DNA from: Actinomycetes bacterium
Lineage (GTDB): Bacteria > Actinomycetota > Actinomycetes > Nanopelagicales > Nanopelagicaceae
DNA length: 64,000 nucleotides
Direction: 5' to 3'
Assembly: GCA_947383695.1 (NCBI GenBank)
Contig: OX376642.1
Coordinates: 930,001 to 994,000 of the forward strand
Position numbers and translations under genes: made by a program. The notes below the pieces were generated by a model. It was not told the origin of the DNA and ran no database searches. It worked only from the letters and a program-made list of their open reading frames with translations. Below are positions 1 through 64,000 of the stretch, in pieces (position 1 is the stretch's first letter; the number at the start of each line of letters is the position of its first letter).

Positions 1-259
1 AGGCACCTGCTGCAGTGCCCAGAATTGCAGGCTCTGCAACCGCGTTATTGCAGGCACCTTGAGCCAATAAACCAGCCACACCTAAAGCGGCACCAACAAT
101 TACCGCTGCCGTTACACGTGGAAATCTGATCTGCCACAAAATCTCATTGCTCCCTGGATTTACCAGTGCTGACCAAAAGGAATTGATCTGCGTTGCGCCA
201 AGATATAAAGACAGGAGAAATGCAACAGCTAAGAGCACCGCTGGGAGCAACTTTCTCAT
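1..259 (-). CDS. FecCD-family ABC transporter permease (N-terminal part)
   Basis: N-terminal 86 residues of a permease that runs off the left edge of the window. It starts with a hydrophobic helix, followed by the segment RFPRVTAAVIVGAALGVAG, typical of the BtuC/FecD/HmuU family that moves heme, cobalamin or siderophores across the inner membrane. The ATG overlaps the stop of the upstream binding-protein gene in an ATGA, so the two are translationally coupled and belong to one uptake operon. Substrate cannot be fixed from this fragment; heme is inferred from the binding protein. Confidence 0.9.
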   Translation of the reverse strand, partial: MRKLLPAVLLAVAFLLSLYLGATQINSFWSALVNPGSNEILWQIRFPRVTAAVIVGAALGVAGLLAQGACNNAVAEPAILGTAAGA

Positions 260-1158
260 GGAGCAACCTTACTTATAGCGGTTGCTAAGGCTTGAACTAA
301 GGCTGGAGTCCGCGGACCAAAGGAGAGCAGCAATGAATCATCCACATCGATCACCGCTGCATTTTTGCCAGCATTTGTTTGCGCTACTCCTGGAAGATTC
401 AGTAAACCCTGAACTCCCCCGACAGATTCCAAACCTTTACTCATAACGAGAATGAGATCGGGATTAAGGGCTGCCAGACTTTCTGCGGTTAATGTATTGA
501 ATGGTCGATCTAAATTTTGAGCTCCCACATCTACAGCACCTACCGCTTTTAATAATGAGTCTGCGCCAGATCCAGAGCCACCGATCAAATACACCGCTGA
601 AGTTCCTCGTAAGTATAAAAAGGCGACTCGTGGAGAGTTGTTCACCCTTGAAGTTTTTAATGATGACTCCATTTGTTGAACCAGTAACTCTGCTTGTGCA
701 TATGCGCCGACCGCCTTGCCGACCGCTCTGACCTTTGCAGGAAGATCGCTCAGGCTCCAACTTTCTGGTGTCTCAACTACAGGTATTCCAGCTTTTCTGA
801 TTGTCTCAATCGCAGCCTTTGGACCAGTCGATGCATCAATGATTACTAGGTCAGGTTTAAGTCCAAGTACTTTTTCGGGTAACACCTGATGTCCAGATGT
901 AACTATTGGAATATCGGATAGTGAATCTTCGGTACTAGAAATATCTCGACCCACCATGATTGATTGGCCGTTTAAGGATTGAATGATTTCAGCGACTCCG
1001 TTTGCTAAAACAATGACGCGTTGTGCTGTAAATGCGGTTGGTGCATCAAGTGAAATCGATCTCACATCATCCTGAGAAATTGTGTAACTGCTAACTGGGC
1101 GGTTATCGGCGCACCCTGATAACAGGGCAACAAGCGCGAAAATCACCACTTTTCTCAT
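256..1158 (-). CDS. hmuT: ABC transporter substrate-binding lipoprotein, heme (HmuT)-like
   Basis: 300 residues with a signal peptide ending in the lipobox LSGC (Cys16), so it should be a membrane-anchored extracytoplasmic binding protein. The body has the TroA/HmuT architecture: an N-lobe with the segment VLGLKPDLVIID, a linking helix, and a C-lobe with YLIGGSGSGADSLLKAVGA, which resembles heme-binding HmuT/PhuT proteins. First gene of a minus-strand operon with the FecCD permease (4-bp overlap). Cobalamin or another chelate cannot be excluded. Divergent from two secreted proteins that may be part of the same acquisition system. Confidence 0.8.
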   Translation of the reverse strand: MRKVVIFALVALLSGCADNRPVSSYTISQDDVRSISLDAPTAFTAQRVIVLANGVAEIIQSLNGQSIMVGRDISSTEDSLSDIPIVTSGHQVLPEKVLGLKPDLVIIDASTGPKAAIETIRKAGIPVVETPESWSLSDLPAKVRAVGKAVGAYAQAELLVQQMESSLKTSRVNNSPRVAFLYLRGTSAVYLIGGSGSGADSLLKAVGAVDVGAQNLDRPFNTLTAESLAALNPDLILVMSKGLESVGGVQGLLNLPGVAQTNAGKNAAVIDVDDSLLLSFGPRTPALVQALATAISKVAP

Positions 1159-1183
1159 GGGTGCAGTGTGCCAAAACTTTCTA

Positions 1184-1206
1184 CGACAGAGATCTGTGTC
1201 CTGTCG
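1184..1206. promoter_or_regulatory. Inverted repeat between hmuT-like and secreted-protein genes
   Basis: CGACAG and CTGTCG arms separated by 11 bp in the 84-bp divergent intergenic region. It sits where an operator shared by both directions would lie. It does not match the classic IdeR/DtxR iron box. The repeat is seen; the regulatory role is a guess. Confidence 0.25.
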
Positions 1207-1242
1207 GATAAGTGTTTTTAAGGGCGGATTTACAGTACTCAG

Positions 1243-1716
1243 ATGAAGAAGATGTTGGCACTTGTTATGGCGATCGCTATTGCCTCAATGCCCTCATCTG
1301 CTGCGGCATCGATTAAAGGATCGCAGGGTCAGGTTTTAACGGTTTCAAAGAGTTCGGTGAGAAGCGGCTCGTTCGTTACGGTGAATGGAAAGTATTTTGA
1401 TGAAACTGTCGGAATTTACCTAGCCTTCTGTGTCATCCCACCCAAGGGACAAGCACCAACCCCCTGTGGTGGTGGCATTAACAAAGCTGGTCTTGGTGAA
1501 GCATCCTTTTGGATCTCATCCAATCCCCCACCGTATGCAGTTGGTTTAACGCAGGAGTTTTTACCTGGAGGACGATTTACTCAAAAGGTAAAGATCTCGA
1601 GGAAAATTGGAAAGTTTGATTGCACCAAGGTTAAGTGCGCAATCACAGTTCGTGCAGATCACTTGCGAAGCAATGATCGAAGTTCAGATCTATTTATTCC
1701 TATCACCATCAAATAA
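1243..1716 (+). CDS. Small secreted protein, neocarzinostatin-like beta-sandwich
   Basis: 157 residues with a signal peptide ending near SSAAA. The mature part looks all-beta. It carries paired cysteines and ends in DCTKVKCAITVRADH followed by a LFIPITIK strand. A DCT-x3-C motif near the C-terminus is also a hallmark of neocarzinostatin-type apoproteins and of Ig-like surface proteins of actinobacteria. Start ATG chosen because the signal peptide follows immediately. It is followed 8 bp later by a related gene and lies divergent from a heme-type transporter, so a role in capturing the transported ligand is plausible but not shown. Confidence 0.65.
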   Translation: MKKMLALVMAIAIASMPSSAAASIKGSQGQVLTVSKSSVRSGSFVTVNGKYFDETVGIYLAFCVIPPKGQAPTPCGGGINKAGLGEASFWISSNPPPYAVGLTQEFLPGGRFTQKVKISRKIGKFDCTKVKCAITVRADHLRSNDRSSDLFIPITIK

Positions 1717-1724
1717 GGAGAAAA

Positions 1725-2681
1725 ATGAAGAAGCTCGTTCTTGTTGCATTAATTGGTTCACTGTTAGTCCCGGTATCAGCCCAAGCTGCAGAAACTAAGT
1801 TTGTCGGCGGACCTTTGACGAATCTTGAATCACAGGGAGCGACAATTAACATCATGCTCTCAAATGTCCCAGCAAAGGGTGGGCTCTACATTCAACAATG
1901 CGTTGAAGCACCGGCAGGATCTCGTCCCGCGGTATGTAATAAAGCGGTGGAGCTATGGATTTCTGACGCTCGTGGAGCTTCATTTTTACCCACTGACACT
2001 ATTAAATTTAAGCCAACAGGTGGTTTTGTATCGGGCTCTACAACAGTTGATTGCACCGTTGCTAAGTGTGGAATCTTCATGCGTTTTGATCACACCGTCG
2101 CAAGTGATTTAACTGAGGATCAATTCATTCCGCTGACTTTCAAAGCTGCAACAGCAGGTGCAACAACCCTGCCAGTTGATGAGATCACCGCAACGATCAA
2201 CGGAATCCCGGTAAGTACCAAGGCACCAATAACTTTGAGTTATCGCCAGTTTGCCACCGTTTCTGCCACATCTAAGGCGGGAGCTACCTTGAGTTATTCC
2301 TCCCTTGCGCCAGCATGCGCCCTTACTGGTACCGAAATTACTCCACTGACCGGTGTTGGTGAGTGTGCGATTGCAGTTACTTCAGCTGGCAATGCAACCG
2401 CGTCAACAATCACCGCAATCCTGCCCATTCGATTAATTCAGGGAACACAAACCTTTGGTGATTTCACTATGCCAAAGTCGATCAAAGCAGGCTCAAAGAT
2501 TGAACTTCCGATTTTGAGTAACTTTGGCGAGAAGATTACATACAAGACAGCAGGAACTTGTTCTGTGGCCCTTGCCCGAGCAACAGTTAAAAAGGGTAAG
2601 TGCACAATTACCGCTACCGCACCTGCAAAGAGTGATAGCTACAAGGCGTTAAACAAGAAGTACTCAATAACCGGAAAGTAA
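1725..2681 (+). CDS. Secreted protein with neocarzinostatin-like domain plus Ig-like repeats
   Basis: 318 residues preceded by a good ribosome-binding site (AAGGAG). A signal peptide (through about residue 22, SAQA) is followed by a domain homologous to the whole upstream protein: compare DCTVAKCGIFMRFDHTV and QFIPLTFK with DCTKVKCAITVRADH and LFIPITIK. Residues from about 145 to the end form Ig-like beta repeats with alternating Cys, of a kind also seen in the giant exoprotein at 52133-56869. No sortase motif or C-terminal anchor is visible. Tandem paralogue of the previous gene; function unknown, association with heme uptake inferred from position. Confidence 0.65.
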   Translation: MKKLVLVALIGSLLVPVSAQAAETKFVGGPLTNLESQGATINIMLSNVPAKGGLYIQQCVEAPAGSRPAVCNKAVELWISDARGASFLPTDTIKFKPTGGFVSGSTTVDCTVAKCGIFMRFDHTVASDLTEDQFIPLTFKAATAGATTLPVDEITATINGIPVSTKAPITLSYRQFATVSATSKAGATLSYSSLAPACALTGTEITPLTGVGECAIAVTSAGNATASTITAILPIRLIQGTQTFGDFTMPKSIKAGSKIELPILSNFGEKITYKTAGTCSVALARATVKKGKCTITATAPAKSDSYKALNKKYSITGK

Positions 2682-3260
2682 TTAATTAATCATCAGGCCA
2701 TTGATGCAGAAGGCGGTCGCATATGCGATCTCATTTTCTGCGTCATGGCCTGATTCAATTCTTTTAGTTGAGGCATCGGTAATCGCCTGAATAAATGACA
2801 AGGCGCGCTGTGCATCCTTTACGCCTAAATCGGTAACCGCCTTCATCAACGGCGCCATTAATGCTCTGTGTGCAATACCGATTTGCTGGGTTCTAGATTG
2901 TGGCATCGCGGTTGCATTGAGAGCCTTTGCTAAAAGGTGACGGCCATCTGCAATATAAGTAAGTGCGCCCTTGATCCAACAACTGACAATGCACTGTGCA
3001 TCTGTGCAATCGGCAACAGCTGTATTGAGCGTCTGGGTGAAACTATTGAGTTCATCAATGACAAGGTCTGCAACGAGCTCTGATCCACTACCGAAGTACT
3101 CGTAAACTGAGGTACGTGACAACCCAGCACGTTGGGCAACAGCGGCAACGGTAATTGCGGCACCACCAGATTCGAGCGCAATGCTTGCAGCGGCATCAAT
3201 CAGCTGATTGCGGCGCCATTCACGGTGCTCGGCTAGTGTTTCTGTTTCAATGCGAGGCAT
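2682..3260 (-). CDS. TetR-family transcriptional regulator
   Basis: 192 residues. The N-terminal helix-turn-helix (about residues 30-60) includes the recognition segment AGLSRTSVYEYF, diagnostic of TetR regulators; the rest is an alpha-helical ligand/dimerisation domain with no recognisable ligand. It abuts the convergent secreted-protein gene with no gap and starts only 4 bp downstream of the dinG-like stop, so it is probably co-transcribed with the prp-dinG operon. It could control that operon or the neighbouring uptake genes; the sequence does not decide. Confidence 0.85.
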   Translation of the reverse strand: MPRIETETLAEHREWRRNQLIDAAASIALESGGAAITVAAVAQRAGLSRTSVYEYFGSGSELVADLVIDELNSFTQTLNTAVADCTDAQCIVSCWIKGALTYIADGRHLLAKALNATAMPQSRTQQIGIAHRALMAPLMKAVTDLGVKDAQRALSFIQAITDASTKRIESGHDAENEIAYATAFCINGLMIN

Positions 3261-3264
3261 ATTT

Positions 3265-5262
3265 TTATTGTTTCATGCTTTCGCTCAGTCTTCTCAGTGA
3301 ATCTATGACGACCGACTTTTCTGAGGTTCTCCATAGAGGTGGCATCGAGTTAAGTAGGACACTTCCGTACCGCTTAGTGACGATTCGTGAGTCCAAGATT
3401 GCGACCACACCTCGATCATCAACTGATCTGATCAAACGACCTGTGCCCTGTGCCAGCAATAGCGCTGCTCGTGGCAGTGAAACCTGCATAAAACCACTTC
3501 CTCCTGCCGCATCTGCCTGTGATGCACGTGCACTCATGACAGGTTCATCGGGGCGCGGAAATGGAATGCGATCGATAGCTACCAAAATGCAACTGTTTCC
3601 TGGAACATCAACGCCCTGCCATAAGGACATTGTTCCGATCAAAATCGATGTTTCATCCTTTGCAAAACGTTCCACTAAAGGACCAACGGCATCGCCCCGC
3701 TTTTGCGTAATGATCTTTATCGGAAGCTCTGCTAACACTTTACGCAGATGTAAATCCGCCGCCTCTACCCCACGCCATGATGAAAACAATGCAAGAGTTC
3801 GACCACCAGCAGCATCAATTAACTCACCAAGTTCAGTTAATACATCCTGGCTTGGGCCATCACGACCTGGCTCTGGTAAATGCTTAGGCATGTACAACAC
3901 ACCTTGATTAGCAAAATCAAAGGGAGAGCCAACATCGAGCATTTGAACATTGGCAGGATCGACTTCGCCATCCTTTAACTCAGCGTTCATTTCTTCATTG
4001 ACTAAAAAGCCGATGCTCTTTGCCATGGAATCAAAGCCCTTACCCACAGTTAAGGTTGCAGAGGTTGCAATCACTGGAGTCTTAGTCAAAAGGTTTTCAC
4101 GCAAAACCTCTGATACCGATAAAGGTGCAAGATACAGGGTAGAAAAAGTTGGCTCGTACCAAAGAACTAAACCATCGCCCATCTTTAACAAGGTGGTTGC
4201 AGTTGTTGCGATCTCTGTAACCGCACCCTTGACACGGGCACGCTCTGCTAAGGCATCGGTATCGATGATTTCATCATCTGCTGCTAAGAATTGAGTAATA
4301 CCCTTTGCCGCTTCCATCACCTTGCGAATAGAAAACTCAAGGGATTGTGGAATCTCCTCTAAGCGACCTTGAGAAGTTGGATCACCCTTTACATCTTCGC
4401 CGTAATCAACCATGGATTCGTGGAAATCATTGGCGGCTTTATGGAAGGCATCTGAAAGCTTGCCCGGCATGAACTTTCGGGCCATCGCCGCAGCTCGCAA
4501 AACTCGGTTTGAAGTTAATTCATCAGTTACTGCTTGCGTTGCTCGATCCATGAACTCATGGGCCTCATCCAAAATCACGCAATCGCGTTCCGGCAGAATC
4601 GGATGAGAATCTACGATTTCGATTGCTAGCAAGGTGTGATTAGTAACGACGATATCTGCAGTTTGCGCCTTAGCTTTTGCATTTGCCGCAAAGCATTGTG
4701 AGCCAAAGGCACAGACATCTGCACCGACACATTCACGACCTGATGTGCTGTTCGCCAGCCACACACGTCGATCAACTTCGGGTGCATCATCACGGTCTCC
4801 GCTGACACCAGGGGTCTTAGCCCAAGCGATTAAACGTTTGGCATCCTTTTCTAGCGATGAAACCTCCATCACTAGCTCGGTGTCAGGATCAACATCCTCG
4901 CTATTCATCTTCTGCAAACAGACATAATTTCCAACGCCCTTATAGATTGCATAGGAAATTTCGCGGCCAAGCTCTTTTTCAAGAGCGGGAACAACCGCTG
5001 GTAAGTCGCGATCTACTAGCTGACGTTGCAACGCGATCGTTGCCGTTGCCACCAAAACTTTGCGGCCATGCACGATTCCGGGAATTAAGTATGCAAGTGA
5101 TTTACCAGTACCAGTACCTGCTTGAACCATGAGGTGATGGCGGTTAGTTAAGGCGTTTGCAACAGCTTCCGCCATTTCAATCTGGCCATCACGGGCTGAG
5201 CCGCCAATTGCCTCGACAGCAACATCGAGTGCGCGACGCACCTGTGCTGACATATCGCTCAT
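3265..5262 (-). CDS. dinG: DinG/XPD-type ATP-dependent DNA helicase
   Basis: 665 residues, superfamily-2 helicase. Walker A AGTGTGKS lies at residues 48-55, a DEAH box in VILDEAHEFMD, and the C-terminal motifs SLWQGVDVPG and QGTGRLIRS. Four cysteines between motifs I and II (YVCLQ, then ECVGADVCAFGSQC) match the [4Fe-4S] cluster of XPD/DinG helicases. Likely role: 5'-3' unwinding in DNA repair. The start codon overlaps the prpD stop in a TAATG, an unexpected coupling with propionate metabolism. YoaA-type paralogues are equally possible for the exact name. Confidence 0.9.
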   Translation of the reverse strand: MSDMSAQVRRALDVAVEAIGGSARDGQIEMAEAVANALTNRHHLMVQAGTGTGKSLAYLIPGIVHGRKVLVATATIALQRQLVDRDLPAVVPALEKELGREISYAIYKGVGNYVCLQKMNSEDVDPDTELVMEVSSLEKDAKRLIAWAKTPGVSGDRDDAPEVDRRVWLANSTSGRECVGADVCAFGSQCFAANAKAKAQTADIVVTNHTLLAIEIVDSHPILPERDCVILDEAHEFMDRATQAVTDELTSNRVLRAAAMARKFMPGKLSDAFHKAANDFHESMVDYGEDVKGDPTSQGRLEEIPQSLEFSIRKVMEAAKGITQFLAADDEIIDTDALAERARVKGAVTEIATTATTLLKMGDGLVLWYEPTFSTLYLAPLSVSEVLRENLLTKTPVIATSATLTVGKGFDSMAKSIGFLVNEEMNAELKDGEVDPANVQMLDVGSPFDFANQGVLYMPKHLPEPGRDGPSQDVLTELGELIDAAGGRTLALFSSWRGVEAADLHLRKVLAELPIKIITQKRGDAVGPLVERFAKDETSILIGTMSLWQGVDVPGNSCILVAIDRIPFPRPDEPVMSARASQADAAGGSGFMQVSLPRAALLLAQGTGRLIRSVDDRGVVAILDSRIVTKRYGSVLLNSMPPLWRTSEKSVVIDSLRRLSESMKQ

Positions 5263-6701
5263 TAAAGAGCCATCAAATCCATAAACTCATTTACTGGAGT
5301 TGCTGCAAGTTTGTCGTAATTAAGACATAGATCAATGATCTGCTTCTGCTTATCACCATCGTAAATTCGAGCCAGATTGGTCTTGAACTTTTCAATAAGT
5401 AGCGGAATGCCTTCAGTGCGACGACGTGCATGGCCGACTGGATACTCAACGGCTACCTCATCAAAAACCGTGCCATCCTTGAATTCGACGGTAATTGCGT
5501 TGGCAATAGAGCGTTTTTCAGGGTTGTGATAATCCGCTGTGTAGCCAAGATCTTCAACACAGACAATCTTGTCGCGCAATGCATCGATACGAGGATCGGC
5601 TGCAATATCTTCTTCGTAATCACGAGCGGTAAGACGACCAAAAATAAATGGAACTGCGACCATGTACTGAATGCAGTGATCTCGATCTGCTGGGTTATTA
5701 AGCGGACCCTTCTTATCGATGATGCGGATACACGCCTCATGAGTGCGGATCGTTACCTTTGCAATGTCATCTGAAGTTTTTCCTGCTGCCTGCATCTGGT
5801 GGTAGATCGTCATCGCAGCTTCAACACCAGTTTGTGAGTGGAATTCTGCTGGGAAAGAAATCTTAAACAAAACATTTTCCATGACATAAGAACCGTATGG
5901 GCGTTGGAACTTGAATTCATTTCCCTTGAAGGAAACATCGTAAAAGCCCCATGTCTTAGCGGTGAGTGCTGATGGGTAACCCATCTCGCCTGTCTTTGCG
6001 ATCAATGCAAGACGTACTGCGCGCGATGTTGCATCTCCTGCAGCCCATGACTTACGTGACCCTGCATTAGGAAAGTGACGATAGGTGCGAAGTGATTGAC
6101 CATCTACCCACGCAAGTGAAACCGCAGCTAATGCTTGGTCACGGGTCAAACCCATCATCTGTGCAACTACAGCAGTTGATGCGACCTTGACCAATACAAC
6201 GTGATCAAGACCGACCTTGTTAAATGAGTTCTCTAATGCGATACAGCCTTGAATTTCATGGGCTTTGATCATCGCAGTTAGCACATCTTTGATGGTGAAC
6301 TTCTTATCTGTGGTGCGAGACAACCAATCAGCGGTTGCAAGAATTGCACCTAAGTTGTCTGACGGGTGTCCCCACTCAGCAGCAAGCCAGGTGTCATTGA
6401 AATCTAACCAACGAATCATCGCGCCAATATTGAAAGCACCTTGTACTGGATCTAAAACGTGCTTTGTTCCTGGAACTTTGACGCCATTAGCAACAGTTAC
6501 ACCTGGCACAACCGGTCCTAAAAGCTTGGTGCAGGCTTCATATTCCAAAGACTCTAGACCGCAGCCGATAGTGTCCATGAAACCATTCCATGCAGTTTCA
6601 TAAGCAACCGGAGATTTAATCTCGTAGTTCAGGGCGTAATCGACGATGTCAACTATGACTTGATCGTATGGCTGATTACCTTGGCTTACATGGCTCGACA
6701 T
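5262..6701 (-). CDS. prpD: 2-methylcitrate dehydratase (MmgE/PrpD family)
   Basis: 479 residues, full length for PrpD. It dehydrates 2-methylcitrate to 2-methylaconitate in the methylcitrate cycle that burns propionyl-CoA. The N-terminal segment with WNGFMDTIGCGLESL and later GAMIRWLDFNDT are typical family motifs. Third gene of prpB-prpC-prpD, 3 bp after prpC; its stop overlaps the dinG start by one base. The identification rests on family resemblance plus the operon; other MmgE/PrpD members have different substrates, but the context makes PrpD very likely. Confidence 0.92.
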   Translation of the reverse strand: MSSHVSQGNQPYDQVIVDIVDYALNYEIKSPVAYETAWNGFMDTIGCGLESLEYEACTKLLGPVVPGVTVANGVKVPGTKHVLDPVQGAFNIGAMIRWLDFNDTWLAAEWGHPSDNLGAILATADWLSRTTDKKFTIKDVLTAMIKAHEIQGCIALENSFNKVGLDHVVLVKVASTAVVAQMMGLTRDQALAAVSLAWVDGQSLRTYRHFPNAGSRKSWAAGDATSRAVRLALIAKTGEMGYPSALTAKTWGFYDVSFKGNEFKFQRPYGSYVMENVLFKISFPAEFHSQTGVEAAMTIYHQMQAAGKTSDDIAKVTIRTHEACIRIIDKKGPLNNPADRDHCIQYMVAVPFIFGRLTARDYEEDIAADPRIDALRDKIVCVEDLGYTADYHNPEKRSIANAITVEFKDGTVFDEVAVEYPVGHARRRTEGIPLLIEKFKTNLARIYDGDKQKQIIDLCLNYDKLAATPVNEFMDLMAL

Positions 6702-6704
6702 TGA

Positions 6705-7835
6705 TTAGCGCTTTTCAATAGGTACAAAGGCAAGATCTTCTGGACCAACGTAAGTTGCTGTTGGGCGGATGATCTTTCCATCATTGCGCTGCTCAATGAC
6801 GTGAGCTGTCCAACCAGAAATACGTGCCATCACAAATAGTGGAGTGAAGTAGTTAACTGGAATCTTCATCGCATCGTATGCAACAGCTGAGAACCAGTCG
6901 ACGTTAGGGAACATCTTCTTAACTTCCCACATAACCGATTCGATGCGCTCTGCAACGTTGTATAGATTTTCCTTACCAGCTGCTACTGCAAGATCCTTAG
7001 TGATGACCTTAACGATCTCATTGCGAGGATCTGACACTGTATAAACTGGGTGACCAAAACCAATAACAACTTCCTTGTTCTCTACACGCTTGCGAATATC
7101 GGCCTCTGCCTGATCTGGTGTTGAGTAACGAAGTTGAATCTCAAGTGCGACCTCATTTGCGCCACCATGCTTTGGACCGCTGAGCGCTCCGATTGAGCCG
7201 GTAACACATGAGTAAATATCTGCGCCGGTTCCTGCAATGACACGACCGGTAAATATTGAAGCGTTGAACTCGTGCTCTGCATACAAAACTAATGAGGCAT
7301 GCATCGCCTTTTCCCACTGCTCACTTGGCTTTTCGCCGTGAAGTAGGTGCAGGAAGTGAGCACCGATTGAGTTGTCATCGGTTTCTACTTCGATGCGCTT
7401 TCCATTGTTTGCAAAGTGGTGCCAGTATCCAAGTAATGAACCGGTCTTAGCCAGCATTGAATCAGCGATATCGCGCGCCTCTTGTTCAGTGTGCTGTGTT
7501 GACTCTGGTGTGACCGCACCGAGTGCTGAAAAGCCTGTACGCAAAACATCCATCGCATGGGCAGATGCTGGAAGTTGTTCAAGAACTGTTTTTACCTGAG
7601 GTGAAAGCCCGCGTAGAGCCTTGAGCTTTGCCTTGTAAGCATCTAATTGAGCCTGATTAGGTAGCGCGCCATGGACCAATAGGTATGCGACCTCTTCAAA
7701 CTGACAGTTAGCTGCCAAATCCTTGATTGAGTATCCGCGGTAGTGAAGATCTGCTCCACCTACTGCGCTCAGCGCTGTGTTTCCCGCTGGAACTCCAGAG
7801 AGTGCAACTGACTTCTTTACTTTGATTTCTGTCAT
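6705..7835 (-). CDS. prpC: 2-methylcitrate synthase / citrate synthase family
   Basis: 376 residues, the short form typical of bacterial type-II citrate and methylcitrate synthases. Catalytic His segments [11 protein letters not shown] and [13 protein letters not shown] are present. Condenses propionyl-CoA with oxaloacetate. Assigned as methylcitrate rather than citrate synthase because it sits between prpB (5 bp upstream) and prpD (3 bp downstream). ATG start with the expected [15 protein letters not shown] beginning. Confidence 0.93.
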
Positions 7836-7840
7836 GGTCC

Positions 7841-8728
7841 CTACCCGTTGTCTTTACCTAGTGTTTGGTCAAGTGCTTTTTCATATTCATAGTAATTAAT
7901 TGCTTGGTATAACTCATCACGTGTCTGCATCGTGTCGATCACAGTGGACTGTGTGCCATCGCGACGAATCGCTGTGTAGACATTTTCAGCCGCCTTGTTC
8001 ATCGCTCTGAAGGCTGACAATGGATACAGGATCATTCCGACCCCGTTTGCAGCTAGTTCATCGCGGGTAAAGAGCGGTGTCATTCCAAACTCGGTGATGT
8101 TGGCCAAGATTGGCTTTGCTACCGCTGCTGAAAACTTTGCGTAATCCTCAAGGGTACGAATAGCTTCCGGGAAGATTAAATCTGCGCCAGCTTCGATGTA
8201 GGCGTGAACGCGATCTAACGCGGAATCAACACCTTCATTTGCAATCGCATCGGTACGAGCCATGATCTGGAAGTTGTCATCGGTGCGTGCATCAACAGCA
8301 GCCTTGATGCGATCAACCATTTCAGCCTTTGAAACAATCTCTTTATTGGGACGATGTCCGCAACGCTTTGCGCCAACCTGATCTTCGATATGCATTGCGG
8401 CCGCTCCAGCTTTGATCAGATCCTTGACTGTGCGGCCGATGTTAAAAGCCGATGCGCCAAAACCTGTGTCGGCATCAACCAAAAGCGGCGTATCGCAGAC
8501 ATTGGTAATGCGACGAACATCGGTTAAGACATCTTCAAGTGTTGTAATTCCTAAATCTGGAAGACCCATCGATCCTGCAGCAACTCCTCCACCTGAAAGG
8601 TAGATCGCACGAAATCCTGCGCGCTTTGCTAAAAGAGCATGGTTAGCGTTAATGGTTCCAATAATTTGAAGCGGGGATTCTTCAACCAAAGCCTTCTTAA
8701 AGGCTGCACCTGCGCTGGTTACGCTCAC
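7841..8728 (-). CDS. prpB: Methylisocitrate lyase
   Basis: 295 residues. The isocitrate-lyase superfamily signature KRCGH is present, and DADTGFG lies in the metal-binding region. Cleaves 2-methylisocitrate to pyruvate and succinate. GTG start; first gene of the prpBCD unit, divergent from the dioxygenase gene at 8811, with a strong palindrome nearby (8773-8790). No PrpR-type activator is encoded in the window. Confidence 0.93.
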
Positions 8729-8772
8729 AGGTTGAGTGTAACTACCTCAAACAGGCTCGCAAACTCCGTAAT

Positions 8773-8790
8773 TAGTTGAATATTCAACTA
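8773..8790. promoter_or_regulatory. Perfect 18-bp palindrome, probable MarR-type operator
   Basis: TAGTTGAATATTCAACTA reads identically on both strands. It lies 20 bp before the ATG of the dioxygenase gene and overlaps the expected -35 region of a leaderless promoter (TTATAC follows). TTGAA-TTCAA palindromes of this size are typical of MarR/DUF24 repressors. No such regulator is encoded nearby, so it would act in trans. It is also 45 bp from the prpB start and could affect both directions. Confidence 0.6.
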
Positions 8791-8810
8791 CTTTGTTATA
8801 CGGTATCAAC

Positions 8811-9584
8811 ATGGCTCAATTACCAGCGTTGTACATAGGTCATGGAGCACCGATGTTGCTCGATGATGAGTTATGGACATCACAGTTGAGAGGTATCGCT
8901 ACTCAGATCGAAAAACCGAAAGCGATCCTGATTGTGAGCGCGCATTGGGAGTCAGCCCCCGTCACCTTGAGCAGCCCAATAGCTGGCACTCCCCTTGTTT
9001 ATGACTTCAGTGGTTTTGCTAAAAAGTTTTTTGAGATGACATATGCAACTCCTGATGCAACAAACTTATTAAGTCTTGTTGCATCGATGATGCCAGACCA
9101 TGAGCAGGTATTTCAAAGCAATCGTGGATTAGATCATGGTGCATGGGTGCCGCTTCGTGTCATGTATCCAGATGCAGATATTCCAGTTTTGCAGATGTCG
9201 ATGCCAACCAGTGATCCAGGTAAGTTGATTGAACTTGGAAAACGTTTACAACCTTTACGCGATATGGGTGTTTTGATTATCGGCAGCGGTTTCATGACCC
9301 ATGGTTTGCCGTACTTGCGCGACTGGAGCACCGATGCGGTTGCACCAACCTGGTCCAGCGAGTTTGATGCATGGGCAGCTGAAGCACTTGCTAAGGGCGA
9401 TGTCGAAACTCTTTCAAACTTTAAGAGCGCAGCCCCTGGAATGCCTTACGCCCATCCAACGGTTGAACATTTCACACCACTGTTTATTACCTTAGGTGCT
9501 GCGCAAAAACCAGATGCACCAGTTGATACCTTGATCGATGGTTACTTTATGGGGCTATCGAAACGTTCAATTCTTGTTGCCTAA
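8811..9584 (+). CDS. ygiD: LigB/DODA-type extradiol dioxygenase family protein (YgiD-like)
   Basis: 257 residues. Class III extradiol dioxygenase / 4,5-DOPA dioxygenase fold with metal-binding histidines in YIGHGAPM, SAHWES and SGFMTHGLPY and the LDHGAWVPLRV segment. ATG at 8811 preferred over an upstream TTG (8793): family members begin just here, and a TATAC-like -10 lies about 10 nt upstream, suggesting a leaderless mRNA. True substrate unknown; the family includes ring-cleaving enzymes on aromatic diols. Likely repressed through the palindrome at 8773. Convergent with ribH, stop codons adjacent. Confidence 0.88.
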   Translation: MAQLPALYIGHGAPMLLDDELWTSQLRGIATQIEKPKAILIVSAHWESAPVTLSSPIAGTPLVYDFSGFAKKFFEMTYATPDATNLLSLVASMMPDHEQVFQSNRGLDHGAWVPLRVMYPDADIPVLQMSMPTSDPGKLIELGKRLQPLRDMGVLIIGSGFMTHGLPYLRDWSTDAVAPTWSSEFDAWAAEALAKGDVETLSNFKSAAPGMPYAHPTVEHFTPLFITLGAAQKPDAPVDTLIDGYFMGLSKRSILVA

Positions 9585-10049
9585 TTACTTATTTTTTAGA
9601 TGAAGTAGTTCAATAGCAGCGATCGCGCTGTCATATCCCTTATCTTCTTTACTTCCGGCACGGCCGCTTCTAGCAATCGCTTGATCGAGGTCGTTGCACA
9701 TCAAAACTCCATACCCGATTGGCTTTCCATACTTGAGTGAAACATCGATAACACCTTGGGTTACACCTTGGCAGACATAATCAAAGTGTGGGGTTTCGCC
9801 CTTAAGAACTAAGCCAACGGCAACAACGGCATCAAAACCTGCTTCAAAGGCGTATTGCGCAGCAAGTGGAATTTCAAAGGAGCCCGGAACGTATTGAACC
9901 TCAACGGTTTTTACCTGTGCTTCGGCAAAGGCGCGCTGTGCACCAGCAATGAGGTCATTACAAATATCGAGATGCCACGAGGAAGAGATGATCGCGACCT
10001 TGGCGTTGGGAAGGGGCTTGATTCCAATTGCTGGTGCATGTCCTGCCAT
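9585..10049 (-). CDS. ribH: 6,7-dimethyl-8-ribityllumazine synthase
   Basis: 154 residues, normal length. Motifs GSFEIPLAAQYA and LKGETPHFDYVCQGV are the lumazine-synthase substrate-binding segments. Penultimate step of riboflavin synthesis, condensing the ribityl-pyrimidine with dihydroxybutanone phosphate. Last gene of ribD-ribE-ribBA-ribH, starting directly after the ribBA stop. Confidence 0.96.
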   Translation of the reverse strand: MAGHAPAIGIKPLPNAKVAIISSSWHLDICNDLIAGAQRAFAEAQVKTVEVQYVPGSFEIPLAAQYAFEAGFDAVVAVGLVLKGETPHFDYVCQGVTQGVIDVSLKYGKPIGYGVLMCNDLDQAIARSGRAGSKEDKGYDSAIAAIELLHLKNK

Positions 10050-11243
10050 TTACTTGCCTCCTCGTAAGTGACCAAGTTTTTCTTCCTTGGTAGCTAGATA
10101 CTTTTCATTAAAACTATTTGCGGCAACGGTTAAGTTTGCTTGTGTTACCTCAACTCCGGCATCACGCAGAGCTTGAACCTTATTGGGATTGTTGGTTAAC
10201 AAAGTGAGTTCCTTCAAACCTAACGCTCTAACGATGGCGATTGCATCAGACCAATCACGGGCATCGATCTCATGGCCTAAATGCAGATTGGCATCGATGG
10301 TGTCCATACCCGCATCTTGTAATTGATACGCCTTGATCTTTTCCGTGAGTCCAATGCCGCGTCCCTCGTGATCACGCAGATAGATGATGTATCCATGGCC
10401 ATGGCTTTGGATCAGCGAAATAGATTTTTCTAACTGCTCGCCACAATCACAGCGTTGTGAATGAACAACATCGCCGGTAAAGCACTCGCTATGAATGCGA
10501 ACAAACGGAGCTTTGCCCGCATCACCAAATGCGATAACAGCATGCTCGCGTTGGCGCAGCCCTGGATAGGTTGCGATCGACCATAACCCTGTGCGCAAAG
10601 GAAGTTGTGCCCAGGCAAACTCAAATGGTGATTGGGTCGCAGGTGCAACGTGAGCAATGCCTTTGAGCTCTTCAACTGAGATCATCGGAATCGAATGTTG
10701 CTCAGCAAAGGCAACAAGGGATGCTCCGCGGGCCATGGATCCATCATCATTAACGATTTCAGATAACAAGCACACAGGTTGCGCATCCACAAGATGTGAC
10801 AGTGCAACTCCTGCTTCAGTGTGACCACCACGTGCCTGTAATCCCCCGTTATCTGCAATCAACGGAAAGATGTGGCCGGGGCGAATGAAATCTGCATGTG
10901 TTACCGCGGTGTCAACTAATGCCCGCACTGTGTTTGATCGTTCTGTTGCGCTAACACCGGTTGTGAGGCCAACCTTGTAATCAACGCTAACTGTAAATGC
11001 GGTCTTCTTTGAATCCTGGTTCTCTTCGACCATCAGTGGCAGACGCAAGGTGCGAGCACGATCCTGCGTCATTGCTACACACAAGATTCCCGTTGTGTGG
11101 CGCACCATAAACGCCACCTTTTCAGGTGTGGCCTTTTCAGCCAGCAACATCAAATCGCCCTCATTTTCACGATCAGCATCATCGGTAACAATGATCAGAT
11201 CACCATTTTTGTATGCATCTAGCGCTCTTTGGAGATTACTCAT
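10050..11243 (-). CDS. ribBA: Bifunctional DHBP synthase / GTP cyclohydrolase II
   Basis: 397 residues. The N-terminal half is 3,4-dihydroxy-2-butanone-4-phosphate synthase (TDDADRENEGDLMLLAE, acidic metal site). The C-terminal half is GTP cyclohydrolase II with zinc cysteines in SECFTGDVVHSQRCDCGEQL and the DHEGRGIGL motif. It supplies both precursors of lumazine. Overlaps ribE by 4 bp; both catalytic halves look intact. Confidence 0.96.
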   Translation of the reverse strand: MSNLQRALDAYKNGDLIIVTDDADRENEGDLMLLAEKATPEKVAFMVRHTTGILCVAMTQDRARTLRLPLMVEENQDSKKTAFTVSVDYKVGLTTGVSATERSNTVRALVDTAVTHADFIRPGHIFPLIADNGGLQARGGHTEAGVALSHLVDAQPVCLLSEIVNDDGSMARGASLVAFAEQHSIPMISVEELKGIAHVAPATQSPFEFAWAQLPLRTGLWSIATYPGLRQREHAVIAFGDAGKAPFVRIHSECFTGDVVHSQRCDCGEQLEKSISLIQSHGHGYIIYLRDHEGRGIGLTEKIKAYQLQDAGMDTIDANLHLGHEIDARDWSDAIAIVRALGLKELTLLTNNPNKVQALRDAGVEVTQANLTVAANSFNEKYLATKEEKLGHLRGGK

Positions 11244-11845
11244 TTCTCCCCCTTGGCTAATAAGCGCTCTACATACTTAGCTAGAACATCGACTTCGACG
11301 TTAATTAAATCGCCAGTTTTCTTACCTGAAAGATTGGTGCGCTCTAGGGTTTCTGGAATCAACCACACAGTCACGACATTATTTGAATCGTTAATTTCGC
11401 CCACTGTTAAGGAAACGCCATCAAGACAGATTGAGCCTTGATCCACAATGTATTTCGCTAACTTTTCCGGCACGGTGATATCAAACTGCGCCCACTTTTC
11501 CCCGGGGGTTAAACCAACAACTGTTGCAACTCCATCAACATGGCCCTGCACCATATGGCCGCCCATACGGGTATTAAGTAACGCTGCTAATTCAAGATTT
11601 ACAGGACTGCCAACAGTTAGCTGTGACAATGAAGTAACCGCCAAGGTTTGAACCATGACATCTGCGGTAAAGGTGTCGCCTGCAATAGAAGTAGCTGTTA
11701 AACACACACCATTGACCGCAACTGAATCACCAAGAGCGATCTGTGAAATCAGCGCAGGTGCTGCGATAGTAAAGACCGCTGAGCTTTCGCCCTTGTCGAT
11801 TGCGGTAATTGTTCCTAGCTCTGCAATAAGTCCGGTAAACATCAC
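11240..11845 (-). CDS. ribE: Riboflavin synthase alpha subunit
   Basis: 201 residues with the two internally repeated lumazine-binding domains expected of riboflavin synthase (MFTGLIAELG start; VNGVCLTA in the first barrel and LDGVSLTVGEIND in the second; GGHMVQGHVDG). Dismutates two lumazines to riboflavin. 4-bp overlaps on both sides (ribD, ribBA) indicate coupled translation. The ATG one codon in (MFTGL) is the usual start. Confidence 0.95.
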   Translation of the reverse strand: MMFTGLIAELGTITAIDKGESSAVFTIAAPALISQIALGDSVAVNGVCLTATSIAGDTFTADVMVQTLAVTSLSQLTVGSPVNLELAALLNTRMGGHMVQGHVDGVATVVGLTPGEKWAQFDITVPEKLAKYIVDQGSICLDGVSLTVGEINDSNNVVTVWLIPETLERTNLSGKKTGDLINVEVDVLAKYVERLLAKGEK

Positions 11846-12855
11846 TCACCGTTCCTAATGCGATAGACCGATTTAACATCGCCCTCAAAAACCTGAGTAT
11901 CTAAGTGATCCATGCGCATCTGATCGGTAATTGTTGTTGGGTAATCAAAGGCAAACCAATGCTTTCCGGTACCCAGCAATGAAGGTGCTTGGTACATGAT
12001 CAATTCATCGAGCAAACAGCCATCTAACATCGCGCTACCTAGTGTTGGGCCTGCTTCAACAAAAACGTGATTAACCCCGAGTTCATTGAGTTTTTCAACT
12101 AGAAGATCTAGATCCTTGGATTTAACAACCACGGTTTGCGCTGCATCATCAAAAATCTGCGCATCCTGTGGCAGCTCTTGCTCGCCACACACAATGCGGA
12201 TTGGGTTGTGGGTGTAGCCGGCAAAATCTCCACGTGGAACTAGGTGTGGGTTATCTGCAATAACGGTGTTAGTGCCTACAAGTATCGCATCTGCCTGACG
12301 GCGCAAGATCTGTACATCAGCACGTGATGCTTCGTTGGTAATCCACTGTGATGTTCCATCGGCGGCTGCAACCTTTCCATCAAGGGTTGCAGCAACCTTC
12401 CAGGTAAAGAATGGTCGGTTCTTTCGAATCTTCATCAACCACGCACGGTTTGAAAATGCGGCCTCATCGCTCATGACGCCTTCAACAACTGTGATGCCAG
12501 CTGCGCGAAGAGCTGCTGCTCCCCCTGCCGCTTTTTCATTGGGATCACTAACTGCAAAGACAACGGTTGTAATGCCAGCATCAATAATCGCCTGAACGCA
12601 TGGACCGGTACTGCCGGTGTGATTACATGGCTCGAGGGTTACAACAATTGTTGAACCCTTGGCTTTGTCACCGGCAGCTTTAATTGCAACAACTTCTGCA
12701 TGATCTACTGAATTCATTCGATCATGGAAACCTTCGGCGATTATCGCGCCGGTGCTATCAATAATCACAGCGCCAACAATTGGATTGGGAGCTGTCTTTC
12801 CTAAACCTTTTTCGGCAAGGGCAATGGCATGTTGCATCGCAACTGTGTAATCCAT
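11842..12855 (-). CDS. ribD: Riboflavin biosynthesis deaminase/reductase
   Basis: 337 residues. N-terminal cytidine-deaminase-like domain with zinc ligands in HAEVVAIKAAG and PCNHTGSTGPC; C-terminal RibD reductase domain (TWKVAATLDGKVA). Start set at 12855 because AGGGG lies 6 nt upstream of this ATG and homologues begin at this point; a longer reading frame would run into the FMN riboswitch. First gene of the riboflavin operon and direct target of the riboswitch. Confidence 0.95.
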   Translation of the reverse strand: MDYTVAMQHAIALAEKGLGKTAPNPIVGAVIIDSTGAIIAEGFHDRMNSVDHAEVVAIKAAGDKAKGSTIVVTLEPCNHTGSTGPCVQAIIDAGITTVVFAVSDPNEKAAGGAAALRAAGITVVEGVMSDEAAFSNRAWLMKIRKNRPFFTWKVAATLDGKVAAADGTSQWITNEASRADVQILRRQADAILVGTNTVIADNPHLVPRGDFAGYTHNPIRIVCGEQELPQDAQIFDDAAQTVVVKSKDLDLLVEKLNELGVNHVFVEAGPTLGSAMLDGCLLDELIMYQAPSLLGTGKHWFAFDYPTTITDQMRMDHLDTQVFEGDVKSVYRIRNGE

Positions 12856-12957
12856 GTCAGCCCCTAACTCTAAATACGAGTTCTCGGGGTGGGTGCAGGA
12901 GATTTTCCAGAAATGGAAAATGCACCATAAGGGTAGGCATGCGCCGACCCTTTGTTT

Positions 12958-13077
12958 GTTTTCTCTCATCCGGACTTTAACCGTCGGTCCCAGAGTTTCA
13001 CTGAGTCAACCGATACCTGGCAGGTATCGGGTCGCGGACTTTAACCGCCGGTTCGAAATTACATCGACCCCGAAAAC
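12958..13077 (-). ncRNA. FMN riboswitch (RFN element)
   Basis: On the minus strand the conserved RFN blocks appear in order: CGAACCGGCGGTTAAAGTCC, GACTCAGTGAAACTCTGGGA, GACCGACGGTTAAAGTCC and GGATGAGAG. The closing P1 helix can be formed by GTTTTC and GAAAAC at the ends. It lies about 100 nt upstream of ribD. Between the aptamer and the RBS are a GC hairpin (12931-12950) and an 8-bp hairpin ATTTTCCA/TGGAAAAT (12902-12921). No T-tract follows either one, so control is more likely at translation initiation than by termination (inference). Confidence 0.96.
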
Positions 13078-13121
13078 AACGTCGTAATTCTACCCCGCTT
13101 TGCCCCATGCGCAGAACAGTA

Positions 13122-13158
13122 AAAAACCCCGCCAATCGCAGTGATTGACGGGGTTTTT
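13122..13158 (-). terminator. Rho-independent terminator after nrdJ
   Basis: A 16-bp stem (AAAAACCCCG... pairing with ...CGGGGTTTTT, 5-nt loop) 14 bp beyond the nrdJ stop. On the minus strand the single mismatch becomes a G-U wobble, and the stem ends in a T run. It also insulates nrdJ from the riboflavin leader. Confidence 0.9.
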
Positions 13159-13171
13159 AACTACTTAATTA

Positions 13172-16006
13172 TTAGCTGCAACCAGATGTGTTTCCGCAAC
13201 CTTCGCATACGAAACATGCACCTGACATACGCATCTTCACACCACATGTCATACATAGAGGCGCATCAGATTTGATTCCCATTGATTCCAGTAGATCAGA
13301 TGATGATCCGATTGTTGGAGCAAGTGGTGCAGCCTCAATCTTTACATCCGCTGGCTTACTTGGAGCAACCGCAGCTGCCGCCACAGGCGCAGCTACTTTT
13401 GGGGTATCAACACTCGCAATAGGTGCGTACTCGCCACCATTGTCGAGTGCTGCTGCACGCTCTGCTGCTGTGTAGAGACCCATCGCTGAACGTTGTTCAA
13501 ATGGTAGGTAATCAAGTGCAAGGCGACGGAAGATGTAATCCATCATTGACTGTGCCATGCGAATATCTTGATCATCTGTCATACCAGCTGGCTCGAAGCG
13601 CAAGTTTGTGAACTTCTCTACGAATGTCTCTAGTGGTACTCCGTATTGAAGTCCGATAGATACTGCGATTGAGAATGCATCCATAACACCTGCAAGTGTT
13701 GAACCCTGCTTACCAAGCTTCAAGAACACTTCACCAAGAGCACCATCTGCGTAAGCACCAGCGGTCATGTAACCCTCTGCGCCACCTACTGAGAATGATG
13801 TTGTTGTTGCTGGACGTGACTTTGGAAGACGGTTACGAACTGGAGTTGCGATTGTCTCTTCAACAACTGCAACCTTCTTCTTCGCCTTTCCATCAGACAA
13901 AGGCTGACCAACCTTGCAGTTGTCACGGTAAACCGCGAGCGCCTTAAGTCCTAGCTTCCATCCCTGGAAGTACACATCTTCAACCTCTTCAACAGTTGCT
14001 TCCTCTGGAAGGTTTACTGTCTTTGAGATCGCACCTGATAGGAATGGCTGGCATGCAGCCATCATGCGTACGTGACCCATTGGAGCGATTGAACGTGCAC
14101 CTAGCGCACAGTCAAATACGTCGTAGTGCTCAAGCTTGAGGCCTGGAGCATCAATTACATGTCCATTTGCTGCGATGAATTCAACAATCGCTTCGATTGT
14201 CTCTTCTGTGTATCCAAGCTTGCGAAGTGCTGCTGGGACTGTCTGGTTCACGATCTGCATAGATCCGCCACCGACAAGCTTCTTGAACTTAACCAATGAG
14301 AAGTCAGGCTCGATACCAGTTGTATCGCAATCCATCATCAAACCGATTGTTCCTGTTGGAGCAAGAACTGAGATCTGCGCGTTGCGCCATCCATTCTTAT
14401 CGCCTGTTGAAAGACATGCATCCCACGCCTTGTTTGCTTCTGTCCATACATCGCGGTCAAGAGTTGTCTCTGACTTTGCAGATGATGAAGCAGATGCATG
14501 CTTGCGCATTACACGTGCATGTGGCTTAGCGTTTTGTGCAAAGCCTGCGTATGGTCCAACGATTCCAGCAAGCTCTGCTGAACGCTTGTAGGTAATACCT
14601 GACATCAATGATGTGATCGCACCAGCTAGAGCACGTCCGCCCTCTGAATCGTATGCAAGGCCTGATGCCATAAGAAGTGCGCCTAGGTTTGCGTATCCGA
14701 TACCGAGCTGACGGTAAGCCTTTGTTGTGTCACCGATCGCCTCTGTTGGGAAATCAGCGAAGCAGATTGAGATATCCATCGCTGTGATGATCAGCTCTGC
14801 TGCCTTACCAAATGACTTCGCATCAAATGAACCATCAGCCTTGAGGAACTTCATCAAGTTCAGTGAAGCCAAGTTACATGATGAGTTATCAAGTGACATG
14901 TACTCAGAGCAAGGGTTTGACGCATTGATGCGACCTGTCTCTGGGTTTGTGTGCCAATCATTGATTGTGTCGTCGTACTGAATTCCTGGATCAGCACATG
15001 CCCAAGCAGCTTGTGCCATCTTTGTAAATAGTGTGCGTGCATCAACTGTCTCGATAACTTCGCCAGTTGCGCGAGCTGTTAAACCAAACTGCTCTCCCTT
15101 TTCAACTGCGCGCATGAAATCATCTGATACGCGAACTGAGTTGTTTGCATTCTGGTACTGAACAGAGATGATGTCTTTTCCACCGAGATCCATGTCGAAG
15201 CCAGCATCGCGTAGTGCGCGAATCTTGTCCTCTTCCTTAACCTTGGTCTCAATAAACTCTTCAATATCTGGGTGTGAAACATCAAGAACAACCATCTTTG
15301 CAGCGCGACGGGTTGCGCCTCCTGATTTGATTGTTCCTGCTGATGCATCTGCACCGCGCATAAATGACACTGGGCCTGAGGCTGTTCCGCCGGACTTGAG
15401 AAGCTCCTTTGATGAACGGATGCGAGACAAGTTAAGTCCTGCTCCTGATCCACCCTTGAAGATCATTCCCTCTTCGCGGTACCAGTTAAGGATGCTGTCC
15501 ATAGTGTCATCAACTGACAGGATGAAACATGCTGAAACCTGCTGTGGCTCTTGTGTTCCAACGTTGAACCACACTGGTGAGTTGAATGAAAAGATCTGGT
15601 GCAAGAGCATGTGTGTTAGTTCGTGCTCGAAAACCAAAGCATCCTTATCTGTTGCAAAGTAGCCGTGCTCTTTTCCAGCCTTTGTATATGTCAATACAAC
15701 GCGATCGATTACCTGCTTCAAAGACCACTCGCGGTTTTCAGCACCAAGTGCTCCACGGAAGTACTTTGTTGTAACGATTGTTGACGCGTTTACTGACCAA
15801 GTATCTGGATACTCAACTCCGCGTTGCTCAAAAACAGTCTCACCCGTTTTCCAGTTCTGCTGCACTACATCACGGCGTTCCCACTTCACTTCATCGTATG
15901 GGTGCACACCTTCATTTGTGTAGATGCGTTCGATCGTCAAGCCCTTACCCTTAAGAGTGTTGTGGGCCTTGATTTTCGCTGGTCGGTTGATGACCGTCTC
16001 TGACAT
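13172..16006 (-). CDS. nrdJ: Vitamin B12-dependent (class II) ribonucleoside-diphosphate reductase
   Basis: 944 residues, the large NrdJ form. N-terminal substrate domain with RGAEN-type segments, FSFNSPVWFNVG and the SDDFMRAV region, active-site strand NPCSEYMSLDNSSCNLASLN, and LAPTGTIGLMMDCDTTGIEP. The C-terminus has a Cys-rich zinc-finger-like tail (CMTCGVKMRMSGACFVCEGC). Reduces ribonucleotides using adenosylcobalamin. Preceded 21 bp upstream by nrdR, so probably one operon under NrdR control. A hypervariable Ala/Pro/Val linker precedes the tail. No cobalamin riboswitch was seen. Confidence 0.96.
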   Translation of the reverse strand: MSETVINRPAKIKAHNTLKGKGLTIERIYTNEGVHPYDEVKWERRDVVQQNWKTGETVFEQRGVEYPDTWSVNASTIVTTKYFRGALGAENREWSLKQVIDRVVLTYTKAGKEHGYFATDKDALVFEHELTHMLLHQIFSFNSPVWFNVGTQEPQQVSACFILSVDDTMDSILNWYREEGMIFKGGSGAGLNLSRIRSSKELLKSGGTASGPVSFMRGADASAGTIKSGGATRRAAKMVVLDVSHPDIEEFIETKVKEEDKIRALRDAGFDMDLGGKDIISVQYQNANNSVRVSDDFMRAVEKGEQFGLTARATGEVIETVDARTLFTKMAQAAWACADPGIQYDDTINDWHTNPETGRINASNPCSEYMSLDNSSCNLASLNLMKFLKADGSFDAKSFGKAAELIITAMDISICFADFPTEAIGDTTKAYRQLGIGYANLGALLMASGLAYDSEGGRALAGAITSLMSGITYKRSAELAGIVGPYAGFAQNAKPHARVMRKHASASSSAKSETTLDRDVWTEANKAWDACLSTGDKNGWRNAQISVLAPTGTIGLMMDCDTTGIEPDFSLVKFKKLVGGGSMQIVNQTVPAALRKLGYTEETIEAIVEFIAANGHVIDAPGLKLEHYDVFDCALGARSIAPMGHVRMMAACQPFLSGAISKTVNLPEEATVEEVEDVYFQGWKLGLKALAVYRDNCKVGQPLSDGKAKKKVAVVEETIATPVRNRLPKSRPATTTSFSVGGAEGYMTAGAYADGALGEVFLKLGKQGSTLAGVMDAFSIAVSIGLQYGVPLETFVEKFTNLRFEPAGMTDDQDIRMAQSMMDYIFRRLALDYLPFEQRSAMGLYTAAERAAALDNGGEYAPIASVDTPKVAAPVAAAAVAPSKPADVKIEAAPLAPTIGSSSDLLESMGIKSDAPLCMTCGVKMRMSGACFVCEGCGNTSGCS

Positions 16007-16027
16007 ATTTATTTCCCCGTCTTCTAG

Positions 16028-16561
16028 TTAGTTCTTAATTTTTTGTGGTGCGGCAGTGCTGTGTTCTGTGCTGTTTTTATTGCTGTTTGAATCTGAGGCA
16101 ATTGGGGAATTGCCTGAAGGCAGAGCGCGGAGAAGAGCGATCTCACCTTCGAAATCTTCAAGGGAGGCAAAGTTACGGTACACAGATGCATAACGTAAGT
16201 AGGCAACCTCATCGAGCTCTCGGAGTGGCGCAAGGATTGCCATGCCCACCTCTTGTGCCTCGATCTCTGCCTGACCTGTGCGGCGAAGAGACTCTTCTAC
16301 GCGCTGAGCAAGCAAAACTAAATCATCCTCGTTAACGGGACGTCCCTGGCAGGCTTTGCGAACACCGACCAAGACCTTCTCGCGGCTGAAAGGCTCTGTG
16401 GCCCCGCTGCGCTTAATAATGTTAAGAAGTGAGAGCTCCTGGGTTGAGAATCGCTGGCCACACTGAGGGCACTCGCGACGACGGCGGATTGCTGTGCCAT
16501 CTTCAACGGGACGGGAGTCCACAACGCGGGAATCTTCATTGCGACAGAATGGGCAGTTCAT
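16028..16561 (-). CDS. nrdR: Transcriptional repressor NrdR
   Basis: 177 residues, slightly long for NrdR because of a polar Ser/Asn-rich C-terminal tail. N-terminal zinc ribbon [18 protein letters not shown] plus [14 protein letters not shown], then an ATP-cone ([15 protein letters not shown]). Start at 16561 gives the canonical MNCPFC beginning with GGAGG 10 nt upstream. Represses ribonucleotide-reductase genes in response to ATP/dATP. Upstream of nrdJ in the same unit, with two candidate NrdR boxes, so autoregulation is likely. Confidence 0.96.
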
Positions 16562-16648
16562 CTCGGCGTGTCCTCCAATCAATGCTCGATATTTACAGTT
16601 TTAGGTGTATTGGACTTTTTAGCGCGGATTGGGAAACTTACCCTAAAA

Positions 16649-16695
16649 CCACAACTAATGGAAGTTATTCTTCCTTTGACCCCTACATCTTGTGT
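16649..16695 (-). promoter_or_regulatory. Two candidate NrdR boxes upstream of nrdR-nrdJ
   Basis: Box 1 at 16680-16695 (minus strand ACACAAGATGTAGGGG) fits the ACAC-W-A-T-T-W-GTG pattern well. Box 2 at 16649-16664 keeps mainly one half (AGTTGTGG). Their centres are 31 bp apart, the spacing usual for paired NrdR boxes (three helical turns). They lie about 90-130 bp upstream of the nrdR start. Confidence 0.6.
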
Positions 16696-16764
16696 TAACT
16701 ATAAAGCATTTCTTGAGACTCTGCCTGTTGAGTAGGTGAAAGCTACCTGAGCGGCGTGTCGCGG

Positions 16765-17166
16765 CTATGCGTTAGGTACGCGAAGCTTCTGCCCCGCCTG
16801 TAGGTCATACCCCTTGAGGTTGTTGACCTCACGGATCTCATTCACCAGCCCCTGCACATCCCCCGATGCATAGGCTGCAGCTACAGACCAAAGGGTTTCA
16901 CCTGGGGCTACAACCACGATCTCGTAGGAAGGCGCTGTGCTTGCCTCGACCTGTCCGGCCCCGGACTGAGAAGCAAAGCCAGCTGCCATCACGACGGTCA
17001 GCGAGAGAACAACAAATGTGCGAGCAAGGCGGCCACGGCGCGACAACTTAACCGCTGTCTGGCGACCGGACGGATTGGCCTGCCATTCATTCTTCAAAAG
17101 GCCTTGATTTACAATGCTTTTAGAGGCTGTTGAGTTAAAACCTGTAGTGAATGTAACTGCGCTCAT
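16765..17166 (-). CDS. LysM-domain SOS cell-division-inhibitor-like protein
   Basis: 133 residues: a cytoplasmic basic N-terminus, one transmembrane helix (about 52-70, TFVVLSLTVVMAAGFA), then a C-terminal extracytoplasmic LysM peptidoglycan-binding domain (VVAPGETLWSVAAAYA ... LQAGQKLRVPNA). Starts at 17166 with CAGGAG upstream. Divergent from lexA with LexA boxes between, the same arrangement as mycobacterial Rv2719c and corynebacterial divS, which inhibit division during SOS. Function inferred from architecture and position; no enzymatic domain is visible. Confidence 0.85.
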   Translation of the reverse strand: MSAVTFTTGFNSTASKSIVNQGLLKNEWQANPSGRQTAVKLSRRGRLARTFVVLSLTVVMAAGFASQSGAGQVEASTAPSYEIVVVAPGETLWSVAAAYASGDVQGLVNEIREVNNLKGYDLQAGQKLRVPNA

Positions 17167-17200
17167 CGTTTGTCTCCTGCTGTACAACCTTGGGGAAGGT

Positions 17201-17220
17201 ATTCGAACAGTTGTTCGAAT
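17201..17220. promoter_or_regulatory. LexA box 1
   Basis: ATTCGAACAGTTGTTCGAAT: two 8-bp arms, perfect at ATTCGAAC/GTTCGAAT, matching the actinobacterial SOS consensus TCGAAC-N4-GTTCGA exactly. It lies about 35 bp upstream of the LysM gene start and serves the minus-strand promoter, probably both directions. Confidence 0.95.
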
Positions 17221-17260
17221 AAGGCAATTAAACACCCCGCCACTGACAAATGCAACATTT

Positions 17261-17280
17261 TTTCGAACAGGTGTTTGAAT
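17261..17280. promoter_or_regulatory. LexA box 2
   Basis: TCGAACAGGTGTTTGA (17263-17278) differs from the consensus at one position in the right arm. It lies about 53 bp upstream of lexA and 60 bp from box 1, consistent with autoregulation of lexA by a second, slightly weaker operator. Confidence 0.9.
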
Positions 17281-17330
17281 TTTTTCCCAACCTGTGTCAC
17301 GCTTATCCCCTAGTCGAAAAGGTTGGCGAA

Positions 17331-17999
17331 ATGGCAAAAAATGTAACTGAACTTCCCGATGGCCCTGCAGGCGAGCATGGCTTAACCGCCCGCCAGCTCA
17401 AGATCCTTGGCGCAATCAAGGATGCCCTTGAAACCAACGGCTATCCCCCTTCAATGCGCGAGATCGGCGTTGTCGCCGGCCTGACCTCCCCAGCCTCAGT
17501 CAAGTACCAGCTGGAAGCCCTAGAAAAGAAGGGCTTTATCCGCCGCGACCCAACCCGTGGTCGCGCACTCGAAGTTTTGATGCCCGATGAAAAGACGGCG
17601 GAGAACTCAACACCAGTTGATGCCACCCGCTACATCCCTCTTGTTGGTCGCATCGCAGCAGGTGGGCCAATCACCGCAGAGCAATCAGTTGAAGAGACCT
17701 TCCCACTTCCAGAATCACTTGTTGGAAGTGGCGAATTATTTATGCTCAAGGTTGTTGGTGAATCAATGATCGATGCAGCTATCTGCGATGGAGATTATGT
17801 AGTTATTCGTTCACAAAAGGATTGCAACAACGGCGAAATCGTTGCAGCGATGATTGATGGCGAAGCAACTGTGAAGACCTTCTCACGCAAAAATGGGCAT
17901 ATTTGGCTGCTTCCAGCTAATGATTCCTTTGCACCTATCGATGGTGACAACTGCGAGATTCTAGGAAAAGTGACAGCTGTTCTTCGCTCAGTTCGCTAA
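17331..17999 (+). CDS. lexA: LexA repressor
   Basis: 222 residues. N-terminal winged HTH ([40 protein letters not shown]). The C-terminal peptidase has the Ala-Gly autocleavage site in GRIAAGGPI, catalytic Ser in [11 protein letters not shown] and Lys in GEATVKTF. Start at 17331 (MAKNVTEL); a longer in-frame reading would overlap LexA box 2 and is rejected. Master SOS repressor, autoregulated through the boxes at 17201 and 17261. Confidence 0.97.
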
Positions 18000-18017
18000 C
18001 AGTTCTATACTTTTGTA

Positions 18018-18569
18018 ATGCCAAAGGATCCATCCCGCGAAGCCCACTTCCCCGCGATCGAAAAGCGATACGGCGAAAAGATGGCCTACTGGTTCAAGGT
18101 CATGGCAAAGCTGGAAGGCAAAAAGTATCCAGAACAGGTTGCTCACCTCAAAGAGAACTACGGTTTTTCGCAAGCCCATGCCAACGCACTTGTTATGTAT
18201 TCGCGGGGATCTGAGTCCTCAAAACGTTTCAATACGCCAACTGATTTTTATAAATCAATTCCTGCTCCACAAGCAAAAACAATTAAGGCGATCTTCAAAG
18301 CGATCACAAGTAAATACCCACAACTAGAGCTAGTCATCGCCTGGAACCAACCGATGGTCAAGCTCGATAAGCATTACATCTTCGGTGCTTCGGCCTCTAG
18401 CAAGCATGTGTTGATCGCACCATGGGATCAAGATGTTCTTCACGAGTTTGCCCCTAAGTTCAAAGAGGGCAATGCGCTCAAGAAGACAATTCAGCTTCCA
18501 ATTGATTGGGAAGTCGATGCCAAGCTGCTGCAAGCGATGATCAAGGCCAGTCTTTCCAATCTGAAGTAA
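18018..18569 (+). CDS. DUF4287 + DUF1801/DUF5655-type protein
   Basis: 183 residues. The N-terminal ~70 residues (KMAYWFKVMAKLEGKKYPEQ, FSQAHANALVMYSRG) resemble DUF4287; residues ~75-180 (KSIPAPQAKTIKAIFKAI, ELVIAWNQPMVKLDKHYIFG) resemble the YdhG/DUF1801 fold. Molecular role unknown. A TATACT -10-like element ends about 9 nt before the ATG, so the transcript is probably leaderless. Follows lexA by 18 bp but has its own promoter. Confidence 0.8.
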   Translation: MPKDPSREAHFPAIEKRYGEKMAYWFKVMAKLEGKKYPEQVAHLKENYGFSQAHANALVMYSRGSESSKRFNTPTDFYKSIPAPQAKTIKAIFKAITSKYPQLELVIAWNQPMVKLDKHYIFGASASSKHVLIAPWDQDVLHEFAPKFKEGNALKKTIQLPIDWEVDAKLLQAMIKASLSNLK

Positions 18570-18644
18570 TCATTTAACCCAACGCTCACCAACCATTCAT
18601 CAGCGGCTTACATCCGCGAAACCTTGGCAGCCCAAGATGTGCCC

Positions 18645-18815
18645 ATGGAATCAAACAACCTGTTAAGTCTGTTGATGAACAATCAATTCGCTGTTGACCA
18701 TCACATTCAATTTGAGAATGAAGAGCGCGGACGTTTTGCTCGCTCACGCCGGGCCATGGAAAGCCATGACCTTGAACTTCAGGCACAGATCGCCGAGCGC
18801 ACCGCAGCCATCTAA
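18645..18815 (+). CDS. Possible small hypothetical protein
   Basis: 56-codon reading frame (MESNNLLSLLMNNQFAVDHH...) ending in TAA before the terminator at 18872. Composition is charged and helical (QFENEERGRFARSRRAMESH), not the junk expected of non-coding DNA. No clear ribosome-binding site, no recognised family, and an in-frame upstream TTG at 18624 is possible. Included because it fills an otherwise empty 378-bp gap. Confidence 0.4.
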   Translation: MESNNLLSLLMNNQFAVDHHIQFENEERGRFARSRRAMESHDLELQAQIAERTAAI

Positions 18816-18871
18816 TAACTTTTCTCTACTCCCCATAGAGAACTCTTCCATTTGAGGGAATGGATACGAGA

Positions 18872-18907
18872 AATAACCCCCGTTGCCCTATCGCAACGGG
18901 GGTTATT
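18872..18907. terminator. Rho-independent, probably bidirectional terminator
   Basis: Perfect 15-bp stem AATAACCCCCGTTGC / GCAACGGGGGTTATT with a 6-nt loop. It separates the 18.0-18.8 kb genes from the photolyase operon. The T-run is short, but the stem is very strong. Confidence 0.85.
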
Positions 18908-18947
18908 CCATTCTGAAGATTCTCTTATGCGCACTTACCATTGAGCC

Positions 18948-19091
18948 ATGTCCCGCACAGCACAAACCAAAAACGGCTTTAAGCCCAAGATCTGTGTGCG
19001 CTGCGCTCTGCCCTTTGAGTGGCGTAAGAAGTGGGCTAAGAACTGGAGCGAGGTTAAGTATTGCTCTGATCGCTGCCGTGAGAACAAATGA
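18948..19091 (+). CDS. DUF2256 zinc-finger-like small protein
   Basis: 47 residues: [14 protein letters not shown], then [19 protein letters not shown] and [10 protein letters not shown]. The CxxC ... W-rich ... CSxxC pattern is the DUF2256 family. Its stop overlaps the photolyase start (ATGA), so the two are translated together. DUF2256 genes are commonly found beside this photolyase family; the molecular role is unknown, a metal-binding or nucleic-acid-binding accessory is plausible. Confidence 0.9.
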
Positions 19092-20560
19092 AGCGGATTA
19101 TCTATATCCCCTTTGATCACCTACATCGCAAGTTCGGTGCACTAAAAGATGCAGATTCGCAAAGCGATGTAATCGCTTTTGTAGAAAGTGCTCGCATGAC
19201 CACTGGTCGCAACTGGCACACAGAGCGCCTCTTCTTTCTGATCTCCAGCGCTCGCCACTTTGCCAAATCCCTAGAAGATGAGGGCTTCACCGTTGAGTAT
19301 GTAAAGGCTGCAACAACAGTTGACGGTCTGAAGACAATTCAGAAGAAGCACAAAGCACTTCCTATTACTTGCGCCGAACCTTCTTCTTTTAGGCAGTACG
19401 ACCAGCTCAAAGCTTTCGGCGTCACATTTGTTCCCAATGATTTCTTCTTAACGCCCCGCGATTTATTTACCCAATGGGCCGAGGGACAAAAAAGTTATTT
19501 GATGGAGAACTTCTATCGCGCACAACGTATTCGCTTAGGAATCATGGTCGAAGGCAATAAGCCAACAGGTGGTTCCTGGAACTTTGATAAGGAAAACCGT
19601 TTGCCTCCCCCAAAGAAATATGAAGGACCGGCATACCTTGAACACAAGCGCGATGAGATCGACAAGGAAGTTGCCGCAGAGCTAGGTCACACCATGACAA
19701 CCACCTGGGCAACCACCCGCAAAGGTGCGTTAGCCCAAATGAAAAACTTCTTCGATAATCACTTTGCCGAATTTGGTCCCCTTGAAGATGCGATGACAAC
19801 CGATAACTGGGCGCTTCACCACAGCCTGTTATCCCCTTACATCAACAACAATCTGATTCATCCATCAGAAGTTATTCATGCCGCGGTGAAAGCATTTAAC
19901 AGCGGCTCCGTCCCGATTGAATCTGCCGAAGGATTTATCCGCCAGATCATCGGCTGGCGCGAATATGTAAACGGTATGTACTGGTTTTTAGGCCCTGATT
20001 ACCGCGAGAACAACCATCTTAACGCGACCAGAAAACTACTGCCGCTTTTTTCAGATCCATCAAAAACACAGATGAACTGCATCAAAGAAACAGTGACAGA
20101 TATTCAAAGCCGTGCCTGGGTTCACCACATCCCCCGCTTGATGCTGCTTTCCAACCTTGCATTAATCACCGGCACCAACCCGCAAGCATTCTTAGATTGG
20201 ATGCGCGAAGTCTTTATCGATGCATCGGAATGGGTAATGGTTCCGAACGTCATTGGCATGGGCGTGCACGCAGATGGCGGACAGATGATGACTAAACCCT
20301 ATGCAGCAGGTGGTGCTTACATTTCTAGAATGTCTAACTACTGCAAACCGTGTGCTTACAACCCAAAGCTGCGCACCGGTGAAACCGCTTGTCCCTTCAC
20401 GACTTTGTATTGGGACTTTTTAGATCGTCACAAAGAAACCTTTGCTAAAAACCATCGCATGAGCCAACAGGTATTTGGCCTTAATCGTTTAAGTGATTTA
20501 CCCGAACTTCGTGAACGAGCACAGGAAGTACTGGCAGGCTTTGAAAAAGGCCAGATCTAG
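19088..20560 (+). CDS. phrB: FeS-type bacterial cryptochrome/photolyase (PhrB / (6-4) photolyase-like)
   Basis: 490 residues of the deoxyribodipyrimidine photolyase-related family. N-terminal Rossmann antenna domain ([20 protein letters not shown]), C-terminal FAD-binding helical domain ([44 protein letters not shown]). Four cysteines at residues 331, 419, 422 and 435 have the same spacing (88, 3, 13) as the [4Fe-4S] ligands of the Agrobacterium PhrB enzyme, so the cluster should be present. Predicted to repair UV (6-4) photoproducts. Co-translated with DUF2256. Confidence 0.93.
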
Positions 20561-20575
20561 AGGCTAAAAGGCACG

Positions 20576-20630
20576 GTTTAGTAACTCAAAGTTCACCAGA
20601 CATTTCACGAAATCTGCACCTTTACTAAAC
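20576..20630. repeat. GTTTAGTAA inverted pair, with a third copy downstream
   Basis: GTTTAGTAA at 20576-20584 and its complement TTACTAAAC at 20622-20630 form 9-bp arms 37 bp apart. A third direct copy lies at 20862-20870, just after the small zinc-ribbon gene. The inverted pair sits 60-115 bp upstream of that gene and could be an operator. No terminator-like T run. Confidence 0.4.
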
Positions 20631-20690
20631 GGTACTGGATGAGTATGGAGTCGCTTCCCCAGACCATTACAACTCATGAAGGGAAGTGCC

Positions 20691-20861
20691 ATGCCAATCT
20701 TCGAAGATTTTCCAACATGCTTTGCGTGTAGATCCATTGATTTAGAGATCGTTCACAATGATGATTTCGGTCCCATGACCGCATGCACCCAGTGTGGTTA
20801 TAGCTGGATTGCAACCTTCAAGGATTTCACCTCAGAAATCACCATCACTAAAGCATCGTAA
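20691..20861 (+). CDS. Small zinc-ribbon protein
   Basis: 56 residues: MPIFEDFPTCFACRSIDLEI followed by MTACTQCGYSW. Two CxxC pairs form a classical zinc ribbon. ATG at 20691 preferred because GGGAAG sits 6 nt upstream; an ATG five codons earlier is also in frame. Function unknown. Lies between two copies of the GTTTAGTAA motif. Confidence 0.7.
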   Translation: MPIFEDFPTCFACRSIDLEIVHNDDFGPMTACTQCGYSWIATFKDFTSEITITKAS

Positions 20862-20870
20862 GTTTAGTAA

Positions 20871-20984
20871 TTACTCGTGGTGGAAATCCTCGCCTCGACC
20901 CTTTTTAAAGCGATTTTTCTTAAAACGCTGAGACTCTCTTACCCAGCGAATGTGTTGGATTAGTTGTTTGATCTTTTCAATCAC
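20871..20984 (-). CDS. Small basic protein coupled to gdh
   Basis: 37 codons from a GTG that overlaps the gdh stop in a GTGA, reading (M)IEKIKQLIQHIRWV RESQRFKK, then NRFKKGRGEDFHHE. Strongly basic and helical. The 4-bp coupled overlap and absence of any other use for the interval support a real gene; no family is recognised. Confidence 0.5.
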   Translation of the reverse strand: MIEKIKQLIQHIRWVRESQRFKKNRFKKGRGEDFHHE

Positions 20985-22207
20985 ACTAATGAACCTCTCA
21001 TTTCAAAGGCATTTGATACTCGATCAACAGCCACAATAAAAGCAGCTGTGCGAAGATCTACCGAGTACTTTTTGGAGACCTTGTGCACATTGCCAAAGGC
21101 CTTTTCCATGCGTGTATCTAATTCACGACGGAATTTATCAATTGGCCAACTAAATTGTTGAATGTTTTGGGTCCATTCAAAGTAAGAACCCATGACACCA
21201 CCTGAGTTTGCCAAGATGTCCGGGACGATAGTCACGCCATTCATGCGTAACTCCTTATCTGCCATAGCTGTTAGAGGCTGATTAGCCCCTTCAATAATGA
21301 AGTCGGCATTAATTCTTGAAGCGTTGCCCTCATTGATAACTCCGCCCAACGCTGCCGGTATTAACACATCGCACTTAATTTCTAGTACATCTGATGCGCC
21401 AATTCTCTCTCCGACCTCAACTCCTTCAAGGGTTTTGTGCATGAAAATAGCTTCAATGTCGATCCCCTTGGGATTGAAAACACCGCCAGTCACATCAGAA
21501 ATAGCGATCACCTTCATGCCTAACTCTTGGCACACCAAAGCCGCATAACGACCGACATTTCCAAAACCTTGAATTGCAACTGTTGCACCTTTTACCTTCG
21601 CACCGCTCTTTTCTAATGTGGCAGCTGCAATCTGTGCAACTCCTCGGCCTGTTGCCTCTTCACGACCCGGAGCGCCAAACAGTTCAACAGGTTTTCCTGT
21701 AACGCAGGCGGGTTGAAAACCTTCTAGGCGATGAAACTCATCCATTAACCACGCCATGGTGCGTGAATCAGTTCCCATATCTGGTGCCGGAATATCGCGT
21801 TGGTGTCCCAGTACATGCACCAAGGAGCGGGTCCATCGGCGCATAACCTCTTCTTTTTCCAGTAGTGACAATGTGGAAGGGTCCACCGCAACTCCACCTT
21901 TGGCCCCACCAAATGGAACATCAATCAATGCTGTCTTCCATGTCATCAGTGATGCCAGCGCGCGGACCTCGTCTAGATCGACGGATTGGTGGAAACGAAT
22001 TCCGCCCTTGCGAGGTCCGCGAGCGCTGGAATGCTGAACGCGATATCCAGTTAACACCTGAATGTCATCTTGGCGATGCAAAGGAATTGAAATAACAACT
22101 TCGCGTTCGCAACTTTGCATTGAGGCGATAACTCCTGGCTTTAATCCCAGAATTTCGCCAGCTTGTGCAACTCGGTCATTAACTTCGGTAAAGGCTGAAT
22201 GTGTCAT
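20981..22207 (-). CDS. gdhA: Glutamate dehydrogenase (Glu/Leu/Phe/Val dehydrogenase family)
   Basis: 408 residues. N-terminal substrate domain with GPRKGGIRFHQSVDLDEVRA, MTWKTALIDVPFGGAKGGV (catalytic lysines) and PAPDMGTDSRTMAWLMDEF; C-terminal NAD(P)-binding Rossmann domain with VAIQGFGNVGRYAA. ATG at 22207 (MTHSAFTEVNDRV) chosen over an upstream in-frame start because homologues begin here. Interconverts glutamate and 2-oxoglutarate/ammonia. The related branched-chain enzymes are less likely at this length. Confidence 0.93.
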   Translation of the reverse strand: MTHSAFTEVNDRVAQAGEILGLKPGVIASMQSCEREVVISIPLHRQDDIQVLTGYRVQHSSARGPRKGGIRFHQSVDLDEVRALASLMTWKTALIDVPFGGAKGGVAVDPSTLSLLEKEEVMRRWTRSLVHVLGHQRDIPAPDMGTDSRTMAWLMDEFHRLEGFQPACVTGKPVELFGAPGREEATGRGVAQIAAATLEKSGAKVKGATVAIQGFGNVGRYAALVCQELGMKVIAISDVTGGVFNPKGIDIEAIFMHKTLEGVEVGERIGASDVLEIKCDVLIPAALGGVINEGNASRINADFIIEGANQPLTAMADKELRMNGVTIVPDILANSGGVMGSYFEWTQNIQQFSWPIDKFRRELDTRMEKAFGNVHKVSKKYSVDLRTAAFIVAVDRVSNAFEMRGSLV

Positions 22208-22313
22208 GGAAGTAAGGGTGCTACCCCTTTTTGAACACCATGCGAACACATCGTGATGATTTGTCGAACATCCCCCAGATGTGAGCGTGGGTGGTTCCGC
22301 CTAGACTGCTCCC

Positions 22314-23375
22314 ATGAGCGCACTCTTTGATCCATTAACGATCGGCAATGTTGAATTCCCCAACCGCATCTGGGTCTCACCTATGTGCCAATACATGGCT
22401 GAAGATGGCTTTGTAGGCCAGTGGCACGATGTTCACCTAGGTTCCTTTGCAACAGGTGGCACCGGATTGATAATGGTGGAAGCAACAGGTGTTGTTCCCG
22501 AAGGACGTATTTCAATTGGCTGCCCATCTATTGAAGATGATGAGCACGCCGCAGCCTTTGCACCAATCATTCACTTTGCCCATGAACATGGCGTGAAGAT
22601 GGGAATCCAATTAGCTCACGCTGGTCGCAAAGCAGGATGCGCACTTCCGTGGGCAGATCACAAGATGGCAACACCTGAAGAAGGTGGTTGGCAAGCAGTT
22701 TCATCCTCTGCAATCGCATTTGATGGCTACCCAGAACCTCGCGCATTAACAGTTGATGAGATCCACCAATTAACACAAAATTTTGTTTCAGCTGCAACTC
22801 GTGCAATTGATGTTGGCTTTGATGTGATCGAATTACATGCAGCGCATGGGTATCTATTTCACCAGTTCTACTCTCCCCTATCAAATACCCGCACCGATGA
22901 ATACGGCGGATCATTTGAAAACCGAACACGTTTCCTTGTAGAAACCGTCGATGCGGTGCGACAGGCAATTCCAGATGGAACCCCGCTTTTTGTTCGCATC
23001 TCTGCAACTGATTGGGTTGATGATGGTTGGAATCTGATCGACTCAATCGAACTATGCACCTGGTTAAAAGCAATCGGTGTTGATCTCGTCGATGTTTCAA
23101 CCGGCGGTAATGTTCACAACGCCCCGATCAAACCATCACCTGGTTTCCAAGTTCCCTTTGCAACAGCGATTCGCGCAGAGACCGGCATCATGACAACCGC
23201 CGTTGGCTTGATTACCGAACCAGAGCAAGCAGATCACATCATTCAAACCGGCGAAGCCGATGCGGTCTTTATGGCTCGCGAGTTCCTGCGTAATCCACGC
23301 TTCCCACTGTTTGCTGCTGAAAAGCTAGGCGTGAAGGTGCCTTGGCCACTTCCAATCGAACGCGGCCGACGGTAA
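22314..23375 (+). CDS. Old-Yellow-Enzyme family NADPH dehydrogenase (NamA/YqjM-like)
   Basis: 353 residues. FMN-binding TIM barrel with WVSPMCQYMAEDG near the N-terminus (the Cys of the YqjM class) and the IELHAAHGYLFHQFYSPLSN motif carrying the His pair and Tyr region. Reduces activated C=C bonds; natural substrate unknown. A TAGACT -10-like element lies 7 nt before the ATG, suggesting a leaderless message. Divergent from gdhA. Confidence 0.93.
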   Translation: MSALFDPLTIGNVEFPNRIWVSPMCQYMAEDGFVGQWHDVHLGSFATGGTGLIMVEATGVVPEGRISIGCPSIEDDEHAAAFAPIIHFAHEHGVKMGIQLAHAGRKAGCALPWADHKMATPEEGGWQAVSSSAIAFDGYPEPRALTVDEIHQLTQNFVSAATRAIDVGFDVIELHAAHGYLFHQFYSPLSNTRTDEYGGSFENRTRFLVETVDAVRQAIPDGTPLFVRISATDWVDDGWNLIDSIELCTWLKAIGVDLVDVSTGGNVHNAPIKPSPGFQVPFATAIRAETGIMTTAVGLITEPEQADHIIQTGEADAVFMAREFLRNPRFPLFAAEKLGVKVPWPLPIERGRR

Positions 23376-23411
23376 GAAATTCATCTCATTCATACTGCAC
23401 ATTTGTGAGCC

Positions 23412-23461
23412 AGCCCTTACCCTTAAAGCAGTCCGATAGGACGCAAAGCCAACGGAGGGCT
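23412..23461 (+). ncRNA. Possible GEMM-like (c-di-GMP-I-like) RNA leader
   Basis: The segment contains GGACGCAAAGCCA, the most conserved stretch of the GEMM riboswitch, preceded by a GTCC-GATA-GGAC hairpin. AGCCCT (23412-23417) and AGGGCT (23456-23461) can pair to close the structure, burying the GGAGGG Shine-Dalgarno sequence of the gene at 23468. The second GEMM helix and the usual AAAGGCAAACC block are not clearly present, so it may be a degenerate or different RNA. Confidence 0.4.
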
Positions 23462-23467
23462 TAACTC

Positions 23468-23842
23468 ATGGATGAGAAATATTTAATTGATCACTGGACC
23501 AAGTTACGCACACAAATCATCTCTTCACAGATGGCACCAGCGCTTGTACTTATTGGTGTTTTTGTAACAGCTGCTTTTGGAAAGTTTGAGACCGCATCAG
23601 ATGCTGCCAAGTACCTCACCCTTGGAGTCGCAGCGGTTACTGGAATTCTTGCAACTATTAGCCAGTACGCAGCTGTTCGCGAAGGCGAAGCGCTACTGAG
23701 CGATCTTGCAAAGATTGAAAAGCCATCTGCACTAGGCCAGAAGATCGCACTATCCCGCGGATTAGTTTCACTATCTGTTATTGGAATTGTGAACTTTGGT
23801 ATTGCAGTATTTGCCCTTACAACATGGGCAGTACTGGGCTAA
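23468..23842 (+). CDS. Two-TM hypothetical membrane protein
   Basis: 124 residues. Helices at about 19-33 (MAPALVLIGVFVTAAFG) and 100-120 (GIVNFGIAVFALTTWAVLG), with a third hydrophobic segment near 48-60. The N-terminus MDEKYLIDHWTKLRTQIISS is charged. No family recognised. Its Shine-Dalgarno lies inside the possible structured leader at 23412-23461. Followed 2 bp later by a 41-residue membrane protein. Confidence 0.7.
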   Translation: MDEKYLIDHWTKLRTQIISSQMAPALVLIGVFVTAAFGKFETASDAAKYLTLGVAAVTGILATISQYAAVREGEALLSDLAKIEKPSALGQKIALSRGLVSLSVIGIVNFGIAVFALTTWAVLG

Positions 23843-23844
23843 TA

Positions 23845-23970
23845 ATGGAGATCGGCTTTGTCATTATCGCTATCTATGCGGTAGCAATAATTATTTTGAC
23901 GACACGGTATGACCGTCCAAAGAAGAACCGCTCACGGCTAACAGGCCGTGGCGGTGACTTCGAGTCCTAA
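23845..23970 (+). CDS. 41-residue single-TM protein
   Basis: MEIGFVIIAIYAVAIIIL forms one transmembrane helix, followed by a basic tail (TTRYDRPKKNRSRLTGRGGD). Begins 2 bp after the preceding stop, so it is translated as part of that unit. Too short to classify; probably a small partner of the upstream membrane protein. Confidence 0.6.
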   Translation: MEIGFVIIAIYAVAIIILTTRYDRPKKNRSRLTGRGGDFES

Positions 23971-23974
23971 AGAT

Positions 23975-24448
23975 TTAGCGTTTGCGGTGTGCGCTCTTTG
24001 ACATAAAGATCGCAAATACCAAGGCCACAACGATCAATGCGTTCAGGCCCATTTCAACAATCGCACGTTCAAAGGCGGTATCGCTCTTGCCTGACTCCAA
24101 AGTGACCGATGCGCCAACCGTCAAAATATGTCGAACCGCTGCGATGACACCAATAATTAAGAACTTATCGAGCTGATACACACCATCGGTAAAGCGAGAA
24201 ATAACAGTTCGAAGAATTTCAAGAATAATCACGATAAACAAAATGTCATTGACGCCCTGGATCATTCCATTGGGAAAGAAGGGTGCGGTCGTAATTAAGC
24301 GCTCAATGCTATAAAAGAAGGCGCCAATACCAATAACAAGCAGCGCTACCGCAAGCACAGCATGGAAAATATCTTCAACTAAATCAACATATTTAAGTGG
24401 CAGGATCGAAGTTTCAACCCGCTTATCGTTGTGCTCTTTATCGGCCAT
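23975..24448 (-). CDS. PsiE-like (phosphate-starvation-inducible E family) membrane protein
   Basis: 157 residues, four predicted helices, with the family features EDIFHAVLAVALLVIGIGAF, NDILFIVIILEILRTV and LDKFLIIGVIAAVRHIL. Start placed at 24448 (MADKEHNDK), 8 bp after the upstream stop; longer frames would overlap the cytochrome-b5-like gene. Physiological role of PsiE proteins is not well established. Confidence 0.8.
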   Translation of the reverse strand: MADKEHNDKRVETSILPLKYVDLVEDIFHAVLAVALLVIGIGAFFYSIERLITTAPFFPNGMIQGVNDILFIVIILEILRTVISRFTDGVYQLDKFLIIGVIAAVRHILTVGASVTLESGKSDTAFERAIVEMGLNALIVVALVFAIFMSKSAHRKR

Positions 24449-24456
24449 ATCTGATA

Positions 24457-25323
24457 CTAGCGATTCAATGGGCCTAAGCGGAAGCCATCTAAACGGGCGA
24501 CAGCGCGTGAGTTGTACTCGTGCTGAGCCTTGAAGGCGTTGGTTCCATCTGTTCCGCACAAGAACAAGATTGCACCCGACCCACCTGGGTGAGAGTTAAT
24601 CCAATTAGTTAAGTTATAAACATAACCATCGATAACGCTCCAACAACTCTTTGCGGTGTTGTTCGCCTTGACCTGTGCCATGGTGTACCCGGTAGGTGTC
24701 GGTGTTACAACGGGGGTCGGTGCAGGGCTTGAACTAGCCGTAGGAGTTGGTGTTGCAGAAGCAGTTGGGGTCGCAGTCACAACAGGTGTTGGGCTCGCAG
24801 AAACAGTCGGTGCAACGTACGCCCCACGAACAACTTCTCCCGGAATCTCTTGAGAACCGACTCCCAAAGTTATCGAAGACTTTCCTCGAGCTGTTAATAC
24901 AAAGCTATAGATACCCGCCTTAGCCATTCCGCTGTATCGCCCTAAATACCAATAATTAGTTTGGGTAAATTGCTCAAAGAACTTTGTCCGCTCATTTAAC
25001 TTCATTGTTAACTTGAATCCCCCGGGACCAGTCACAACAAGGCTTGGAAGTTGGGTCATCTTCAAAGCATTCTCTGGCTTCTTATCAATGATCAAGTATT
25101 GAATCTCTAGCGCATCGCCCTCTTTAAACTGCGCGCGAAAAGCTTTCTTCTCGCCAGCCTTTGCAAAAGATGCACGCACCGCAAATGAAACTGTTCCATC
25201 AACTAACAATGGTCCCTTTGCCGCAGTCGTATCTGAATTGAGAAGCACCACTGGCTGATGCGCAACAGCCACACCGGAGCCAACAACAGCAAGGGCAATG
25301 AGCATGGCCAGTAACCTCTTCAT
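24457..25323 (-). CDS. Secreted protein with C-terminal cytochrome b5-like heme domain
   Basis: 288 residues. Signal peptide (1-~21), a beta-rich domain (~30-165), a Pro/Thr/Ser linker made of TPTPTAS-like repeats, then a cytochrome b5-like domain in the last ~75 residues with NWINSHPGGSGAI and, 20 residues on, KAQHEYNSR, supplying the two His heme ligands. An exported heme-binding or electron-transfer protein. The two extra Cys (SCWSV, LFLCG) may form a disulfide. Operon with the PsiE-like gene (8-bp gap). Confidence 0.8.
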   Translation of the reverse strand: MKRLLAMLIALAVVGSGVAVAHQPVVLLNSDTTAAKGPLLVDGTVSFAVRASFAKAGEKKAFRAQFKEGDALEIQYLIIDKKPENALKMTQLPSLVVTGPGGFKLTMKLNERTKFFEQFTQTNYWYLGRYSGMAKAGIYSFVLTARGKSSITLGVGSQEIPGEVVRGAYVAPTVSASPTPVVTATPTASATPTPTASSSPAPTPVVTPTPTGYTMAQVKANNTAKSCWSVIDGYVYNLTNWINSHPGGSGAILFLCGTDGTNAFKAQHEYNSRAVARLDGFRLGPLNR

Positions 25324-25379
25324 AGGAAAACGGTATCGGTGCTAACTGACATCTGCGCGCCGAAAATCCACACATAAGA

Positions 25380-25409
25380 GTGGCCCTGCGCAAGTTCACG
25401 CAGAGCCAC
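25380..25409 (-). terminator. Terminator hairpin after the tRNA
   Basis: Minus-strand GTGGCTCTGCG and CGCAGGGCCAC pair over 11 bp (one G-U) with an 8-nt loop, directly 3' of the tRNA and followed by TCTTAT. Likely ends the tRNA transcript. Confidence 0.7.
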
Positions 25410-25417
25410 CAAGGTTG

Positions 25418-25490
25418 TGCCCCCGACAGGATTTGAACCTGCAACCTCTAACTTGCGGAGTTAGCGCTCTATCCGTTGAGCTACGAGGGC
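25418..25490 (-). tRNA. tRNA with Arg-like body and atypical anticodon loop
   Basis: 73-nt cloverleaf: acceptor GCCCTCG/CGGGGGC, D-stem GCTC/GAGC with loop AACGGATA, anticodon stem CTAAC/GTTAG, T-stem GCAGG/CCTGT with loop TTCAAAT, discriminator A. The D-loop GGATA and overall body resemble tRNA-Arg. The 7-nt anticodon loop reads TCCGCAA, which puts C rather than the near-universal U at position 33. The anticodon would be CGC (Ala) by position, or CCG (Arg) if shifted one base. Isotype is therefore uncertain. CCA is not encoded. Confidence 0.85.
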
Positions 25491-25605
25491 ACAGCCGAAA
25501 GATAAGCAAAGGAGAAAGCGGAAATTTCTTGGAATCAAAGCAGGTGGATAACTTCAACATGAGAAATTCTTCTGTTATATTTTTCCAACTTGCGGAGTTA
25601 GCGCT
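25450..25605. repeat. 19-bp direct duplication of the tRNA anticodon arm
   Basis: AACTTGCGGAGTTAGCGCT occurs at 25450-25468 (inside the tRNA anticodon arm) and again at 25587-25605, 137 bp away on the 5' side of the tRNA. Such anticodon-arm duplications resemble attachment cores left by tyrosine-integrase elements. No integrase is present, so this would be a scar or a small remnant. Confidence 0.55.
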
Positions 25606-25630
25606 ATAAGAAATCTATAGAGTTACAAAG

Positions 25631-25662
25631 CAAAAGCCCCGCAAACTAATGCGGGGCTTTTG
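25631..25662 (-). terminator. Terminator after the DoxX gene
   Basis: 12-bp perfect stem CAAAAGCCCCGC / GCGGGGCTTTTG with an 8-nt loop, 13 bp beyond the DoxX stop; the flanking T runs allow it to work on both strands. Confidence 0.85.
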
Positions 25663-25674
25663 TTTTGTCCAGAG

Positions 25675-26073
25675 CTATTTCCTGCGCCACGCACTCCACG
25701 CCCCAGTACTTCCCAACGCCCACATCACCAACAACGGCTGGAAGAACAACCGCACCAAACGCTTGGTATCTGTATCTAAACCAAATGCATCAACGCCATT
25801 TACATACTGCGAAATATTTCCCCAGAACACCGCCACAAAGAAAAACCCAACTAACCACCCGATCTGCACTCTGTACTTCCACAGCGCAATCAACCCAACA
25901 CCCAACGCAATCTCAACCACACCAGATGCCAGCACAACAAAATCTGCATACTCTGCAAACACACTAGGAACCTGCGCCTGAAACTCCACACGACTAGTTG
26001 TCAGATGCCCAACACCTGCATACGCCAAGGCAAAGCCCAACACCATCTGCGGTAACCGTGCAATCAGCTTCAT
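25675..26073 (-). CDS. DoxX-like membrane protein
   Basis: 132 residues with four hydrophobic helices, including VLGFALAYAGVGHLTT near the N-terminus and VVEIALGVGLIALW, the DoxX/SURF4-type pattern. Precise role unknown; family members are linked to quinone or redox functions. Divergent from the TspO gene 49 bp away. Confidence 0.75.
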   Translation of the reverse strand: MKLIARLPQMVLGFALAYAGVGHLTTSRVEFQAQVPSVFAEYADFVVLASGVVEIALGVGLIALWKYRVQIGWLVGFFFVAVFWGNISQYVNGVDAFGLDTDTKRLVRLFFQPLLVMWALGSTGAWSAWRRK

Positions 26074-26122
26074 TACACAAACATACCTTTTACACTCTTC
26101 CTATGAGCCAAAGCCGCAATAA

Positions 26123-26584
26123 ATGAAATCTCTTCTTGCCGCCACAGGCATCGCCCTGGTCGCCATCTATGTAATCGGCTCTGGCCTTTGGGTTAACACC
26201 GGAGATAACTGGTACCGCTCTCTCAACCAACCTCCATGGCAACCACCACCATTTATCTTTGGAATCATCTGGCCCTACAACTTCTTCATTCTCGGAGTCG
26301 CAGCGGTCACCATTGCTCAACGCGCATCCACCACAGCCACACTTATCTACCTTGGATTCTTCGCACTCACAGTTACCTTCGCACTGACCTGGGCCTTCCA
26401 GTTCTACCGCCCACACAATCTTCAAGCCGCATCAATCGCACTAGCCCTAACAGCCATCCTCACAATCCCCATGGTTGTGATTGCATTTAGAACCTCAATC
26501 CCAATCGGAATCGCGCTACTTCCCTACCAAGTATGGGTTGCAATCGCTGCGAACTTGAGTTACACCTACAGCAAGCTGAATTAA
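26123..26584 (+). CDS. tspO: TspO/MBR family tryptophan-rich sensory protein
   Basis: 153 residues, five TM helices. Family markers are NQPPWQPPPFIFGIIWPYNF in the first loop/helix 2 and the W/Y-rich helix TFALTWAFQFYRPHN. TspO proteins bind porphyrins and related ligands in the cytoplasmic membrane and often act in stress or light responses. Start ATG follows AAGCCGCAATAA without a strong RBS. Confidence 0.85.
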   Translation: MKSLLAATGIALVAIYVIGSGLWVNTGDNWYRSLNQPPWQPPPFIFGIIWPYNFFILGVAAVTIAQRASTTATLIYLGFFALTVTFALTWAFQFYRPHNLQAASIALALTAILTIPMVVIAFRTSIPIGIALLPYQVWVAIAANLSYTYSKLN

Positions 26585-26593
26585 CATAAACCT

Positions 26594-26857
26594 ATGACCG
26601 AGCAGATCGACCAGTTCTTCAACCCCGATGGCACATTAATCTCCATCCCCGTTAAATCGGCCAAGAAGATCGCAGTCCTGCTCCATATTGCCCGAGATCT
26701 ATCCCCCACCACCAAGTATCCCGAGAAGGAACTCAACGCGATTATCGCCAAATACCACGATGACACCGCTGCTATCAGGCGTCACATGATCGAGTATGGG
26801 ATTTTGGAGAGGGATAGTGAGAGTGTTTATTGGGTAAGACCAGTCGAGATTGTTTGA
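26594..26857 (+). CDS. DUF2087 protein
   Basis: 87 residues. RFNPDG-type start (IDQFFNPDGTLISIP), KKIAVLLHIARDL, YPEKELNAIIAKYHDD and RRHMIEYGILERDSESVYW are the DUF2087 pattern, a small winged-helix-like domain often found fused to or near HTH regulators. Probably a transcription-associated protein; target unknown. 9 bp after tspO. Confidence 0.85.
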   Translation: MTEQIDQFFNPDGTLISIPVKSAKKIAVLLHIARDLSPTTKYPEKELNAIIAKYHDDTAAIRRHMIEYGILERDSESVYWVRPVEIV

Positions 26858-26898
26858 TTTTCAGCCTGATTGTCAGGGCCCACTGGTAATCTCGACGA

Positions 26899-29643
26899 AT
26901 GGCAACTGAGCGATACTCGATTCACGAAGCGGAACTCTTGGCAAAAAAATATGCCAAGATCACCAGCGAGAAATCTTTCGCACAGACCTTTTGGAGAGAT
27001 GTCTTCCAGCAACTTTGTGGAGTAGATGACCTGCTGGCGACGGGCATCGAATTCGAATATCCAGTGCGTTCCCACGATTCGGGAAGTATCAAGTTCATCG
27101 ACGTTCTTTGGCCGGGTGTTGTTTTAGTTGAACACAAATCGGCTGGACAAAGTCTCGACAAGGCAGAGCAACAGGCGCGCGATTACTTAATTTCTCTCGA
27201 TGCTATAAAGCGCCCTCCGGTCATCATCCTTTCTGACTTCGCAAAGTTCCGAATTGTCGAAGTTCTCGCTGGCAAGAGTGTGGAGTTCGCACTCGGCGAT
27301 CTGCCACAAAATATTGGACGTTTCGAAGCTATTATCGGCGACGCTGGGATTGGTGCTTCACGTATTGAAGTAGAAGCTGATACCAAGGCAGCAAACCTAA
27401 TGTCTGAACTCTTCGTTCAGTTTGAGAAAGCTGGCTACACAGGCCATGAGGTTTCAGTTTTCTTGGTTCGCATTCTCTTCTTGCTATTCGGCGATGACAC
27501 CGCGATGTGGCGTCGAACAGACAAGGGGCTTTTCAGTGACCTAGTGAATAACTCGTCTGAGGACGGAACAGGTCTTGGCGCAATTCTTCAAGAGTTATTT
27601 GTAACCCTAAACACTTCGCGCGATAAACGCCCCACCACTCTAGCCGAATCCATGTCTGGATTTCCATACATCAACGGAGGGATATTTGCAGAGCAATTAC
27701 CAAACTTTAACTTTAATAAGTCGATGCGAACTGCTCTCGTTGCTGCGACTCAATACGACTGGTCGACTATCAGCCCTGCGATTTTCGGTTCTCTGTTTCA
27801 GAGCGTACGCGACGCTGAAACTCGTCGAGAAATGGGTGAGCACTACACATCTGAAACGAACATTCTTCGCTGTATCAACGACCTATTCCTAAACGATTTC
27901 TACAAGCGGATGCACGAGTCCTGGGATTCACCGCAAGCCCTCAAAGCACTTCGTATGGAGTTGGGTCAGTACAACTACCTCGACCCTGCATGTGGTTCAG
28001 GAAACTTCCTTGTAGTTGCATACAAGAGAATGCGGGATATAGAACTAAGAATCATTGCGCGATTACAAGAATTGGATAACAATCGAGCGCAACTTCAATT
28101 GGATGGTTCTCTCGGATTACAAGTTCATCTGGGCCAATTCCACGGTATAGAAATTGATGAATGGAGTGCTTCCATCGCACGAGTCGCTATGTTCTTAGCT
28201 GACCATCAGGCGAACCTTGCCCTGGAACAGATCACTGGTTCCGCACCGAATCGCTTTCCACTTACTGAATCTGCGGTGATTTTGAACGCCAACGCGCTCA
28301 CTACGGATTGGTCGACAGTCTGCCCAATGGGCGCCAAGACTTTCATAATGGGAAATCCTCCGTTTTTCGGAGCCCGTCTTCAAACGAGTGAACAAAAGTC
28401 AAATACCCAGGACGTGTGGAATAACATCAAAGGTGTTGGCGAATTGGACTTCGTTTCCAACTGGTACAAAATTGCGGCCACGCAAATGTCAAAGCACGGA
28501 GGACGTTCCGCGCTTGTTAGCACAAATAGCATTACTCAAGGCGTTCAACCGGCCATCATATGGACCGAACTTTACGCCTTAGGAATGCGAATTGATTTTG
28601 CACATCAAACCTTCAAATGGAGTAACGATGCTGGGGGTGTAGCGGCAGTTCACGTAGTCATCATTGGCTTTTCACATAACACGCAAACTGGAAAACGTAA
28701 ATTATGGGAGTACGCGGATATCAAATCAGCCCCGACACTTCGTGAAGTTGATAATATAAATGCGTACCTCGTAGATGCACCTGACGTCTTGATTAGTACT
28801 CGAACAAAACCTCTCTCAACTTCGACAGCGAAGTTGCTATATGGCAGCCAACCAAATGATGGAGGGTTTCTTTCGGACATAAGCACTGAGGAAGCGGACG
28901 AGATTCGGAAGAGCGATCCGATTGCCGCTAATTACCTTCGAAAAATTGTGGGTGCGCGAGAGTTAATTCACGATGTACAGAGATGGTGTCTATGGCTTGT
29001 AGACGCAACACCCAATGACATGAGAAATTCGAAGGTGATTTCGGAGCGAGTTGCGAAGGTAAAGACTCAGCGTTCTGCAAGCACACGCCCCGCAACTCAA
29101 GAACTCGCCAACACATCACATCTTTTCGGCTTTATTAGTCAACCAATTAAGCCATACATTGCGGTTCCGTTGCATAGTTCGGAAGAACGTGACTATGTTC
29201 CTATGGCATACCTCGCGCCCGACGTTATTGCCAATAATGCTCTATCTATTATTCCTGACGCTCCGTTGTGGCTCTTCGGAATTCTCCAATCGCGTCCGTT
29301 CAATGTATGGAACAAGTCCATATCTGGGCGACTTGAAAGTCGAGTAAGAATCAGCAACACAATCACGTATAACAATTTTCCTTTTCCTGTCTTAAATCCG
29401 GAAATGACTGCGCGAATAGAATCGGCAGCGCAAGGCGTCTTAGATGCTCGTGCCAAAAACCCAATCAGTTCGCTTGCTGATCTATACGAGTCGACGAGCA
29501 TGCCTGCAGAGCTCACCAAGGCTCATATGAAACTTAATTCTGAGGTCCTTTCGGCATACAACCTCAAGCCATCGGAAATAGACACCGCGATTCTTGAGAG
29601 ATTGCTGTCAACCTACTTGGAGCAACTTAAGCAAACGAAGTAG
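26899..29643 (+). CDS. MmeI-like fused restriction endonuclease-methyltransferase (type IIL)
   Basis: 914 residues, the size of MmeI. An N-terminal nuclease has D68-x9-E78-x-K80 within FIDVLWPGVVLVEHKSAG, the MmeI PD-(D/E)XK layout. A helical spacer follows (GYTGHEVSVFLVRILFLLFG), then an N6-adenine methyltransferase with DPACGSGNFL (about 361) and GNPPFFG (about 485), then a target-recognition domain and C-terminal helix bundle. One polypeptide should both cut and protect by methylating a single strand. All motifs look intact. Recognition sequence not predictable by eye. First gene of the accessory stretch; no other defence genes adjoin it. Confidence 0.9.
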   Translation: MATERYSIHEAELLAKKYAKITSEKSFAQTFWRDVFQQLCGVDDLLATGIEFEYPVRSHDSGSIKFIDVLWPGVVLVEHKSAGQSLDKAEQQARDYLISLDAIKRPPVIILSDFAKFRIVEVLAGKSVEFALGDLPQNIGRFEAIIGDAGIGASRIEVEADTKAANLMSELFVQFEKAGYTGHEVSVFLVRILFLLFGDDTAMWRRTDKGLFSDLVNNSSEDGTGLGAILQELFVTLNTSRDKRPTTLAESMSGFPYINGGIFAEQLPNFNFNKSMRTALVAATQYDWSTISPAIFGSLFQSVRDAETRREMGEHYTSETNILRCINDLFLNDFYKRMHESWDSPQALKALRMELGQYNYLDPACGSGNFLVVAYKRMRDIELRIIARLQELDNNRAQLQLDGSLGLQVHLGQFHGIEIDEWSASIARVAMFLADHQANLALEQITGSAPNRFPLTESAVILNANALTTDWSTVCPMGAKTFIMGNPPFFGARLQTSEQKSNTQDVWNNIKGVGELDFVSNWYKIAATQMSKHGGRSALVSTNSITQGVQPAIIWTELYALGMRIDFAHQTFKWSNDAGGVAAVHVVIIGFSHNTQTGKRKLWEYADIKSAPTLREVDNINAYLVDAPDVLISTRTKPLSTSTAKLLYGSQPNDGGFLSDISTEEADEIRKSDPIAANYLRKIVGARELIHDVQRWCLWLVDATPNDMRNSKVISERVAKVKTQRSASTRPATQELANTSHLFGFISQPIKPYIAVPLHSSEERDYVPMAYLAPDVIANNALSIIPDAPLWLFGILQSRPFNVWNKSISGRLESRVRISNTITYNNFPFPVLNPEMTARIESAAQGVLDARAKNPISSLADLYESTSMPAELTKAHMKLNSEVLSAYNLKPSEIDTAILERLLSTYLEQLKQTK

Positions 29644-29747
29644 CGGAATGCGATACTGGCCAATATTCGGTAAAGCACGATTATCACTTTCATAGGTTCT
29701 GGGTTGCCAACTATATTTTCGTTTTATGACGCGACAATCCAAAAATC

Positions 29748-29818
29748 CGGGAAATTCCCGTGTTGAAGTGACAATTTCCCTCCTCGTCCATAAATGACTT
29801 TTTGATTCGTCATTTATG
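29748..29818. promoter_or_regulatory. Two palindromic elements in the gap after the MmeI-like gene
   Basis: CGGGAAATTCCCG (29748-29760) is a 13-bp palindrome. CATAAATGAC (29789-29798) and GTCATTTATG (29809-29818) form a perfect 10-bp stem with a 10-nt loop. Neither is followed by a T tract on the coding strand. They lie 57-127 bp upstream of the gene at 29875 and may be operators. The rest of the 231-bp gap shows nothing recognisable. Confidence 0.4.
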
Positions 29819-29874
29819 TGTGATCACCAAGACGCATTGAAATAGATGTCAGTCCATAGGTCTATGTTCAATGT

Positions 29875-30417
29875 ATGGGTACACGAGAACGACAAGCTTT
29901 TAGAGAGTTAATCTGCCCTGAGTGCCGCAAGGACGGTGTGATCAGGCGAATCCTTTGGGGAATGCCTGACGAAAATTTCGATTTCAGACGTTTTGCATCT
30001 GGTGGGTGCGTAATGAACGGTGACGACCCGGATGTGCAATGTAAAGAGTGCCTATGGGAAGGGTTTAGAAATCAACTAGACAGCTTGTTTGAGGAGATGC
30101 TTATGCCTGTGAAACAAAATGAGTTACTCAGTGAAGATGGTGAGGTTCTTTACTACTGGGATGTCACCGAGAAGGGTATTCACTTCGAGTTTGAGTCGAG
30201 CGGTGTGCCAGGGTCTGCTTTCTCCATGGACATGGAGGTGCAGTTCGTTATGCCTGAGAGTGAGTATCCAACGATGAAAGCGATGTTTGGGATTGAAGCA
30301 GATGTTGATATTGAGGATGCACTCAATGAGATTTCGGGGACTGAGTTCGCAGAGGAGTTTTGTGACGCTCTGAATTCAACGATTAAGGTCGTGGATAAGT
30401 TTGTGTGGATGAATTAA
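29875..30417 (+). CDS. Zinc-ribbon hypothetical protein
   Basis: 180 residues. N-terminal CPECRKDG and, about 38 residues on, CKECLWEG give two CxxC pairs, a probable zinc ribbon. The rest is acidic (FEEEML, EADVDIEDALNEISG) with a beta-rich middle (YYWDVTEKGIHFEFESSG). No family recognised. Isolated between the MmeI-like gene and the lipoprotein cluster, with a stand-alone upstream region containing two palindromes. Confidence 0.65.
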   Translation: MGTRERQAFRELICPECRKDGVIRRILWGMPDENFDFRRFASGGCVMNGDDPDVQCKECLWEGFRNQLDSLFEEMLMPVKQNELLSEDGEVLYYWDVTEKGIHFEFESSGVPGSAFSMDMEVQFVMPESEYPTMKAMFGIEADVDIEDALNEISGTEFAEEFCDALNSTIKVVDKFVWMN

Positions 30418-30530
30418 CGCGAAGTCTTGATGTGAATCTTCTTTGTGATTAATCCGTAACTTCCGGAAAATAACGTGTAATTGCGATCTTATTTAGATTA
30501 TTGATTCTTAGGTACAGAAAAATTATGCAA

Positions 30531-30884
30531 TCAAGAACTAGCTTTGAAACCATCAGAACAACCATTCACGAATTGTTCTTTGTTTTCAGCACTGTTGATA
30601 ATTCCGGCTGAAAGGCCTGTGATAATCCAAATGCCATCACAATATGCTCTCACACCTTCATCTGTGATTGAACCTAGCGAACTATCTTCATCACTAGGCA
30701 AATAACTATCAATCAAAGTACCTAAGTCATCTAGTTGCGTAAACTCTTGTCCAGTTTGGTACCCGAGGGCGTATGCCTCAGAAGAAGCCTTCTTAACAAT
30801 TGAGCAACCTGAAACAGAGACAACAAGCACCAGGATGGCGCTTGTGAACTTAACTAATGAGAATACTTTCAATCTGTTTGTCAT
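30531..30884 (-). CDS. Small lipoprotein
   Basis: 117 residues. Signal peptide with lipobox VSGC (about Cys27), then a helical mature part (SSEAYALGYQTGQEFTQL) with two further Cys (AYCDGI, NGCSDG) that could pair. No family recognised. Downstream of the tubulin/vWA module on the same strand. Confidence 0.65.
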   Translation of the reverse strand: MTNRLKVFSLVKFTSAILVLVVSVSGCSIVKKASSEAYALGYQTGQEFTQLDDLGTLIDSYLPSDEDSSLGSITDEGVRAYCDGIWIITGLSAGIINSAENKEQFVNGCSDGFKASS

Positions 30885-30920
30885 GATTTCACCGATTCAC
30901 TTGTCATGCGAGATCCGAGA

Positions 30921-30948
30921 AGCTCAAATGCATTGCTGCATTTGAGCT
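30921..30948 (-). terminator. Strong hairpin after the duplicated GAGYF protein gene
   Basis: Perfect 12-bp stem AGCTCAAATGCA / TGCATTTGAGCT with a 4-nt loop, 18 bp past the stop at 30966. The minus-strand T-run is weak, so termination is likely but not certain. Confidence 0.6.
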
Positions 30949-30965
30949 TTCCTCACTTGGCGACC

Positions 30966-31202
30966 CTACAAAGATGCTTCGCTGAGAGCCTTCTTCACAA
31001 CTACTTTTTGGAAGTACCCAGCGCCGAAACATAGGCACAATACGACATACCAAAAAGACTCAGCAGGTTTCATTGAGGCTACTAGTCCGCGCTCGTACAT
31101 AGCCTTCTTCATCGGGATCTTTGCAAAGTAACCTGCACCAAAAGCAATGCACTGTAGGACGTACCAAAAGGTTTCCATGCCAGTTAATTTCTTGTCGTTC
31201 AT
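30966..31202 (-). CDS. Small protein with an internal duplication (GAGYF-K repeat)
   Basis: 78 residues starting at the ATG with GGAGG 5 nt upstream. Two copies of one ~32-residue unit: METFWYVLQCIAFGAGYFAK and AESFWYVVLCLCFGAGYFQK, each followed by a basic VKKA/MKKA helix. Each unit has one hydrophobic helix, so the protein may be a two-TM or amphipathic membrane protein. No family recognised. The AATGGTCAT inverted repeat at 31261-31294 is upstream. Confidence 0.7.
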   Translation of the reverse strand: MNDKKLTGMETFWYVLQCIAFGAGYFAKIPMKKAMYERGLVASMKPAESFWYVVLCLCFGAGYFQKVVVKKALSEASL

Positions 31203-31260
31203 TAGTCCTCCTTGAGATTTATTAAAGGTTATGCCCAAAGGCAGGTAATTGCTTGCAATT

Positions 31261-31294
31261 AATGGTCATGGATTATGGATTGGAAATGACCATT
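31261..31294. promoter_or_regulatory. AATGGTCAT inverted repeat (site a)
   Basis: AATGGTCAT (31261-31269) and its complement ATGACCATT (31286-31294), 9-bp arms separated by 16 bp, 60-90 bp upstream of the gene starting at 31202. The same motif precedes four other units in the window (43633, 45380, 46435, 62970). Confidence 0.6.
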
Positions 31295-31298
31295 ATTC

Positions 31299-32237
31299 TT
31301 ACCTCATCCATACAAGGGTTCTAATCCTGTTTAACCACACCAATTTGCAAGTCAATTGTCCGTAGTTTTCTGTTTGAACTACGGCTCCTAAGCTTGAACA
31401 TAATTGGAGCGGTGTGACATTGGATGTTCCCGAAGACCCCGAAGACCCCTGGCTATCTCTTTCCGCATCGGCTTCACGCTCTGCCAAGATTTCGAGTTCT
31501 TCCTGAGTCGGCTCGTTAGAGGGCGTGTAAGTAGATGGCTTACTCACATAATCCTCTTTTGCACATTTATTTGTCCAGTGCCAGCCAGTCATTTCGCAAT
31601 TTCTTATAGCTTGTAGGAAGTCTGCAAGGTCAACATAATCATCAGAGGCGCGGGAAAATGCGACACTTGTGTTGAAGTCTGACGAGTACCCGTCTGGATT
31701 TTCCTCGGCTCTAATGTCATCGATCAAAGTGCACCCTTGCGGGTTCTCTGAATCCATGTAATCTCCAAAGATTTTGGATGCAAGTGGATTCACTATATCT
31801 TTCCAACCATTTTCTTGTGTTGATATCGATAACATTTCTTCACGACTATAGGGAAACTCAATATCTGTCCCTTTGATGGCATCGGCAATTATGAAAATCG
31901 AGCCAGCGTAGTAATAAGCATCGGGGAATTGATTGCCTTTTTCCCTAGCAACAATGATTTCATCCAGAAATGGATACTTAGAGAGAATTTTCTCTTCAGC
32001 AGCCTTTCGTGATTCCACTCCTAGCAGTAATGCCACACTGTCATCATCTGCATATTGCGAGTCTGGAAAGACTTCTAGGCGTTCACCAATTTTTTGGAGG
32101 TTTGAAAAAATCTTGTCACAGTTTGCCTTGAGGGCTAATTCTTCTTTACTAGCCCCACATGAAGCTAGTAACCCGCCAATTAGAATCATCGAAAAGGCCA
32201 TGGACACTTGCTTGAAAATAGCTTTATCTCTCAACAT
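31299..32237 (-). CDS. Lipoprotein, paralogue of the upstream gene
   Basis: 312 residues, lipobox LASC (about Cys27). The mature part contains EEKILSKYPFLDE, VNPLASKIFGDYM, and RNCEMTGWHW followed by KCAKEDYVSKPS; the same landmarks appear in the 32264-33277 product (KEKILSVAPFLSD, VGPVVASIFGSFF, KDCEEKTYGDCSSKEYVS). A Ser/Gly-rich linker precedes a Cys-containing C-terminal segment. No known family. Last gene of the seven-gene tubulin/vWA unit, 26 bp after its paralogue. Confidence 0.7.
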   Translation of the reverse strand: MLRDKAIFKQVSMAFSMILIGGLLASCGASKEELALKANCDKIFSNLQKIGERLEVFPDSQYADDDSVALLLGVESRKAAEEKILSKYPFLDEIIVAREKGNQFPDAYYYAGSIFIIADAIKGTDIEFPYSREEMLSISTQENGWKDIVNPLASKIFGDYMDSENPQGCTLIDDIRAEENPDGYSSDFNTSVAFSRASDDYVDLADFLQAIRNCEMTGWHWTNKCAKEDYVSKPSTYTPSNEPTQEELEILAEREADAERDSQGSSGSSGTSNVTPLQLCSSLGAVVQTENYGQLTCKLVWLNRIRTLVWMR

Positions 32238-32263
32238 GTATTTGAATCGCCCCTGACTGCCAA

Positions 32264-33277
32264 CTAATCGATACTAAAACTGAGTACCGTTTTTTTGGAC
32301 CCAAAATTGTTTGTGTATGTGTAGTTGTTTCCTACTCTGACGGTTGCCGTATAGCGCATGCCTTCTTCTAGGCCACACTCAAAGAATGCGCCTACTTGCT
32401 CAACTCCATTTCTGTCATTCCAATATCCAAGTGCCAAACAATCACCCGTATTGTTGTCAGCTTGGAAAATTGAGAAGCTCAACTTTCCGCAACTAAATCC
32501 AGGTTCATTGTCATTAACCGTGATGTTGAGTTTCTGGCTACTGCAAGAAGTGTCTATAGTTGTGTCACCAGAACTTACATATTCCTTGGATGAGCAATCT
32601 CCATATGTTTTCTCTTCACAATCTTTGACCCACTCAAGCACTTCTAGTGCATCACCGTATGCCCACAGTACTTTCTCGTTCCAAAAATCCCAATCGTAAT
32701 TAGCGCCGCAAACACCTGGATCTGAGGTTGGATCACCAATCATTGGAGAACCAAAAAAACTTCCGAAGATACTCGCTACAACAGGACCAACGTAGTTGTC
32801 CTCTTCCAGCCAATCCCCGTTTAGGTAAGCGTCGCGATCTTCAGGCGAGAGCAATTCGCCTTCGGTCTTTTTAAAGAAAAACTCTAGGAGGTCGAGCTCT
32901 TGCTCGGAATCACTATAAATTTCAGTTTGCGTTCCATCTCCAATTTTCAGGTATGGAAGTTTGTCAAATTTTTGATCACTAAGGAAAGGTGCCACAGATA
33001 AAATCTTTTCTTTCATCTTTGTGCGCTGGTCTTTTCCAGTTAGAAGCTTGAAGGAATCCCATTTATAGTAATCTTCAATTGAATCAATTGTCGATGCAAA
33101 AGTTGCCACTTGGCCCTTTACTATGGCGCAGGTTCCTGCTTCGTCTTTTAGGGCTCTGACTCCCGATTCCCCACTTGAGCCGGCAGAACACCCAGAAATG
33201 ACCAATGAAAGTACTGCGACGCAAACAATTGAACGAAGCTTAAAGAGATAACGAGAATTTTGCGGAATTCTAGACAT
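32264..33277 (-). CDS. Lipoprotein of the tubulin/vWA operon
   Basis: 337 residues, lipobox ISGC (about Cys30). N-terminal helical domain shared with the next gene, then a Cys-rich C-terminal beta domain (DTSCSSQKLNITVNDNEPG, SCGKLSFSIFQ, FFECGLEEGMRYTATV) which the paralogue mostly lacks. Outward-facing, membrane-anchored. 14 bp after the preceding membrane-protein gene, so co-transcribed. Function unknown. Confidence 0.7.
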   Translation of the reverse strand: MSRIPQNSRYLFKLRSIVCVAVLSLVISGCSAGSSGESGVRALKDEAGTCAIVKGQVATFASTIDSIEDYYKWDSFKLLTGKDQRTKMKEKILSVAPFLSDQKFDKLPYLKIGDGTQTEIYSDSEQELDLLEFFFKKTEGELLSPEDRDAYLNGDWLEEDNYVGPVVASIFGSFFGSPMIGDPTSDPGVCGANYDWDFWNEKVLWAYGDALEVLEWVKDCEEKTYGDCSSKEYVSSGDTTIDTSCSSQKLNITVNDNEPGFSCGKLSFSIFQADNNTGDCLALGYWNDRNGVEQVGAFFECGLEEGMRYTATVRVGNNYTYTNNFGSKKTVLSFSID

Positions 33278-33291
33278 TTGATGTTTCTTTC

Positions 33292-35265
33292 TTAAATAAC
33301 CAGGTTTTCTGCACCTGGAATTGGCTCTTCATGTTGATCTGCTGCATGCAACTTTGTTCCGTGGGTGCTTCCTCCACGCTCCCATCGCTCTAGCTGTTCC
33401 TTTGTTGGCTTGAAATCAGAGAAAACAGCTACCTCATCAGGCTTACACCAGTCACTCAGGTCAACTCGGATGGCAACTTCAAATGGACGGGCGCCGGGAT
33501 TTACTGCAGATTCCTTAACAACACCTTCGCGGCATGGAACTCTTTCAGATGCGATGAAAATGCTCTCTACATGTTGATGGCGGTTGTTATTTGTGCCCTT
33601 TTCAGAGAAAGAAAGCGCTGACCAAGGTGATGCAAGGTCGGCAATCTCTGCGAGTTTTTCTTGCCAATTAACTTCGTACGCACTACCTGACATGCTCAGT
33701 GAGCCGTCTAGCTGCAATCCTGCGAGTGGATCTGGGCGTAATGAGACAACCTGTGGCTGCGAGAACGGGAGAACCTTCTCCTGCACAACTCTTGTGAAGT
33801 GCTCTACAAGGGCTTCACCAATAAGAGTTGCTGGATCAGGATTCTTACTTGCAGTAGCAACTAGCTGGCGCTTTCCAGTTTTGCGATGATCCTCGTCTAG
33901 TTCACGTACAGCCATATTGTTGCTGCCAAATCCGATTGATTCAGCCAAGGATTGCATTATGTTTTTGAAGGCTTCTGCACGCCAGCCAGGAATCTGAATT
34001 TGATTCATTGCCTTATTAACAAGCTCTTCATATTTAGGACTCTTGGCTGTGATTGTTGGAACAGCAACTTCGACACAGGATGGAAGTTTTGCTGTGTCAG
34101 GAATTGAGCCGTTAAACATCAGGCTCTCGTTATTCACGATCCATGGTTGATGCAAGCCAACTGAAAGAACTTCGAATAGCTGCGGAACTTGAGGATGTAG
34201 CGAATCAATTCTTTCACGTGCTTGCTTTACGGAATCAATTCCTTTTTCCATAGCCAAAGTTCTGTTGCTCTCTTCTGCAACCAGCTGCTGGTATTCAGAA
34301 TTTCTGCGGCTATAGGCGAAGAGTTGTCCAATAAATGTAAGTAATGAGATTCCAAAGATGACCGAAATAAGCTGCGGTAGAGAAAGTCCGATCGCTTGTC
34401 TTAGGAAGTAATCAAGACCCATTTTTAGGAATGAGCGTCCGCCAAAAGCATTAGCAATCAATGTACTTAGCTGATCTGAGAATCTATTGATCAATAGAAG
34501 GATGATTACCGCTATCCAAGAGATAGAGAAGTTCAGCCAGAATCTCTTCATAAACCACTTACGAGTCGATTCACCAAAACCCTCTGGGATTACTGGAACA
34601 GACTCTGAAAAGTCTCTAATTAGTTTTTCATCCAGGGCCAAATCACGTTCGTGACCCTTGATTCGGTTCATTAGTTGCCATGCATAACTAGCACGACGCT
34701 TTGTGACCCAATCTGTGAACTCTTCTTGAACCCCAACAAGGTTTTCAAGTTCATCGCCCTTGGCTTCCATTTGTTGATCCGACAAAGATGCACTTTCAGC
34801 AAGCTTTGTAATCTCGGTTTCAAGGGTAGCGATGCGTTTGCGAATTTCTTCTTCGCTCATTGACTCCTGTGGGGGTTCGACAGGAGCCACTGCTACTGCA
34901 GGTGCTTCTACGACCGGCTCAGCTTCAACTTGAGCAGGGGTAATAACCGCTTCAACCTCATCAGGTGTCTGTAGAGCTTCCTCTGTCTCTTCTGCCTTCA
35001 CTAGGTCTACTTCATGAAGGTCTTCAGCTTCAGAAAGTTCTTCTGTATCTACGGCCTTTTCAGATTCGGCTGCCTCTTCGGTTTCAGCAAGGTCGACTGC
35101 ATCCTCTGCAACTGCTACCTCGGCAATATCTTCTATTGCGTCAACTTCTTGAATGTTTTCAGTTACCTCGGCAGCTGCATCCACAATTTCAACTGTCTCT
35201 GCAGGAACTTCAGGTTCTGAATTCGCATCTGATTCTTGGCCTATAGGGCGACTGTTATCAAGCAT
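33292..35265 (-). CDS. Membrane protein with acidic N-terminal region and coiled coil
   Basis: 657 residues. Residues 1-~135 are a low-complexity acidic Glu/Ala/Val/Asp stretch, then a coiled coil (SEEEIRKRIATLETEITKLA). Two transmembrane helices follow at about 242-262 (FSISWIAVIILLLI) and 288-312 (PQLISVIFGISLLTFIGQL), then a ~330-residue C-terminal domain, probably cytoplasmic. Start at 35265 overlaps the upstream stop by 8 bp. No family recognised; the long acidic N-terminus and coiled coil suggest a scaffold for the tubulin-like filament (inference). Confidence 0.7.
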   Translation of the reverse strand: MLDNSRPIGQESDANSEPEVPAETVEIVDAAAEVTENIQEVDAIEDIAEVAVAEDAVDLAETEEAAESEKAVDTEELSEAEDLHEVDLVKAEETEEALQTPDEVEAVITPAQVEAEPVVEAPAVAVAPVEPPQESMSEEEIRKRIATLETEITKLAESASLSDQQMEAKGDELENLVGVQEEFTDWVTKRRASYAWQLMNRIKGHERDLALDEKLIRDFSESVPVIPEGFGESTRKWFMKRFWLNFSISWIAVIILLLINRFSDQLSTLIANAFGGRSFLKMGLDYFLRQAIGLSLPQLISVIFGISLLTFIGQLFAYSRRNSEYQQLVAEESNRTLAMEKGIDSVKQARERIDSLHPQVPQLFEVLSVGLHQPWIVNNESLMFNGSIPDTAKLPSCVEVAVPTITAKSPKYEELVNKAMNQIQIPGWRAEAFKNIMQSLAESIGFGSNNMAVRELDEDHRKTGKRQLVATASKNPDPATLIGEALVEHFTRVVQEKVLPFSQPQVVSLRPDPLAGLQLDGSLSMSGSAYEVNWQEKLAEIADLASPWSALSFSEKGTNNNRHQHVESIFIASERVPCREGVVKESAVNPGARPFEVAIRVDLSDWCKPDEVAVFSDFKPTKEQLERWERGGSTHGTKLHAADQHEEPIPGAENLVI

Positions 35266-36904
35266 GAGTCGATCCAATCTCGGATGAAGACAGAGCCTCA
35301 AGGCGTTCAATTAATGCCGTGAGCTCTTCCTCTTTCTTCGCTTTTTCTTGATCGGCTTCCGTTGTCTTTTGTCTCAACTCTTCAATCTGGGCATTCTTTT
35401 TAGCGACTTCACTTGTCAAGAACTGACCAAGATCATCAATCACTTCATCCTGTAACCACGTTGCGCTGCGAGGTTGAGATGGGACTGTGCGCTCGAAATT
35501 AGCAGGCAGAACCCATTCCTCTTTGACGTTAGGTACAACTTCATTGAGGTTGCCAACGACTAATTTTCCACGGGTCCCAGATTCAGCTGGGACTCCATCA
35601 GGCAGTACCGAAGCATCTAAGCGTCCAACTACTAATCTGCGAATTTCTTTCCAAAGAATTGGTTCTGACTTACGCAAAACATTGTGTGGCCATACTGCAA
35701 GAGTTTCGGCGATTTGCTTACGACGTCTAGCAATCTCGGTAATCATGATTTCTGCGCCTTTATCAAGATTTGTACGTGGGAAATCTATGCTTCCCTTAAC
35801 TACTTTGCGACCTCTGAAACCAAAAATTGTGCGAGAAACAAAACCGGCAATGGCATTCCATATTCCGGCAAAGATCCATAGTGGAAGCACCTTTAGAAGT
35901 GACCACGTTGTTCTAAAAAACTCCTTGATAGCGGTGAAGACACCTGTTTCTTCAGGTTCTGCCGGTGGCAACAGTTCAACTCTTGTGTAGCTCAAGCGGC
36001 CATTCGAGAATCCCATTGTGTGATTGACCATTTTTTCGATCTCATCAGCAAGGTTTGCGCTCTCGTAAGCTTCAAGAGTTTCGTTAGGAAATGGTCGCAA
36101 CGGATCAATCTTTGAAAGTTCTGCCTTCGCTGCGCGATCTAGCGCATCTGCTGCAACTCGAGTTGAAAGGCCTTCGCTAAGTACGCCGCGAACAAATGAA
36201 CGCATGAGCCGAACTTGACCCTGTACTGGTGAGAGATCCTGGAATTCAGCAGAATCTAGAATCCCTTTCTCTTGACCTGCCCAGATGCCACCCACTGCAG
36301 CTGCATTAGAAAGTATGAATCGATGCCAAACACTCTTATCCTCAGCTGTGACATCACGCGTCGCCTTATCAAAGCGAGAAGGAGTGCTTCGATCTTCAGG
36401 GGCAACAACCAAATTGATGTCCCAACTTGGTTCAAGTAAGTGAAGAGCAGATGCACCTTTTCGACTTGTTGGAGCAAAGACTAAATTTACGCGAACGAAT
36501 TTAGTCTGAGGGCGGTCAGCGCGATCGTCTTTGATTACAAGTGGACGAGCACTTTCCAGTGCATTCTTAACTTGATCGACAATCTTGTCTTGCAATGCGT
36601 CGTGCTCGCTGAGTTCATCAACTGTACGGATTGCAATTAGTCGTATCTGTTCGAAATCTTCGCGGCTTAGATAATCCAGCAGATCGATGTCTCTTCTTCC
36701 ATTACGACCAATGACACAACAAGTAATTCGAGGAACTGCGTCTTCAGAAACTTTGCTCTCACTGCTATGAACCCAAAATGCTGGTTTAAGCATCCAGCAT
36801 TGGGTCCACTCTTCAACAATATCGAGGATCTTCAACCCATCTTCTCCACTAGGAAGAAGAACTACAGAGGCTGCTCCCTCATGCCACAGTGATGACGAAC
36901 TCAT
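35258..36904 (-). CDS. Large partner protein of the tubulin-like gene, with hydrophobic central segment
   Basis: 548 residues. A globular N-terminal part (about 1-300), a strongly hydrophobic stretch at 325-360 (LLKVLPLWIFAGIWNAIAGF) that is probably membrane-inserted, a C-terminal region, and a terminal coiled coil (KKNAQIEELRQKTTEADQEK). Its ATG overlaps the tubulin stop (TGATG) and its stop overlaps the next start by 8 bp, so expression is tightly coupled. No recognised domain. Confidence 0.7.
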   Translation of the reverse strand: MSSSSLWHEGAASVVLLPSGEDGLKILDIVEEWTQCWMLKPAFWVHSSESKVSEDAVPRITCCVIGRNGRRDIDLLDYLSREDFEQIRLIAIRTVDELSEHDALQDKIVDQVKNALESARPLVIKDDRADRPQTKFVRVNLVFAPTSRKGASALHLLEPSWDINLVVAPEDRSTPSRFDKATRDVTAEDKSVWHRFILSNAAAVGGIWAGQEKGILDSAEFQDLSPVQGQVRLMRSFVRGVLSEGLSTRVAADALDRAAKAELSKIDPLRPFPNETLEAYESANLADEIEKMVNHTMGFSNGRLSYTRVELLPPAEPEETGVFTAIKEFFRTTWSLLKVLPLWIFAGIWNAIAGFVSRTIFGFRGRKVVKGSIDFPRTNLDKGAEIMITEIARRRKQIAETLAVWPHNVLRKSEPILWKEIRRLVVGRLDASVLPDGVPAESGTRGKLVVGNLNEVVPNVKEEWVLPANFERTVPSQPRSATWLQDEVIDDLGQFLTSEVAKKNAQIEELRQKTTEADQEKAKKEEELTALIERLEALSSSEIGSTHA

Positions 36905-39900
36905 CAGACAACAATCCCCGCATCATTAATCATTGCGTCGACATGATTGATAAGCGTTGTGAAGGCATCATCTGTCAGTGGGCGAATTTCTGTTGTTCGC
37001 GTGATATCCCAAGGCGCTTTGCGCTCATCTGCCAAACAAATGCTTGCAAGGAACTCTTCTGACTTCTTGAGTGTTGTAAGAACTGCGCTCTTTCTGTCAT
37101 CAAATGTGCCAGCCGCACTTCCTGCAATACCTTCAACAGGAATAGGTGCACCAACAGCTGTTTCTCCACGTCGAATCCAGTTTTCTAGAACATCCTGGAA
37201 ATCTTCGCCGAGCTTCATCATTGCCCAATATGGCTCAAGTGGTGTCAGAGTGCTGACCTGATCACATTGAGCAAGAGCTAAGCCAAGAGATTCAAGGACT
37301 GCTGGAAGCAGATCTGGGTTGGAAACGATGCTCTCGCTCTTTAGACCCAACAATGGATGTGGGAAGTCCACATTCTTTCGCTGGTCACGGTCGTAGATCG
37401 AAATCTTTGGGCCACGTGACGCATCTGCAGTAGCGGTTCTTAGGTTCAAGAGCTGTGAAACAAACCAACCGCGAACCAACTTACTAATTTGTTCTGGAGC
37501 CATTGGGATGGCTTCTACCAACGGACGAGAACGTCGATTAGTCCAGAAACCTTGACGTAATTGAATGGAGTTGTTGTTTCTGCTCCAAGATTCGATTACT
37601 GGATTCATAAGTGATGAGAACACCATTGGGTTCATAGCAGATGTCAAGGTTGAGAAGATATCGATCTGCTGGATTCCGCCAACTGCCTTAAATGACTTAG
37701 GTGATTCACTTGGATCCCAAAGATTTGCAGCTTGAATCTCGTGGACAGTGATGTCATAGAGATCCTTGAGGTTTCCTTGATCCTTGAATGGAATTGTGCT
37801 CATGTGAACATAGCGATCGCCCTTGCTCAGAACGTTGCTGTGAACTTGACCGATTAGGGCCTTATTCAGAGAACACAACGGCGCACTTAGCTTTAGCGCT
37901 GATGAAAACGCTGACTTGTATGCATTGATACGTGCGTTTGCAATCGTTGGATCTGGATGAGACAAGTATTCCTGTAGATCTTGAACCAAGAACTTACCCA
38001 GCGCCGTTACTGGATCGCTGAGCCAATCACGGTTACGTTCGATGTATTCATCGGTATCAGTGACAATTGAGAACTGTGCTTTCTGCGCACCTTCAGCATT
38101 GCGTCGGGCATTTGCATTCTGAGGAACCCAAGTTGCACGGCGCTCGATAAGAGTTGCCTCTTCATTATCGCCTCGAGAGTCCAGCTTTGTTCCCAAGGTA
38201 ATGCGCTCGATGAAGCGATTTTCCCAGTTAGCTTGAACATCTTCATCCAAGCTTTGCTGAATCAAGCCCTTCACGGTCTTTGGGAAGTCAGCGACATCGA
38301 TGAGCAAGCGCTCAACAACACTTGGGTTAAAGCGATCTGGAATAACACCGGTTGAAATGTTTGCATAGCTAGGGAATGGGTTTTGCTCACCACGACGATT
38401 CTGCGCAGCAGTTGCAGAGATCAATAGTTCTGAAACTGAATTGCGAAGAGATGTTTCAAGTGGTTGCAAGAAGGCGTTATCTAGGTCTGCCATCAATTCA
38501 GCAGCAAGATTGCGTCGGATTGCATTAGTGATAAAGCTAGCTGCCTTAACTAACACTGGCCCAACAACACTGCTCATAGCCTGTGTTTGAACTGCAGACA
38601 TTCCTTGCGGCATTCCATCGGCAATCTTTGAAGCGATCTGGTCTAGTTTGCGCAATTCACTTGAGGCTTCAAGAGGAAGTTCTTGAGTTGCGACAAACTT
38701 AACTTCTTCTCGAAGTTTTTCAACCAATCGAGAAGCAACGTTTAGTCCCTGGCGGGCTGCAATCAAAGAAACCGTTGAAAGGACACGATCTTGAATTTCA
38801 ACAGTCCAGTTTTGTGCTGCTTTGTAGATTTCTGCCTGCTCATCTGTTTCATACGCCTTGCGTTGCAAGTTAAAGTAATTAACAACACTTGAAATCCATT
38901 GATTAGCCGGTAATCCCGCAGGTGGTACGCCTGTTGAAACCTTTCCAATAATTCCTGAAGCGAAGGCCTTTGCGCGATCATCGATTCCAATCGGTGACAA
39001 TGCGTCGATAACTTCGTTCGAGTCACCGCGCTCATTGAGGCCAGATTCTGTAAGGAAATGGCTCCATGCCAATCCGACAGCTTCTTCAATAATCTGCTGT
39101 GGTGTTTGTGGGTTCATTGGATTAGGTGGAACAAACTGTGGCCAGAGCAGGCGTTCTACGCTCCACCGAGCCGCACCTTCTGCGATGTATTCAGAGAATC
39201 GATCAAGACCAAGACTTACGCGTCCCACACCAATAGATCCAAGAGGCTGTGAGTGGAACACATTTTGCGAGCTCTTCAACATTGATTCATCGTTACAAAT
39301 AATTGGGTTTGCTGAGTTAACGAATACGTTAACAATTGCGTACTCAACCATCCAAGTCTGAACCGCTTCATCTGCCACCAAGGTAGCTAAAGATTCGCCT
39401 GCTGCACGATAAACAGAATCCTGATCTCCAAATGAAACCTGGCCGTTTGATGCACCAATCAAATATGTATTACGTGGTCCAAAACCTGATGTTCCACGAC
39501 CATTTAGTCCAGCGTTATTAAACAGTGCTGTACTTCCTGCACCTGGACCTTCTGCCCACATTCCGGCAAGAGTTTCGTTCATCGCACCTAATGCGTTTGC
39601 TGGAATTGAATCACGCAAACCTTGTGGGATGTTGTTGAATACATCTGGACCGAAAAGAAGGACTTGTGTGCGCTTTTCAAAGTCAGCGCTCAATGACTTA
39701 AGCGCTTCAACAACATCAAGATAAATACCCGCACCAGAACCACCTGCGACAGAGCTAATGACCAGTGCCATAGGAAGCGGTGCTTGTCCTTCTGCTTTTC
39801 CGTACATCTTCATTGAAACTTCACGAAGTTCTTCTAAAACTCCTGGTGCGGAAAGACGACTATATGAACGATTGATAGCTTGTGAAAGCTGAGACAGTTG

Positions 39901-40281
39901 CGATGCAACTACTGCACGGCCAAGTGTTCGATACTGACCAGCGCCCTTTTGAATTGGGACGGCTGTGTTTTCAGGTAACCATCCGCCTAGTGCCAAATTT
40001 TGCTCTGTATTTGGCATGCGTTGAATCAACTGATTGCGAAGTCCTGCATAATCAACCGCTTGTGGAACAAGACCTAAAAACTGATTCGCTGGTAACAGTG
40101 GTGCCGAAAAGTTTCCGCCGCCCTGGGTTGAAATCGTGTCAATTTCTAGGAATTGCCAAGCTTCAGGGAACTCACCTTTCCAACCCTTTGAACGAAGACG
40201 ACGAAGCAAAGTCTGTCGCATTGCTCGGATTGTCTTTCCTCCCGAGCCTCCGACACCGATTATGAGAAATGGTGAGAGCAT
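36904..40281 (-). CDS. Tubulin/FtsZ-superfamily protein, large (Tubulin_2 / FtsZ-like type)
   Basis: 1125 residues, about three times FtsZ. The N-terminal GTPase shows LIIGVGGSGGKTIRAMR at residues 7-23 (equivalent of the FtsZ GGAGGN loop), EIDT at 46-49, and the tubulin signature SSVAGGSGAG at 176-185 (GGGTGSG in FtsZ). A helical region of ~700 residues follows. This matches the large FtsZ-like family reported in diverse bacteria together with a vWA protein and proposed to remodel membranes (literature recalled, not checked). Polymerisation and GTP use are inferred. Between the vWA gene (33 bp) and its coupled partner. Confidence 0.85.
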   Translation of the reverse strand: MLSPFLIIGVGGSGGKTIRAMRQTLLRRLRSKGWKGEFPEAWQFLEIDTISTQGGGNFSAPLLPANQFLGLVPQAVDYAGLRNQLIQRMPNTEQNLALGGWLPENTAVPIQKGAGQYRTLGRAVVASQLSQLSQAINRSYSRLSAPGVLEELREVSMKMYGKAEGQAPLPMALVISSVAGGSGAGIYLDVVEALKSLSADFEKRTQVLLFGPDVFNNIPQGLRDSIPANALGAMNETLAGMWAEGPGAGSTALFNNAGLNGRGTSGFGPRNTYLIGASNGQVSFGDQDSVYRAAGESLATLVADEAVQTWMVEYAIVNVFVNSANPIICNDESMLKSSQNVFHSQPLGSIGVGRVSLGLDRFSEYIAEGAARWSVERLLWPQFVPPNPMNPQTPQQIIEEAVGLAWSHFLTESGLNERGDSNEVIDALSPIGIDDRAKAFASGIIGKVSTGVPPAGLPANQWISSVVNYFNLQRKAYETDEQAEIYKAAQNWTVEIQDRVLSTVSLIAARQGLNVASRLVEKLREEVKFVATQELPLEASSELRKLDQIASKIADGMPQGMSAVQTQAMSSVVGPVLVKAASFITNAIRRNLAAELMADLDNAFLQPLETSLRNSVSELLISATAAQNRRGEQNPFPSYANISTGVIPDRFNPSVVERLLIDVADFPKTVKGLIQQSLDEDVQANWENRFIERITLGTKLDSRGDNEEATLIERRATWVPQNANARRNAEGAQKAQFSIVTDTDEYIERNRDWLSDPVTALGKFLVQDLQEYLSHPDPTIANARINAYKSAFSSALKLSAPLCSLNKALIGQVHSNVLSKGDRYVHMSTIPFKDQGNLKDLYDITVHEIQAANLWDPSESPKSFKAVGGIQQIDIFSTLTSAMNPMVFSSLMNPVIESWSRNNNSIQLRQGFWTNRRSRPLVEAIPMAPEQISKLVRGWFVSQLLNLRTATADASRGPKISIYDRDQRKNVDFPHPLLGLKSESIVSNPDLLPAVLESLGLALAQCDQVSTLTPLEPYWAMMKLGEDFQDVLENWIRRGETAVGAPIPVEGIAGSAAGTFDDRKSAVLTTLKKSEEFLASICLADERKAPWDITRTTEIRPLTDDAFTTLINHVDAMINDAGIVV

Positions 40282-40314
40282 TCTTTAGTTACCTTTCATT
40301 TGCGGTTGTATTTC

Positions 40315-43167
40315 TTACCAGTCGTCATTCTTCGAGCTAGAACTTCCGGAATTTCCGGTCGTCCCCCAATCATCATTGCTGGATGTCGTTGAGCTTCCCC
40401 ATCCATCATTTGAAACCGGAGTAGTGCTTGGTGCACTTGGTGCGCTTGGCGTTGAAGTTGATGCAGGTGTAGAGCTAGAGCCCCAGCCATCATCACTTGG
40501 TTTCGACGGTTGATCCCAATCACTTCCGGTTGAAGCTGGCGGAGGAGTTTCCGTTGCAGGCATGTCCTCAATCTTTAGAAGATTATTTAGCCAGCCAGCA
40601 TCGGTTGAAAGTTTCAAATTAAGTGCATTTACTTGCGTCACAGGATCTGCGCTATTGAAATTGAGAAGTCCAGTTAAGTTTCCTTCAATTGGGAAGTCTG
40701 GAGCATCACCGGTTTGATTCATTGCCTTAAGGGATGCAAGTGCGGTTTCAGAAAGTGTCAGGTGCATAGCAAATGCTGGATTCAGAGATGCAACAGCTTC
40801 ATGACGCTCTAGCCCATGCTTATTTGTAGACCAGATATCAGATGAAGCAACGATCATTCCTGGTGATGTAGCAAGAATTGCACGCGGTGCAGCAAATGGA
40901 TTAAGAGGCGCGTTTCCGCGAAGAGATTCTGATCCGATCTGAATCTGCTTTTCTTTGGATTCTGTGTGCAAGAAACCTTCGAAGTCAGATTCAGTGAAGA
41001 TATCTGTGCCTGAACCCTTTTCAGCACGCTTAACCGAAACAAATCCACCAGATGCAGTTAAAAGAACCGGTGTGGTTGCCTTGCTCAAAGGCGAGACCGC
41101 AATACGAGCTGCTCGGAGCTGCAAAATCTTCAATACAGTCAGCGGCAACATTAAGCCTAAGAACATGCAAAGCGCGAAGATAGTCCAAAAACGCGCATCA
41201 TTAATCTTTACCTTGGTCTCGAAGGAAACAGGAACTTGACCTGCAATGTCTTGTTGTCCATCGCTCTTAAATACAACTGGAATAAATCCTGAGACAACGC
41301 CGTCGGCTGACTCTGAATTTTTTATTTCAAGAAAGTAATTAAGGCTTTCACCTGCAGCTACTGGGATGCAATTAATGTCCTTTAGGTTTTTGCCATCCAA
41401 AGTCGCCTGATAACCATTGACTCGATTTGGATTTGGATCAGTACGAACCTCTAGATCCTTAAAGCACACTTCACCATTTGTGCGTGAAGGACCTTTGATC
41501 GTCACAGGTGCTGTCGCAGCGCCACTTTTGCCATCAAGTGGAGCGGTGAAATCTGAGGCATTGATTGGGTTTGGGTTCACTTCTGGATAAATCCCAGGTG
41601 CTAATGGCTGTACCTGCTGAATGGCAGAGAAGGTGAACTCGTAGCCAGATTTGGTGGTGACATCCAAGGTAACAATTAAATTGGCAAAACCCAGACTGTC
41701 AGTGCGTCCCGTGGGATTGAAAGAGGCTTTGAACTTTCCGGCGTCATCAAAAGTTAGAGCGCTGTATGAAATTGATTGGTTGGTTGGATCAACAAACCCA
41801 TAACGAAGATTCTTTGATTTGTAATCAGCAAAATTTACAGAACGACCAAGCTGGGTAATCGCACCATTGAATGAGCAACTTTCACCTTCGTAGCAAGGGT
41901 CATTTTTAATATCGATTGCTATATCCAAGTACCCACAAAATACGCTTCGAGCATAATCTTTTGTGGTGAAGGTCCACTTACCTGGAGCTAGTACCGAACC
42001 ATCAATAACGTTTCCTGACGCACTGATTGCTGCTTCATCAGCTCCAAAGTATGAAACTTGTACATCACCAACGGATGCACCTTTGGAATTGGCGAGTACT
42101 TGGCCTTTGGCATTCTTAAGTACAAATCCATCCTTCAGCGCACTAGCTTTGAAACGTGTGAAGCCTGGATCGATATTTATGCTGCCGCCCTGAGATTCGA
42201 TTACACGTCCACTTGATGTTATACATTCAAACTGCGTCGGTGGCCAAATGATGTCAATTGGGTCGCCAACTTCGGTAACAACACCTTTTGCTCCGATTGG
42301 CGAACCACACTTGATATCAAGCTTTGAAGCTCCACTGAAGTATGCGGTATCAACATTTCCTGAATATTCGACAATAGGTTTGAAATATGTCATTCCGCGT
42401 GATTCATCATCTACATCCGCTTGTTCGCGACCGTACTTTGATGGATTTGCAATTACATCCGCGTTACGAAGCAAGATTCCCTGGATGTTAATTCCAGATT
42501 TACGGAACTTATCAATCAAGGCAATTCCCCCCGTTGGGGCGCCAGTTCTCGGATTAACGGCACAAATTTCTTGGTAGGCCTTATCGGTAGCAGCCACGGT
42601 AGGACGCGATGTAACTGTTGGGCCTACGTTCAAAGCTCCATCAGTAAACCACAGCAAAATGTTGCAAGAGTTAGAAGTTATTTGTGGCTTCATGTAGTCA
42701 TATGCACCATTCAGGGCACGTGCATAATCTGTCGTCTTGCCACGGGTTAAGCCTGGAACTTTTGAATCAATCCAGTCCTTGTCACCGTCTAAAGACTTTT
42801 CTGATAGTTCAGCCCAACCTTTGCCCTCGATAACTTTGAAATCTTCAGCAAAAGTTGAAAAAGCTCGATTGACTGTGAAATATGGTCGATATTCTGCGAT
42901 GCTGGCAAACTGTTCTAGAGCTGATTTCAAACCCTCGACACGCAGATTTTGTTTATCATTCCAGCCCAAACTACCTGATTCATCAATCATGAACAATACG
43001 TTTACAACATCTTTCTGGCCGCTGCTGTTAACGCATGTAGCAATCTGTTGGACAGCCTGCTTTCCCCAATCAGATATTTCAGGCCCAGCCGTTGCGCCAG
43101 GTATCCCAGCCGACAGCATCCCGAACGAAATCAGTAATGTAGTTGTAAGTGCAAAGAATTTTCTCAT
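40315..43167 (-). CDS. vWA-domain transmembrane protein with Trp-motif cytoplasmic tail
   Basis: 950 residues. Signal peptide, then an extracytoplasmic von Willebrand A domain with an intact MIDAS: D62-x-S64-x-S66 in MIDESGSLGW, the Thr in GKTTDYARAL and Asp in LWFTDGALNVG. Beta-rich domains follow, then a single TM helix near 657-680 and a ~270-residue cytoplasmic part. The last ~75 residues are Ser/Thr/Pro-rich with repeats DDGWGSS, NDGWGSS, NDDWGTT and terminal NDDW. It could link an outside ligand to the cytoplasmic tubulin-like protein encoded next (inference). 3 bp after the small membrane protein gene. Confidence 0.85.
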   Translation of the reverse strand: MRKFFALTTTLLISFGMLSAGIPGATAGPEISDWGKQAVQQIATCVNSSGQKDVVNVLFMIDESGSLGWNDKQNLRVEGLKSALEQFASIAEYRPYFTVNRAFSTFAEDFKVIEGKGWAELSEKSLDGDKDWIDSKVPGLTRGKTTDYARALNGAYDYMKPQITSNSCNILLWFTDGALNVGPTVTSRPTVAATDKAYQEICAVNPRTGAPTGGIALIDKFRKSGINIQGILLRNADVIANPSKYGREQADVDDESRGMTYFKPIVEYSGNVDTAYFSGASKLDIKCGSPIGAKGVVTEVGDPIDIIWPPTQFECITSSGRVIESQGGSINIDPGFTRFKASALKDGFVLKNAKGQVLANSKGASVGDVQVSYFGADEAAISASGNVIDGSVLAPGKWTFTTKDYARSVFCGYLDIAIDIKNDPCYEGESCSFNGAITQLGRSVNFADYKSKNLRYGFVDPTNQSISYSALTFDDAGKFKASFNPTGRTDSLGFANLIVTLDVTTKSGYEFTFSAIQQVQPLAPGIYPEVNPNPINASDFTAPLDGKSGAATAPVTIKGPSRTNGEVCFKDLEVRTDPNPNRVNGYQATLDGKNLKDINCIPVAAGESLNYFLEIKNSESADGVVSGFIPVVFKSDGQQDIAGQVPVSFETKVKINDARFWTIFALCMFLGLMLPLTVLKILQLRAARIAVSPLSKATTPVLLTASGGFVSVKRAEKGSGTDIFTESDFEGFLHTESKEKQIQIGSESLRGNAPLNPFAAPRAILATSPGMIVASSDIWSTNKHGLERHEAVASLNPAFAMHLTLSETALASLKAMNQTGDAPDFPIEGNLTGLLNFNSADPVTQVNALNLKLSTDAGWLNNLLKIEDMPATETPPPASTGSDWDQPSKPSDDGWGSSSTPASTSTPSAPSAPSTTPVSNDGWGSSTTSSNDDWGTTGNSGSSSSKNDDW

Positions 43168-43170
43168 CGC

Positions 43171-43488
43171 TTAGATCTCCGAAAAGTTTCTAGCGATGAC
43201 AACAATTACAGGGATTGCAATAAGAAATCCAAGCACCGAAAGCATGCGGCTTAACTTGAGAATCTTTGCACCCGTCGCCATGTCATAGTAAATATTTGAA
43301 CTTGCGGTCGTGTTTTTTGTTTGCGCTATCGCCATCATTAAAATTGGCGTGAATGGCGTAAGCAGGTATGCAAAATAAATGAGTGCTGACGCCTGTAAAG
43401 CTGGGACAAAATAAATAGTTAAACTCAATAGGCAGGCCATTGCGCCAACAATGATTGGAATCCATGATGGCCGAGTTGCGGTTTGCAT
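43171..43488 (-). CDS. Small three-TM protein heading the tubulin/vWA operon
   Basis: 105 residues with helices at about 9-26 (WIPIIVGAMACLLSLTIY), 33-55 and 80-98 (MLSVLGFLIAIPVIVVIA). Begins the operon and ends 3 bp before the vWA gene. No family recognised; the conserved placement implies a membrane subunit of the complex. Confidence 0.65.
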   Translation of the reverse strand: MQTATRPSWIPIIVGAMACLLSLTIYFVPALQASALIYFAYLLTPFTPILMMAIAQTKNTTASSNIYYDMATGAKILKLSRMLSVLGFLIAIPVIVVIARNFSEI

Positions 43489-43632
43489 CCCTACCCAACC
43501 CTTCTGTGTAAGCCCTTAGAGACTCTTGTGTCTATTGCAAGTTTCTGCTTACAATTAAGTGAGTCTGCAGGCGGTTAGTGTCGCGTACTTACGCTTAACG
43601 CTTCAAGGCCGATTTAGTGGATATCTTCAAAT

Positions 43633-43657
43633 GAATGGTCATACATTTCGGATGACC
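43633..43657 (+). promoter_or_regulatory. GAATGGTCAT site with GGTCAT inverted repeat (site b)
   Basis: GAATGGTCAT at 43633-43642; GGTCAT (43637) and ATGACC (43652-43657) form an inverted repeat with a 9-bp spacer. It lies 18-42 bp upstream of the gene at 43675, in the divergent region shared with the tubulin/vWA operon. Confidence 0.6.
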
Positions 43658-43674
43658 AAATAAAGGGGTAACGA

Positions 43675-44121
43675 ATGAGTAACAACGGTTTGAACAAGAG
43701 CACCAAAGCCACATTAGCTAGACCGTGGATTTTGCCATTCGTAATCGTTACAGGATTAGCGGCGGCTTGGGCTGCCCCATGGACTTTTGCAGATGGCACA
43801 CCTGTCTCCTTTATCTTTAAAACTCTTGTCCCACTGCTGATTCAAGCGGTTATTAGTAGCGTCTGCGCCATCCTTGCATTCCTAGGAAAGCCATCTTGGC
43901 TGCCACTTTTGATAGCAACCATCACAGTCTCATTTATTAACGCCATCAGTTTTGGCTTCGGAATATTTGACGTGAAATTCGGAACGGCGCAAATCATCGT
44001 GCTTACCTTGGTGGCTATAGCTCTTGTTCCGACAGTGATCTGGGGCCGTAACGTGGTCGATTACGCGGTGAACACAGATATGCCCACATTTAATGCTGAT
44101 CCAGGCCACGATAATTGGTAA
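43675..44121 (+). CDS. Four-TM membrane protein ending in DNW
   Basis: 148 residues, four helices (PWILPFVIVTGLAAAWAA, LVPLLIQAVISSVCAILA, LPLLIATITVSFINAISFG, IIVLTLVAIALVPTVIW). RBS AAAGGGG upstream. The C-terminus ends GHDNW, reminiscent of the NDDW end and DxWG repeats of the vWA protein. Divergent from the vWA operon with a shared 186-bp regulatory region. No known family. Confidence 0.7.
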   Translation: MSNNGLNKSTKATLARPWILPFVIVTGLAAAWAAPWTFADGTPVSFIFKTLVPLLIQAVISSVCAILAFLGKPSWLPLLIATITVSFINAISFGFGIFDVKFGTAQIIVLTLVAIALVPTVIWGRNVVDYAVNTDMPTFNADPGHDNW

Positions 44122-44152
44122 CGATCATGTATTTATTTTTGGCAATTGGCTC

Positions 44153-44656
44153 TTAGTAATACTTATTAATCCTCAAGCCCTTCCATGAAATATGAGTTGC
44201 AGGAGGCCATTGATTTGCAGATGCAAACTTGCCAATCATGGCATCGCATCGCACCCATCTTTCGCCCTTCGCCCAAGCTGCACGACTTGGTGTGTACCAG
44301 GCCCAATAATTAAAGGATGAGGTGCTGAGTCTGTTTTTCTCAGCATTAGGAAAAGTTCCCCAAAAGTCACACAACTCATTAACAATATCCAAAGCAGTTT
44401 CATGGTCCATGTCCACCGGATTAATTGACTCTGGCCATGTAACCACAGCAAATGTCTCCATATTGTGGGTCAAGGAGCAATTGATCGGATTCTTAGGTGC
44501 ATATGAGGCTGAAACTTGCGCTTTCGTGTACTGAAAGCACTGCCCCACTTTTGGTGCAACCGTATAGGCAGCATTTGCCACAGGTGGTGTTAGCAACGAG
44601 CTAGCAAAAATACTTGCTAGAACAATTGAGAGTTTCTTTTTACTTTTTATTTTCAT
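44153..44656 (-). CDS. Secreted protein with septum-formation-like domain
   Basis: 167 residues from the second of two tandem ATGs (better spaced from AAGGGG; the other is at 44659). Signal peptide to about ANA, then VGQCFQYT, INCSLTHNMETFAVVTWPES, LCDFWG and GERWVRCDA. The Cys pattern (GQCF...NC..TH..E.FAV... C...W.RCD) matches the actinobacterial septum-formation domain family (PF13845-type). Exported, probably two disulfides. Operon with the next lipoprotein gene (9-bp gap). Confidence 0.75.
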   Translation of the reverse strand: MKIKSKKKLSIVLASIFASSLLTPPVANAAYTVAPKVGQCFQYTKAQVSASYAPKNPINCSLTHNMETFAVVTWPESINPVDMDHETALDIVNELCDFWGTFPNAEKNRLSTSSFNYWAWYTPSRAAWAKGERWVRCDAMIGKFASANQWPPATHISWKGLRINKYY

Positions 44657-44665
44657 CATTTCCCC

Positions 44666-45106
44666 TTAGTACTCCCATCCTGCGTCTTTACACAGATCGA
44701 TAACTACCTTGAATGTGTCGTTGAATTCAGTAATTCCAGAAGTGCCTTTAGCTCGTGGATTGTTGAGGAAATCAAGAGCCATATTGCCTGTGCCAATTGC
44801 AAAGTCCATGAGAGCCACCTTCAATGCGCTGCTATCTACCTTGGCCGCCAGAGAGATCAATTCGCTGCGTGAACTCAATAAATCTTCATAGTGACGTGTG
44901 ATCTCTGCAAATGAGGGATCAGGTGCAGAGTCATTGTATGTAGCCCTTGGGGCCGAAGAAACGGCATCAGAGGTGTTATCCCAAGCAGACTGACAAGCAG
45001 CTAAGTCCTTTTCAGAAAAAGATGCACCACAACCAGTAAGAGTCAACAATAAAGTTATCGCGGTCGCGAACGCTACGAGCCTAACTCTAAAAACTTTCTT
45101 CAACAT
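44666..45106 (-). CDS. Lipoprotein
   Basis: 146 residues, start fixed by AAGGGG upstream of ATG 45106. Lipobox LTGC (about Cys26), then a helical mature part (KDLAACQSAWDNTSDAV, EITRHYEDLLSSRSELIS) ending CKDAGWEY. No known family. Sits between a small membrane protein and the septum-formation-domain gene, all on the minus strand. Confidence 0.65.
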   Translation of the reverse strand: MLKKVFRVRLVAFATAITLLLTLTGCGASFSEKDLAACQSAWDNTSDAVSSAPRATYNDSAPDPSFAEITRHYEDLLSSRSELISLAAKVDSSALKVALMDFAIGTGNMALDFLNNPRAKGTSGITEFNDTFKVVIDLCKDAGWEY

Positions 45107-45126
45107 GTGAATCCCCTTAGACATTT

Positions 45127-45294
45127 CTACTTGGTCGTAAGCAACATTCCAATAGTTCCGCCAGCAAATCCACACCATATAAAACTTTGAATGCCGAACA
45201 GCCATGTGGTGTCGGTGCCGAAGAGCAAAGCACCAAAAACCCAACCAAGTGCTAGGCAAAACATCCGGATACCAATCATCTGACTATTACTCAT
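45127..45294 (-). CDS. 55-residue two-TM protein
   Basis: Reads MSNSQMIGIRMFCLALGWVF, GALLFGTDTTWLFGIQSF, IWCGFAGGTIGMLLTTK. Two hydrophobic helices with a short polar loop. AAGGAG lies upstream of the ATG. Ends 20 bp before the lipoprotein start, so it heads a three-gene unit. The AATGGTCAT motif lies 86 bp upstream in the same orientation. Confidence 0.6.
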   Translation of the reverse strand: MSNSQMIGIRMFCLALGWVFGALLFGTDTTWLFGIQSFIWCGFAGGTIGMLLTTK

Positions 45295-45379
45295 ATCGGG
45301 CTCCTTACATGCTTGTTATTGGCCAAGTCTAGATCTCGCCTGTACAGGAGGTGAGTTCTTCGGATAATTGACTCAAAGT

Positions 45380-45389
45380 ATGACCATTC
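45380..45389 (-). promoter_or_regulatory. GAATGGTCAT site (site c)
   Basis: Minus-strand GAATGGTCAT, exact 10-mer, in the divergent gap between the 45294 (minus) and 45441 (plus) genes; oriented toward the minus-strand unit. Confidence 0.6.
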
Positions 45390-45440
45390 GTGATTAGCAG
45401 AAACCTTGAACATCACTCTGAATGGGTGGAAAGTTGGGGA

Positions 45441-45752
45441 ATGCGTAGATATCTATTAGCCCTCATGCCCCTTTTATTTCTTGTATCAGCCTGCTCCTCT
45501 GGCTCTAACACTGAAGCAATTAGAGCAAGTGAAGAGTATGTAACTGTCTCTGATTACTGGGATACCTTCCCACTTGATTGGGAATCAGATGTATGCGATC
45601 AGATCACTGGCCCTGATGACAAAGAGGGTCTTGATAAGGCTATTAATGTCATGAAGTTAATGTTGAAGGTGAACTTGAGTATTGAAACAGACATCACTAA
45701 AGATGATGCATACTCTGCCGCAATTAGGCTTTTGTTATCTGAAAGCTGCTAA
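45441..45752 (+). CDS. Small lipoprotein
   Basis: 103 residues. ATG at 45441 begins the signal peptide MRRYLLALMPLLFLVSAC (lipobox VSAC, Cys18). Mature part acidic with DYWDTFPLDWESDVCDQI and YSAAIRLLLSESC; two Cys could pair. No family. An in-frame start at 45390 would put a polar stretch before the signal and is rejected. Confidence 0.65.
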   Translation: MRRYLLALMPLLFLVSACSSGSNTEAIRASEEYVTVSDYWDTFPLDWESDVCDQITGPDDKEGLDKAINVMKLMLKVNLSIETDITKDDAYSAAIRLLLSESC

Positions 45753-45763
45753 ACGGACAGGTA

Positions 45764-46189
45764 TTAGCCCATCCAGTAATCGGTAACCCATCCGATTGTG
45801 TTTGACTGAGCTGATTCAGGTAACGGTTTTCCATTTACCGAAGAAACAGTCACATTCATTAGATAGCGCTTTCCGTGAGTGAACTTTGCGCCACTCAAAA
45901 CAACTTTGACTTTGGCCCAAACTAATTTGCCGTCAGCACAATTTGGGTCACAAAGATTGACGTAATAGGAACCGGTCCCAGTGGCGCGAGCACTTGTCCA
46001 GCTACTCCACTTAATCTTTACAACACCCGTTCCGGCATCTGCGCAGTATTGGGTTAATGACTCGGGCTTGTATTCAGGGTAGCCACAGTCATTGAAGTAT
46101 GCGGGTGGTGCAGCTTGAAGTGGAGTTGTTAAAGCAAGCAATAGAAGGACAGCCACTGCGATTCGAGATTTGCTGACGTTCATTGCCAT
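45764..46189 (-). CDS. Small secreted protein
   Basis: 141 residues. Signal peptide (LLLLALTTPLQAA), mature beta-rich protein with four Cys (NDCGYPEY, QYCADAG, NLCDPNCADG) and VKVVLSGAKFTHGKRYLMNV. No known family. Starts immediately after the stop of the CDGSH-like gene (TAA-ATG adjacency). Confidence 0.65.
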   Translation of the reverse strand: MAMNVSKSRIAVAVLLLLALTTPLQAAPPAYFNDCGYPEYKPESLTQYCADAGTGVVKIKWSSWTSARATGTGSYYVNLCDPNCADGKLVWAKVKVVLSGAKFTHGKRYLMNVTVSSVNGKPLPESAQSNTIGWVTDYWMG

Positions 46190-46339
46190 TTACTTCTGCT
46201 TCAGCAACTCCGCTGCATCTGTGTGGCCTGCAGCCTCTAGCTTTGCAATCAGATCAGCCTTTACAGCCTTAACAACATTGTGAGTGCCGTTGCAGTTCTT
46301 CTCTGGATCTGTTGAGTATCCACATGTACAAGCGCCCAT
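46190..46339 (-). CDS. CDGSH-like small iron-sulfur/zinc protein
   Basis: 49 residues: MGACTCGYSTDPEKNCNGTH then NVVKAVKADLIAKLEAAGH. C-x-C-x2-S...P...C-N-G-T-H closely follows the CDGSH pattern (three Cys, one His) that binds a [2Fe-2S] cluster, with one extra residue before the third Cys. Helical C-terminus. GGGAG lies upstream of the ATG. Directly coupled to the secreted-protein gene at 46189. Confidence 0.65.
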   Translation of the reverse strand: MGACTCGYSTDPEKNCNGTHNVVKAVKADLIAKLEAAGHTDAAELLKQK

Positions 46340-46434
46340 AGGTGTTCTCCCTGTTAGTTGTTGGGGTAAGCGTAGTTAACTTAACCCTTTGCCGCATGGG
46401 TTAGCGGTGCTAACTCACAGATTAATCTTTCAGA

Positions 46435-46444
46435 GAATGGTCAT
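46435..46444 (+). promoter_or_regulatory. GAATGGTCAT site (site d)
   Basis: Exact 10-mer, same strand as the MFS gene that starts 75 bp downstream at 46519; followed by ATTTTTATCTATACAAC. Confidence 0.55.
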
Positions 46445-46518
46445 TTTTATCTATACAACCACACCCTTGCCCTCTACCCTCTTTCCACACGGGTCGCTCC
46501 CTGAAGAGAGGTCGCATC

Positions 46519-47700
46519 ATGGATGTCCAAATTAAGAAATCGGTTCGGGCTCTAAGAATTAACTTCTTCTTCATGGGCGTGCTTATGGGTGGATGGTCAA
46601 CTCGTATTCCAGAGTTAAAGACAGCTTTAAAAATGAGTGATGCGACCTTGGGTAGAACACTTATTGGATCAGCCTGCGGGGCATTTTTAATTTCTCGTGT
46701 AATCGGAACACTCATTCGCGAGTTGGGAACAAAGAAGACTTTTTACTTAGGAAGTTTGGTTTTTCCCCTGGGCTATCTAACTATTGCTTTTGCTCCTAAT
46801 GCTTACTTTGTCTTTTTAGGCATCTTCTTCTTTGTGATTGGTTACTTGTTACTGGATAATCCACTAACGATCATCACTCAGGAGATAGAGAGAAAAGCTG
46901 ATCGTAAATATCTGTCAGGCTTTCATGGGTTCTGGTCCATTGGTACTTTAGCGGCAGCCTTTTTTGGATCATTTCTAATTGGACGCGTCCGATACTCGAT
47001 TCACTTGACCGGTATAGCAGTCATAGTTTTCGCAGTCCTACTTTGGAATGCCCGTTTACTTGAGAACAAAAAGAATGAGGATGAACCAACGGAAAAGAAA
47101 GAGTTGCCATGGAAAGGCAATATTGGGTATTTCGTTTTGCTCATAGGAATAGGAATGATGGTTTCTAATAGCGCAGAGTTTGGGGCAACAGATTGGTCTG
47201 CACTTTTCTTACGCGATGTTCTCTCAATTACTGGTCAGCTATATGTAGGCGCGTATTTAGCCTTTGAAATAGGAATGATTCTGAGCCGCACCTTGGGAGA
47301 CAAATACATTCATGCTTACGGGCCAGCTGCCGTCATTCGCATGTGCGGATTTGTTGGTTCTTTAAGTTGGCTTGTAACTATGTTGATTGGCGTGAGCATC
47401 GATCACTTCAATCGACCTGCTGCCTATTGCATTATTTTATTGGGGTACTTCATTGCAGGATGTGGAGTTGGGCCATTGTTTCCGGGATTCATTACTATTC
47501 TCGGAAATCGATCTGGCATTGAGATGAGTGTTGCTTTGTCGAGGGCGTTCTTGATTTCAACATTAGGGTTCGCTTTTATTCCAGCAACAATCGGTTTCAT
47601 CTCCGATGCGACGACGCTTACCTATGGAATGATGCTTCCGATTGCACTTCTATTTATTGCGGGTGTTTTGCCGAAATTAACGGCTCGATTTGCCCGTTAA
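46519..47700 (+). CDS. MFS transporter (YbjJ/FucP-like)
   Basis: 393 residues, twelve hydrophobic segments. The N-terminal half has the conserved GWSTRIPELKTALKMSDATLG, characteristic of the YbjJ-like branch of the major facilitator superfamily; a basic cytoplasmic loop (KKNEDEPTEKKEL) divides the halves. Substrate unknown. Upstream site d links it to the AATGGTCAT group. Its stop overlaps the convergent SDR stop by 4 bp. Confidence 0.85.
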   Translation: MDVQIKKSVRALRINFFFMGVLMGGWSTRIPELKTALKMSDATLGRTLIGSACGAFLISRVIGTLIRELGTKKTFYLGSLVFPLGYLTIAFAPNAYFVFLGIFFFVIGYLLLDNPLTIITQEIERKADRKYLSGFHGFWSIGTLAAAFFGSFLIGRVRYSIHLTGIAVIVFAVLLWNARLLENKKNEDEPTEKKELPWKGNIGYFVLLIGIGMMVSNSAEFGATDWSALFLRDVLSITGQLYVGAYLAFEIGMILSRTLGDKYIHAYGPAAVIRMCGFVGSLSWLVTMLIGVSIDHFNRPAAYCIILLGYFIAGCGVGPLFPGFITILGNRSGIEMSVALSRAFLISTLGFAFIPATIGFISDATTLTYGMMLPIALLFIAGVLPKLTARFAR

Positions 47701-48458
47701 GGCATGACCAATCCGCCATCAACGGGAACTGTAATTCCGGTGACGTAACTAGATGCATCGCTGACTAGCCAGATAAGGGTTGCTGCGAGTTCTTCGGGAT
47801 CTCCTAGACGACCGGCTGGTGTGAAGTTCTTAATCATCTCGACCATGTCCTTCGGAAGTTCATCGCTCATTTCAGATGGAAAGAATCCTGGTGCGAGCGC
47901 GTTGACACGAATGTTTTTGCGTCCGGTCCATTGAGTTGCAAGGTCACGAGTTAATCCGATCAGTCCTGCTTTGCTTGATGCATATGCAGCTTGTGGCAGA
48001 ACTTGAGGTTTGATTCCGAGAACACTTGCGATGTTAACGATTGCGCCGCCGTTGGTGTTTGCGCGGGCAAATGCTTGGGCCATCCAATATGCGCCAAAGA
48101 GGTTAACGTCGATAACGGCTTTGTATTGTTCTGGAGTTTCTTTAGTTGCAGGAACTGCGGTTCCAACTCCGGCGTTGTTAACCAAGATATCGACATGGCC
48201 AAAGGTTTTAACTGCGTGTGCGATCAATGCTTCGCATTGTTCTGGTTGAGTCACATCGGTTTGAAGTGATGTGTATTTGCGGCCTGCGGCTTCTACTAGT
48301 TTGCCGGTGTCTGCGAGGCGATCAACGCGGCGAGCGCCGAGGACAACATCTGCGCCAGCTTCTGCGAGTGCTTTAGCGAAGGCAACTCCAAGACCTGATG
48401 ATGCGCCGGTTACAACTGCGACCTTGCCATCTAAACGAAAGCGATTCATCACACTCAT
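47697..48458 (-). CDS. Short-chain dehydrogenase/reductase
   Basis: 253 residues, classical [11 protein letters not shown] nucleotide-binding motif, NNAGVG, and catalytic Ser...Tyr-x3-Lys in [20 protein letters not shown]. FabG-like; substrate unknown. Start at 48458 ([16 protein letters not shown]), with GGAGAGACC upstream. Divergent from the acyl-CoA dehydrogenase gene, so possibly fatty-acid or alcohol metabolism. Confidence 0.92.
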
Positions 48459-48502
48459 CTGGTCTCTCCTCAAAACGGGTAATTGTGCGTAGGCTTACAG
48501 GT

Positions 48503-49723
48503 ATGGACTTTAACCTAAGCGCTAAGACAACTGAATACGCCACCAAATTGCAGGCGTTTATGGAGGCTGAGGTTTTTCCGGCAGAGAGCGTCTATGAACA
48601 TCAGCGGGCGCAGTTAGCGGCTGCGGGTAAGCCACACGGATTGCCTGCTGTGGTTGAAGAGTTAAAGGTAAAGGCGCGGGCGTTGGGGTTGTGGAATCTG
48701 TTCTTGCCTCATAGTCATGATCCTCATCATGGATTGTCAGTTGTTGAGTATGCGACGCTGGCAGAGATAACAGGGTGGTCTCCTGATTTAGCACCTGAGG
48801 CAACAAATTGTGCAGCACCTGATACTGGCAACATGGAGCTGCTGGATATGTTTGCAACAGATGAGCAGAAGAAGATGTGGCTAGAGCCATTGTTGGATGG
48901 GCGGATCAGATCTGCTTTTGCGATGACCGAGCCTGAAGTTGCATCCAGTGATGCGCGAAATATTCAGACATCGATTGTTCGTGATGGTGATCATTACGTT
49001 ATTAACGGTGTGAAGTGGTGGACCACTGGTGCGATGGATGGGCGTTGCAAGATCCTGATTGTTATGGGAAAGACAAACCCTGATGCAGATGCGCATCATC
49101 AGCAGTCGATGGTGTTGGTTCCGATGGATACACCGGGTGTGACAGTAGAGCGGAACTTGCAGGTGTTTGGGTATGTCGATCAACATGGACATGCAGAGGT
49201 TTCATTTAAGAATGTGCGGGTTCCGGTTGCGAATTTATTGGGACCAGAGGGTGAAGGGTTTGCATTAGCGCAGGCGCGTTTAGGGCCAGGGCGAATTCAT
49301 CACTGCATGCGTGCAATTGGTATGGCAGAGCGGGCTCTGTCGTTGATGATTAAGCGAGCTGCTTCGCGTGAGGCCTTTGGTTCTGCATTGGTAAAGCAGG
49401 GAGTAATTCAGGAATGGATAGCAACGGCGCGTATTGAAATCGAACAAGCGCGCTTGTTGGTGTTAAAGGCTGCGTGGATGATCGACACCGTCGGTGCCAA
49501 GGGTGCGCGGAAAGAGATTGCAGCGATCAAGGTTGCGGTGCCACAGATGGCGCAGCGCGTTATTGATAATGCGATTCAAAGTCATGGTGGAGCTGGTGTT
49601 TGCCAGGACACTGTTTTGGCTGCGATGTATGCGGGAATTCGCACATTGCGCATCGTGGATGGACCAGATGAGGTGCATATTCGCGATATTGCACGGTTAG
49701 AAATCAAACCTTATTTAGCATGA
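48503..49723 (+). CDS. Acyl-CoA dehydrogenase
   Basis: 406 residues. [18 protein letters not shown] and [10 protein letters not shown] are the FAD/substrate-binding segments; C-terminal [20 protein letters not shown] and [14 protein letters not shown] are typical of the ACAD10/11-like branch. Start at 48503 ([12 protein letters not shown]). Stop overlaps the next start (ATGA), pairing it with the phosphotransferase-fold protein, an arrangement mirrored by the fused ACAD10/11 proteins. Confidence 0.92.
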
Positions 49724-50745
49724 AGGATTTAACTCCGGTCCGCGATGAGGATCGCTTCGATGTTGAGGCGATGCATGCGTGGTTGAAGCCATTTATTGGC
49801 GTTAATACGTTACCTGAAGTTCAACAGTTTCGAAGTGGTGCATCAAATCTGACCTATCTATTGCAGTATCCAGATCGCGAGTTAGTGTTGCGCAAGCCGC
49901 CGGCGGGAATGAAGGCGGCATCGGCGCACGATATGAAGCGTGAGTTTTTAATTCAGTCGAGGTTGCAGCCGGTCTATCCCCTGGTTCCATCGATGGTTGC
50001 CTTGTGTGACGACCAATCGGTGATGGGTTCGGATTTCTATGTGATGGAAAGAGTTGTTGGAGATATTTTCCGACGTGATGTTCCAGAGGGTGTTACGCCT
50101 TCAGATGTTTCAGTCATGGCAGATTCTTTGATTAATGGTTTGGTGCAATTACATGCCGTAGATGCTTCGATTTTGGCAGAGCTGAACAAAGGCCCTGGGT
50201 ATGTCCAGCGACAGGTTGAAGGTTGGTCGAAGCGTTACCGCAACGCATTAACTGATGATGTTCCGAATGGTGAAAAGGTAATGGCCTGGTTAGAAGCTAA
50301 CCGTCCTGATGATGTTGCATCCTGTGTGATTCATGGTGATTGGCGCATCGACAATGTTGTATTTGATTTAAAGCAGGCGCGCATTGTTGGCGTACTAGAT
50401 TGGGAACTTGCAACAGTTGGTGATCCCTTAATGGATTTAGGATCGGCACTTGCCTATTGGGTGGATCGTGATGATGAGCCAGCCTTTGCGTCATTGCGAC
50501 GCCAACCAAGTCATTTGCCGGGGATGCCAACGCGTGATGAGTTTGTTGCGAAGTACTTAGCGGCAAGCGGTTCGCGTTGCGATGATTTCACCTTCTATGA
50601 AGTATTTGGCTTATTCCGCTTAGCTGTCATCATTCAGCAGATTTGGGCACGTTATGTTGCAGGACAAACTACAAATCCCGCCTTTGCTGGCTTCGGAGAT
50701 GCCTGTAATACCTTAATTAATCGTGCAGAGAGCAAGTGTGCCTAG
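49720..50745 (+). CDS. Aminoglycoside-phosphotransferase-family kinase paired with the ACAD
   Basis: 341 residues with the APH/choline-kinase-like fold: [21 protein letters not shown] nucleotide-binding region, catalytic loop [14 protein letters not shown] and [18 protein letters not shown]. In ACAD10/11 this domain is fused to the dehydrogenase and is thought to phosphorylate a 4-hydroxyacyl-CoA; here the two are adjacent and coupled. Not an antibiotic-resistance gene. Confidence 0.88.
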
Positions 50746-50748
50746 AAA

Positions 50749-51678
50749 CTAAGGCAAAGCCATTAAAACCTGTTCAAGCTGCATCTGTCGTCCAAATCTA
50801 AACTTGGAGTCAAAGATTATCTGGCCTGAATCTCTAAAGAGTTGAGAAATTGAGGGTGCGGATAAGTCTGGCTTGAGATTGGCAACTGTGAGCCAATAGC
50901 TGGCTGCAATGAGCACCGATACTGATGTTCCTACAGCAGATGTTTGAGATCCCCCAGGAAGAAGTGCTTGAGCATTACCTGGTGTGTAAAAATCAATTAG
51001 GTTGCGATCATAGTTTGAGTAATTGGCGATCTGTCCCTTTGAATCCATTGCACCAATTGCAAGTGCTGCTGGAATACAAGCGGGCCAATCAATTCTAGAT
51101 TTATCTGAAGCATTTCCTGCTGGAAAAAAGACCCCCACATTTTTGATCTTTAGGTCCAGAATTATTTTTTCAAGCTCGGCGCTTTTTGGGCAATAGTTTT
51201 TTCCCGTAAGTGCCGGGTGGTAACCCTGCGCCATTGCAATAGCTCCGATATTGAACTCTTCACGTTTGGACATGATCCATTTGAAAGCTTGCACAACAGT
51301 GCTTTCATAGACAGGCAAACGATCGCCACGTGAGTTGTAGGCGATTAACCGAATTAAGACAACCTTCTGCCCCGGGTATGTGTTCAAAGCAATGCTTGCC
51401 ATCTGGGTGCCATGACTTACATTTCCTGAGTTAAGCAGGTTTGCAGGTATAGCTGCCGATCCTGTTCCCTCTTGAAAGTATTGACCATTGGGACACATCG
51501 CCCAGCTCATAATGCAGCTCTCAAAAATTACCGCATCTTTTATTGGTTGAAGTGAGGTATCAAAACCTGTATCGATAATTACTAAACTCTTTTGAGCAGG
51601 AGCAGCATGCGTTGGCGTTAAATATGAAGTGAAAAGAAAAAGTACAAGGAATAAAGTCAGTGGCTTCTTAAGTGACAC
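50749..51678 (-). CDS. Small subtilisin-like (S8) secreted protease
   Basis: 309 residues from a GTG at 51678 (a TTG at 51690 is also in frame). Signal peptide (FLVLFLFTSYLTPTHAA), then a compact S8 fold with the Asp in VIIDTGFD, His in SHGTQMAS, oxyanion Asn in PAGNAS and Ser in GTSVSVLIAA, so catalysis should be intact. No propeptide is obvious. Immediately follows the small exoprotein gene and is downstream of the giant S8 protease on the same strand. Confidence 0.88.
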   Translation of the reverse strand: MSLKKPLTLFLVLFLFTSYLTPTHAAPAQKSLVIIDTGFDTSLQPIKDAVIFESCIMSWAMCPNGQYFQEGTGSAAIPANLLNSGNVSHGTQMASIALNTYPGQKVVLIRLIAYNSRGDRLPVYESTVVQAFKWIMSKREEFNIGAIAMAQGYHPALTGKNYCPKSAELEKIILDLKIKNVGVFFPAGNASDKSRIDWPACIPAALAIGAMDSKGQIANYSNYDRNLIDFYTPGNAQALLPGGSQTSAVGTSVSVLIAASYWLTVANLKPDLSAPSISQLFRDSGQIIFDSKFRFGRQMQLEQVLMALP

Positions 51679-51682
51679 GGCT

Positions 51683-52123
51683 CTATCCAACGTTAACTTG
51701 AGTTACAAAGCCCTTCATAACAGTCACCGTTACGCGATCTAGGCGGTAATCAAAGGTGCCTGCAAAGATTTCTTCATCCCGCTGCCCTACTCGGAACTGC
51801 CATTCAAGATCCATTGCACACATCTCGGCATCTGCTTCAGACATTGTGATCAGTGCATTAGCGCGGGCCTGTGTAATCCCTGGATCTTTATCTGCAGCAG
51901 CCTTAGGAGGACATACACCAGCTTTGATCGCAGTGGCTTTCTTAATAGTCACACCTTTATTCCACATGAGTTTGGAACCGCTTTTAATGCAGGTGTACTT
52001 CTTGCCTGCCAAGGTCGAAGTCATACCAGCTTTGGTGCACTTTGCTCCAGCTTTAACAACTGCTTGAGCAGGAGTGATTCCAAGCAAAGAAATTGCCAGA
52101 AACAGAACCACTAACTTGCGCAT
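51683..52123 (-). CDS. Small secreted protein with CTKAG-CIKSG motif
   Basis: 146 residues, signal peptide (LFLAISLLGITPAQA). The mature N-terminus has AGAKCTKAGMTSTLAGKKYT then CIKSGSKLMWNKG, a short two-Cys module typical of exoproteins of this actinobacterial group (recalled, not checked). The C-terminal half (MCAMDLEWQFRVGQRDEEI) resembles small proteinase-inhibitor-like or PepSY-like folds only loosely. Between two S8 protease genes. Confidence 0.65.
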   Translation of the reverse strand: MRKLVVLFLAISLLGITPAQAVVKAGAKCTKAGMTSTLAGKKYTCIKSGSKLMWNKGVTIKKATAIKAGVCPPKAAADKDPGITQARANALITMSEADAEMCAMDLEWQFRVGQRDEEIFAGTFDYRLDRVTVTVMKGFVTQVNVG

Positions 52124-52132
52124 GTTGTAATA

Positions 52133-55100
52133 CTACTTTGAAACGACGACGTTCATTACTCGAGTAGCTGCTGCACGTGTATCAGTACCAGCAAATCCCC
52201 AGGTAATCGAGCACGTTCCAACTTTAATCATACGAACTGTGGCACGCGTGAAAATTCCACCGGTTCGATCATCTGCCTCAACTGTTTGTACAGAACAGAT
52301 ATCTGGTGTTGTTGAAACCGCACTCATGATGTGGCCGATACTGAGCAAACCTGAGTTTTGACCACTTGTAAACAACAATGATGAGGTGAAGAAGTAATTC
52401 GAGTTACTTGCATAGGTAGTCGAGGTCAGAGGTCGCAATGCAACATTTCTGACACTTGTAGGTGCCCAGTAATTGGTGATGTACATACCGGCTTTGCTCC
52501 ACACAAATGATTGCGTCACTGGTGCGGCTGCTGCATATCGATCATCGCCAACTTGAGAAGCCTCAACGGTACAAGTCAGGTTATCTCCTACTGGCTTTGG
52601 AGTAACTGTTTGAATAGCTGGGCCATCTGCCAATCCAGTAATGATGTAACACACTGTTGGCGTTAGTGATCTGTATGTCACTGGCAAAGATGAAGTTGCT
52701 GCTGCCTTTGGATAAACGCCGGCACCAAATTCGCGGTTTGCAATGGCCGGGAAGTTAATGCTCTGAGGTGTATTTGATCCCACTGCAGGTCCTGTGATTC
52801 CAGAAACCGTTGAGCTCCAGGTAGTTGTTGATGGGAATTGATCTGCGCTTCCTGGGTAATCAATCTGGATCTGGCAAGAGCCATTGCTCTTTGCTCTAAC
52901 TGTTCCGCGAGGACCATTGGTTGTATCAAAGACTCCAATGTCAGAGATTGTGCAGACAGCTGGAGTAAGGGTTTTCATTGCAACCATCGTTGTGCTTCCT
53001 GCAATACGTCCTGCGGTTGTGACACTAGATGCGTACAAGTAAATACCTGCTGCAGTTGGCATAGATGCAGAAACACGAACATTCACGCGAGTAGGTTGCT
53101 TAGAAATCTGCATTGAACGATCAACATTTGCTGCTGCTTCAAAACGAGTATCACCCGGTTGCGCCGCGGTAATTACACATGTAACAGAATCTGCACCAGT
53201 TAATGGATAAGTAGGTTGTACAGAATATTTTCCGTTACCTAAGTTAAGAATCTGACAAATTCCAGGTGTCTTGGTTGTATATGAAATTGCTAACCCTGAA
53301 GTTGCAACCGCATTAAGTGCTGTTCCACCTTCGCTGAAGTATCTGTTAGCCAACGTTGGGAAGGCAATAGTTTGAGATGCCTTTGGAGCTGGCGTTGGCG
53401 TAGGAGCTGGCGTTGGCGTAGGAGTAGGCGTTGGCGTAGGAGTAGGTGTTGGTGTTGGAGTAGGTGTTGGTGTTGGGGTAGACGCTGAAACTAGATCAAT
53501 GTAACCAACAAGTTTTCTTCCTGAACTCTTTTGCCATTCATCTATAGCTTCGGCATGAACTGAATAACGACCAGCAACAAAGGTTGATTTAGTTACATAA
53601 TCATTTCTATACGCACCGTCGGTCTTGGTGCCAGAATTTCTCAAACCACTAAAAGTCGCAATGAACTGACCTTGAGGATCTGCAATTGAGAATGTGACCT
53701 TCGATACGCCCACATCATCTGTGAAACGGGCGCTTACTTCAGGGATCGTCGCACCAATTGTTATTGGCCCTGCAGAGACTGCTCCTGATACAAAGACTGG
53801 CGCACTCTTATCTTGAGTTGTTGTTGGCTGTACCCAGAAATTCGGTAAAGCGCCCCATTCAGATAAGTTACCTGCAGCATCACCTAATTGCACCGCAATT
53901 CTGTACTTACCGATCAAAGAGGTACATGGGACAGCCCAATCATTACCCCAAGTTCCGTCTTGCGCTGTTCCTGCTTTTCTAAACAAAGCTGTTGCAGAGA
54001 CCTGAATCTCATTTTCATTAAAAATTCGAATTACCGCTGTAGTAATTCCAACATTGTCCGTGCCCTTTACCGAGATTTCGCTAACGGTCTGGCAAACCTC
54101 AAGATTCTGAGGTGATGTAACACCACTAACAATCACAGGCTTCTGTGTATCAACACCTGGTGTTGGTGTTGGTGTTGGTGTTGGTGTTGGTGTTGGTGTT
54201 GGTGTTGGTGTTGGTGTTGGTGTTGGTGTTGGTGTTGGTGTTGGTGTTGGTGTTGGTGTTGGTGTTGGTGTTGGTGTTGGTGTTGGAGTTGGAGTTGGTG
54301 TTGGAGTTGGAGTTGGTGTTGGTGTTGGTGTTGGTGTTGGTGTTGGTGTTGGTGTTGGTGTTGGTGTTGGTGTTGGTGTTGGTGTTGGTGTTGGTGTTGG
54401 TGCGACGTTCAAAGTTTCAAAGCTTTGAATTGGTCCCAAAATTACTTGCTTGATGGCTGGACCTGTGTAAGGAACGATGCGAGTACGGAAGTAATAGCGT
54501 GTTCCTGGAGTTAAACCAGTAACCGCAAGCTTTACAGTCGTATTCAACGCTCCAGTAATTGCAACTGGAACAGAGGCAGTCGTAGTCGTTCCTGTGGTCA
54601 AAGTTGGATCAGTTCCATAAATAAAGAATGGGTTTGTATTACTTCCCATTGGATTGATCATGGCATTGAGAGTGATTCCATTTGCAAGATTTCCATTTGC
54701 ATAGGTGCTCACAATTACAGGTGTCTCTGGACTCATAATCGCGTAATAGATAACGCTCTTGGTCATACCCGAAGCGTTTCTAGCGATGAACTGGTAGTAA
54801 ATACCGCGACCAGGCAGCAAATTCTTTGGATATGCCACTAGTTTCACATCGGCTTCACCGGTAACTGGACTTTCAGCAATTGCGACTGTGGTGATGCCAG
54901 AGGTAACGGACTTTTCGTATCCCCACACAAAATCAACTGTGGTTGTCTGACCCTTTGGATTTACAGTTGTTTCAAAGGCAGCAGTGGCTACTGTGCGGCT
55001 TATTGGAGTAGCTGAGTTTGTAACCGTTGGTGCGACTCCTGGTGCGACCGGTGTATCAAAGGTTGCAACGGTTGAGTGAGTTGCACCAGTTGAGTTACGA

Positions 55101-56869
55101 GCTACAACCTTGTAGTAGTAAGTCTTACCACCATCCAAGAATGAAATATTCAAGGTTACATTGTAGAAATTGGTTCCTCCACTGATATCAAATGGAGATG
55201 CGGCTACCGAGTTTGTATTAACTTTGAAATCTGGATCTGTTCCATACATAAATGTCACTGTTGTCGCAGCGTTACCAGCCTGTGCAACACCATTCAGAGT
55301 TGCGCTGTAAGCAGTGATGTTTGTTGCAGGAGCGATACGCGCAATCGGAGCAGTAACCGGAGGTGGCAATGTTGTAAATGATCCGATGTTACTTACTGTT
55401 CGACCTGATTCATTAACGCCGATAATTCGGAATGAGTACTTTGTTGCCGCAGATAGTCCCGTAAGTTTCACGGAGGCTGTTGTAGGCGCTCCCCCATCAA
55501 CCATTCCAGGTATAACGGTTGCTGTAGAACTTGTAGTAAAAGTTGAATCTACTGAATATTCGAAACTTAATGTTGTTGGTGCATATCCTGGATTAACATC
55601 AATTAAAACATCAGCACTTTGGTGCGTAATGTTTGTAATGCTCTTTTGGGCAACAACTGGCGCAACGATTGGAGCTCCACCATCGGTTGGTGACACATAC
55701 AAAAGCTTGTTGACTGTATCTACCTTTAAGCCTGTGATCGCATCCTTGGTTGATTCTGCATCTAAATACTGTGCAACCTGTGCAACTGAGGCGGTTGGAT
55801 TAAGCCCTAAGTAAATTGCGACTGCACCTGTTACGTGTGGAGTCGCCATAGAGGTACCGCTGGCTGAGTATGTGGCATCTGGTGTACCGATCCAGGATGA
55901 AAGAATGCTTGATCCTGGTGCGAAAATATCAACGCATTTGCCTTGGTTTGAGTAATAGGCAGGCGCATCAAGCAAAGTTGTTGCGCCAACAGTAATGGCC
56001 GATGGAGTGCTTGCTGGTGAACGAGTACATGCATCTGTTGATTCATTACCAGCGGCTGCAACAACTGTAATTCCGGCATTTGTTAAACGAAGGATCGCTT
56101 CATTCAGTGCAGCAGATGCTGGTCCACCGATACTCAGATTCAAAACAGCTTGGGTTTTTGGATTTGGATTTTCTGGGCTCAAGATCCAGTCAAGTGCTGT
56201 AATAACAGATGAGTACTTTCCACTACCTGTGCAATCTAGAAGTCGAACTGGAACCAAACGAGCATTCTTAGCTAAACCGTATTGTGTTCCTGCAGCTGTT
56301 CCTGCAACGTGAGTACCGTGACCATTACAGTCAACAGTTCCATTTCCATCATTAATCGATGAGAATCCTGAAGTAGATAAGCGTCCGGCAAAATCTGTGT
56401 GAGGGAAAATTCCTGTATCGCCAATATAAATCGTTGCACCTGCTCCTGCGCTGCGATATCCGTATGCGCTTGTCGAGCCAGGTAGACCAACCTTTTCACG
56501 TTGATCAACGCGATCTAATCCCCATGCAGGAGTTGGTGACTGAGTATTTTGAATTGCAAGTCCAGTTACAGCTTTATCTTCTTCGACTGTAAGGACATTT
56601 GGAATCTTAGAAAGTAATGATGCGACAAGCTTTGGAAGTTCAACGGTGTAACCATCAAATACATAGTTGTACTTCGAATCAATCTTCCAACCATTCTTTG
56701 TAATGGCAGCCTCAACTGCGGCTTTGGCTGAAGGAGTTACCGAGATGATGTACTTAGCTTTGGCGCCGAGATCCAACGCTGTGGTTGGGACCATCGTTGA
56801 GCTGAGCGAGAAGATGGTCAGTACGACAACAATCGAAACGCGTAACTTAGCCAGTGCCTTTGAACGCAT
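52133..56869 (-). CDS. Giant S8 serine protease with fibronectin-like and Ig-like repeats
   Basis: 1578 residues. Signal peptide, I9-type propeptide (about 36-100), subtilisin domain with D151 (IGDTGIF), H184 (NGHGTHVAG), N275 (AAAGN) and S340 (SGTSMATPH). Fibronectin-III-like repeats run to ~900, then a long Thr-Pro linker (about 824-903), beta domains, a second Thr-Pro linker (about 1130-1160), and Ig-like Cys-bearing repeats to the C-terminus. No anchor motif, so secreted or cell-wall associated. AGGAG lies upstream of ATG 56869. All catalytic residues present. Confidence 0.92.
53391..53478. repeat. Short Pro/Thr-Ala-Pro coding repeat
   Basis: About 88 bp of GGAGCTGGCGTT/GGAGTAGGTGTT-type imperfect hexamers in the giant protease gene. 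They code the second Thr-Pro (TPAPTP) linker. Confidence 0.8.
54159..54398. repeat. 40-unit GGTGTT hexanucleotide array
   Basis: 240 bp of GGTGTT in perfect tandem, interrupted only by four GGAGTT units near 54283-54317. In the giant protease gene it codes a Thr-Pro linker. Hexamers keep the frame, so slippage alters only linker length. Not a CRISPR: there are no spacers. Confidence 0.97.
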
Positions 56870-57172
56870 GAGTACTCCTAGGGTTGTTCACGCCATGCCG
56901 GGATAGCTCTAATTCTAGAACCGAATGCACGATTGCCCAATGAAATTCCCTCGGATAAAGCTGATCTTTGCCGAAGTGACTGGTCTTTTGTACTGCACTC
57001 TAATCTGAACCAAAACACTAGAGGTTCCCAGGCCAAGAAACTGAATGCTTCCAAAATTTCCAATTCTCCTCGGGGATCAAAAAATCAAAGTTTGTCCTTG
57101 ACGAAGCGATTACCGGAGAATTACTTTTTAGGGATTATTCATCAGATATCGATGAACCATTTGGAGGAAGAG

Positions 57173-58387
57173 ATGGGTTTCCTAAAGGGCGTTAAGTCAA
57201 AAATCGAAGATGCAAAGCAAGGCATCTCCGATATGAATGATCGTCGAAAGGTTTCAAACCTCGTAAGTGACCTAGCAAGTTTCCCATTGTGCTCTGAAAA
57301 TGATGCTTACATGATTGTTGAAAGTGCAATGACAAAGTACTTAGGTAGATCACACATCGCTCTCATTGATCTACAAACTTCGAGTACTGATGAGGTCATG
57401 CGCGAAATGGCGGAATTAGATGTCGTATCTGAAAAAGAAAGAGAACTCTTGACAATAGTTTTGAGCAAGGATTTTAGAAATCATTTATCTGGACTTCGAG
57501 GCTCGATTTGCGTTGCATTCTTCAATATGTTGTTAGTTTTTCTTGAAGACACAGAAATGGAAATAGATCAAGAAACTTACCAAGAGATTCTAACTGTGAT
57601 GCTCCGAGAGTCATCAGGGTTTGATGTGTATTTATACTTCACATCTAGCGAAGGCCTTAACATTTATGATAGTCATCGCGAATTCAAGAATATGTATTTT
57701 CCAAAGCTGTTTTTTCCAGAGCTTGAAGAAACCGCTCAAGCTAAGTATCAAAACTATCTCAAAACAGATCAAGCCCAAGAAAATGATGACGATAATTCGA
57801 TTGCAACTGTTTTGCGAACCGACACAATTGGGGAAGCCCGAACAATTGACCTCTATAACCACCAGGATAATTCTTGGTCGAAGGGCTACCTTGGTGGTGC
57901 GAGTGTTACCCGAATGGTTGAATACTATTTGCCCCCAAGAATGCTCAGGAAACAAGTCGTTGTAAGTATTTATAACCTTAGCAATGAGCAAAAAACAACA
58001 GGTGATGTGCACTGGCACTTTTGCGAGGATGGCATACTTCAAGTAGATCTGTCTCAAGGCGCACAACCACGATGGATATCAAAGCAAAATATTAAGGAAT
58101 TGACCTTTGGAGAGGGTTACAACGGTCTATCAAATAATGGCGTTACAGAATTCGAGCACTTTTACCTCTATATGACTGTTAAGACAGTTAAGGGCGATGA
58201 ATTCACCTTATTTAGGTATCTAAGCGATAAACGCAAGAGCGCAGAAAGAAATCTCGACGTCTATTTGAACCAAACTCTGCCACTTCTTGCCGATTACTAT
58301 CCCGTTTATACCTCTGAAAAAGTTTATGACATCTCTAAACACTACAAAACTACCTATACAACTACATATGTTTGGGGAGAATTTTAG
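57173..58387 (+). CDS. Hypothetical cytoplasmic protein
   Basis: 404 residues. Start at 57173 chosen because GGAGG sits 7 nt upstream (MGFLKGVKSKIEDAKQG). Helical N-terminal half (ENDAYMIVESAMTKYLG, EMAELDVVSEKERELL), then a beta-rich half with a Tyr/Thr-rich end (YKTTYTTTYVWGEF). No signal, TM helix or recognised domain. In the 57-64 kb run of unclassified envelope-related genes. Confidence 0.65.
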   Translation: MGFLKGVKSKIEDAKQGISDMNDRRKVSNLVSDLASFPLCSENDAYMIVESAMTKYLGRSHIALIDLQTSSTDEVMREMAELDVVSEKERELLTIVLSKDFRNHLSGLRGSICVAFFNMLLVFLEDTEMEIDQETYQEILTVMLRESSGFDVYLYFTSSEGLNIYDSHREFKNMYFPKLFFPELEETAQAKYQNYLKTDQAQENDDDNSIATVLRTDTIGEARTIDLYNHQDNSWSKGYLGGASVTRMVEYYLPPRMLRKQVVVSIYNLSNEQKTTGDVHWHFCEDGILQVDLSQGAQPRWISKQNIKELTFGEGYNGLSNNGVTEFEHFYLYMTVKTVKGDEFTLFRYLSDKRKSAERNLDVYLNQTLPLLADYYPVYTSEKVYDISKHYKTTYTTTYVWGEF

Positions 58388-58393
58388 AATCAA

Positions 58394-58831
58394 TCAATAG
58401 GTCGCGTCACACATTTTGGTCAATAGAGCGCTCAATAACAGTCGACTCTGATCCACATCATTAATGCCCAGGTAAACAGCCTCAAAGCTGCCACCGCTCA
58501 GATCAAATTGAATAAGTGCGTCAGCGGGATATCCGTCGTAGGAGATCTCACCCGTTAATTCAACAACGGTACTTCCTGTAGTTGATGGAAAATCTCTCCA
58601 GCTTGGGTTTGTCATAAAGGCATCTGCCATCTGGCCCAGAGTTGCACTTGGGCAGGAGCTAAGACTTGCATCTTTAACAGCCGAAACATTCGCAGAGTCG
58701 GTAAAGAACTCAAGTGGATCACTGAAAACATCTGAACTATCACTTGAACTTGATCCGGAGCATCCTGCTAAAAGCAGAGGAATGAGAGCAACGGTAATGA
58801 AAAAGAACTTCTTACTCTTCTGGCTAATCAT
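58394..58831 (-). CDS. Small lipoprotein
   Basis: 145 residues, ATG at 58831 (preceded by GGAGAGG). Signal with lipobox LAGC (about Cys23), a Ser/Asp linker, then a beta-rich domain (VVELTGEISYDGYPADALIQ) and C-terminal LLSALLTKMCDATY. No family. Convergent with the previous gene. Confidence 0.65.
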   Translation of the reverse strand: MISQKSKKFFFITVALIPLLLAGCSGSSSSDSSDVFSDPLEFFTDSANVSAVKDASLSSCPSATLGQMADAFMTNPSWRDFPSTTGSTVVELTGEISYDGYPADALIQFDLSGGSFEAVYLGINDVDQSRLLLSALLTKMCDATY

Positions 58832-59004
58832 GATGCACCTCTCCAAGTTGGCTGTGATTAGAGGCTACTTTCTGCGAACCTAAAATCCAGGACAACATCC
58901 AGACACAGGTGGTCAATTATTCTTTGCGGGCATGAAGCAGAGTTGCTTTACTTTAAGGTCGCTCTCGATAAGAATTGGGAAGTCAAGGAAGAGGGGTGAG
59001 ATGC

Positions 59005-59466
59005 GTGGCGAATAAGTTTTGTTTTAAGTGCACTCAAGCCGTGCCGATGGATGTTTTCGTCTGCCCACAATGCTCGGCCGAAAGTTTCTTGCACCACGAC
59101 CCAAATAAACCTCTCCCAAGCTCGGATTCGGAAGAAACGTCTCAGTCAAACGGCAATCTGCGTTCTGTCTCGCAATCCAGAGTCACTCCACCCCCACTGA
59201 AAGAGATAGATCCAGAAAAGCTGGAATTGTTCAAGGCTCGATTCGCAAAGGAACTTGAAGAGCTTGAGTATCTAGAGTGGAGGTCGCACCAACCTGGTTG
59301 GAAGAGTGATGAAGTTCAGCAAAGGATTAAACACATCTCTGCAACAGCCGCTGGTGTTGCAATAGGCACATCAATATTGCGATCTCAATTAGGCAGTATT
59401 CAGGATGCTATGTCTTCAGATTCTGGTGGAGATTCCAGTAGCTGGCTAGGCGATTTGTTTAGTTAA
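59005..59466 (+). CDS. Zinc-ribbon protein with helical tail
   Basis: 153 residues from a GTG with GAGGGG upstream. N-terminal NKFCFKCTQAVPMDVFVCPQC gives two CxxC pairs (zinc ribbon), a Ser-rich linker, then a charged helix and a Gly/Ala segment (ATAAGVAIGTSILRS). No family recognised. Start is the least certain part. Confidence 0.6.
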   Translation: MANKFCFKCTQAVPMDVFVCPQCSAESFLHHDPNKPLPSSDSEETSQSNGNLRSVSQSRVTPPPLKEIDPEKLELFKARFAKELEELEYLEWRSHQPGWKSDEVQQRIKHISATAAGVAIGTSILRSQLGSIQDAMSSDSGGDSSSWLGDLFS

Positions 59467-59496
59467 ACTTCAGTAAAACTTCGAATGCCTAGCTCT

Positions 59497-59925
59497 CTAA
59501 AAAGCGTATTGCGAATATGAAGTACAGGCTAGGAAAATAACCACCGAAACAATTGAGACGATGAGTGCACCTAATGAAATTCGTTGTTGCTTCACCTTGG
59601 CAGCAATTCCTAGGCCAAGACTTGTTAGGCTCATGATCGCCAATAGCCCAATTTCAGAGTCGAGAATGTAGTCATAAGTGCCATCTTGAATTAATCCCAG
59701 ATCAACCAAGCCGACTGCTGAGGCAATGATTCCAAGGATCAAGCTAGCTATTGAAAGAGCTATAGAACGAGACTCTTGATTAGATGTTTGAAGATTTCCA
59801 GCCATAGGAGCTGCAGGAGTGCTGGAACTGTTTAAATCACGTCCGCAGTATCTACAGGCAATCGCTTCAGCCTTAATGTCCTCTGCGCAAAATGGGCACT
59901 TCTTTGTACTTGAATCGGTTTCCAT
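59497..59925 (-). CDS. Zinc-ribbon membrane protein
   Basis: 142 residues. N-terminal ribbon KKCPFCAEDIKAEAIACRYCG (CxxC-x11-CxxC), then three TM helices (SIALSIASLILGIIASAVGL, GLLAIMSLTSLGLGIAA, LGALIVSIVSVVIFLAC). Common architecture for small membrane proteins that sense or bind metal or partners; role unknown. Confidence 0.7.
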   Translation of the reverse strand: METDSSTKKCPFCAEDIKAEAIACRYCGRDLNSSSTPAAPMAGNLQTSNQESRSIALSIASLILGIIASAVGLVDLGLIQDGTYDYILDSEIGLLAIMSLTSLGLGIAAKVKQQRISLGALIVSIVSVVIFLACTSYSQYAF

Positions 59926-60056
59926 TAAATGCCCTCCTATGTTTGTTCGCAGGTGAACGGCGGCGATTGCCGCTCATTCGTTTCCCACAAGCTGCTCTCA
60001 ATAAAGTGTAGCGATGCATCACGACTATTTCGTATACCTGGAGGTAAGATTTCTCC

Positions 60057-60458
60057 ATGACTCAAGAGAACACTTACAGCAGTAATGACATGAATCTCCG
60101 CTACGCCTCATTTCAACATCGCCTTGGTGCGATTGTGCTTGATGCGACATTAATGATCTTGACCCTAGGTATTGGTTGGCTAATTTGGTCATTTATTGTC
60201 TGGGGCGAGGGTCAAACACCCGCAAAGAAGATTCTGAAATTACGCACGATCAATTTCACTAACGGCCGCCCAGCAACGTGGGGTCACATGGGAATCCGCG
60301 AAGGCTTGATTCCTATTTCGGTGAGCATCGCATCCACAATTACAGGTGGACTTGCTTACATTGCTTGGATCATTGTTGAAATCGTCTTCTATTTCACCAA
60401 AAGCCAGCGCACATTTCGCGATTACTGGGTTAAGACCGCAGTAGTTAACGAAGCGTAA
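60057..60458 (+). CDS. RDD-family membrane protein
   Basis: 133 residues. YASFQHRLGAIVLDATLMILTLGIG and the typical GQTPAKKILKLRTINFTNGRP segment are the RDD family. Three TM helices. RDD proteins are poorly characterised, some linked to ion transport. ATG with GGAGG 12 nt upstream (CTGGAGGTAAGATTTCTCC). Confidence 0.85.
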   Translation: MTQENTYSSNDMNLRYASFQHRLGAIVLDATLMILTLGIGWLIWSFIVWGEGQTPAKKILKLRTINFTNGRPATWGHMGIREGLIPISVSIASTITGGLAYIAWIIVEIVFYFTKSQRTFRDYWVKTAVVNEA

Positions 60459-60465
60459 AGTTCAC

Positions 60466-62118
60466 CTACAACGAGGCTAGCAAGCCTTCGGCGTCGGCTA
60501 ATTCTGGACCGCTGAATTTCATAGCTCTAGCCTCTCTGATCAGCGAGACGAGTGGCTCCTTTGCTTGCTCTGGTTGATTGAGCAAAACTAAAACACGCGC
60601 CTTTGTAAGGTAGAGCTCCCACTTAATAATGATTGGGTAGAACTGACCTCCGCCTGACATTTCCGTAACATGTTTTTGTTGTAGATCAGAGTTGAAGAGT
60701 GCGATTCCTTTATTCGCAGATACAAGTGCCTCCTTCTGCTTGCCCCATGCGGTCTGTAATAGAGCTAGATTTGAAAAGGCATTTGCATCCTGTCGATCAA
60801 ATGGATAACTCGTGAAATAGGAAATTATCTCTTCGATTTTTTGCCGTGCGTTTTCTGGAATTGTTGTCACATCATCTTGCGAGATAATTTTGAAATAGAG
60901 AGTGTTCAATGCGTGTACAGCTGCGGGTCCGACGCCTTGAGTTGCAAGACGGAATAGCCCGCCTCGATGGAACATGACGTTGTCAGCGTTTTCCATCATT
61001 TTTTCATTTCGCACCAATTCATCAAGCAAGGCGTAGGAAAGAACGCTCTTCCATGCAAGTCCGCAATAAGCAGGGCCAGGGACATTTAAACCGACCGAAT
61101 AAACATCTTGGTCATCGGGATCCTTCAAATCTAAATCTGTGAAGAGCTCACTTTGAAAATTGATGTTCTCATTGAAGCACCAGTTGGCAAACCCATCCAT
61201 AAGAATCGACATGAACTTCGGAAAAGCATTTACGGATTGAATAATAACTTCCTCGACTGTTTCAAATGGTACTGATTCACTAATAACGTATCCGTAACGG
61301 GTGACTTCGGGTGCCCAGTCGTAGCGAACATCGAGCTCCTTCTCCCCCTGGCTAATTCCTAATACGTAGTAATCTCTTTGGACATTGAGGGCAACTTTTG
61401 GTGCTTGATCAGATGATTCAACACCGAATTCCATGTCACGATTCCTCATTCTCACCATAGATGAGGGGAAAACAGTTTCGCTGAGATAGCCCAATCTCTG
61501 AAACATTTCTGCATAAAAGAATTGATGAGATGGATAATCCATTGGTGGTACATCAGTTCGGCGTGTCTTTGCCAGAGCGTCGACAAACCAATACACAAAC
61601 TCTTCACCAGTTTTTGTGTTCTTCCAGGCTTCACCAATAATTGGTAAAACGCTATGAGCATCAAAAAGAACCCAAGTTCCCATGATGATTTCTATTTCAA
61701 GATTTTGCGGAGACTTAAGTTCATGGAACATCACGCCTTTGGCTTCAAGTGCTTTCTGCCATCTCACCGCGATCTTTGAACTAGTCCAACTGACACGTTC
61801 ACAACCATCTAGTGCTGAATACGATTTCAATAAGCTACGGTCAACACTTGGCTCACCAAGTAAGTTGAACTCGGTATCGGCTGGCGGGGAATACATGTCT
61901 TCAGGGTTTACTAGTTTAGAATTCTTCAATGCTTCGCGGATTGGGACCGGGCTATCTCCAAACCAATCTCGGGCCATAAGTTGTACAAACTGCACATAGG
62001 CGTGACCAAAAGTGAATGAATCCGGGCTGTAATCTTCTTGTGGTTTGCTTGTAAATGGGAAGTCGAGTGTGAAGTAGTAATCCTCTTCCTTTAACTTCTT
62101 TGGACCAAACAAACCCAT
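60466..62118 (-). CDS. Hypothetical protein with TPR-like C-terminus
   Basis: 550 residues from ATG 62118 with GGAGG 9 nt upstream. No signal or TM. Middle portion of unknown fold; the last ~150 residues are helical repeats (AFSNLALLQTAWGKQKEALVS, LTKARVLVLLNQPEQAKEPL) of TPR type. Cytoplasmic scaffold or enzyme of unknown class. Confidence 0.6.
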   Translation of the reverse strand: MGLFGPKKLKEEDYYFTLDFPFTSKPQEDYSPDSFTFGHAYVQFVQLMARDWFGDSPVPIREALKNSKLVNPEDMYSPPADTEFNLLGEPSVDRSLLKSYSALDGCERVSWTSSKIAVRWQKALEAKGVMFHELKSPQNLEIEIIMGTWVLFDAHSVLPIIGEAWKNTKTGEEFVYWFVDALAKTRRTDVPPMDYPSHQFFYAEMFQRLGYLSETVFPSSMVRMRNRDMEFGVESSDQAPKVALNVQRDYYVLGISQGEKELDVRYDWAPEVTRYGYVISESVPFETVEEVIIQSVNAFPKFMSILMDGFANWCFNENINFQSELFTDLDLKDPDDQDVYSVGLNVPGPAYCGLAWKSVLSYALLDELVRNEKMMENADNVMFHRGGLFRLATQGVGPAAVHALNTLYFKIISQDDVTTIPENARQKIEEIISYFTSYPFDRQDANAFSNLALLQTAWGKQKEALVSANKGIALFNSDLQQKHVTEMSGGGQFYPIIIKWELYLTKARVLVLLNQPEQAKEPLVSLIREARAMKFSGPELADAEGLLASL

Positions 62119-62201
62119 TTCGAGAACCTCCACAAATAGTCAGAAATTTTTTGACTTCTAAAGACTACCTTTTAGCCCGGCAAACGGTCTATATTCCATT
62201 C

Positions 62202-62480
62202 ATGACACTTGAAGTAAATGAGAACCTTGAAGAAAGAGCGAAAGACCTAGCCATTTCATCTCTTGCCGTTTCAATATCCTGTATTTTCATGACCGCCGGA
62301 TTACTTTCATTCATTGGGGCCATTATTGGACATATCGCCTTAGGAAAGCTGAAGAGCGTCGGGAACACATCACACACTGGTTTTGCAATTGCAGGGATAA
62401 TTATTGGATATGTGGCAACTTCACTGTGCCTTTTATTGATTATCGGTCTATTTATGGCGGTCGGCTTAGCACTAATTTGA
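62202..62480 (+). CDS. DUF4190-like small membrane protein
   Basis: 92 residues. ATG at 62202 preceded by TATATT about 7 nt upstream (probably leaderless). AISSLAVSISCIFMTAGLLS and GFAIAGIIIGYVAT resemble DUF4190. Two to three TM helices. Divergent from the previous gene. Confidence 0.7.
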   Translation: MTLEVNENLEERAKDLAISSLAVSISCIFMTAGLLSFIGAIIGHIALGKLKSVGNTSHTGFAIAGIIIGYVATSLCLLLIIGLFMAVGLALI

Positions 62481-62498
62481 TGTGAAGATCACTAAACC

Positions 62499-62536
62499 AA
62501 AACCCCCCACATCTCTCACGAGATGTGGGGGGTTTT
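62499..62536 (+). terminator. Rho-independent terminator
   Basis: 17-bp perfect stem AAAACCCCCCACATCTC / GAGATGTGGGGGGTTTT, 4-nt loop, T run; between convergent DUF4190-like and DUF805 genes, serving both. Confidence 0.95.
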
Positions 62537-62552
62537 GACTTTTAATATCTGC

Positions 62553-62867
62553 TTATAGATCGCCGTACTTGTTTGTGCCTGGATTACTTGCAGTGCAAGC
62601 AAGAACAAGGTTGTAAATAGGTACAAGAATGAACCAACCGGATCGACCTGTGTCATGCATGCGGCGAATTCCTACAGCTAGCTGAGGTAGCCATAGTGGA
62701 ATGATGAACAAGTACATCAGGGCCGAGGTGCCCACTGCGGCGGCAACAACAGCACCGACCAAGTACATGATTATGTAAAAGAGATAGAAGAACCAGAACT
62801 CGCTCCGACTAGCTCTTCCAGTAAATGTTGCATACTTCTTTAGACATACGGAAATTGCATTGCCCAT
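62553..62867 (-). CDS. DUF805 membrane protein
   Basis: 104 residues. KKYATFTGRASRSEFWFFYLF and AVGIRRMHDTGRSGWFILVP are signature DUF805 segments; three TM helices. Role unknown. GGAGAG lies upstream of ATG 62867. Confidence 0.9.
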   Translation of the reverse strand: MGNAISVCLKKYATFTGRASRSEFWFFYLFYIIMYLVGAVVAAAVGTSALMYLFIIPLWLPQLAVGIRRMHDTGRSGWFILVPIYNLVLACTASNPGTNKYGDL

Positions 62868-62969
62868 AAGGCTCTCCTTTGCGTAGGTTATTAATAGGGT
62901 AGAACAACAATCGCCAGATGTCTCGCACCTAATGCGCCCTTTCCCATCGTGTTGCTGTTCAATTTTTAT

Positions 62970-62979
62970 GAATGGTCAG
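62970..62979 (+). promoter_or_regulatory. GAATGGTCA site (site e)
   Basis: GAATGGTCAG, one mismatch from the 10-mer, about 90 bp upstream of the three-gene unit starting at 63070, same strand. Confidence 0.45.
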
Positions 62980-63069
62980 TTACGCATTTGGCGGGCCCTT
63001 CGCAAGATATTCCATTCCTTTTTGCGCAGAGGTCGACTACCCTCATTTCAACCTAAGCAAAGGAGCGGT

Positions 63070-63261
63070 ATGAAGATTTATAAGGTTATGACACAGAAGG
63101 ATCGTGCCTTCGGAGGAAAGTTCAACCCTGAAAAAGTGGAAGAAGCTTTGAACGGACTAGCGAAAGAGGGCTGGGAAGTCACGGGAGTGGTTTCAGCAGA
63201 GTTCCCTTCTTTCGGCGGTGGCCGCCAAGAATTAGTGATTTTCTTAGCTAAGGACGTATAA
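63070..63261 (+). CDS. DUF4177-like protein
   Basis: 63 residues. MKIYKVMTQKDRAFGG, then LNGLAKEGWEVTGVVSAEF resembles DUF4177. ATG with AAAGGAG upstream. Cytoplasmic. First of three tightly spaced small genes behind site e. Confidence 0.75.
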   Translation: MKIYKVMTQKDRAFGGKFNPEKVEEALNGLAKEGWEVTGVVSAEFPSFGGGRQELVIFLAKDV

Positions 63262-63295
63262 ATTGATCGAGAAGTTTGGAAGAAAAGGCACTGAA

Positions 63296-63538
63296 ATGAA
63301 AGGTGTCTTTTTCACTGAAGGACCAATTGCTACTGGGAAAGTAGTTGGTGACGGTATGGTTTCTTCAGATCGTCAAAATATTTCAATTGAAATTCTCAAG
63401 GAAAAGATGGCAGATCAAGCCTTAGCTAAGGGTGCGAATGCCGTTGACAATTGGAAGTATGTTCAAAAGGGCTCTGTGTGGTCTTTTTCAAGTACTCGAT
63501 GGGTTATGACAGGGCGATTGTTGCACGTTGAAGAATAG
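63296..63538 (+). CDS. Small beta-rich protein, YbjQ-like
   Basis: 80 residues from ATG 63296 (TTG at 63263 is an alternative). FTEGPIATGKVVGDGMV, then ADQALAKGANAVDNWKYVQKG and ends HVEE. The AL-KGANAV pattern recalls YbjQ/UPF0145 proteins but is not decisive. Between DUF4177-like and the next membrane protein. Confidence 0.6.
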   Translation: MKGVFFTEGPIATGKVVGDGMVSSDRQNISIEILKEKMADQALAKGANAVDNWKYVQKGSVWSFSSTRWVMTGRLLHVEE

Positions 63539-63558
63539 TTTCTTTTTAGGAGGAAGAA

Positions 63559-63744
63559 ATGCAAGGGTTCGGAGTTTTACTGTTTATGTGGGGCGTGCTT
63601 GATTACTTTATGGGAACTCAAGAGGTCGATGTTTACTACGACTGGTTTGGTATTTATCTTCCAGATGCAATTTACAATTACTCTCACTGGCTAGCTATGG
63701 GACTTGGAAGTATCATTTTTGCAGCTGGGAATAAAAGTAAGTAA
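63559..63744 (+). CDS. 61-residue two-TM protein
   Basis: 61 residues with AGGAGGAAG upstream. Helices at about 3-18 (GFGVLLFMWGVLDYFMG) and 42-57 (SHWLAMGLGSIIFAAG), with an aromatic-rich loop (VDVYYDWFGIYLPDAIYNY). No family. Last gene of the 63-kb unit. Confidence 0.65.
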   Translation: MQGFGVLLFMWGVLDYFMGTQEVDVYYDWFGIYLPDAIYNYSHWLAMGLGSIIFAAGNKSK

Positions 63745-63748
63745 CTAC

Positions 63749-64000
63749 CTAACGAACGGTTTCTTGTAGGTATTCTTCGATTTCAGAAGTTAACTTTTCT
63801 ACGTTGCCTGGAGTTAACTCCAACTCCATCAAGACGTACGCACCTGAAATATTTCCGCCTGTACCACCGGCCCAAACAGAGTTCATTCCGGAAGTGTTCT
63901 GAAGTAAGGTTCCGAAGGTTCTTGGTACGAGTCCGACAACCCGCCATCCCTCGAGTCCAGATAGGCGCACATTTGCATCATCGTACGCACCAAAATTAAA
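63749..64000 (-). CDS. DUF4177-like protein (5' end beyond window)
   Basis: The reading frame continues past the right edge (FNFGAYDDANVRLSGLEGWR is in frame). GWRVVGLVPRTFGTLLQNTSG followed by AYVLMELELTP resembles DUF4177 and the 63070 protein. C-terminus VEKLTSEIEEYLQETVR. 83 residues visible. Confidence 0.7.
   Translation of the reverse strand, partial: FNFGAYDDANVRLSGLEGWRVVGLVPRTFGTLLQNTSGMNSVWAGGTGGNISGAYVLMELELTPGNVEKLTSEIEEYLQETVR

Follow-up and report, generated by a model that had tools for sequence, protein, structure and literature searches.

In the window, a 64,000-nucleotide stretch of DNA from a member of the Nanopelagicaceae that was analysed as a whole, ORF calling identifies seven tightly packed minus-strand genes, g1 to g7, which run from position 43488 to 31299 (Table 1). 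In agreement with a preliminary description of this DNA, they are separated by gaps of 3, 33, 14, and 26 bp and by two overlaps of 1 and 8 bp; the second of these is obtained when g5 starts at an in-frame ATG (33292-35265, 657 aa). A promoter and terminator scan gave fewer sites than were counted in shuffled sequences.

The preliminary description had also listed a protein with three transmembrane (TM) segments, which corresponds to the helices that hydropathy assigns to g1, and two lipoproteins, g6 and g7, whose N-termini are indeed lipoprotein-like (judged by eye). These last two are distant paralogues (25% identity, E 8e-7). The claim of two large membrane-associated proteins holds for g5, with two predicted TM segments, but is weak for g4, because hydropathy finds only a single borderline segment in it.

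Table 1. Genes and features of the g1–g7 locus, in window coordinates
Feature	Description	Position	Strand	Basis
g1	Small protein, about three TM helices, 105 aa	43171-43488	(-)	ORF call, hydropathy
g2	Hydrophobic start, vWA domain, one TM segment, tail, 950 aa	40315-43167	(-)	ORF call, Pfam, hydropathy
g2 MIDAS motif	DESGS, residues 62-66	42970-42984	(-)	Sequence
g2 TM segment (predicted)	Residues 658-684	41116-41196	(-)	Hydropathy
g3	Tubulin_2 / FtsZl1 protein, 1125 aa	36904-40281	(-)	ORF call, Pfam, model
g3 T1 loop	GVGGSGGKT, residues 9-17	40231-40257	(-)	Alignment
g3 T4 signature	AGGSGAG, residues 179-185	39727-39747	(-)	Alignment
g3 helical insert (predicted)	Residues ~380-735, long helices 459-624	38077-39144	(-)	DSSP of model; borders set by hand
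g3 C-terminal tubulin/FtsZ domain (predicted)	Residues ~736-879	37645-38076	(-)	Model; strand names set by hand
g4	N-terminal part of partner protein, 548 aa	35258-36904	(-)	Relatives, ORF call
g5	Membrane-anchored C-terminal part of partner	33292-35310	(-)	672 aa from TTG start
g5 TM segments (predicted)	Two, residues 256-279 and 306-334 (from TTG)	34309-34545	(-)	Hydropathy
g6	Lipoprotein-like, local addition, 337 aa	32264-33277	(-)	Found in 1/63 loci
g7	Lipoprotein-like paralogue of g6, local addition, 312 aa	31299-32237	(-)	Found in 1/63 loci

A conserved four-protein module

The protein g3 belongs to a family that was described as FtsZ-like 1 (FtsZl1), which is Tubulin_2 (PF13809) in Pfam (Makarova and Koonin, 2010, PMC2875224). 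Around it, the order g1 (3-TM) – g2 (vWA) – g3 (tubulin) – g4.g5 recurs in the window and in 62 further loci, mostly from Actinomycetota, some of which are not independent (L046 and L055 come from a single genome, likewise L025 and L059, and the pairs L028/G091, L030/G013, L031/G250, and L068/G629 are probably non-independent as well). In the locus listing, the module genes lie on one strand and in one order. Where a locus has room, with 3.6 kb upstream and 4 kb downstream present, relatives are found of g1 (50/53), g2 (52/53), g4 (49/50), and g5 (45/50). The order and the composition of this four-protein FtsZl1 module are conserved, and its bearers include Subtercola and Microbacterium.

The seven-gene unit that had been proposed must be redrawn accordingly: the conserved unit consists of g1, g2, g3, and g4.g5. 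Of the partner genes, g1, g4, and g5 are conserved beside g3, but no relatives of g6 and g7 were found in the 62 other loci, and these two are rejected as core parts. The partners had also been said to lack a known family. This stands by library search, with no Pfam, NCBIfam, or PADLOC family above its cut-off for g4, except that g4 and g5 are parts of a single conserved protein which is split here: one ORF covers both in 38 of the 46 loci, and the other eight, the window among them, have two.

The spread of the module is patchy. It occurs in 3 of 201 genomes of the family and in 8 of 396 of the phylum (two of the eight are weak), with the source genome included in both counts. A search for an empty site by synteny found the glutamate dehydrogenase-like anchor gene in different surroundings in two relatives. 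A phage or viral origin is rejected, as no relative appears among 50,697 phage records and none was confirmed in a viral-contig scan with profile A1.

The tubulin-fold protein g3 and the vWA protein g2

The sole Tubulin_2 copy of the source genome, g3 matches this profile with an E-value of 2e-34 (119.8 bits; cut-off 27). Its alignment comprises 57 rows, namely the window and 56 ORFs of the 62 loci, truncated ORFs being excluded. In the T1 loop, G9, G11, G12, G14, G15, K16, and T17 are invariant; in T4, G180, G183, and G185 are present in 57/57 rows and G181 in 56/57. The AGGSGAG sequence is a variant of the GTP-binding loop GGGTG(S/T)G by which membership was judged, and the tubulin GTPase signature reported for the 1125-aa protein is thereby confirmed.

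The structural check by AlphaFold, Foldseek, and VIA likewise predicts a tubulin fold in g3. The AF2 model (pLDDT 91.4, pTM 0.84) matches the CetZ structure 3zid with a Foldseek E-value of 3.4e-5 and, in VIA, resembles CetZ (Z 23.9, 304/342 residues, rmsd 3.9), phage c-st TubZ (Z 21.8), and Bacillus subtilis FtsZ 2vxy (Z 19.8, 278/306 residues). Among the tubulin-superfamily matches listed, the span runs from g3 residues 1-3 to 884-1042, with only 278-373 residues aligned. On this model, g3 is predicted with good confidence to have a complete tubulin/FtsZ fold, GTPase and C-terminal domain, which is split by a helical insert of about 350 residues and followed by a C-terminal extension. Between H7 and S7 (columns 268-382, taken without model coordinates), no canonical T7 motif (NxDxx[DE]) is seen, so that filament-coupled hydrolysis by g3 is putative.

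Many of these traits are those of FtsZl1 as published: T1 and T4 in an N-terminal GTPase domain, a long helical middle and a helical C-terminus, membrane proteins and a vWA protein with MIDAS in the operon, and a separate, ordinary FtsZ in the same genome (here an FtsZ_C match at G000:C1:843607-843891). In the accessible text of that account, however, there is no confident similarity to tubulin in T6-H7 or the C-terminal part, whereas the g3 model has the complete fold; nor does this text describe a pseudo-tubulin partner (Makarova and Koonin, 2010). The lead given in the preliminary description, a large FtsZ-like family which co-occurs with vWA proteins and was proposed to remodel membranes, is real and goes back to the same paper. 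Its Additional file 6 lists partner families, and g1 or g4.g5 may appear there. The frequent, non-obligatory FtsZl1 partners (protein kinase, P-loop GTPase, OmpA) are not found by Pfam among the seven genes.

Within the tubulin superfamily, FtsZl1 has stood as an orphan since 2010, when it was left open whether its members are equipped for filaments (PMC2875224); in the part seen of a 2023 survey, it was set aside with the remark that FtsZ_C and Tubulin_C domains are missing from it (PMC9871819). Among the papers listed in a literature search with few subscription papers or preprints, no experimental study of it was seen. The family was thus already known, and the present analysis makes its outline much sharper. 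In particular, the g3 model bears on the filament question, since it predicts that g3 does have a C-terminal tubulin domain, displaced by the insert. In this model, g3 shares its fold with CetZ, TubZ, and FtsZ, but it is about three times longer, no canonical T7 is seen in it, and anchoring, if any, would be through a partner protein from the same operon and not through an adaptor of the SepF or ZipA type.

Upstream of g3, g2 matches VWA_2 just above the cut-off of 27 (27.2 bits, E 6.5e-6). A second MIDAS element, TDG, lies at residue 175, and DxSxS plus [ST]DG are present in 51 of 55 sequences. The vWA domain is predicted to lie outside and a tail of about 265 aa in the cytoplasm, which agrees with the vWA protein, intact MIDAS, and cytoplasmic tail of the preliminary description.

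The membrane-anchored partner g4.g5

A TM hairpin in the middle of g4.g5 is predicted with good confidence. All 36 fused relatives listed have one or more hydrophobic stretches in mid-protein, and most have two separate segments. The g4.g5 model (pLDDT 82, pTM 0.70) resembles tubulin: the 50 VIA matches listed are all tubulin or microtubule chains (Z 9.2-11.1, 249-269 residues), in a library which is redundant and holds one fold many times over. This likeness (Z 11) is suggestive only, as values below about 13 can arise by chance for helical models. In an alignment (A4) of 36 of the 39 long g4 ORFs, with three from Acidimicrobiia excluded, and the two parts from the window, hhalign detects no significant match to Tubulin_2 profiles, g3, FtsZ, or sub-domains. 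Among the Pfam families shown at E 0.1, Tubulin_2 matches none of the 38 g4.g5 members, and Foldseek returns nothing at E ≤ 0.001 for the model against PDB or BFVD.

A firmer signal comes from a distant clade. In the L129-type operon, the tubulin gene is followed immediately by one for a 776-aa protein that has a TM hairpin in its middle. In five of six loci this partner has a Tubulin_2 ORF immediately upstream, and the sixth begins at a contig edge. Six aligned sequences of the L129-type partner match a Tubulin_2 profile with an hhalign probability of 96.5 (E 8.5e-10, score 91.4), whereas 25 column shuffles scored no higher than 24.1 and the reversed control 23.7. For the region preceding the hairpin, the E-value is 8.7e-9, and the 293 columns matched extend from T1 to helix H9. 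A four-row profile of this partner has seven matches in 396 genomes, which are the six L129-type partners (four being the profile rows) and one Tubulin_2 protein (E 9.1e-5); a plain hmmsearch with Tubulin_2 at E 1e-3 does not retrieve the L129-type partners themselves. By these profile comparisons, the L129-type partner is a significant relative of Tubulin_2. Its link to g4.g5, however, is confined to 38 columns next to the TM hairpin (E 2.5e-4).

That g4.g5 is itself a degenerate tubulin relative, a pseudo-tubulin whose N- and C-terminal parts both lie on one side of the membrane, is supported, though not proven. It is quite possible, if short of even odds, that g4.g5 is instead a lineage-specific coiled-coil membrane adaptor with no tubulin kinship, and that its helical model fits tubulin structures by chance. 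The lack of a sequence signal or Foldseek match for g4.g5 itself is consistent with this, as is a Z of 11, within the range that VIA calls unsafe. However, g4.g5 has its operon position and architecture in common with the L129-type partner, and its VIA match runs from tubulin residue 5 to about 400. Moreover, profile comparison is weak at such a distance, as even g3 against FtsZ reaches only E 0.052, or 0.0019 with a broader profile.

A partner is not universal, none being seen beside the tubulin in L131, L132, and Cylindrospermopsis. Partners of the G378 type (13 rows from 23 loci, plus the query), of Thermales (2, then 4 rows), and of Azospirillum (1) show no significant match to Tubulin_2. 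Some of these partners have a strand-helix start in common (by eye).

If g4.g5 is related to tubulin, one operon would yield two dissimilar proteins of tubulin fold, which recalls the two-subunit tubulins BtubA/BtubB and alpha/beta tubulin. The differences are that one member here has no T4 signature and is membrane-anchored, and that the pairing is putative.

Proposed mechanism and alternatives

We propose, with a probability of roughly 0.48, that in the FtsZl1 module a cytosolic GTPase tubulin has a membrane-anchored pseudo-tubulin as its partner, which couples it to a vWA protein outside. In such a mechanism, g3 would bind GTP and pair end-on with g4.g5, which would give a membrane-tethered heteropolymer or a capped oligomer, while the helical inserts of both proteins may project as arms. 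The vWA protein g2, its tail in the cytosol, would signal an outside event to the g3/g4.g5 scaffold or be held by it. As in the preliminary description, we infer rather than observe a tubulin filament beneath the vWA protein. Should g4.g5 prove to be a pseudo-tubulin anchored in the membrane, relatives such as Subtercola or Microbacterium would make it possible to test both how filaments assemble there and how they are coupled to an external receptor. A fuller version is doubtful: a two-subunit bacterial tubulin, made of a giant arm-bearing GTPase and a membrane-embedded degenerate pseudo-tubulin (split in some freshwater Actinobacteria), which would form a scaffold coupled across the membrane to a vWA sensor and, in Thermales, serve phage defence beside BrxL.

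The module could alternatively act in anti-phage defence or conflict, with the vWA protein or the membrane sensing attack and the tubulin-fold proteins serving as a GTP-driven switch or effector; we consider this unlikely. The patchy spread agrees with such a role, in which frequent loss would be expected since conflict systems come and go. On three Thermales plasmids, brxL comes after a trio of vWA, tubulin-like, and ~680-aa partner genes, immediately in M. taiwanensis and T. oshimai and beyond an IS in A. silvanus; a fourth, in T. thermophilus, carries a tubulin remnant and the partner upstream of brxL, without an annotated vWA gene. Genes for a helicase, a methylase, an exonuclease, or DUF499 (HmaC) are found close to the Thermales loci. 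In being followed by brxL, the trios resemble BREX and DUF499/Hma-type defence loci, whereas no BREX gene is seen in the window. The words "tubulin" and "FtsZ" are absent from the main text of a 2026 BREX survey (PMC12839542). In addition, the L019 partner contains a trypsin-like domain (E 1.3e-28), a trypsin-like gene adjoins the module in L023, and the window encodes a type IIG restriction enzyme (E 2.4e-299) at a distance of 1.7 kb from g7. On the other hand, the best PADLOC match among the seven proteins has an E-value of 0.035, and two Deinococcus copies adjoin OmpA rather than defence genes. Defence-island enrichment around the module was not seen either: PADLOC matches, which carry no per-protein counts, are scattered both in 177 of 194 flank ORFs (36 loci) and in 84 control ORFs from two relatives' genomes, a control that is not ideal.

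Another alternative, the function proposed for FtsZl1 in 2010 (PMC2875224), is that a GTP-dependent filament remodels membranes or forms vesicles; in our judgement this is rather improbable. Three of the four module proteins have TM segments predicted by hydropathy, and the complete tubulin fold of the g3 model makes filaments more plausible. Yet no module gene matches a known remodelling factor in family library searches, and a reviewer of the 2010 paper raised an objection of topology (PMC2875224).

Equally hard to favour is the idea that g3 is a non-polymerising GTP switch, kept from forming protofilaments by its insert and by the lack of a T7 motif. The lack of a canonical T7, the ~350-residue insert, and the C-terminal extension all fit it, and the 2010 authors left this possibility open; against it, the match to both tubulin domains is retained despite the insert, and all characterised proteins of the superfamily form filaments according to the same authors (PMC2875224).

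The conserved gene set

The window locus is a member of the FtsZ-like 1 family (FtsZl1; Pfam Tubulin_2; Makarova and Koonin, 2010) and carries a conserved four-protein module. Its seven minus-strand ORFs (g1 to g7) lie where the preliminary description had placed them, with spacings of 3–33 bp or short overlaps, and the statement that the partner genes belong to no known family also holds: g1 and g4 to g7 have no Pfam, NCBIfam, or PADLOC match above cut-off. A scan of bacterial contigs yielded 62 further loci, in which neighbors were counted by iterated profiles wherever there was room on the relevant side. The tubulin-like gene g3 is adjoined by g1 (about three predicted transmembrane, TM, segments) in 50/53 loci, by g2 (vWA protein) in 52/53, by g4 in 49/50, and by g5 in 45/50. 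The seven ORFs are adjacent and on the same strand, but the proposed seven-gene unit is not supported: the expected conservation beside g3 applies to g1, g4, and g5, whereas the lipoprotein-like g6 and g7 were found in the window only (1/63 loci).

Among the loci listed, a single same-strand order, g1–g2–g3–g4.g5, is found wherever the genes are present; g4.g5 denotes the partner protein, whose two parts share one ORF in 38 of the 46 loci that have both and are separate ORFs in eight. The exception is L027, where three g3 copies are present as pieces and g4 gave no match. This locus and two others (L061, L068) lack g1, and g5 is missing from L027, L061, L063, L073, and L077, which, except for L027, are Acidimicrobiia or labeled so and have a more diverged partner. 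L027 is a 12.8-kb contig labeled Bifidobacterium breve, with its g3 pieces in tandem; errors of binning or naming may explain this label, as well as Luminiphilus for L048 and Planococcus for L040.

The vWA protein g2 gives a borderline VWA_2 match (Pfam, E = 6.5e-6). Its MIDAS is intact, as first described (DESGS at 62–66, TDG at 175), and the pattern is kept in 51/55 vWA proteins of the compared loci. One TM segment is predicted (658–684), and the end of the tail looks disordered.

Coordinates of the features discussed (g3 segments in residues, named by hand from the DSSP string and motifs)
Feature	Location	Strand	Remark
g1 to g7	window 43488–31299	−	
S7-H9	g3 347–379		GSIGVGRVSLGLDRFSEY; resembles FtsZ S7-H9 motif
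Helical insert	g3 ~380–735		
S8 to S10	g3 ~736–879		
Loci with g4 and g5 split	window, L026, L030, L032, L046, L055, L080, L081		n = 8
Thermales plasmid loci	L145, L146, L174, L175		
Partner with internal trypsin-like protease domain	L019:5587–8838	−	
Trypsin-like gene beside module	L023:7307–8290	+	
Type IIG restriction enzyme-methyltransferase	window 26899–29643	+	PADLOC E = 2.4e-299
Three small families	window 30966–31238, 60057–60458, 60466–62133; L004:5053–7937		
Adjacent weak Tubulin_2-like ORFs	L132:6512–8233, 8645–10141	−	~500–570 aa
Subtilase	window 52133–56869	−	1578 aa
FMN riboswitch	window 12954–13081	−	

Anatomy of the tubulin-like protein

The g3 protein matches Tubulin_2 (Pfam, E = 2e-34), and its AlphaFold2 model, built from an alignment of 57 sequences (pLDDT 91.4, pTM 0.84), bears out the tubulin fold as a prediction. 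Foldseek returned CetZ (E = 3.4e-5), FtsZ, and tubulins; in VIA-align, the model scored Z 23.9 against CetZ (304/342 residues, model 2..907), 21.8 against phage c-st TubZ, and 19.8 against B. subtilis FtsZ (278/306 residues, model 2..884). Among the matches listed, alignments end at model residues 884 to 1042 with only 278–373 residues aligned, which argues that a large part of g3 is insertion (Table). A low-scoring alternative hhalign alignment pairs the same S7-H9 residues. Within the 57 rows, T1 (GVGGSGGKT) and T4 (AGGSGAG) hardly vary, and 46 rows keep the T6 Asn (N279); no canonical T7 motif was seen.

We describe g3 as a predicted complete but split tubulin fold, with a sharper anatomy than before, which bears on the open point of the FtsZl1 C-terminal tubulin domain. 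In the accessible part of Makarova and Koonin (2010; PMC2875224), T6-H7 and this domain were not confidently found, and three options were offered; of these, the model favors the first, in which the domain exists in a strongly diverged form. The available portion of a survey from 2023 likewise states that FtsZl1 proteins are without FtsZ_C and Tubulin_C (PMC9871819).

Membrane partners

Modeled from the fused Georgenia protein (L067; pLDDT 82, pTM 0.70), g4.g5 shows an alpha/beta N-terminal domain, long helices holding the TM stretch, and an alpha/beta C-terminal domain. Two predicted TM segments would place both of its ends on one side of the membrane. Foldseek found no significant match for this model. 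When its candidates were realigned with VIA-align, all 50 rows listed were tubulin or microtubule entries (Z 9.2–11.1; 249–269 residues, model 1 to 840–846 on tubulin 5 to ~400), but these rows are one fold repeated, and by the tool's own warning, Z values in this range may arise by chance for helical models. No support came from hhalign of g4.g5 against Tubulin_2 or FtsZ, a method that is weak here (g3 against FtsZ itself gives E = 0.052, or 0.0019 with a broader profile). It is possible that g4.g5 is a pseudo-tubulin, split into two genes in the window.

We also inspected six more loci of the phylum that carry Tubulin_2 (L023, L128–L132). At L128, L129, and L023, the next gene encodes a 730–920 aa protein with a mid-protein TM hairpin, the L023 copy being cut by the contig end; the L130 contig ends at the tubulin, and no hairpin-type partner gene was seen beside the tubulin at L131 and L132. 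The two weak Tubulin_2-like ORFs of L132 (genome G380) are perhaps one split gene.

In an alignment of six L129-type partners, five have a Tubulin_2 ORF directly upstream and the sixth starts at a contig edge. They share an initial strand and GLGxxG, an Asn at the g3 T6 position, and a similar motif at the S7-H9 position. Their profile matched a Tubulin_2 profile (hhalign probability 96.5, E = 8.5e-10, 273 columns), and the segment preceding the hairpin gave a match by itself (E = 8.7e-9, 293 columns); the score of 91.4 for the whole profile compares with at most 24.1 in 25 column shuffles, 23.7 when reversed, and 34.4 for FtsZ itself. Plain hmmsearch with the Tubulin_2 profile did not retrieve them. 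Run against 396 genomes, the partner profile found these six partners (four being profile rows) and one other match, the Tubulin_2 protein of genome G257 (E = 9.1e-5). Profile match, shuffle controls, and genome search together make the membrane partner of this clade very likely a tubulin relative that lacks the T4 signature.

What connects the L129-type proteins to g4.g5 is their position and architecture, plus a weak match of just 38 columns close to the TM hairpin (E = 2.5e-4). Another partner kind, the G378-type, occurs in 23/150 genomes of its genus and adjoins a Tubulin_2 ORF in 20/23 loci. Neither it nor the Thermales and Azospirillum partners matched Tubulin_2 significantly, and no partner was seen for the Cylindrospermopsis tubulin.

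Distribution and possible function

The genome, one contig of 1.43 Mb, has a single Tubulin_2 gene, and an ordinary FtsZ is present elsewhere in it. The gene was found in 3/201 sampled family genomes, own included, with both the g3 query and Pfam Tubulin_2; across the phylum, the g3 query found it in 8/396 genomes (own included, two weak) and Tubulin_2 in 10/296. The closest g3 relative is ~36% identical; two Rhodococcus plasmids carry relatives (25%), and none appeared in the phage records searched. Given this patchy occurrence, the FtsZl1 module here is an accessory system.

We propose that g3 binds GTP and pairs with g4.g5, that a membrane-bound scaffold would form, and that signals may pass from or to the vWA protein. 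Taken whole, with the module, the predicted g3 fold, and the predicted topology of g2 and g5, this reading has a probability of about 0.48 in our estimate, slightly short of even.

A defense role for the module is a lead. The gene brxL follows vWA, tubulin-like, and ~680-aa partner genes on three Thermales plasmids (in A. silvanus with an IS between); on a fourth, from T. thermophilus SNM3-3, it comes after a partner and a remnant of the tubulin gene, the latter located behind a transposase, and no vWA is annotated. Genes for a helicase, methylase, exonuclease, or DUF499/HmaC protein lie nearby. Elsewhere, one partner (L019) contains a trypsin-like domain and a trypsin-like gene adjoins the module at L023, and in the window a type IIG enzyme lies 1.7 kb from g7 (Table). 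However, flank scans gave no excess over control, and two Deinococcus copies are accompanied by OmpA. The accessible main text of a 2026 BREX survey mentions neither tubulin nor FtsZ (PMC12839542).

In the relative G013, three small families sit immediately upstream of the module: a 90-aa protein, one RDD-like by eye, and a 555-aa MGLFGPKK protein. Their counterparts in the window, 58–69% identical, are scattered; the two genomes have a flexible gene pool in common. The window also holds an FMN riboswitch and a subtilase with FN3-like matches and very long Thr-Pro repeat tracts.
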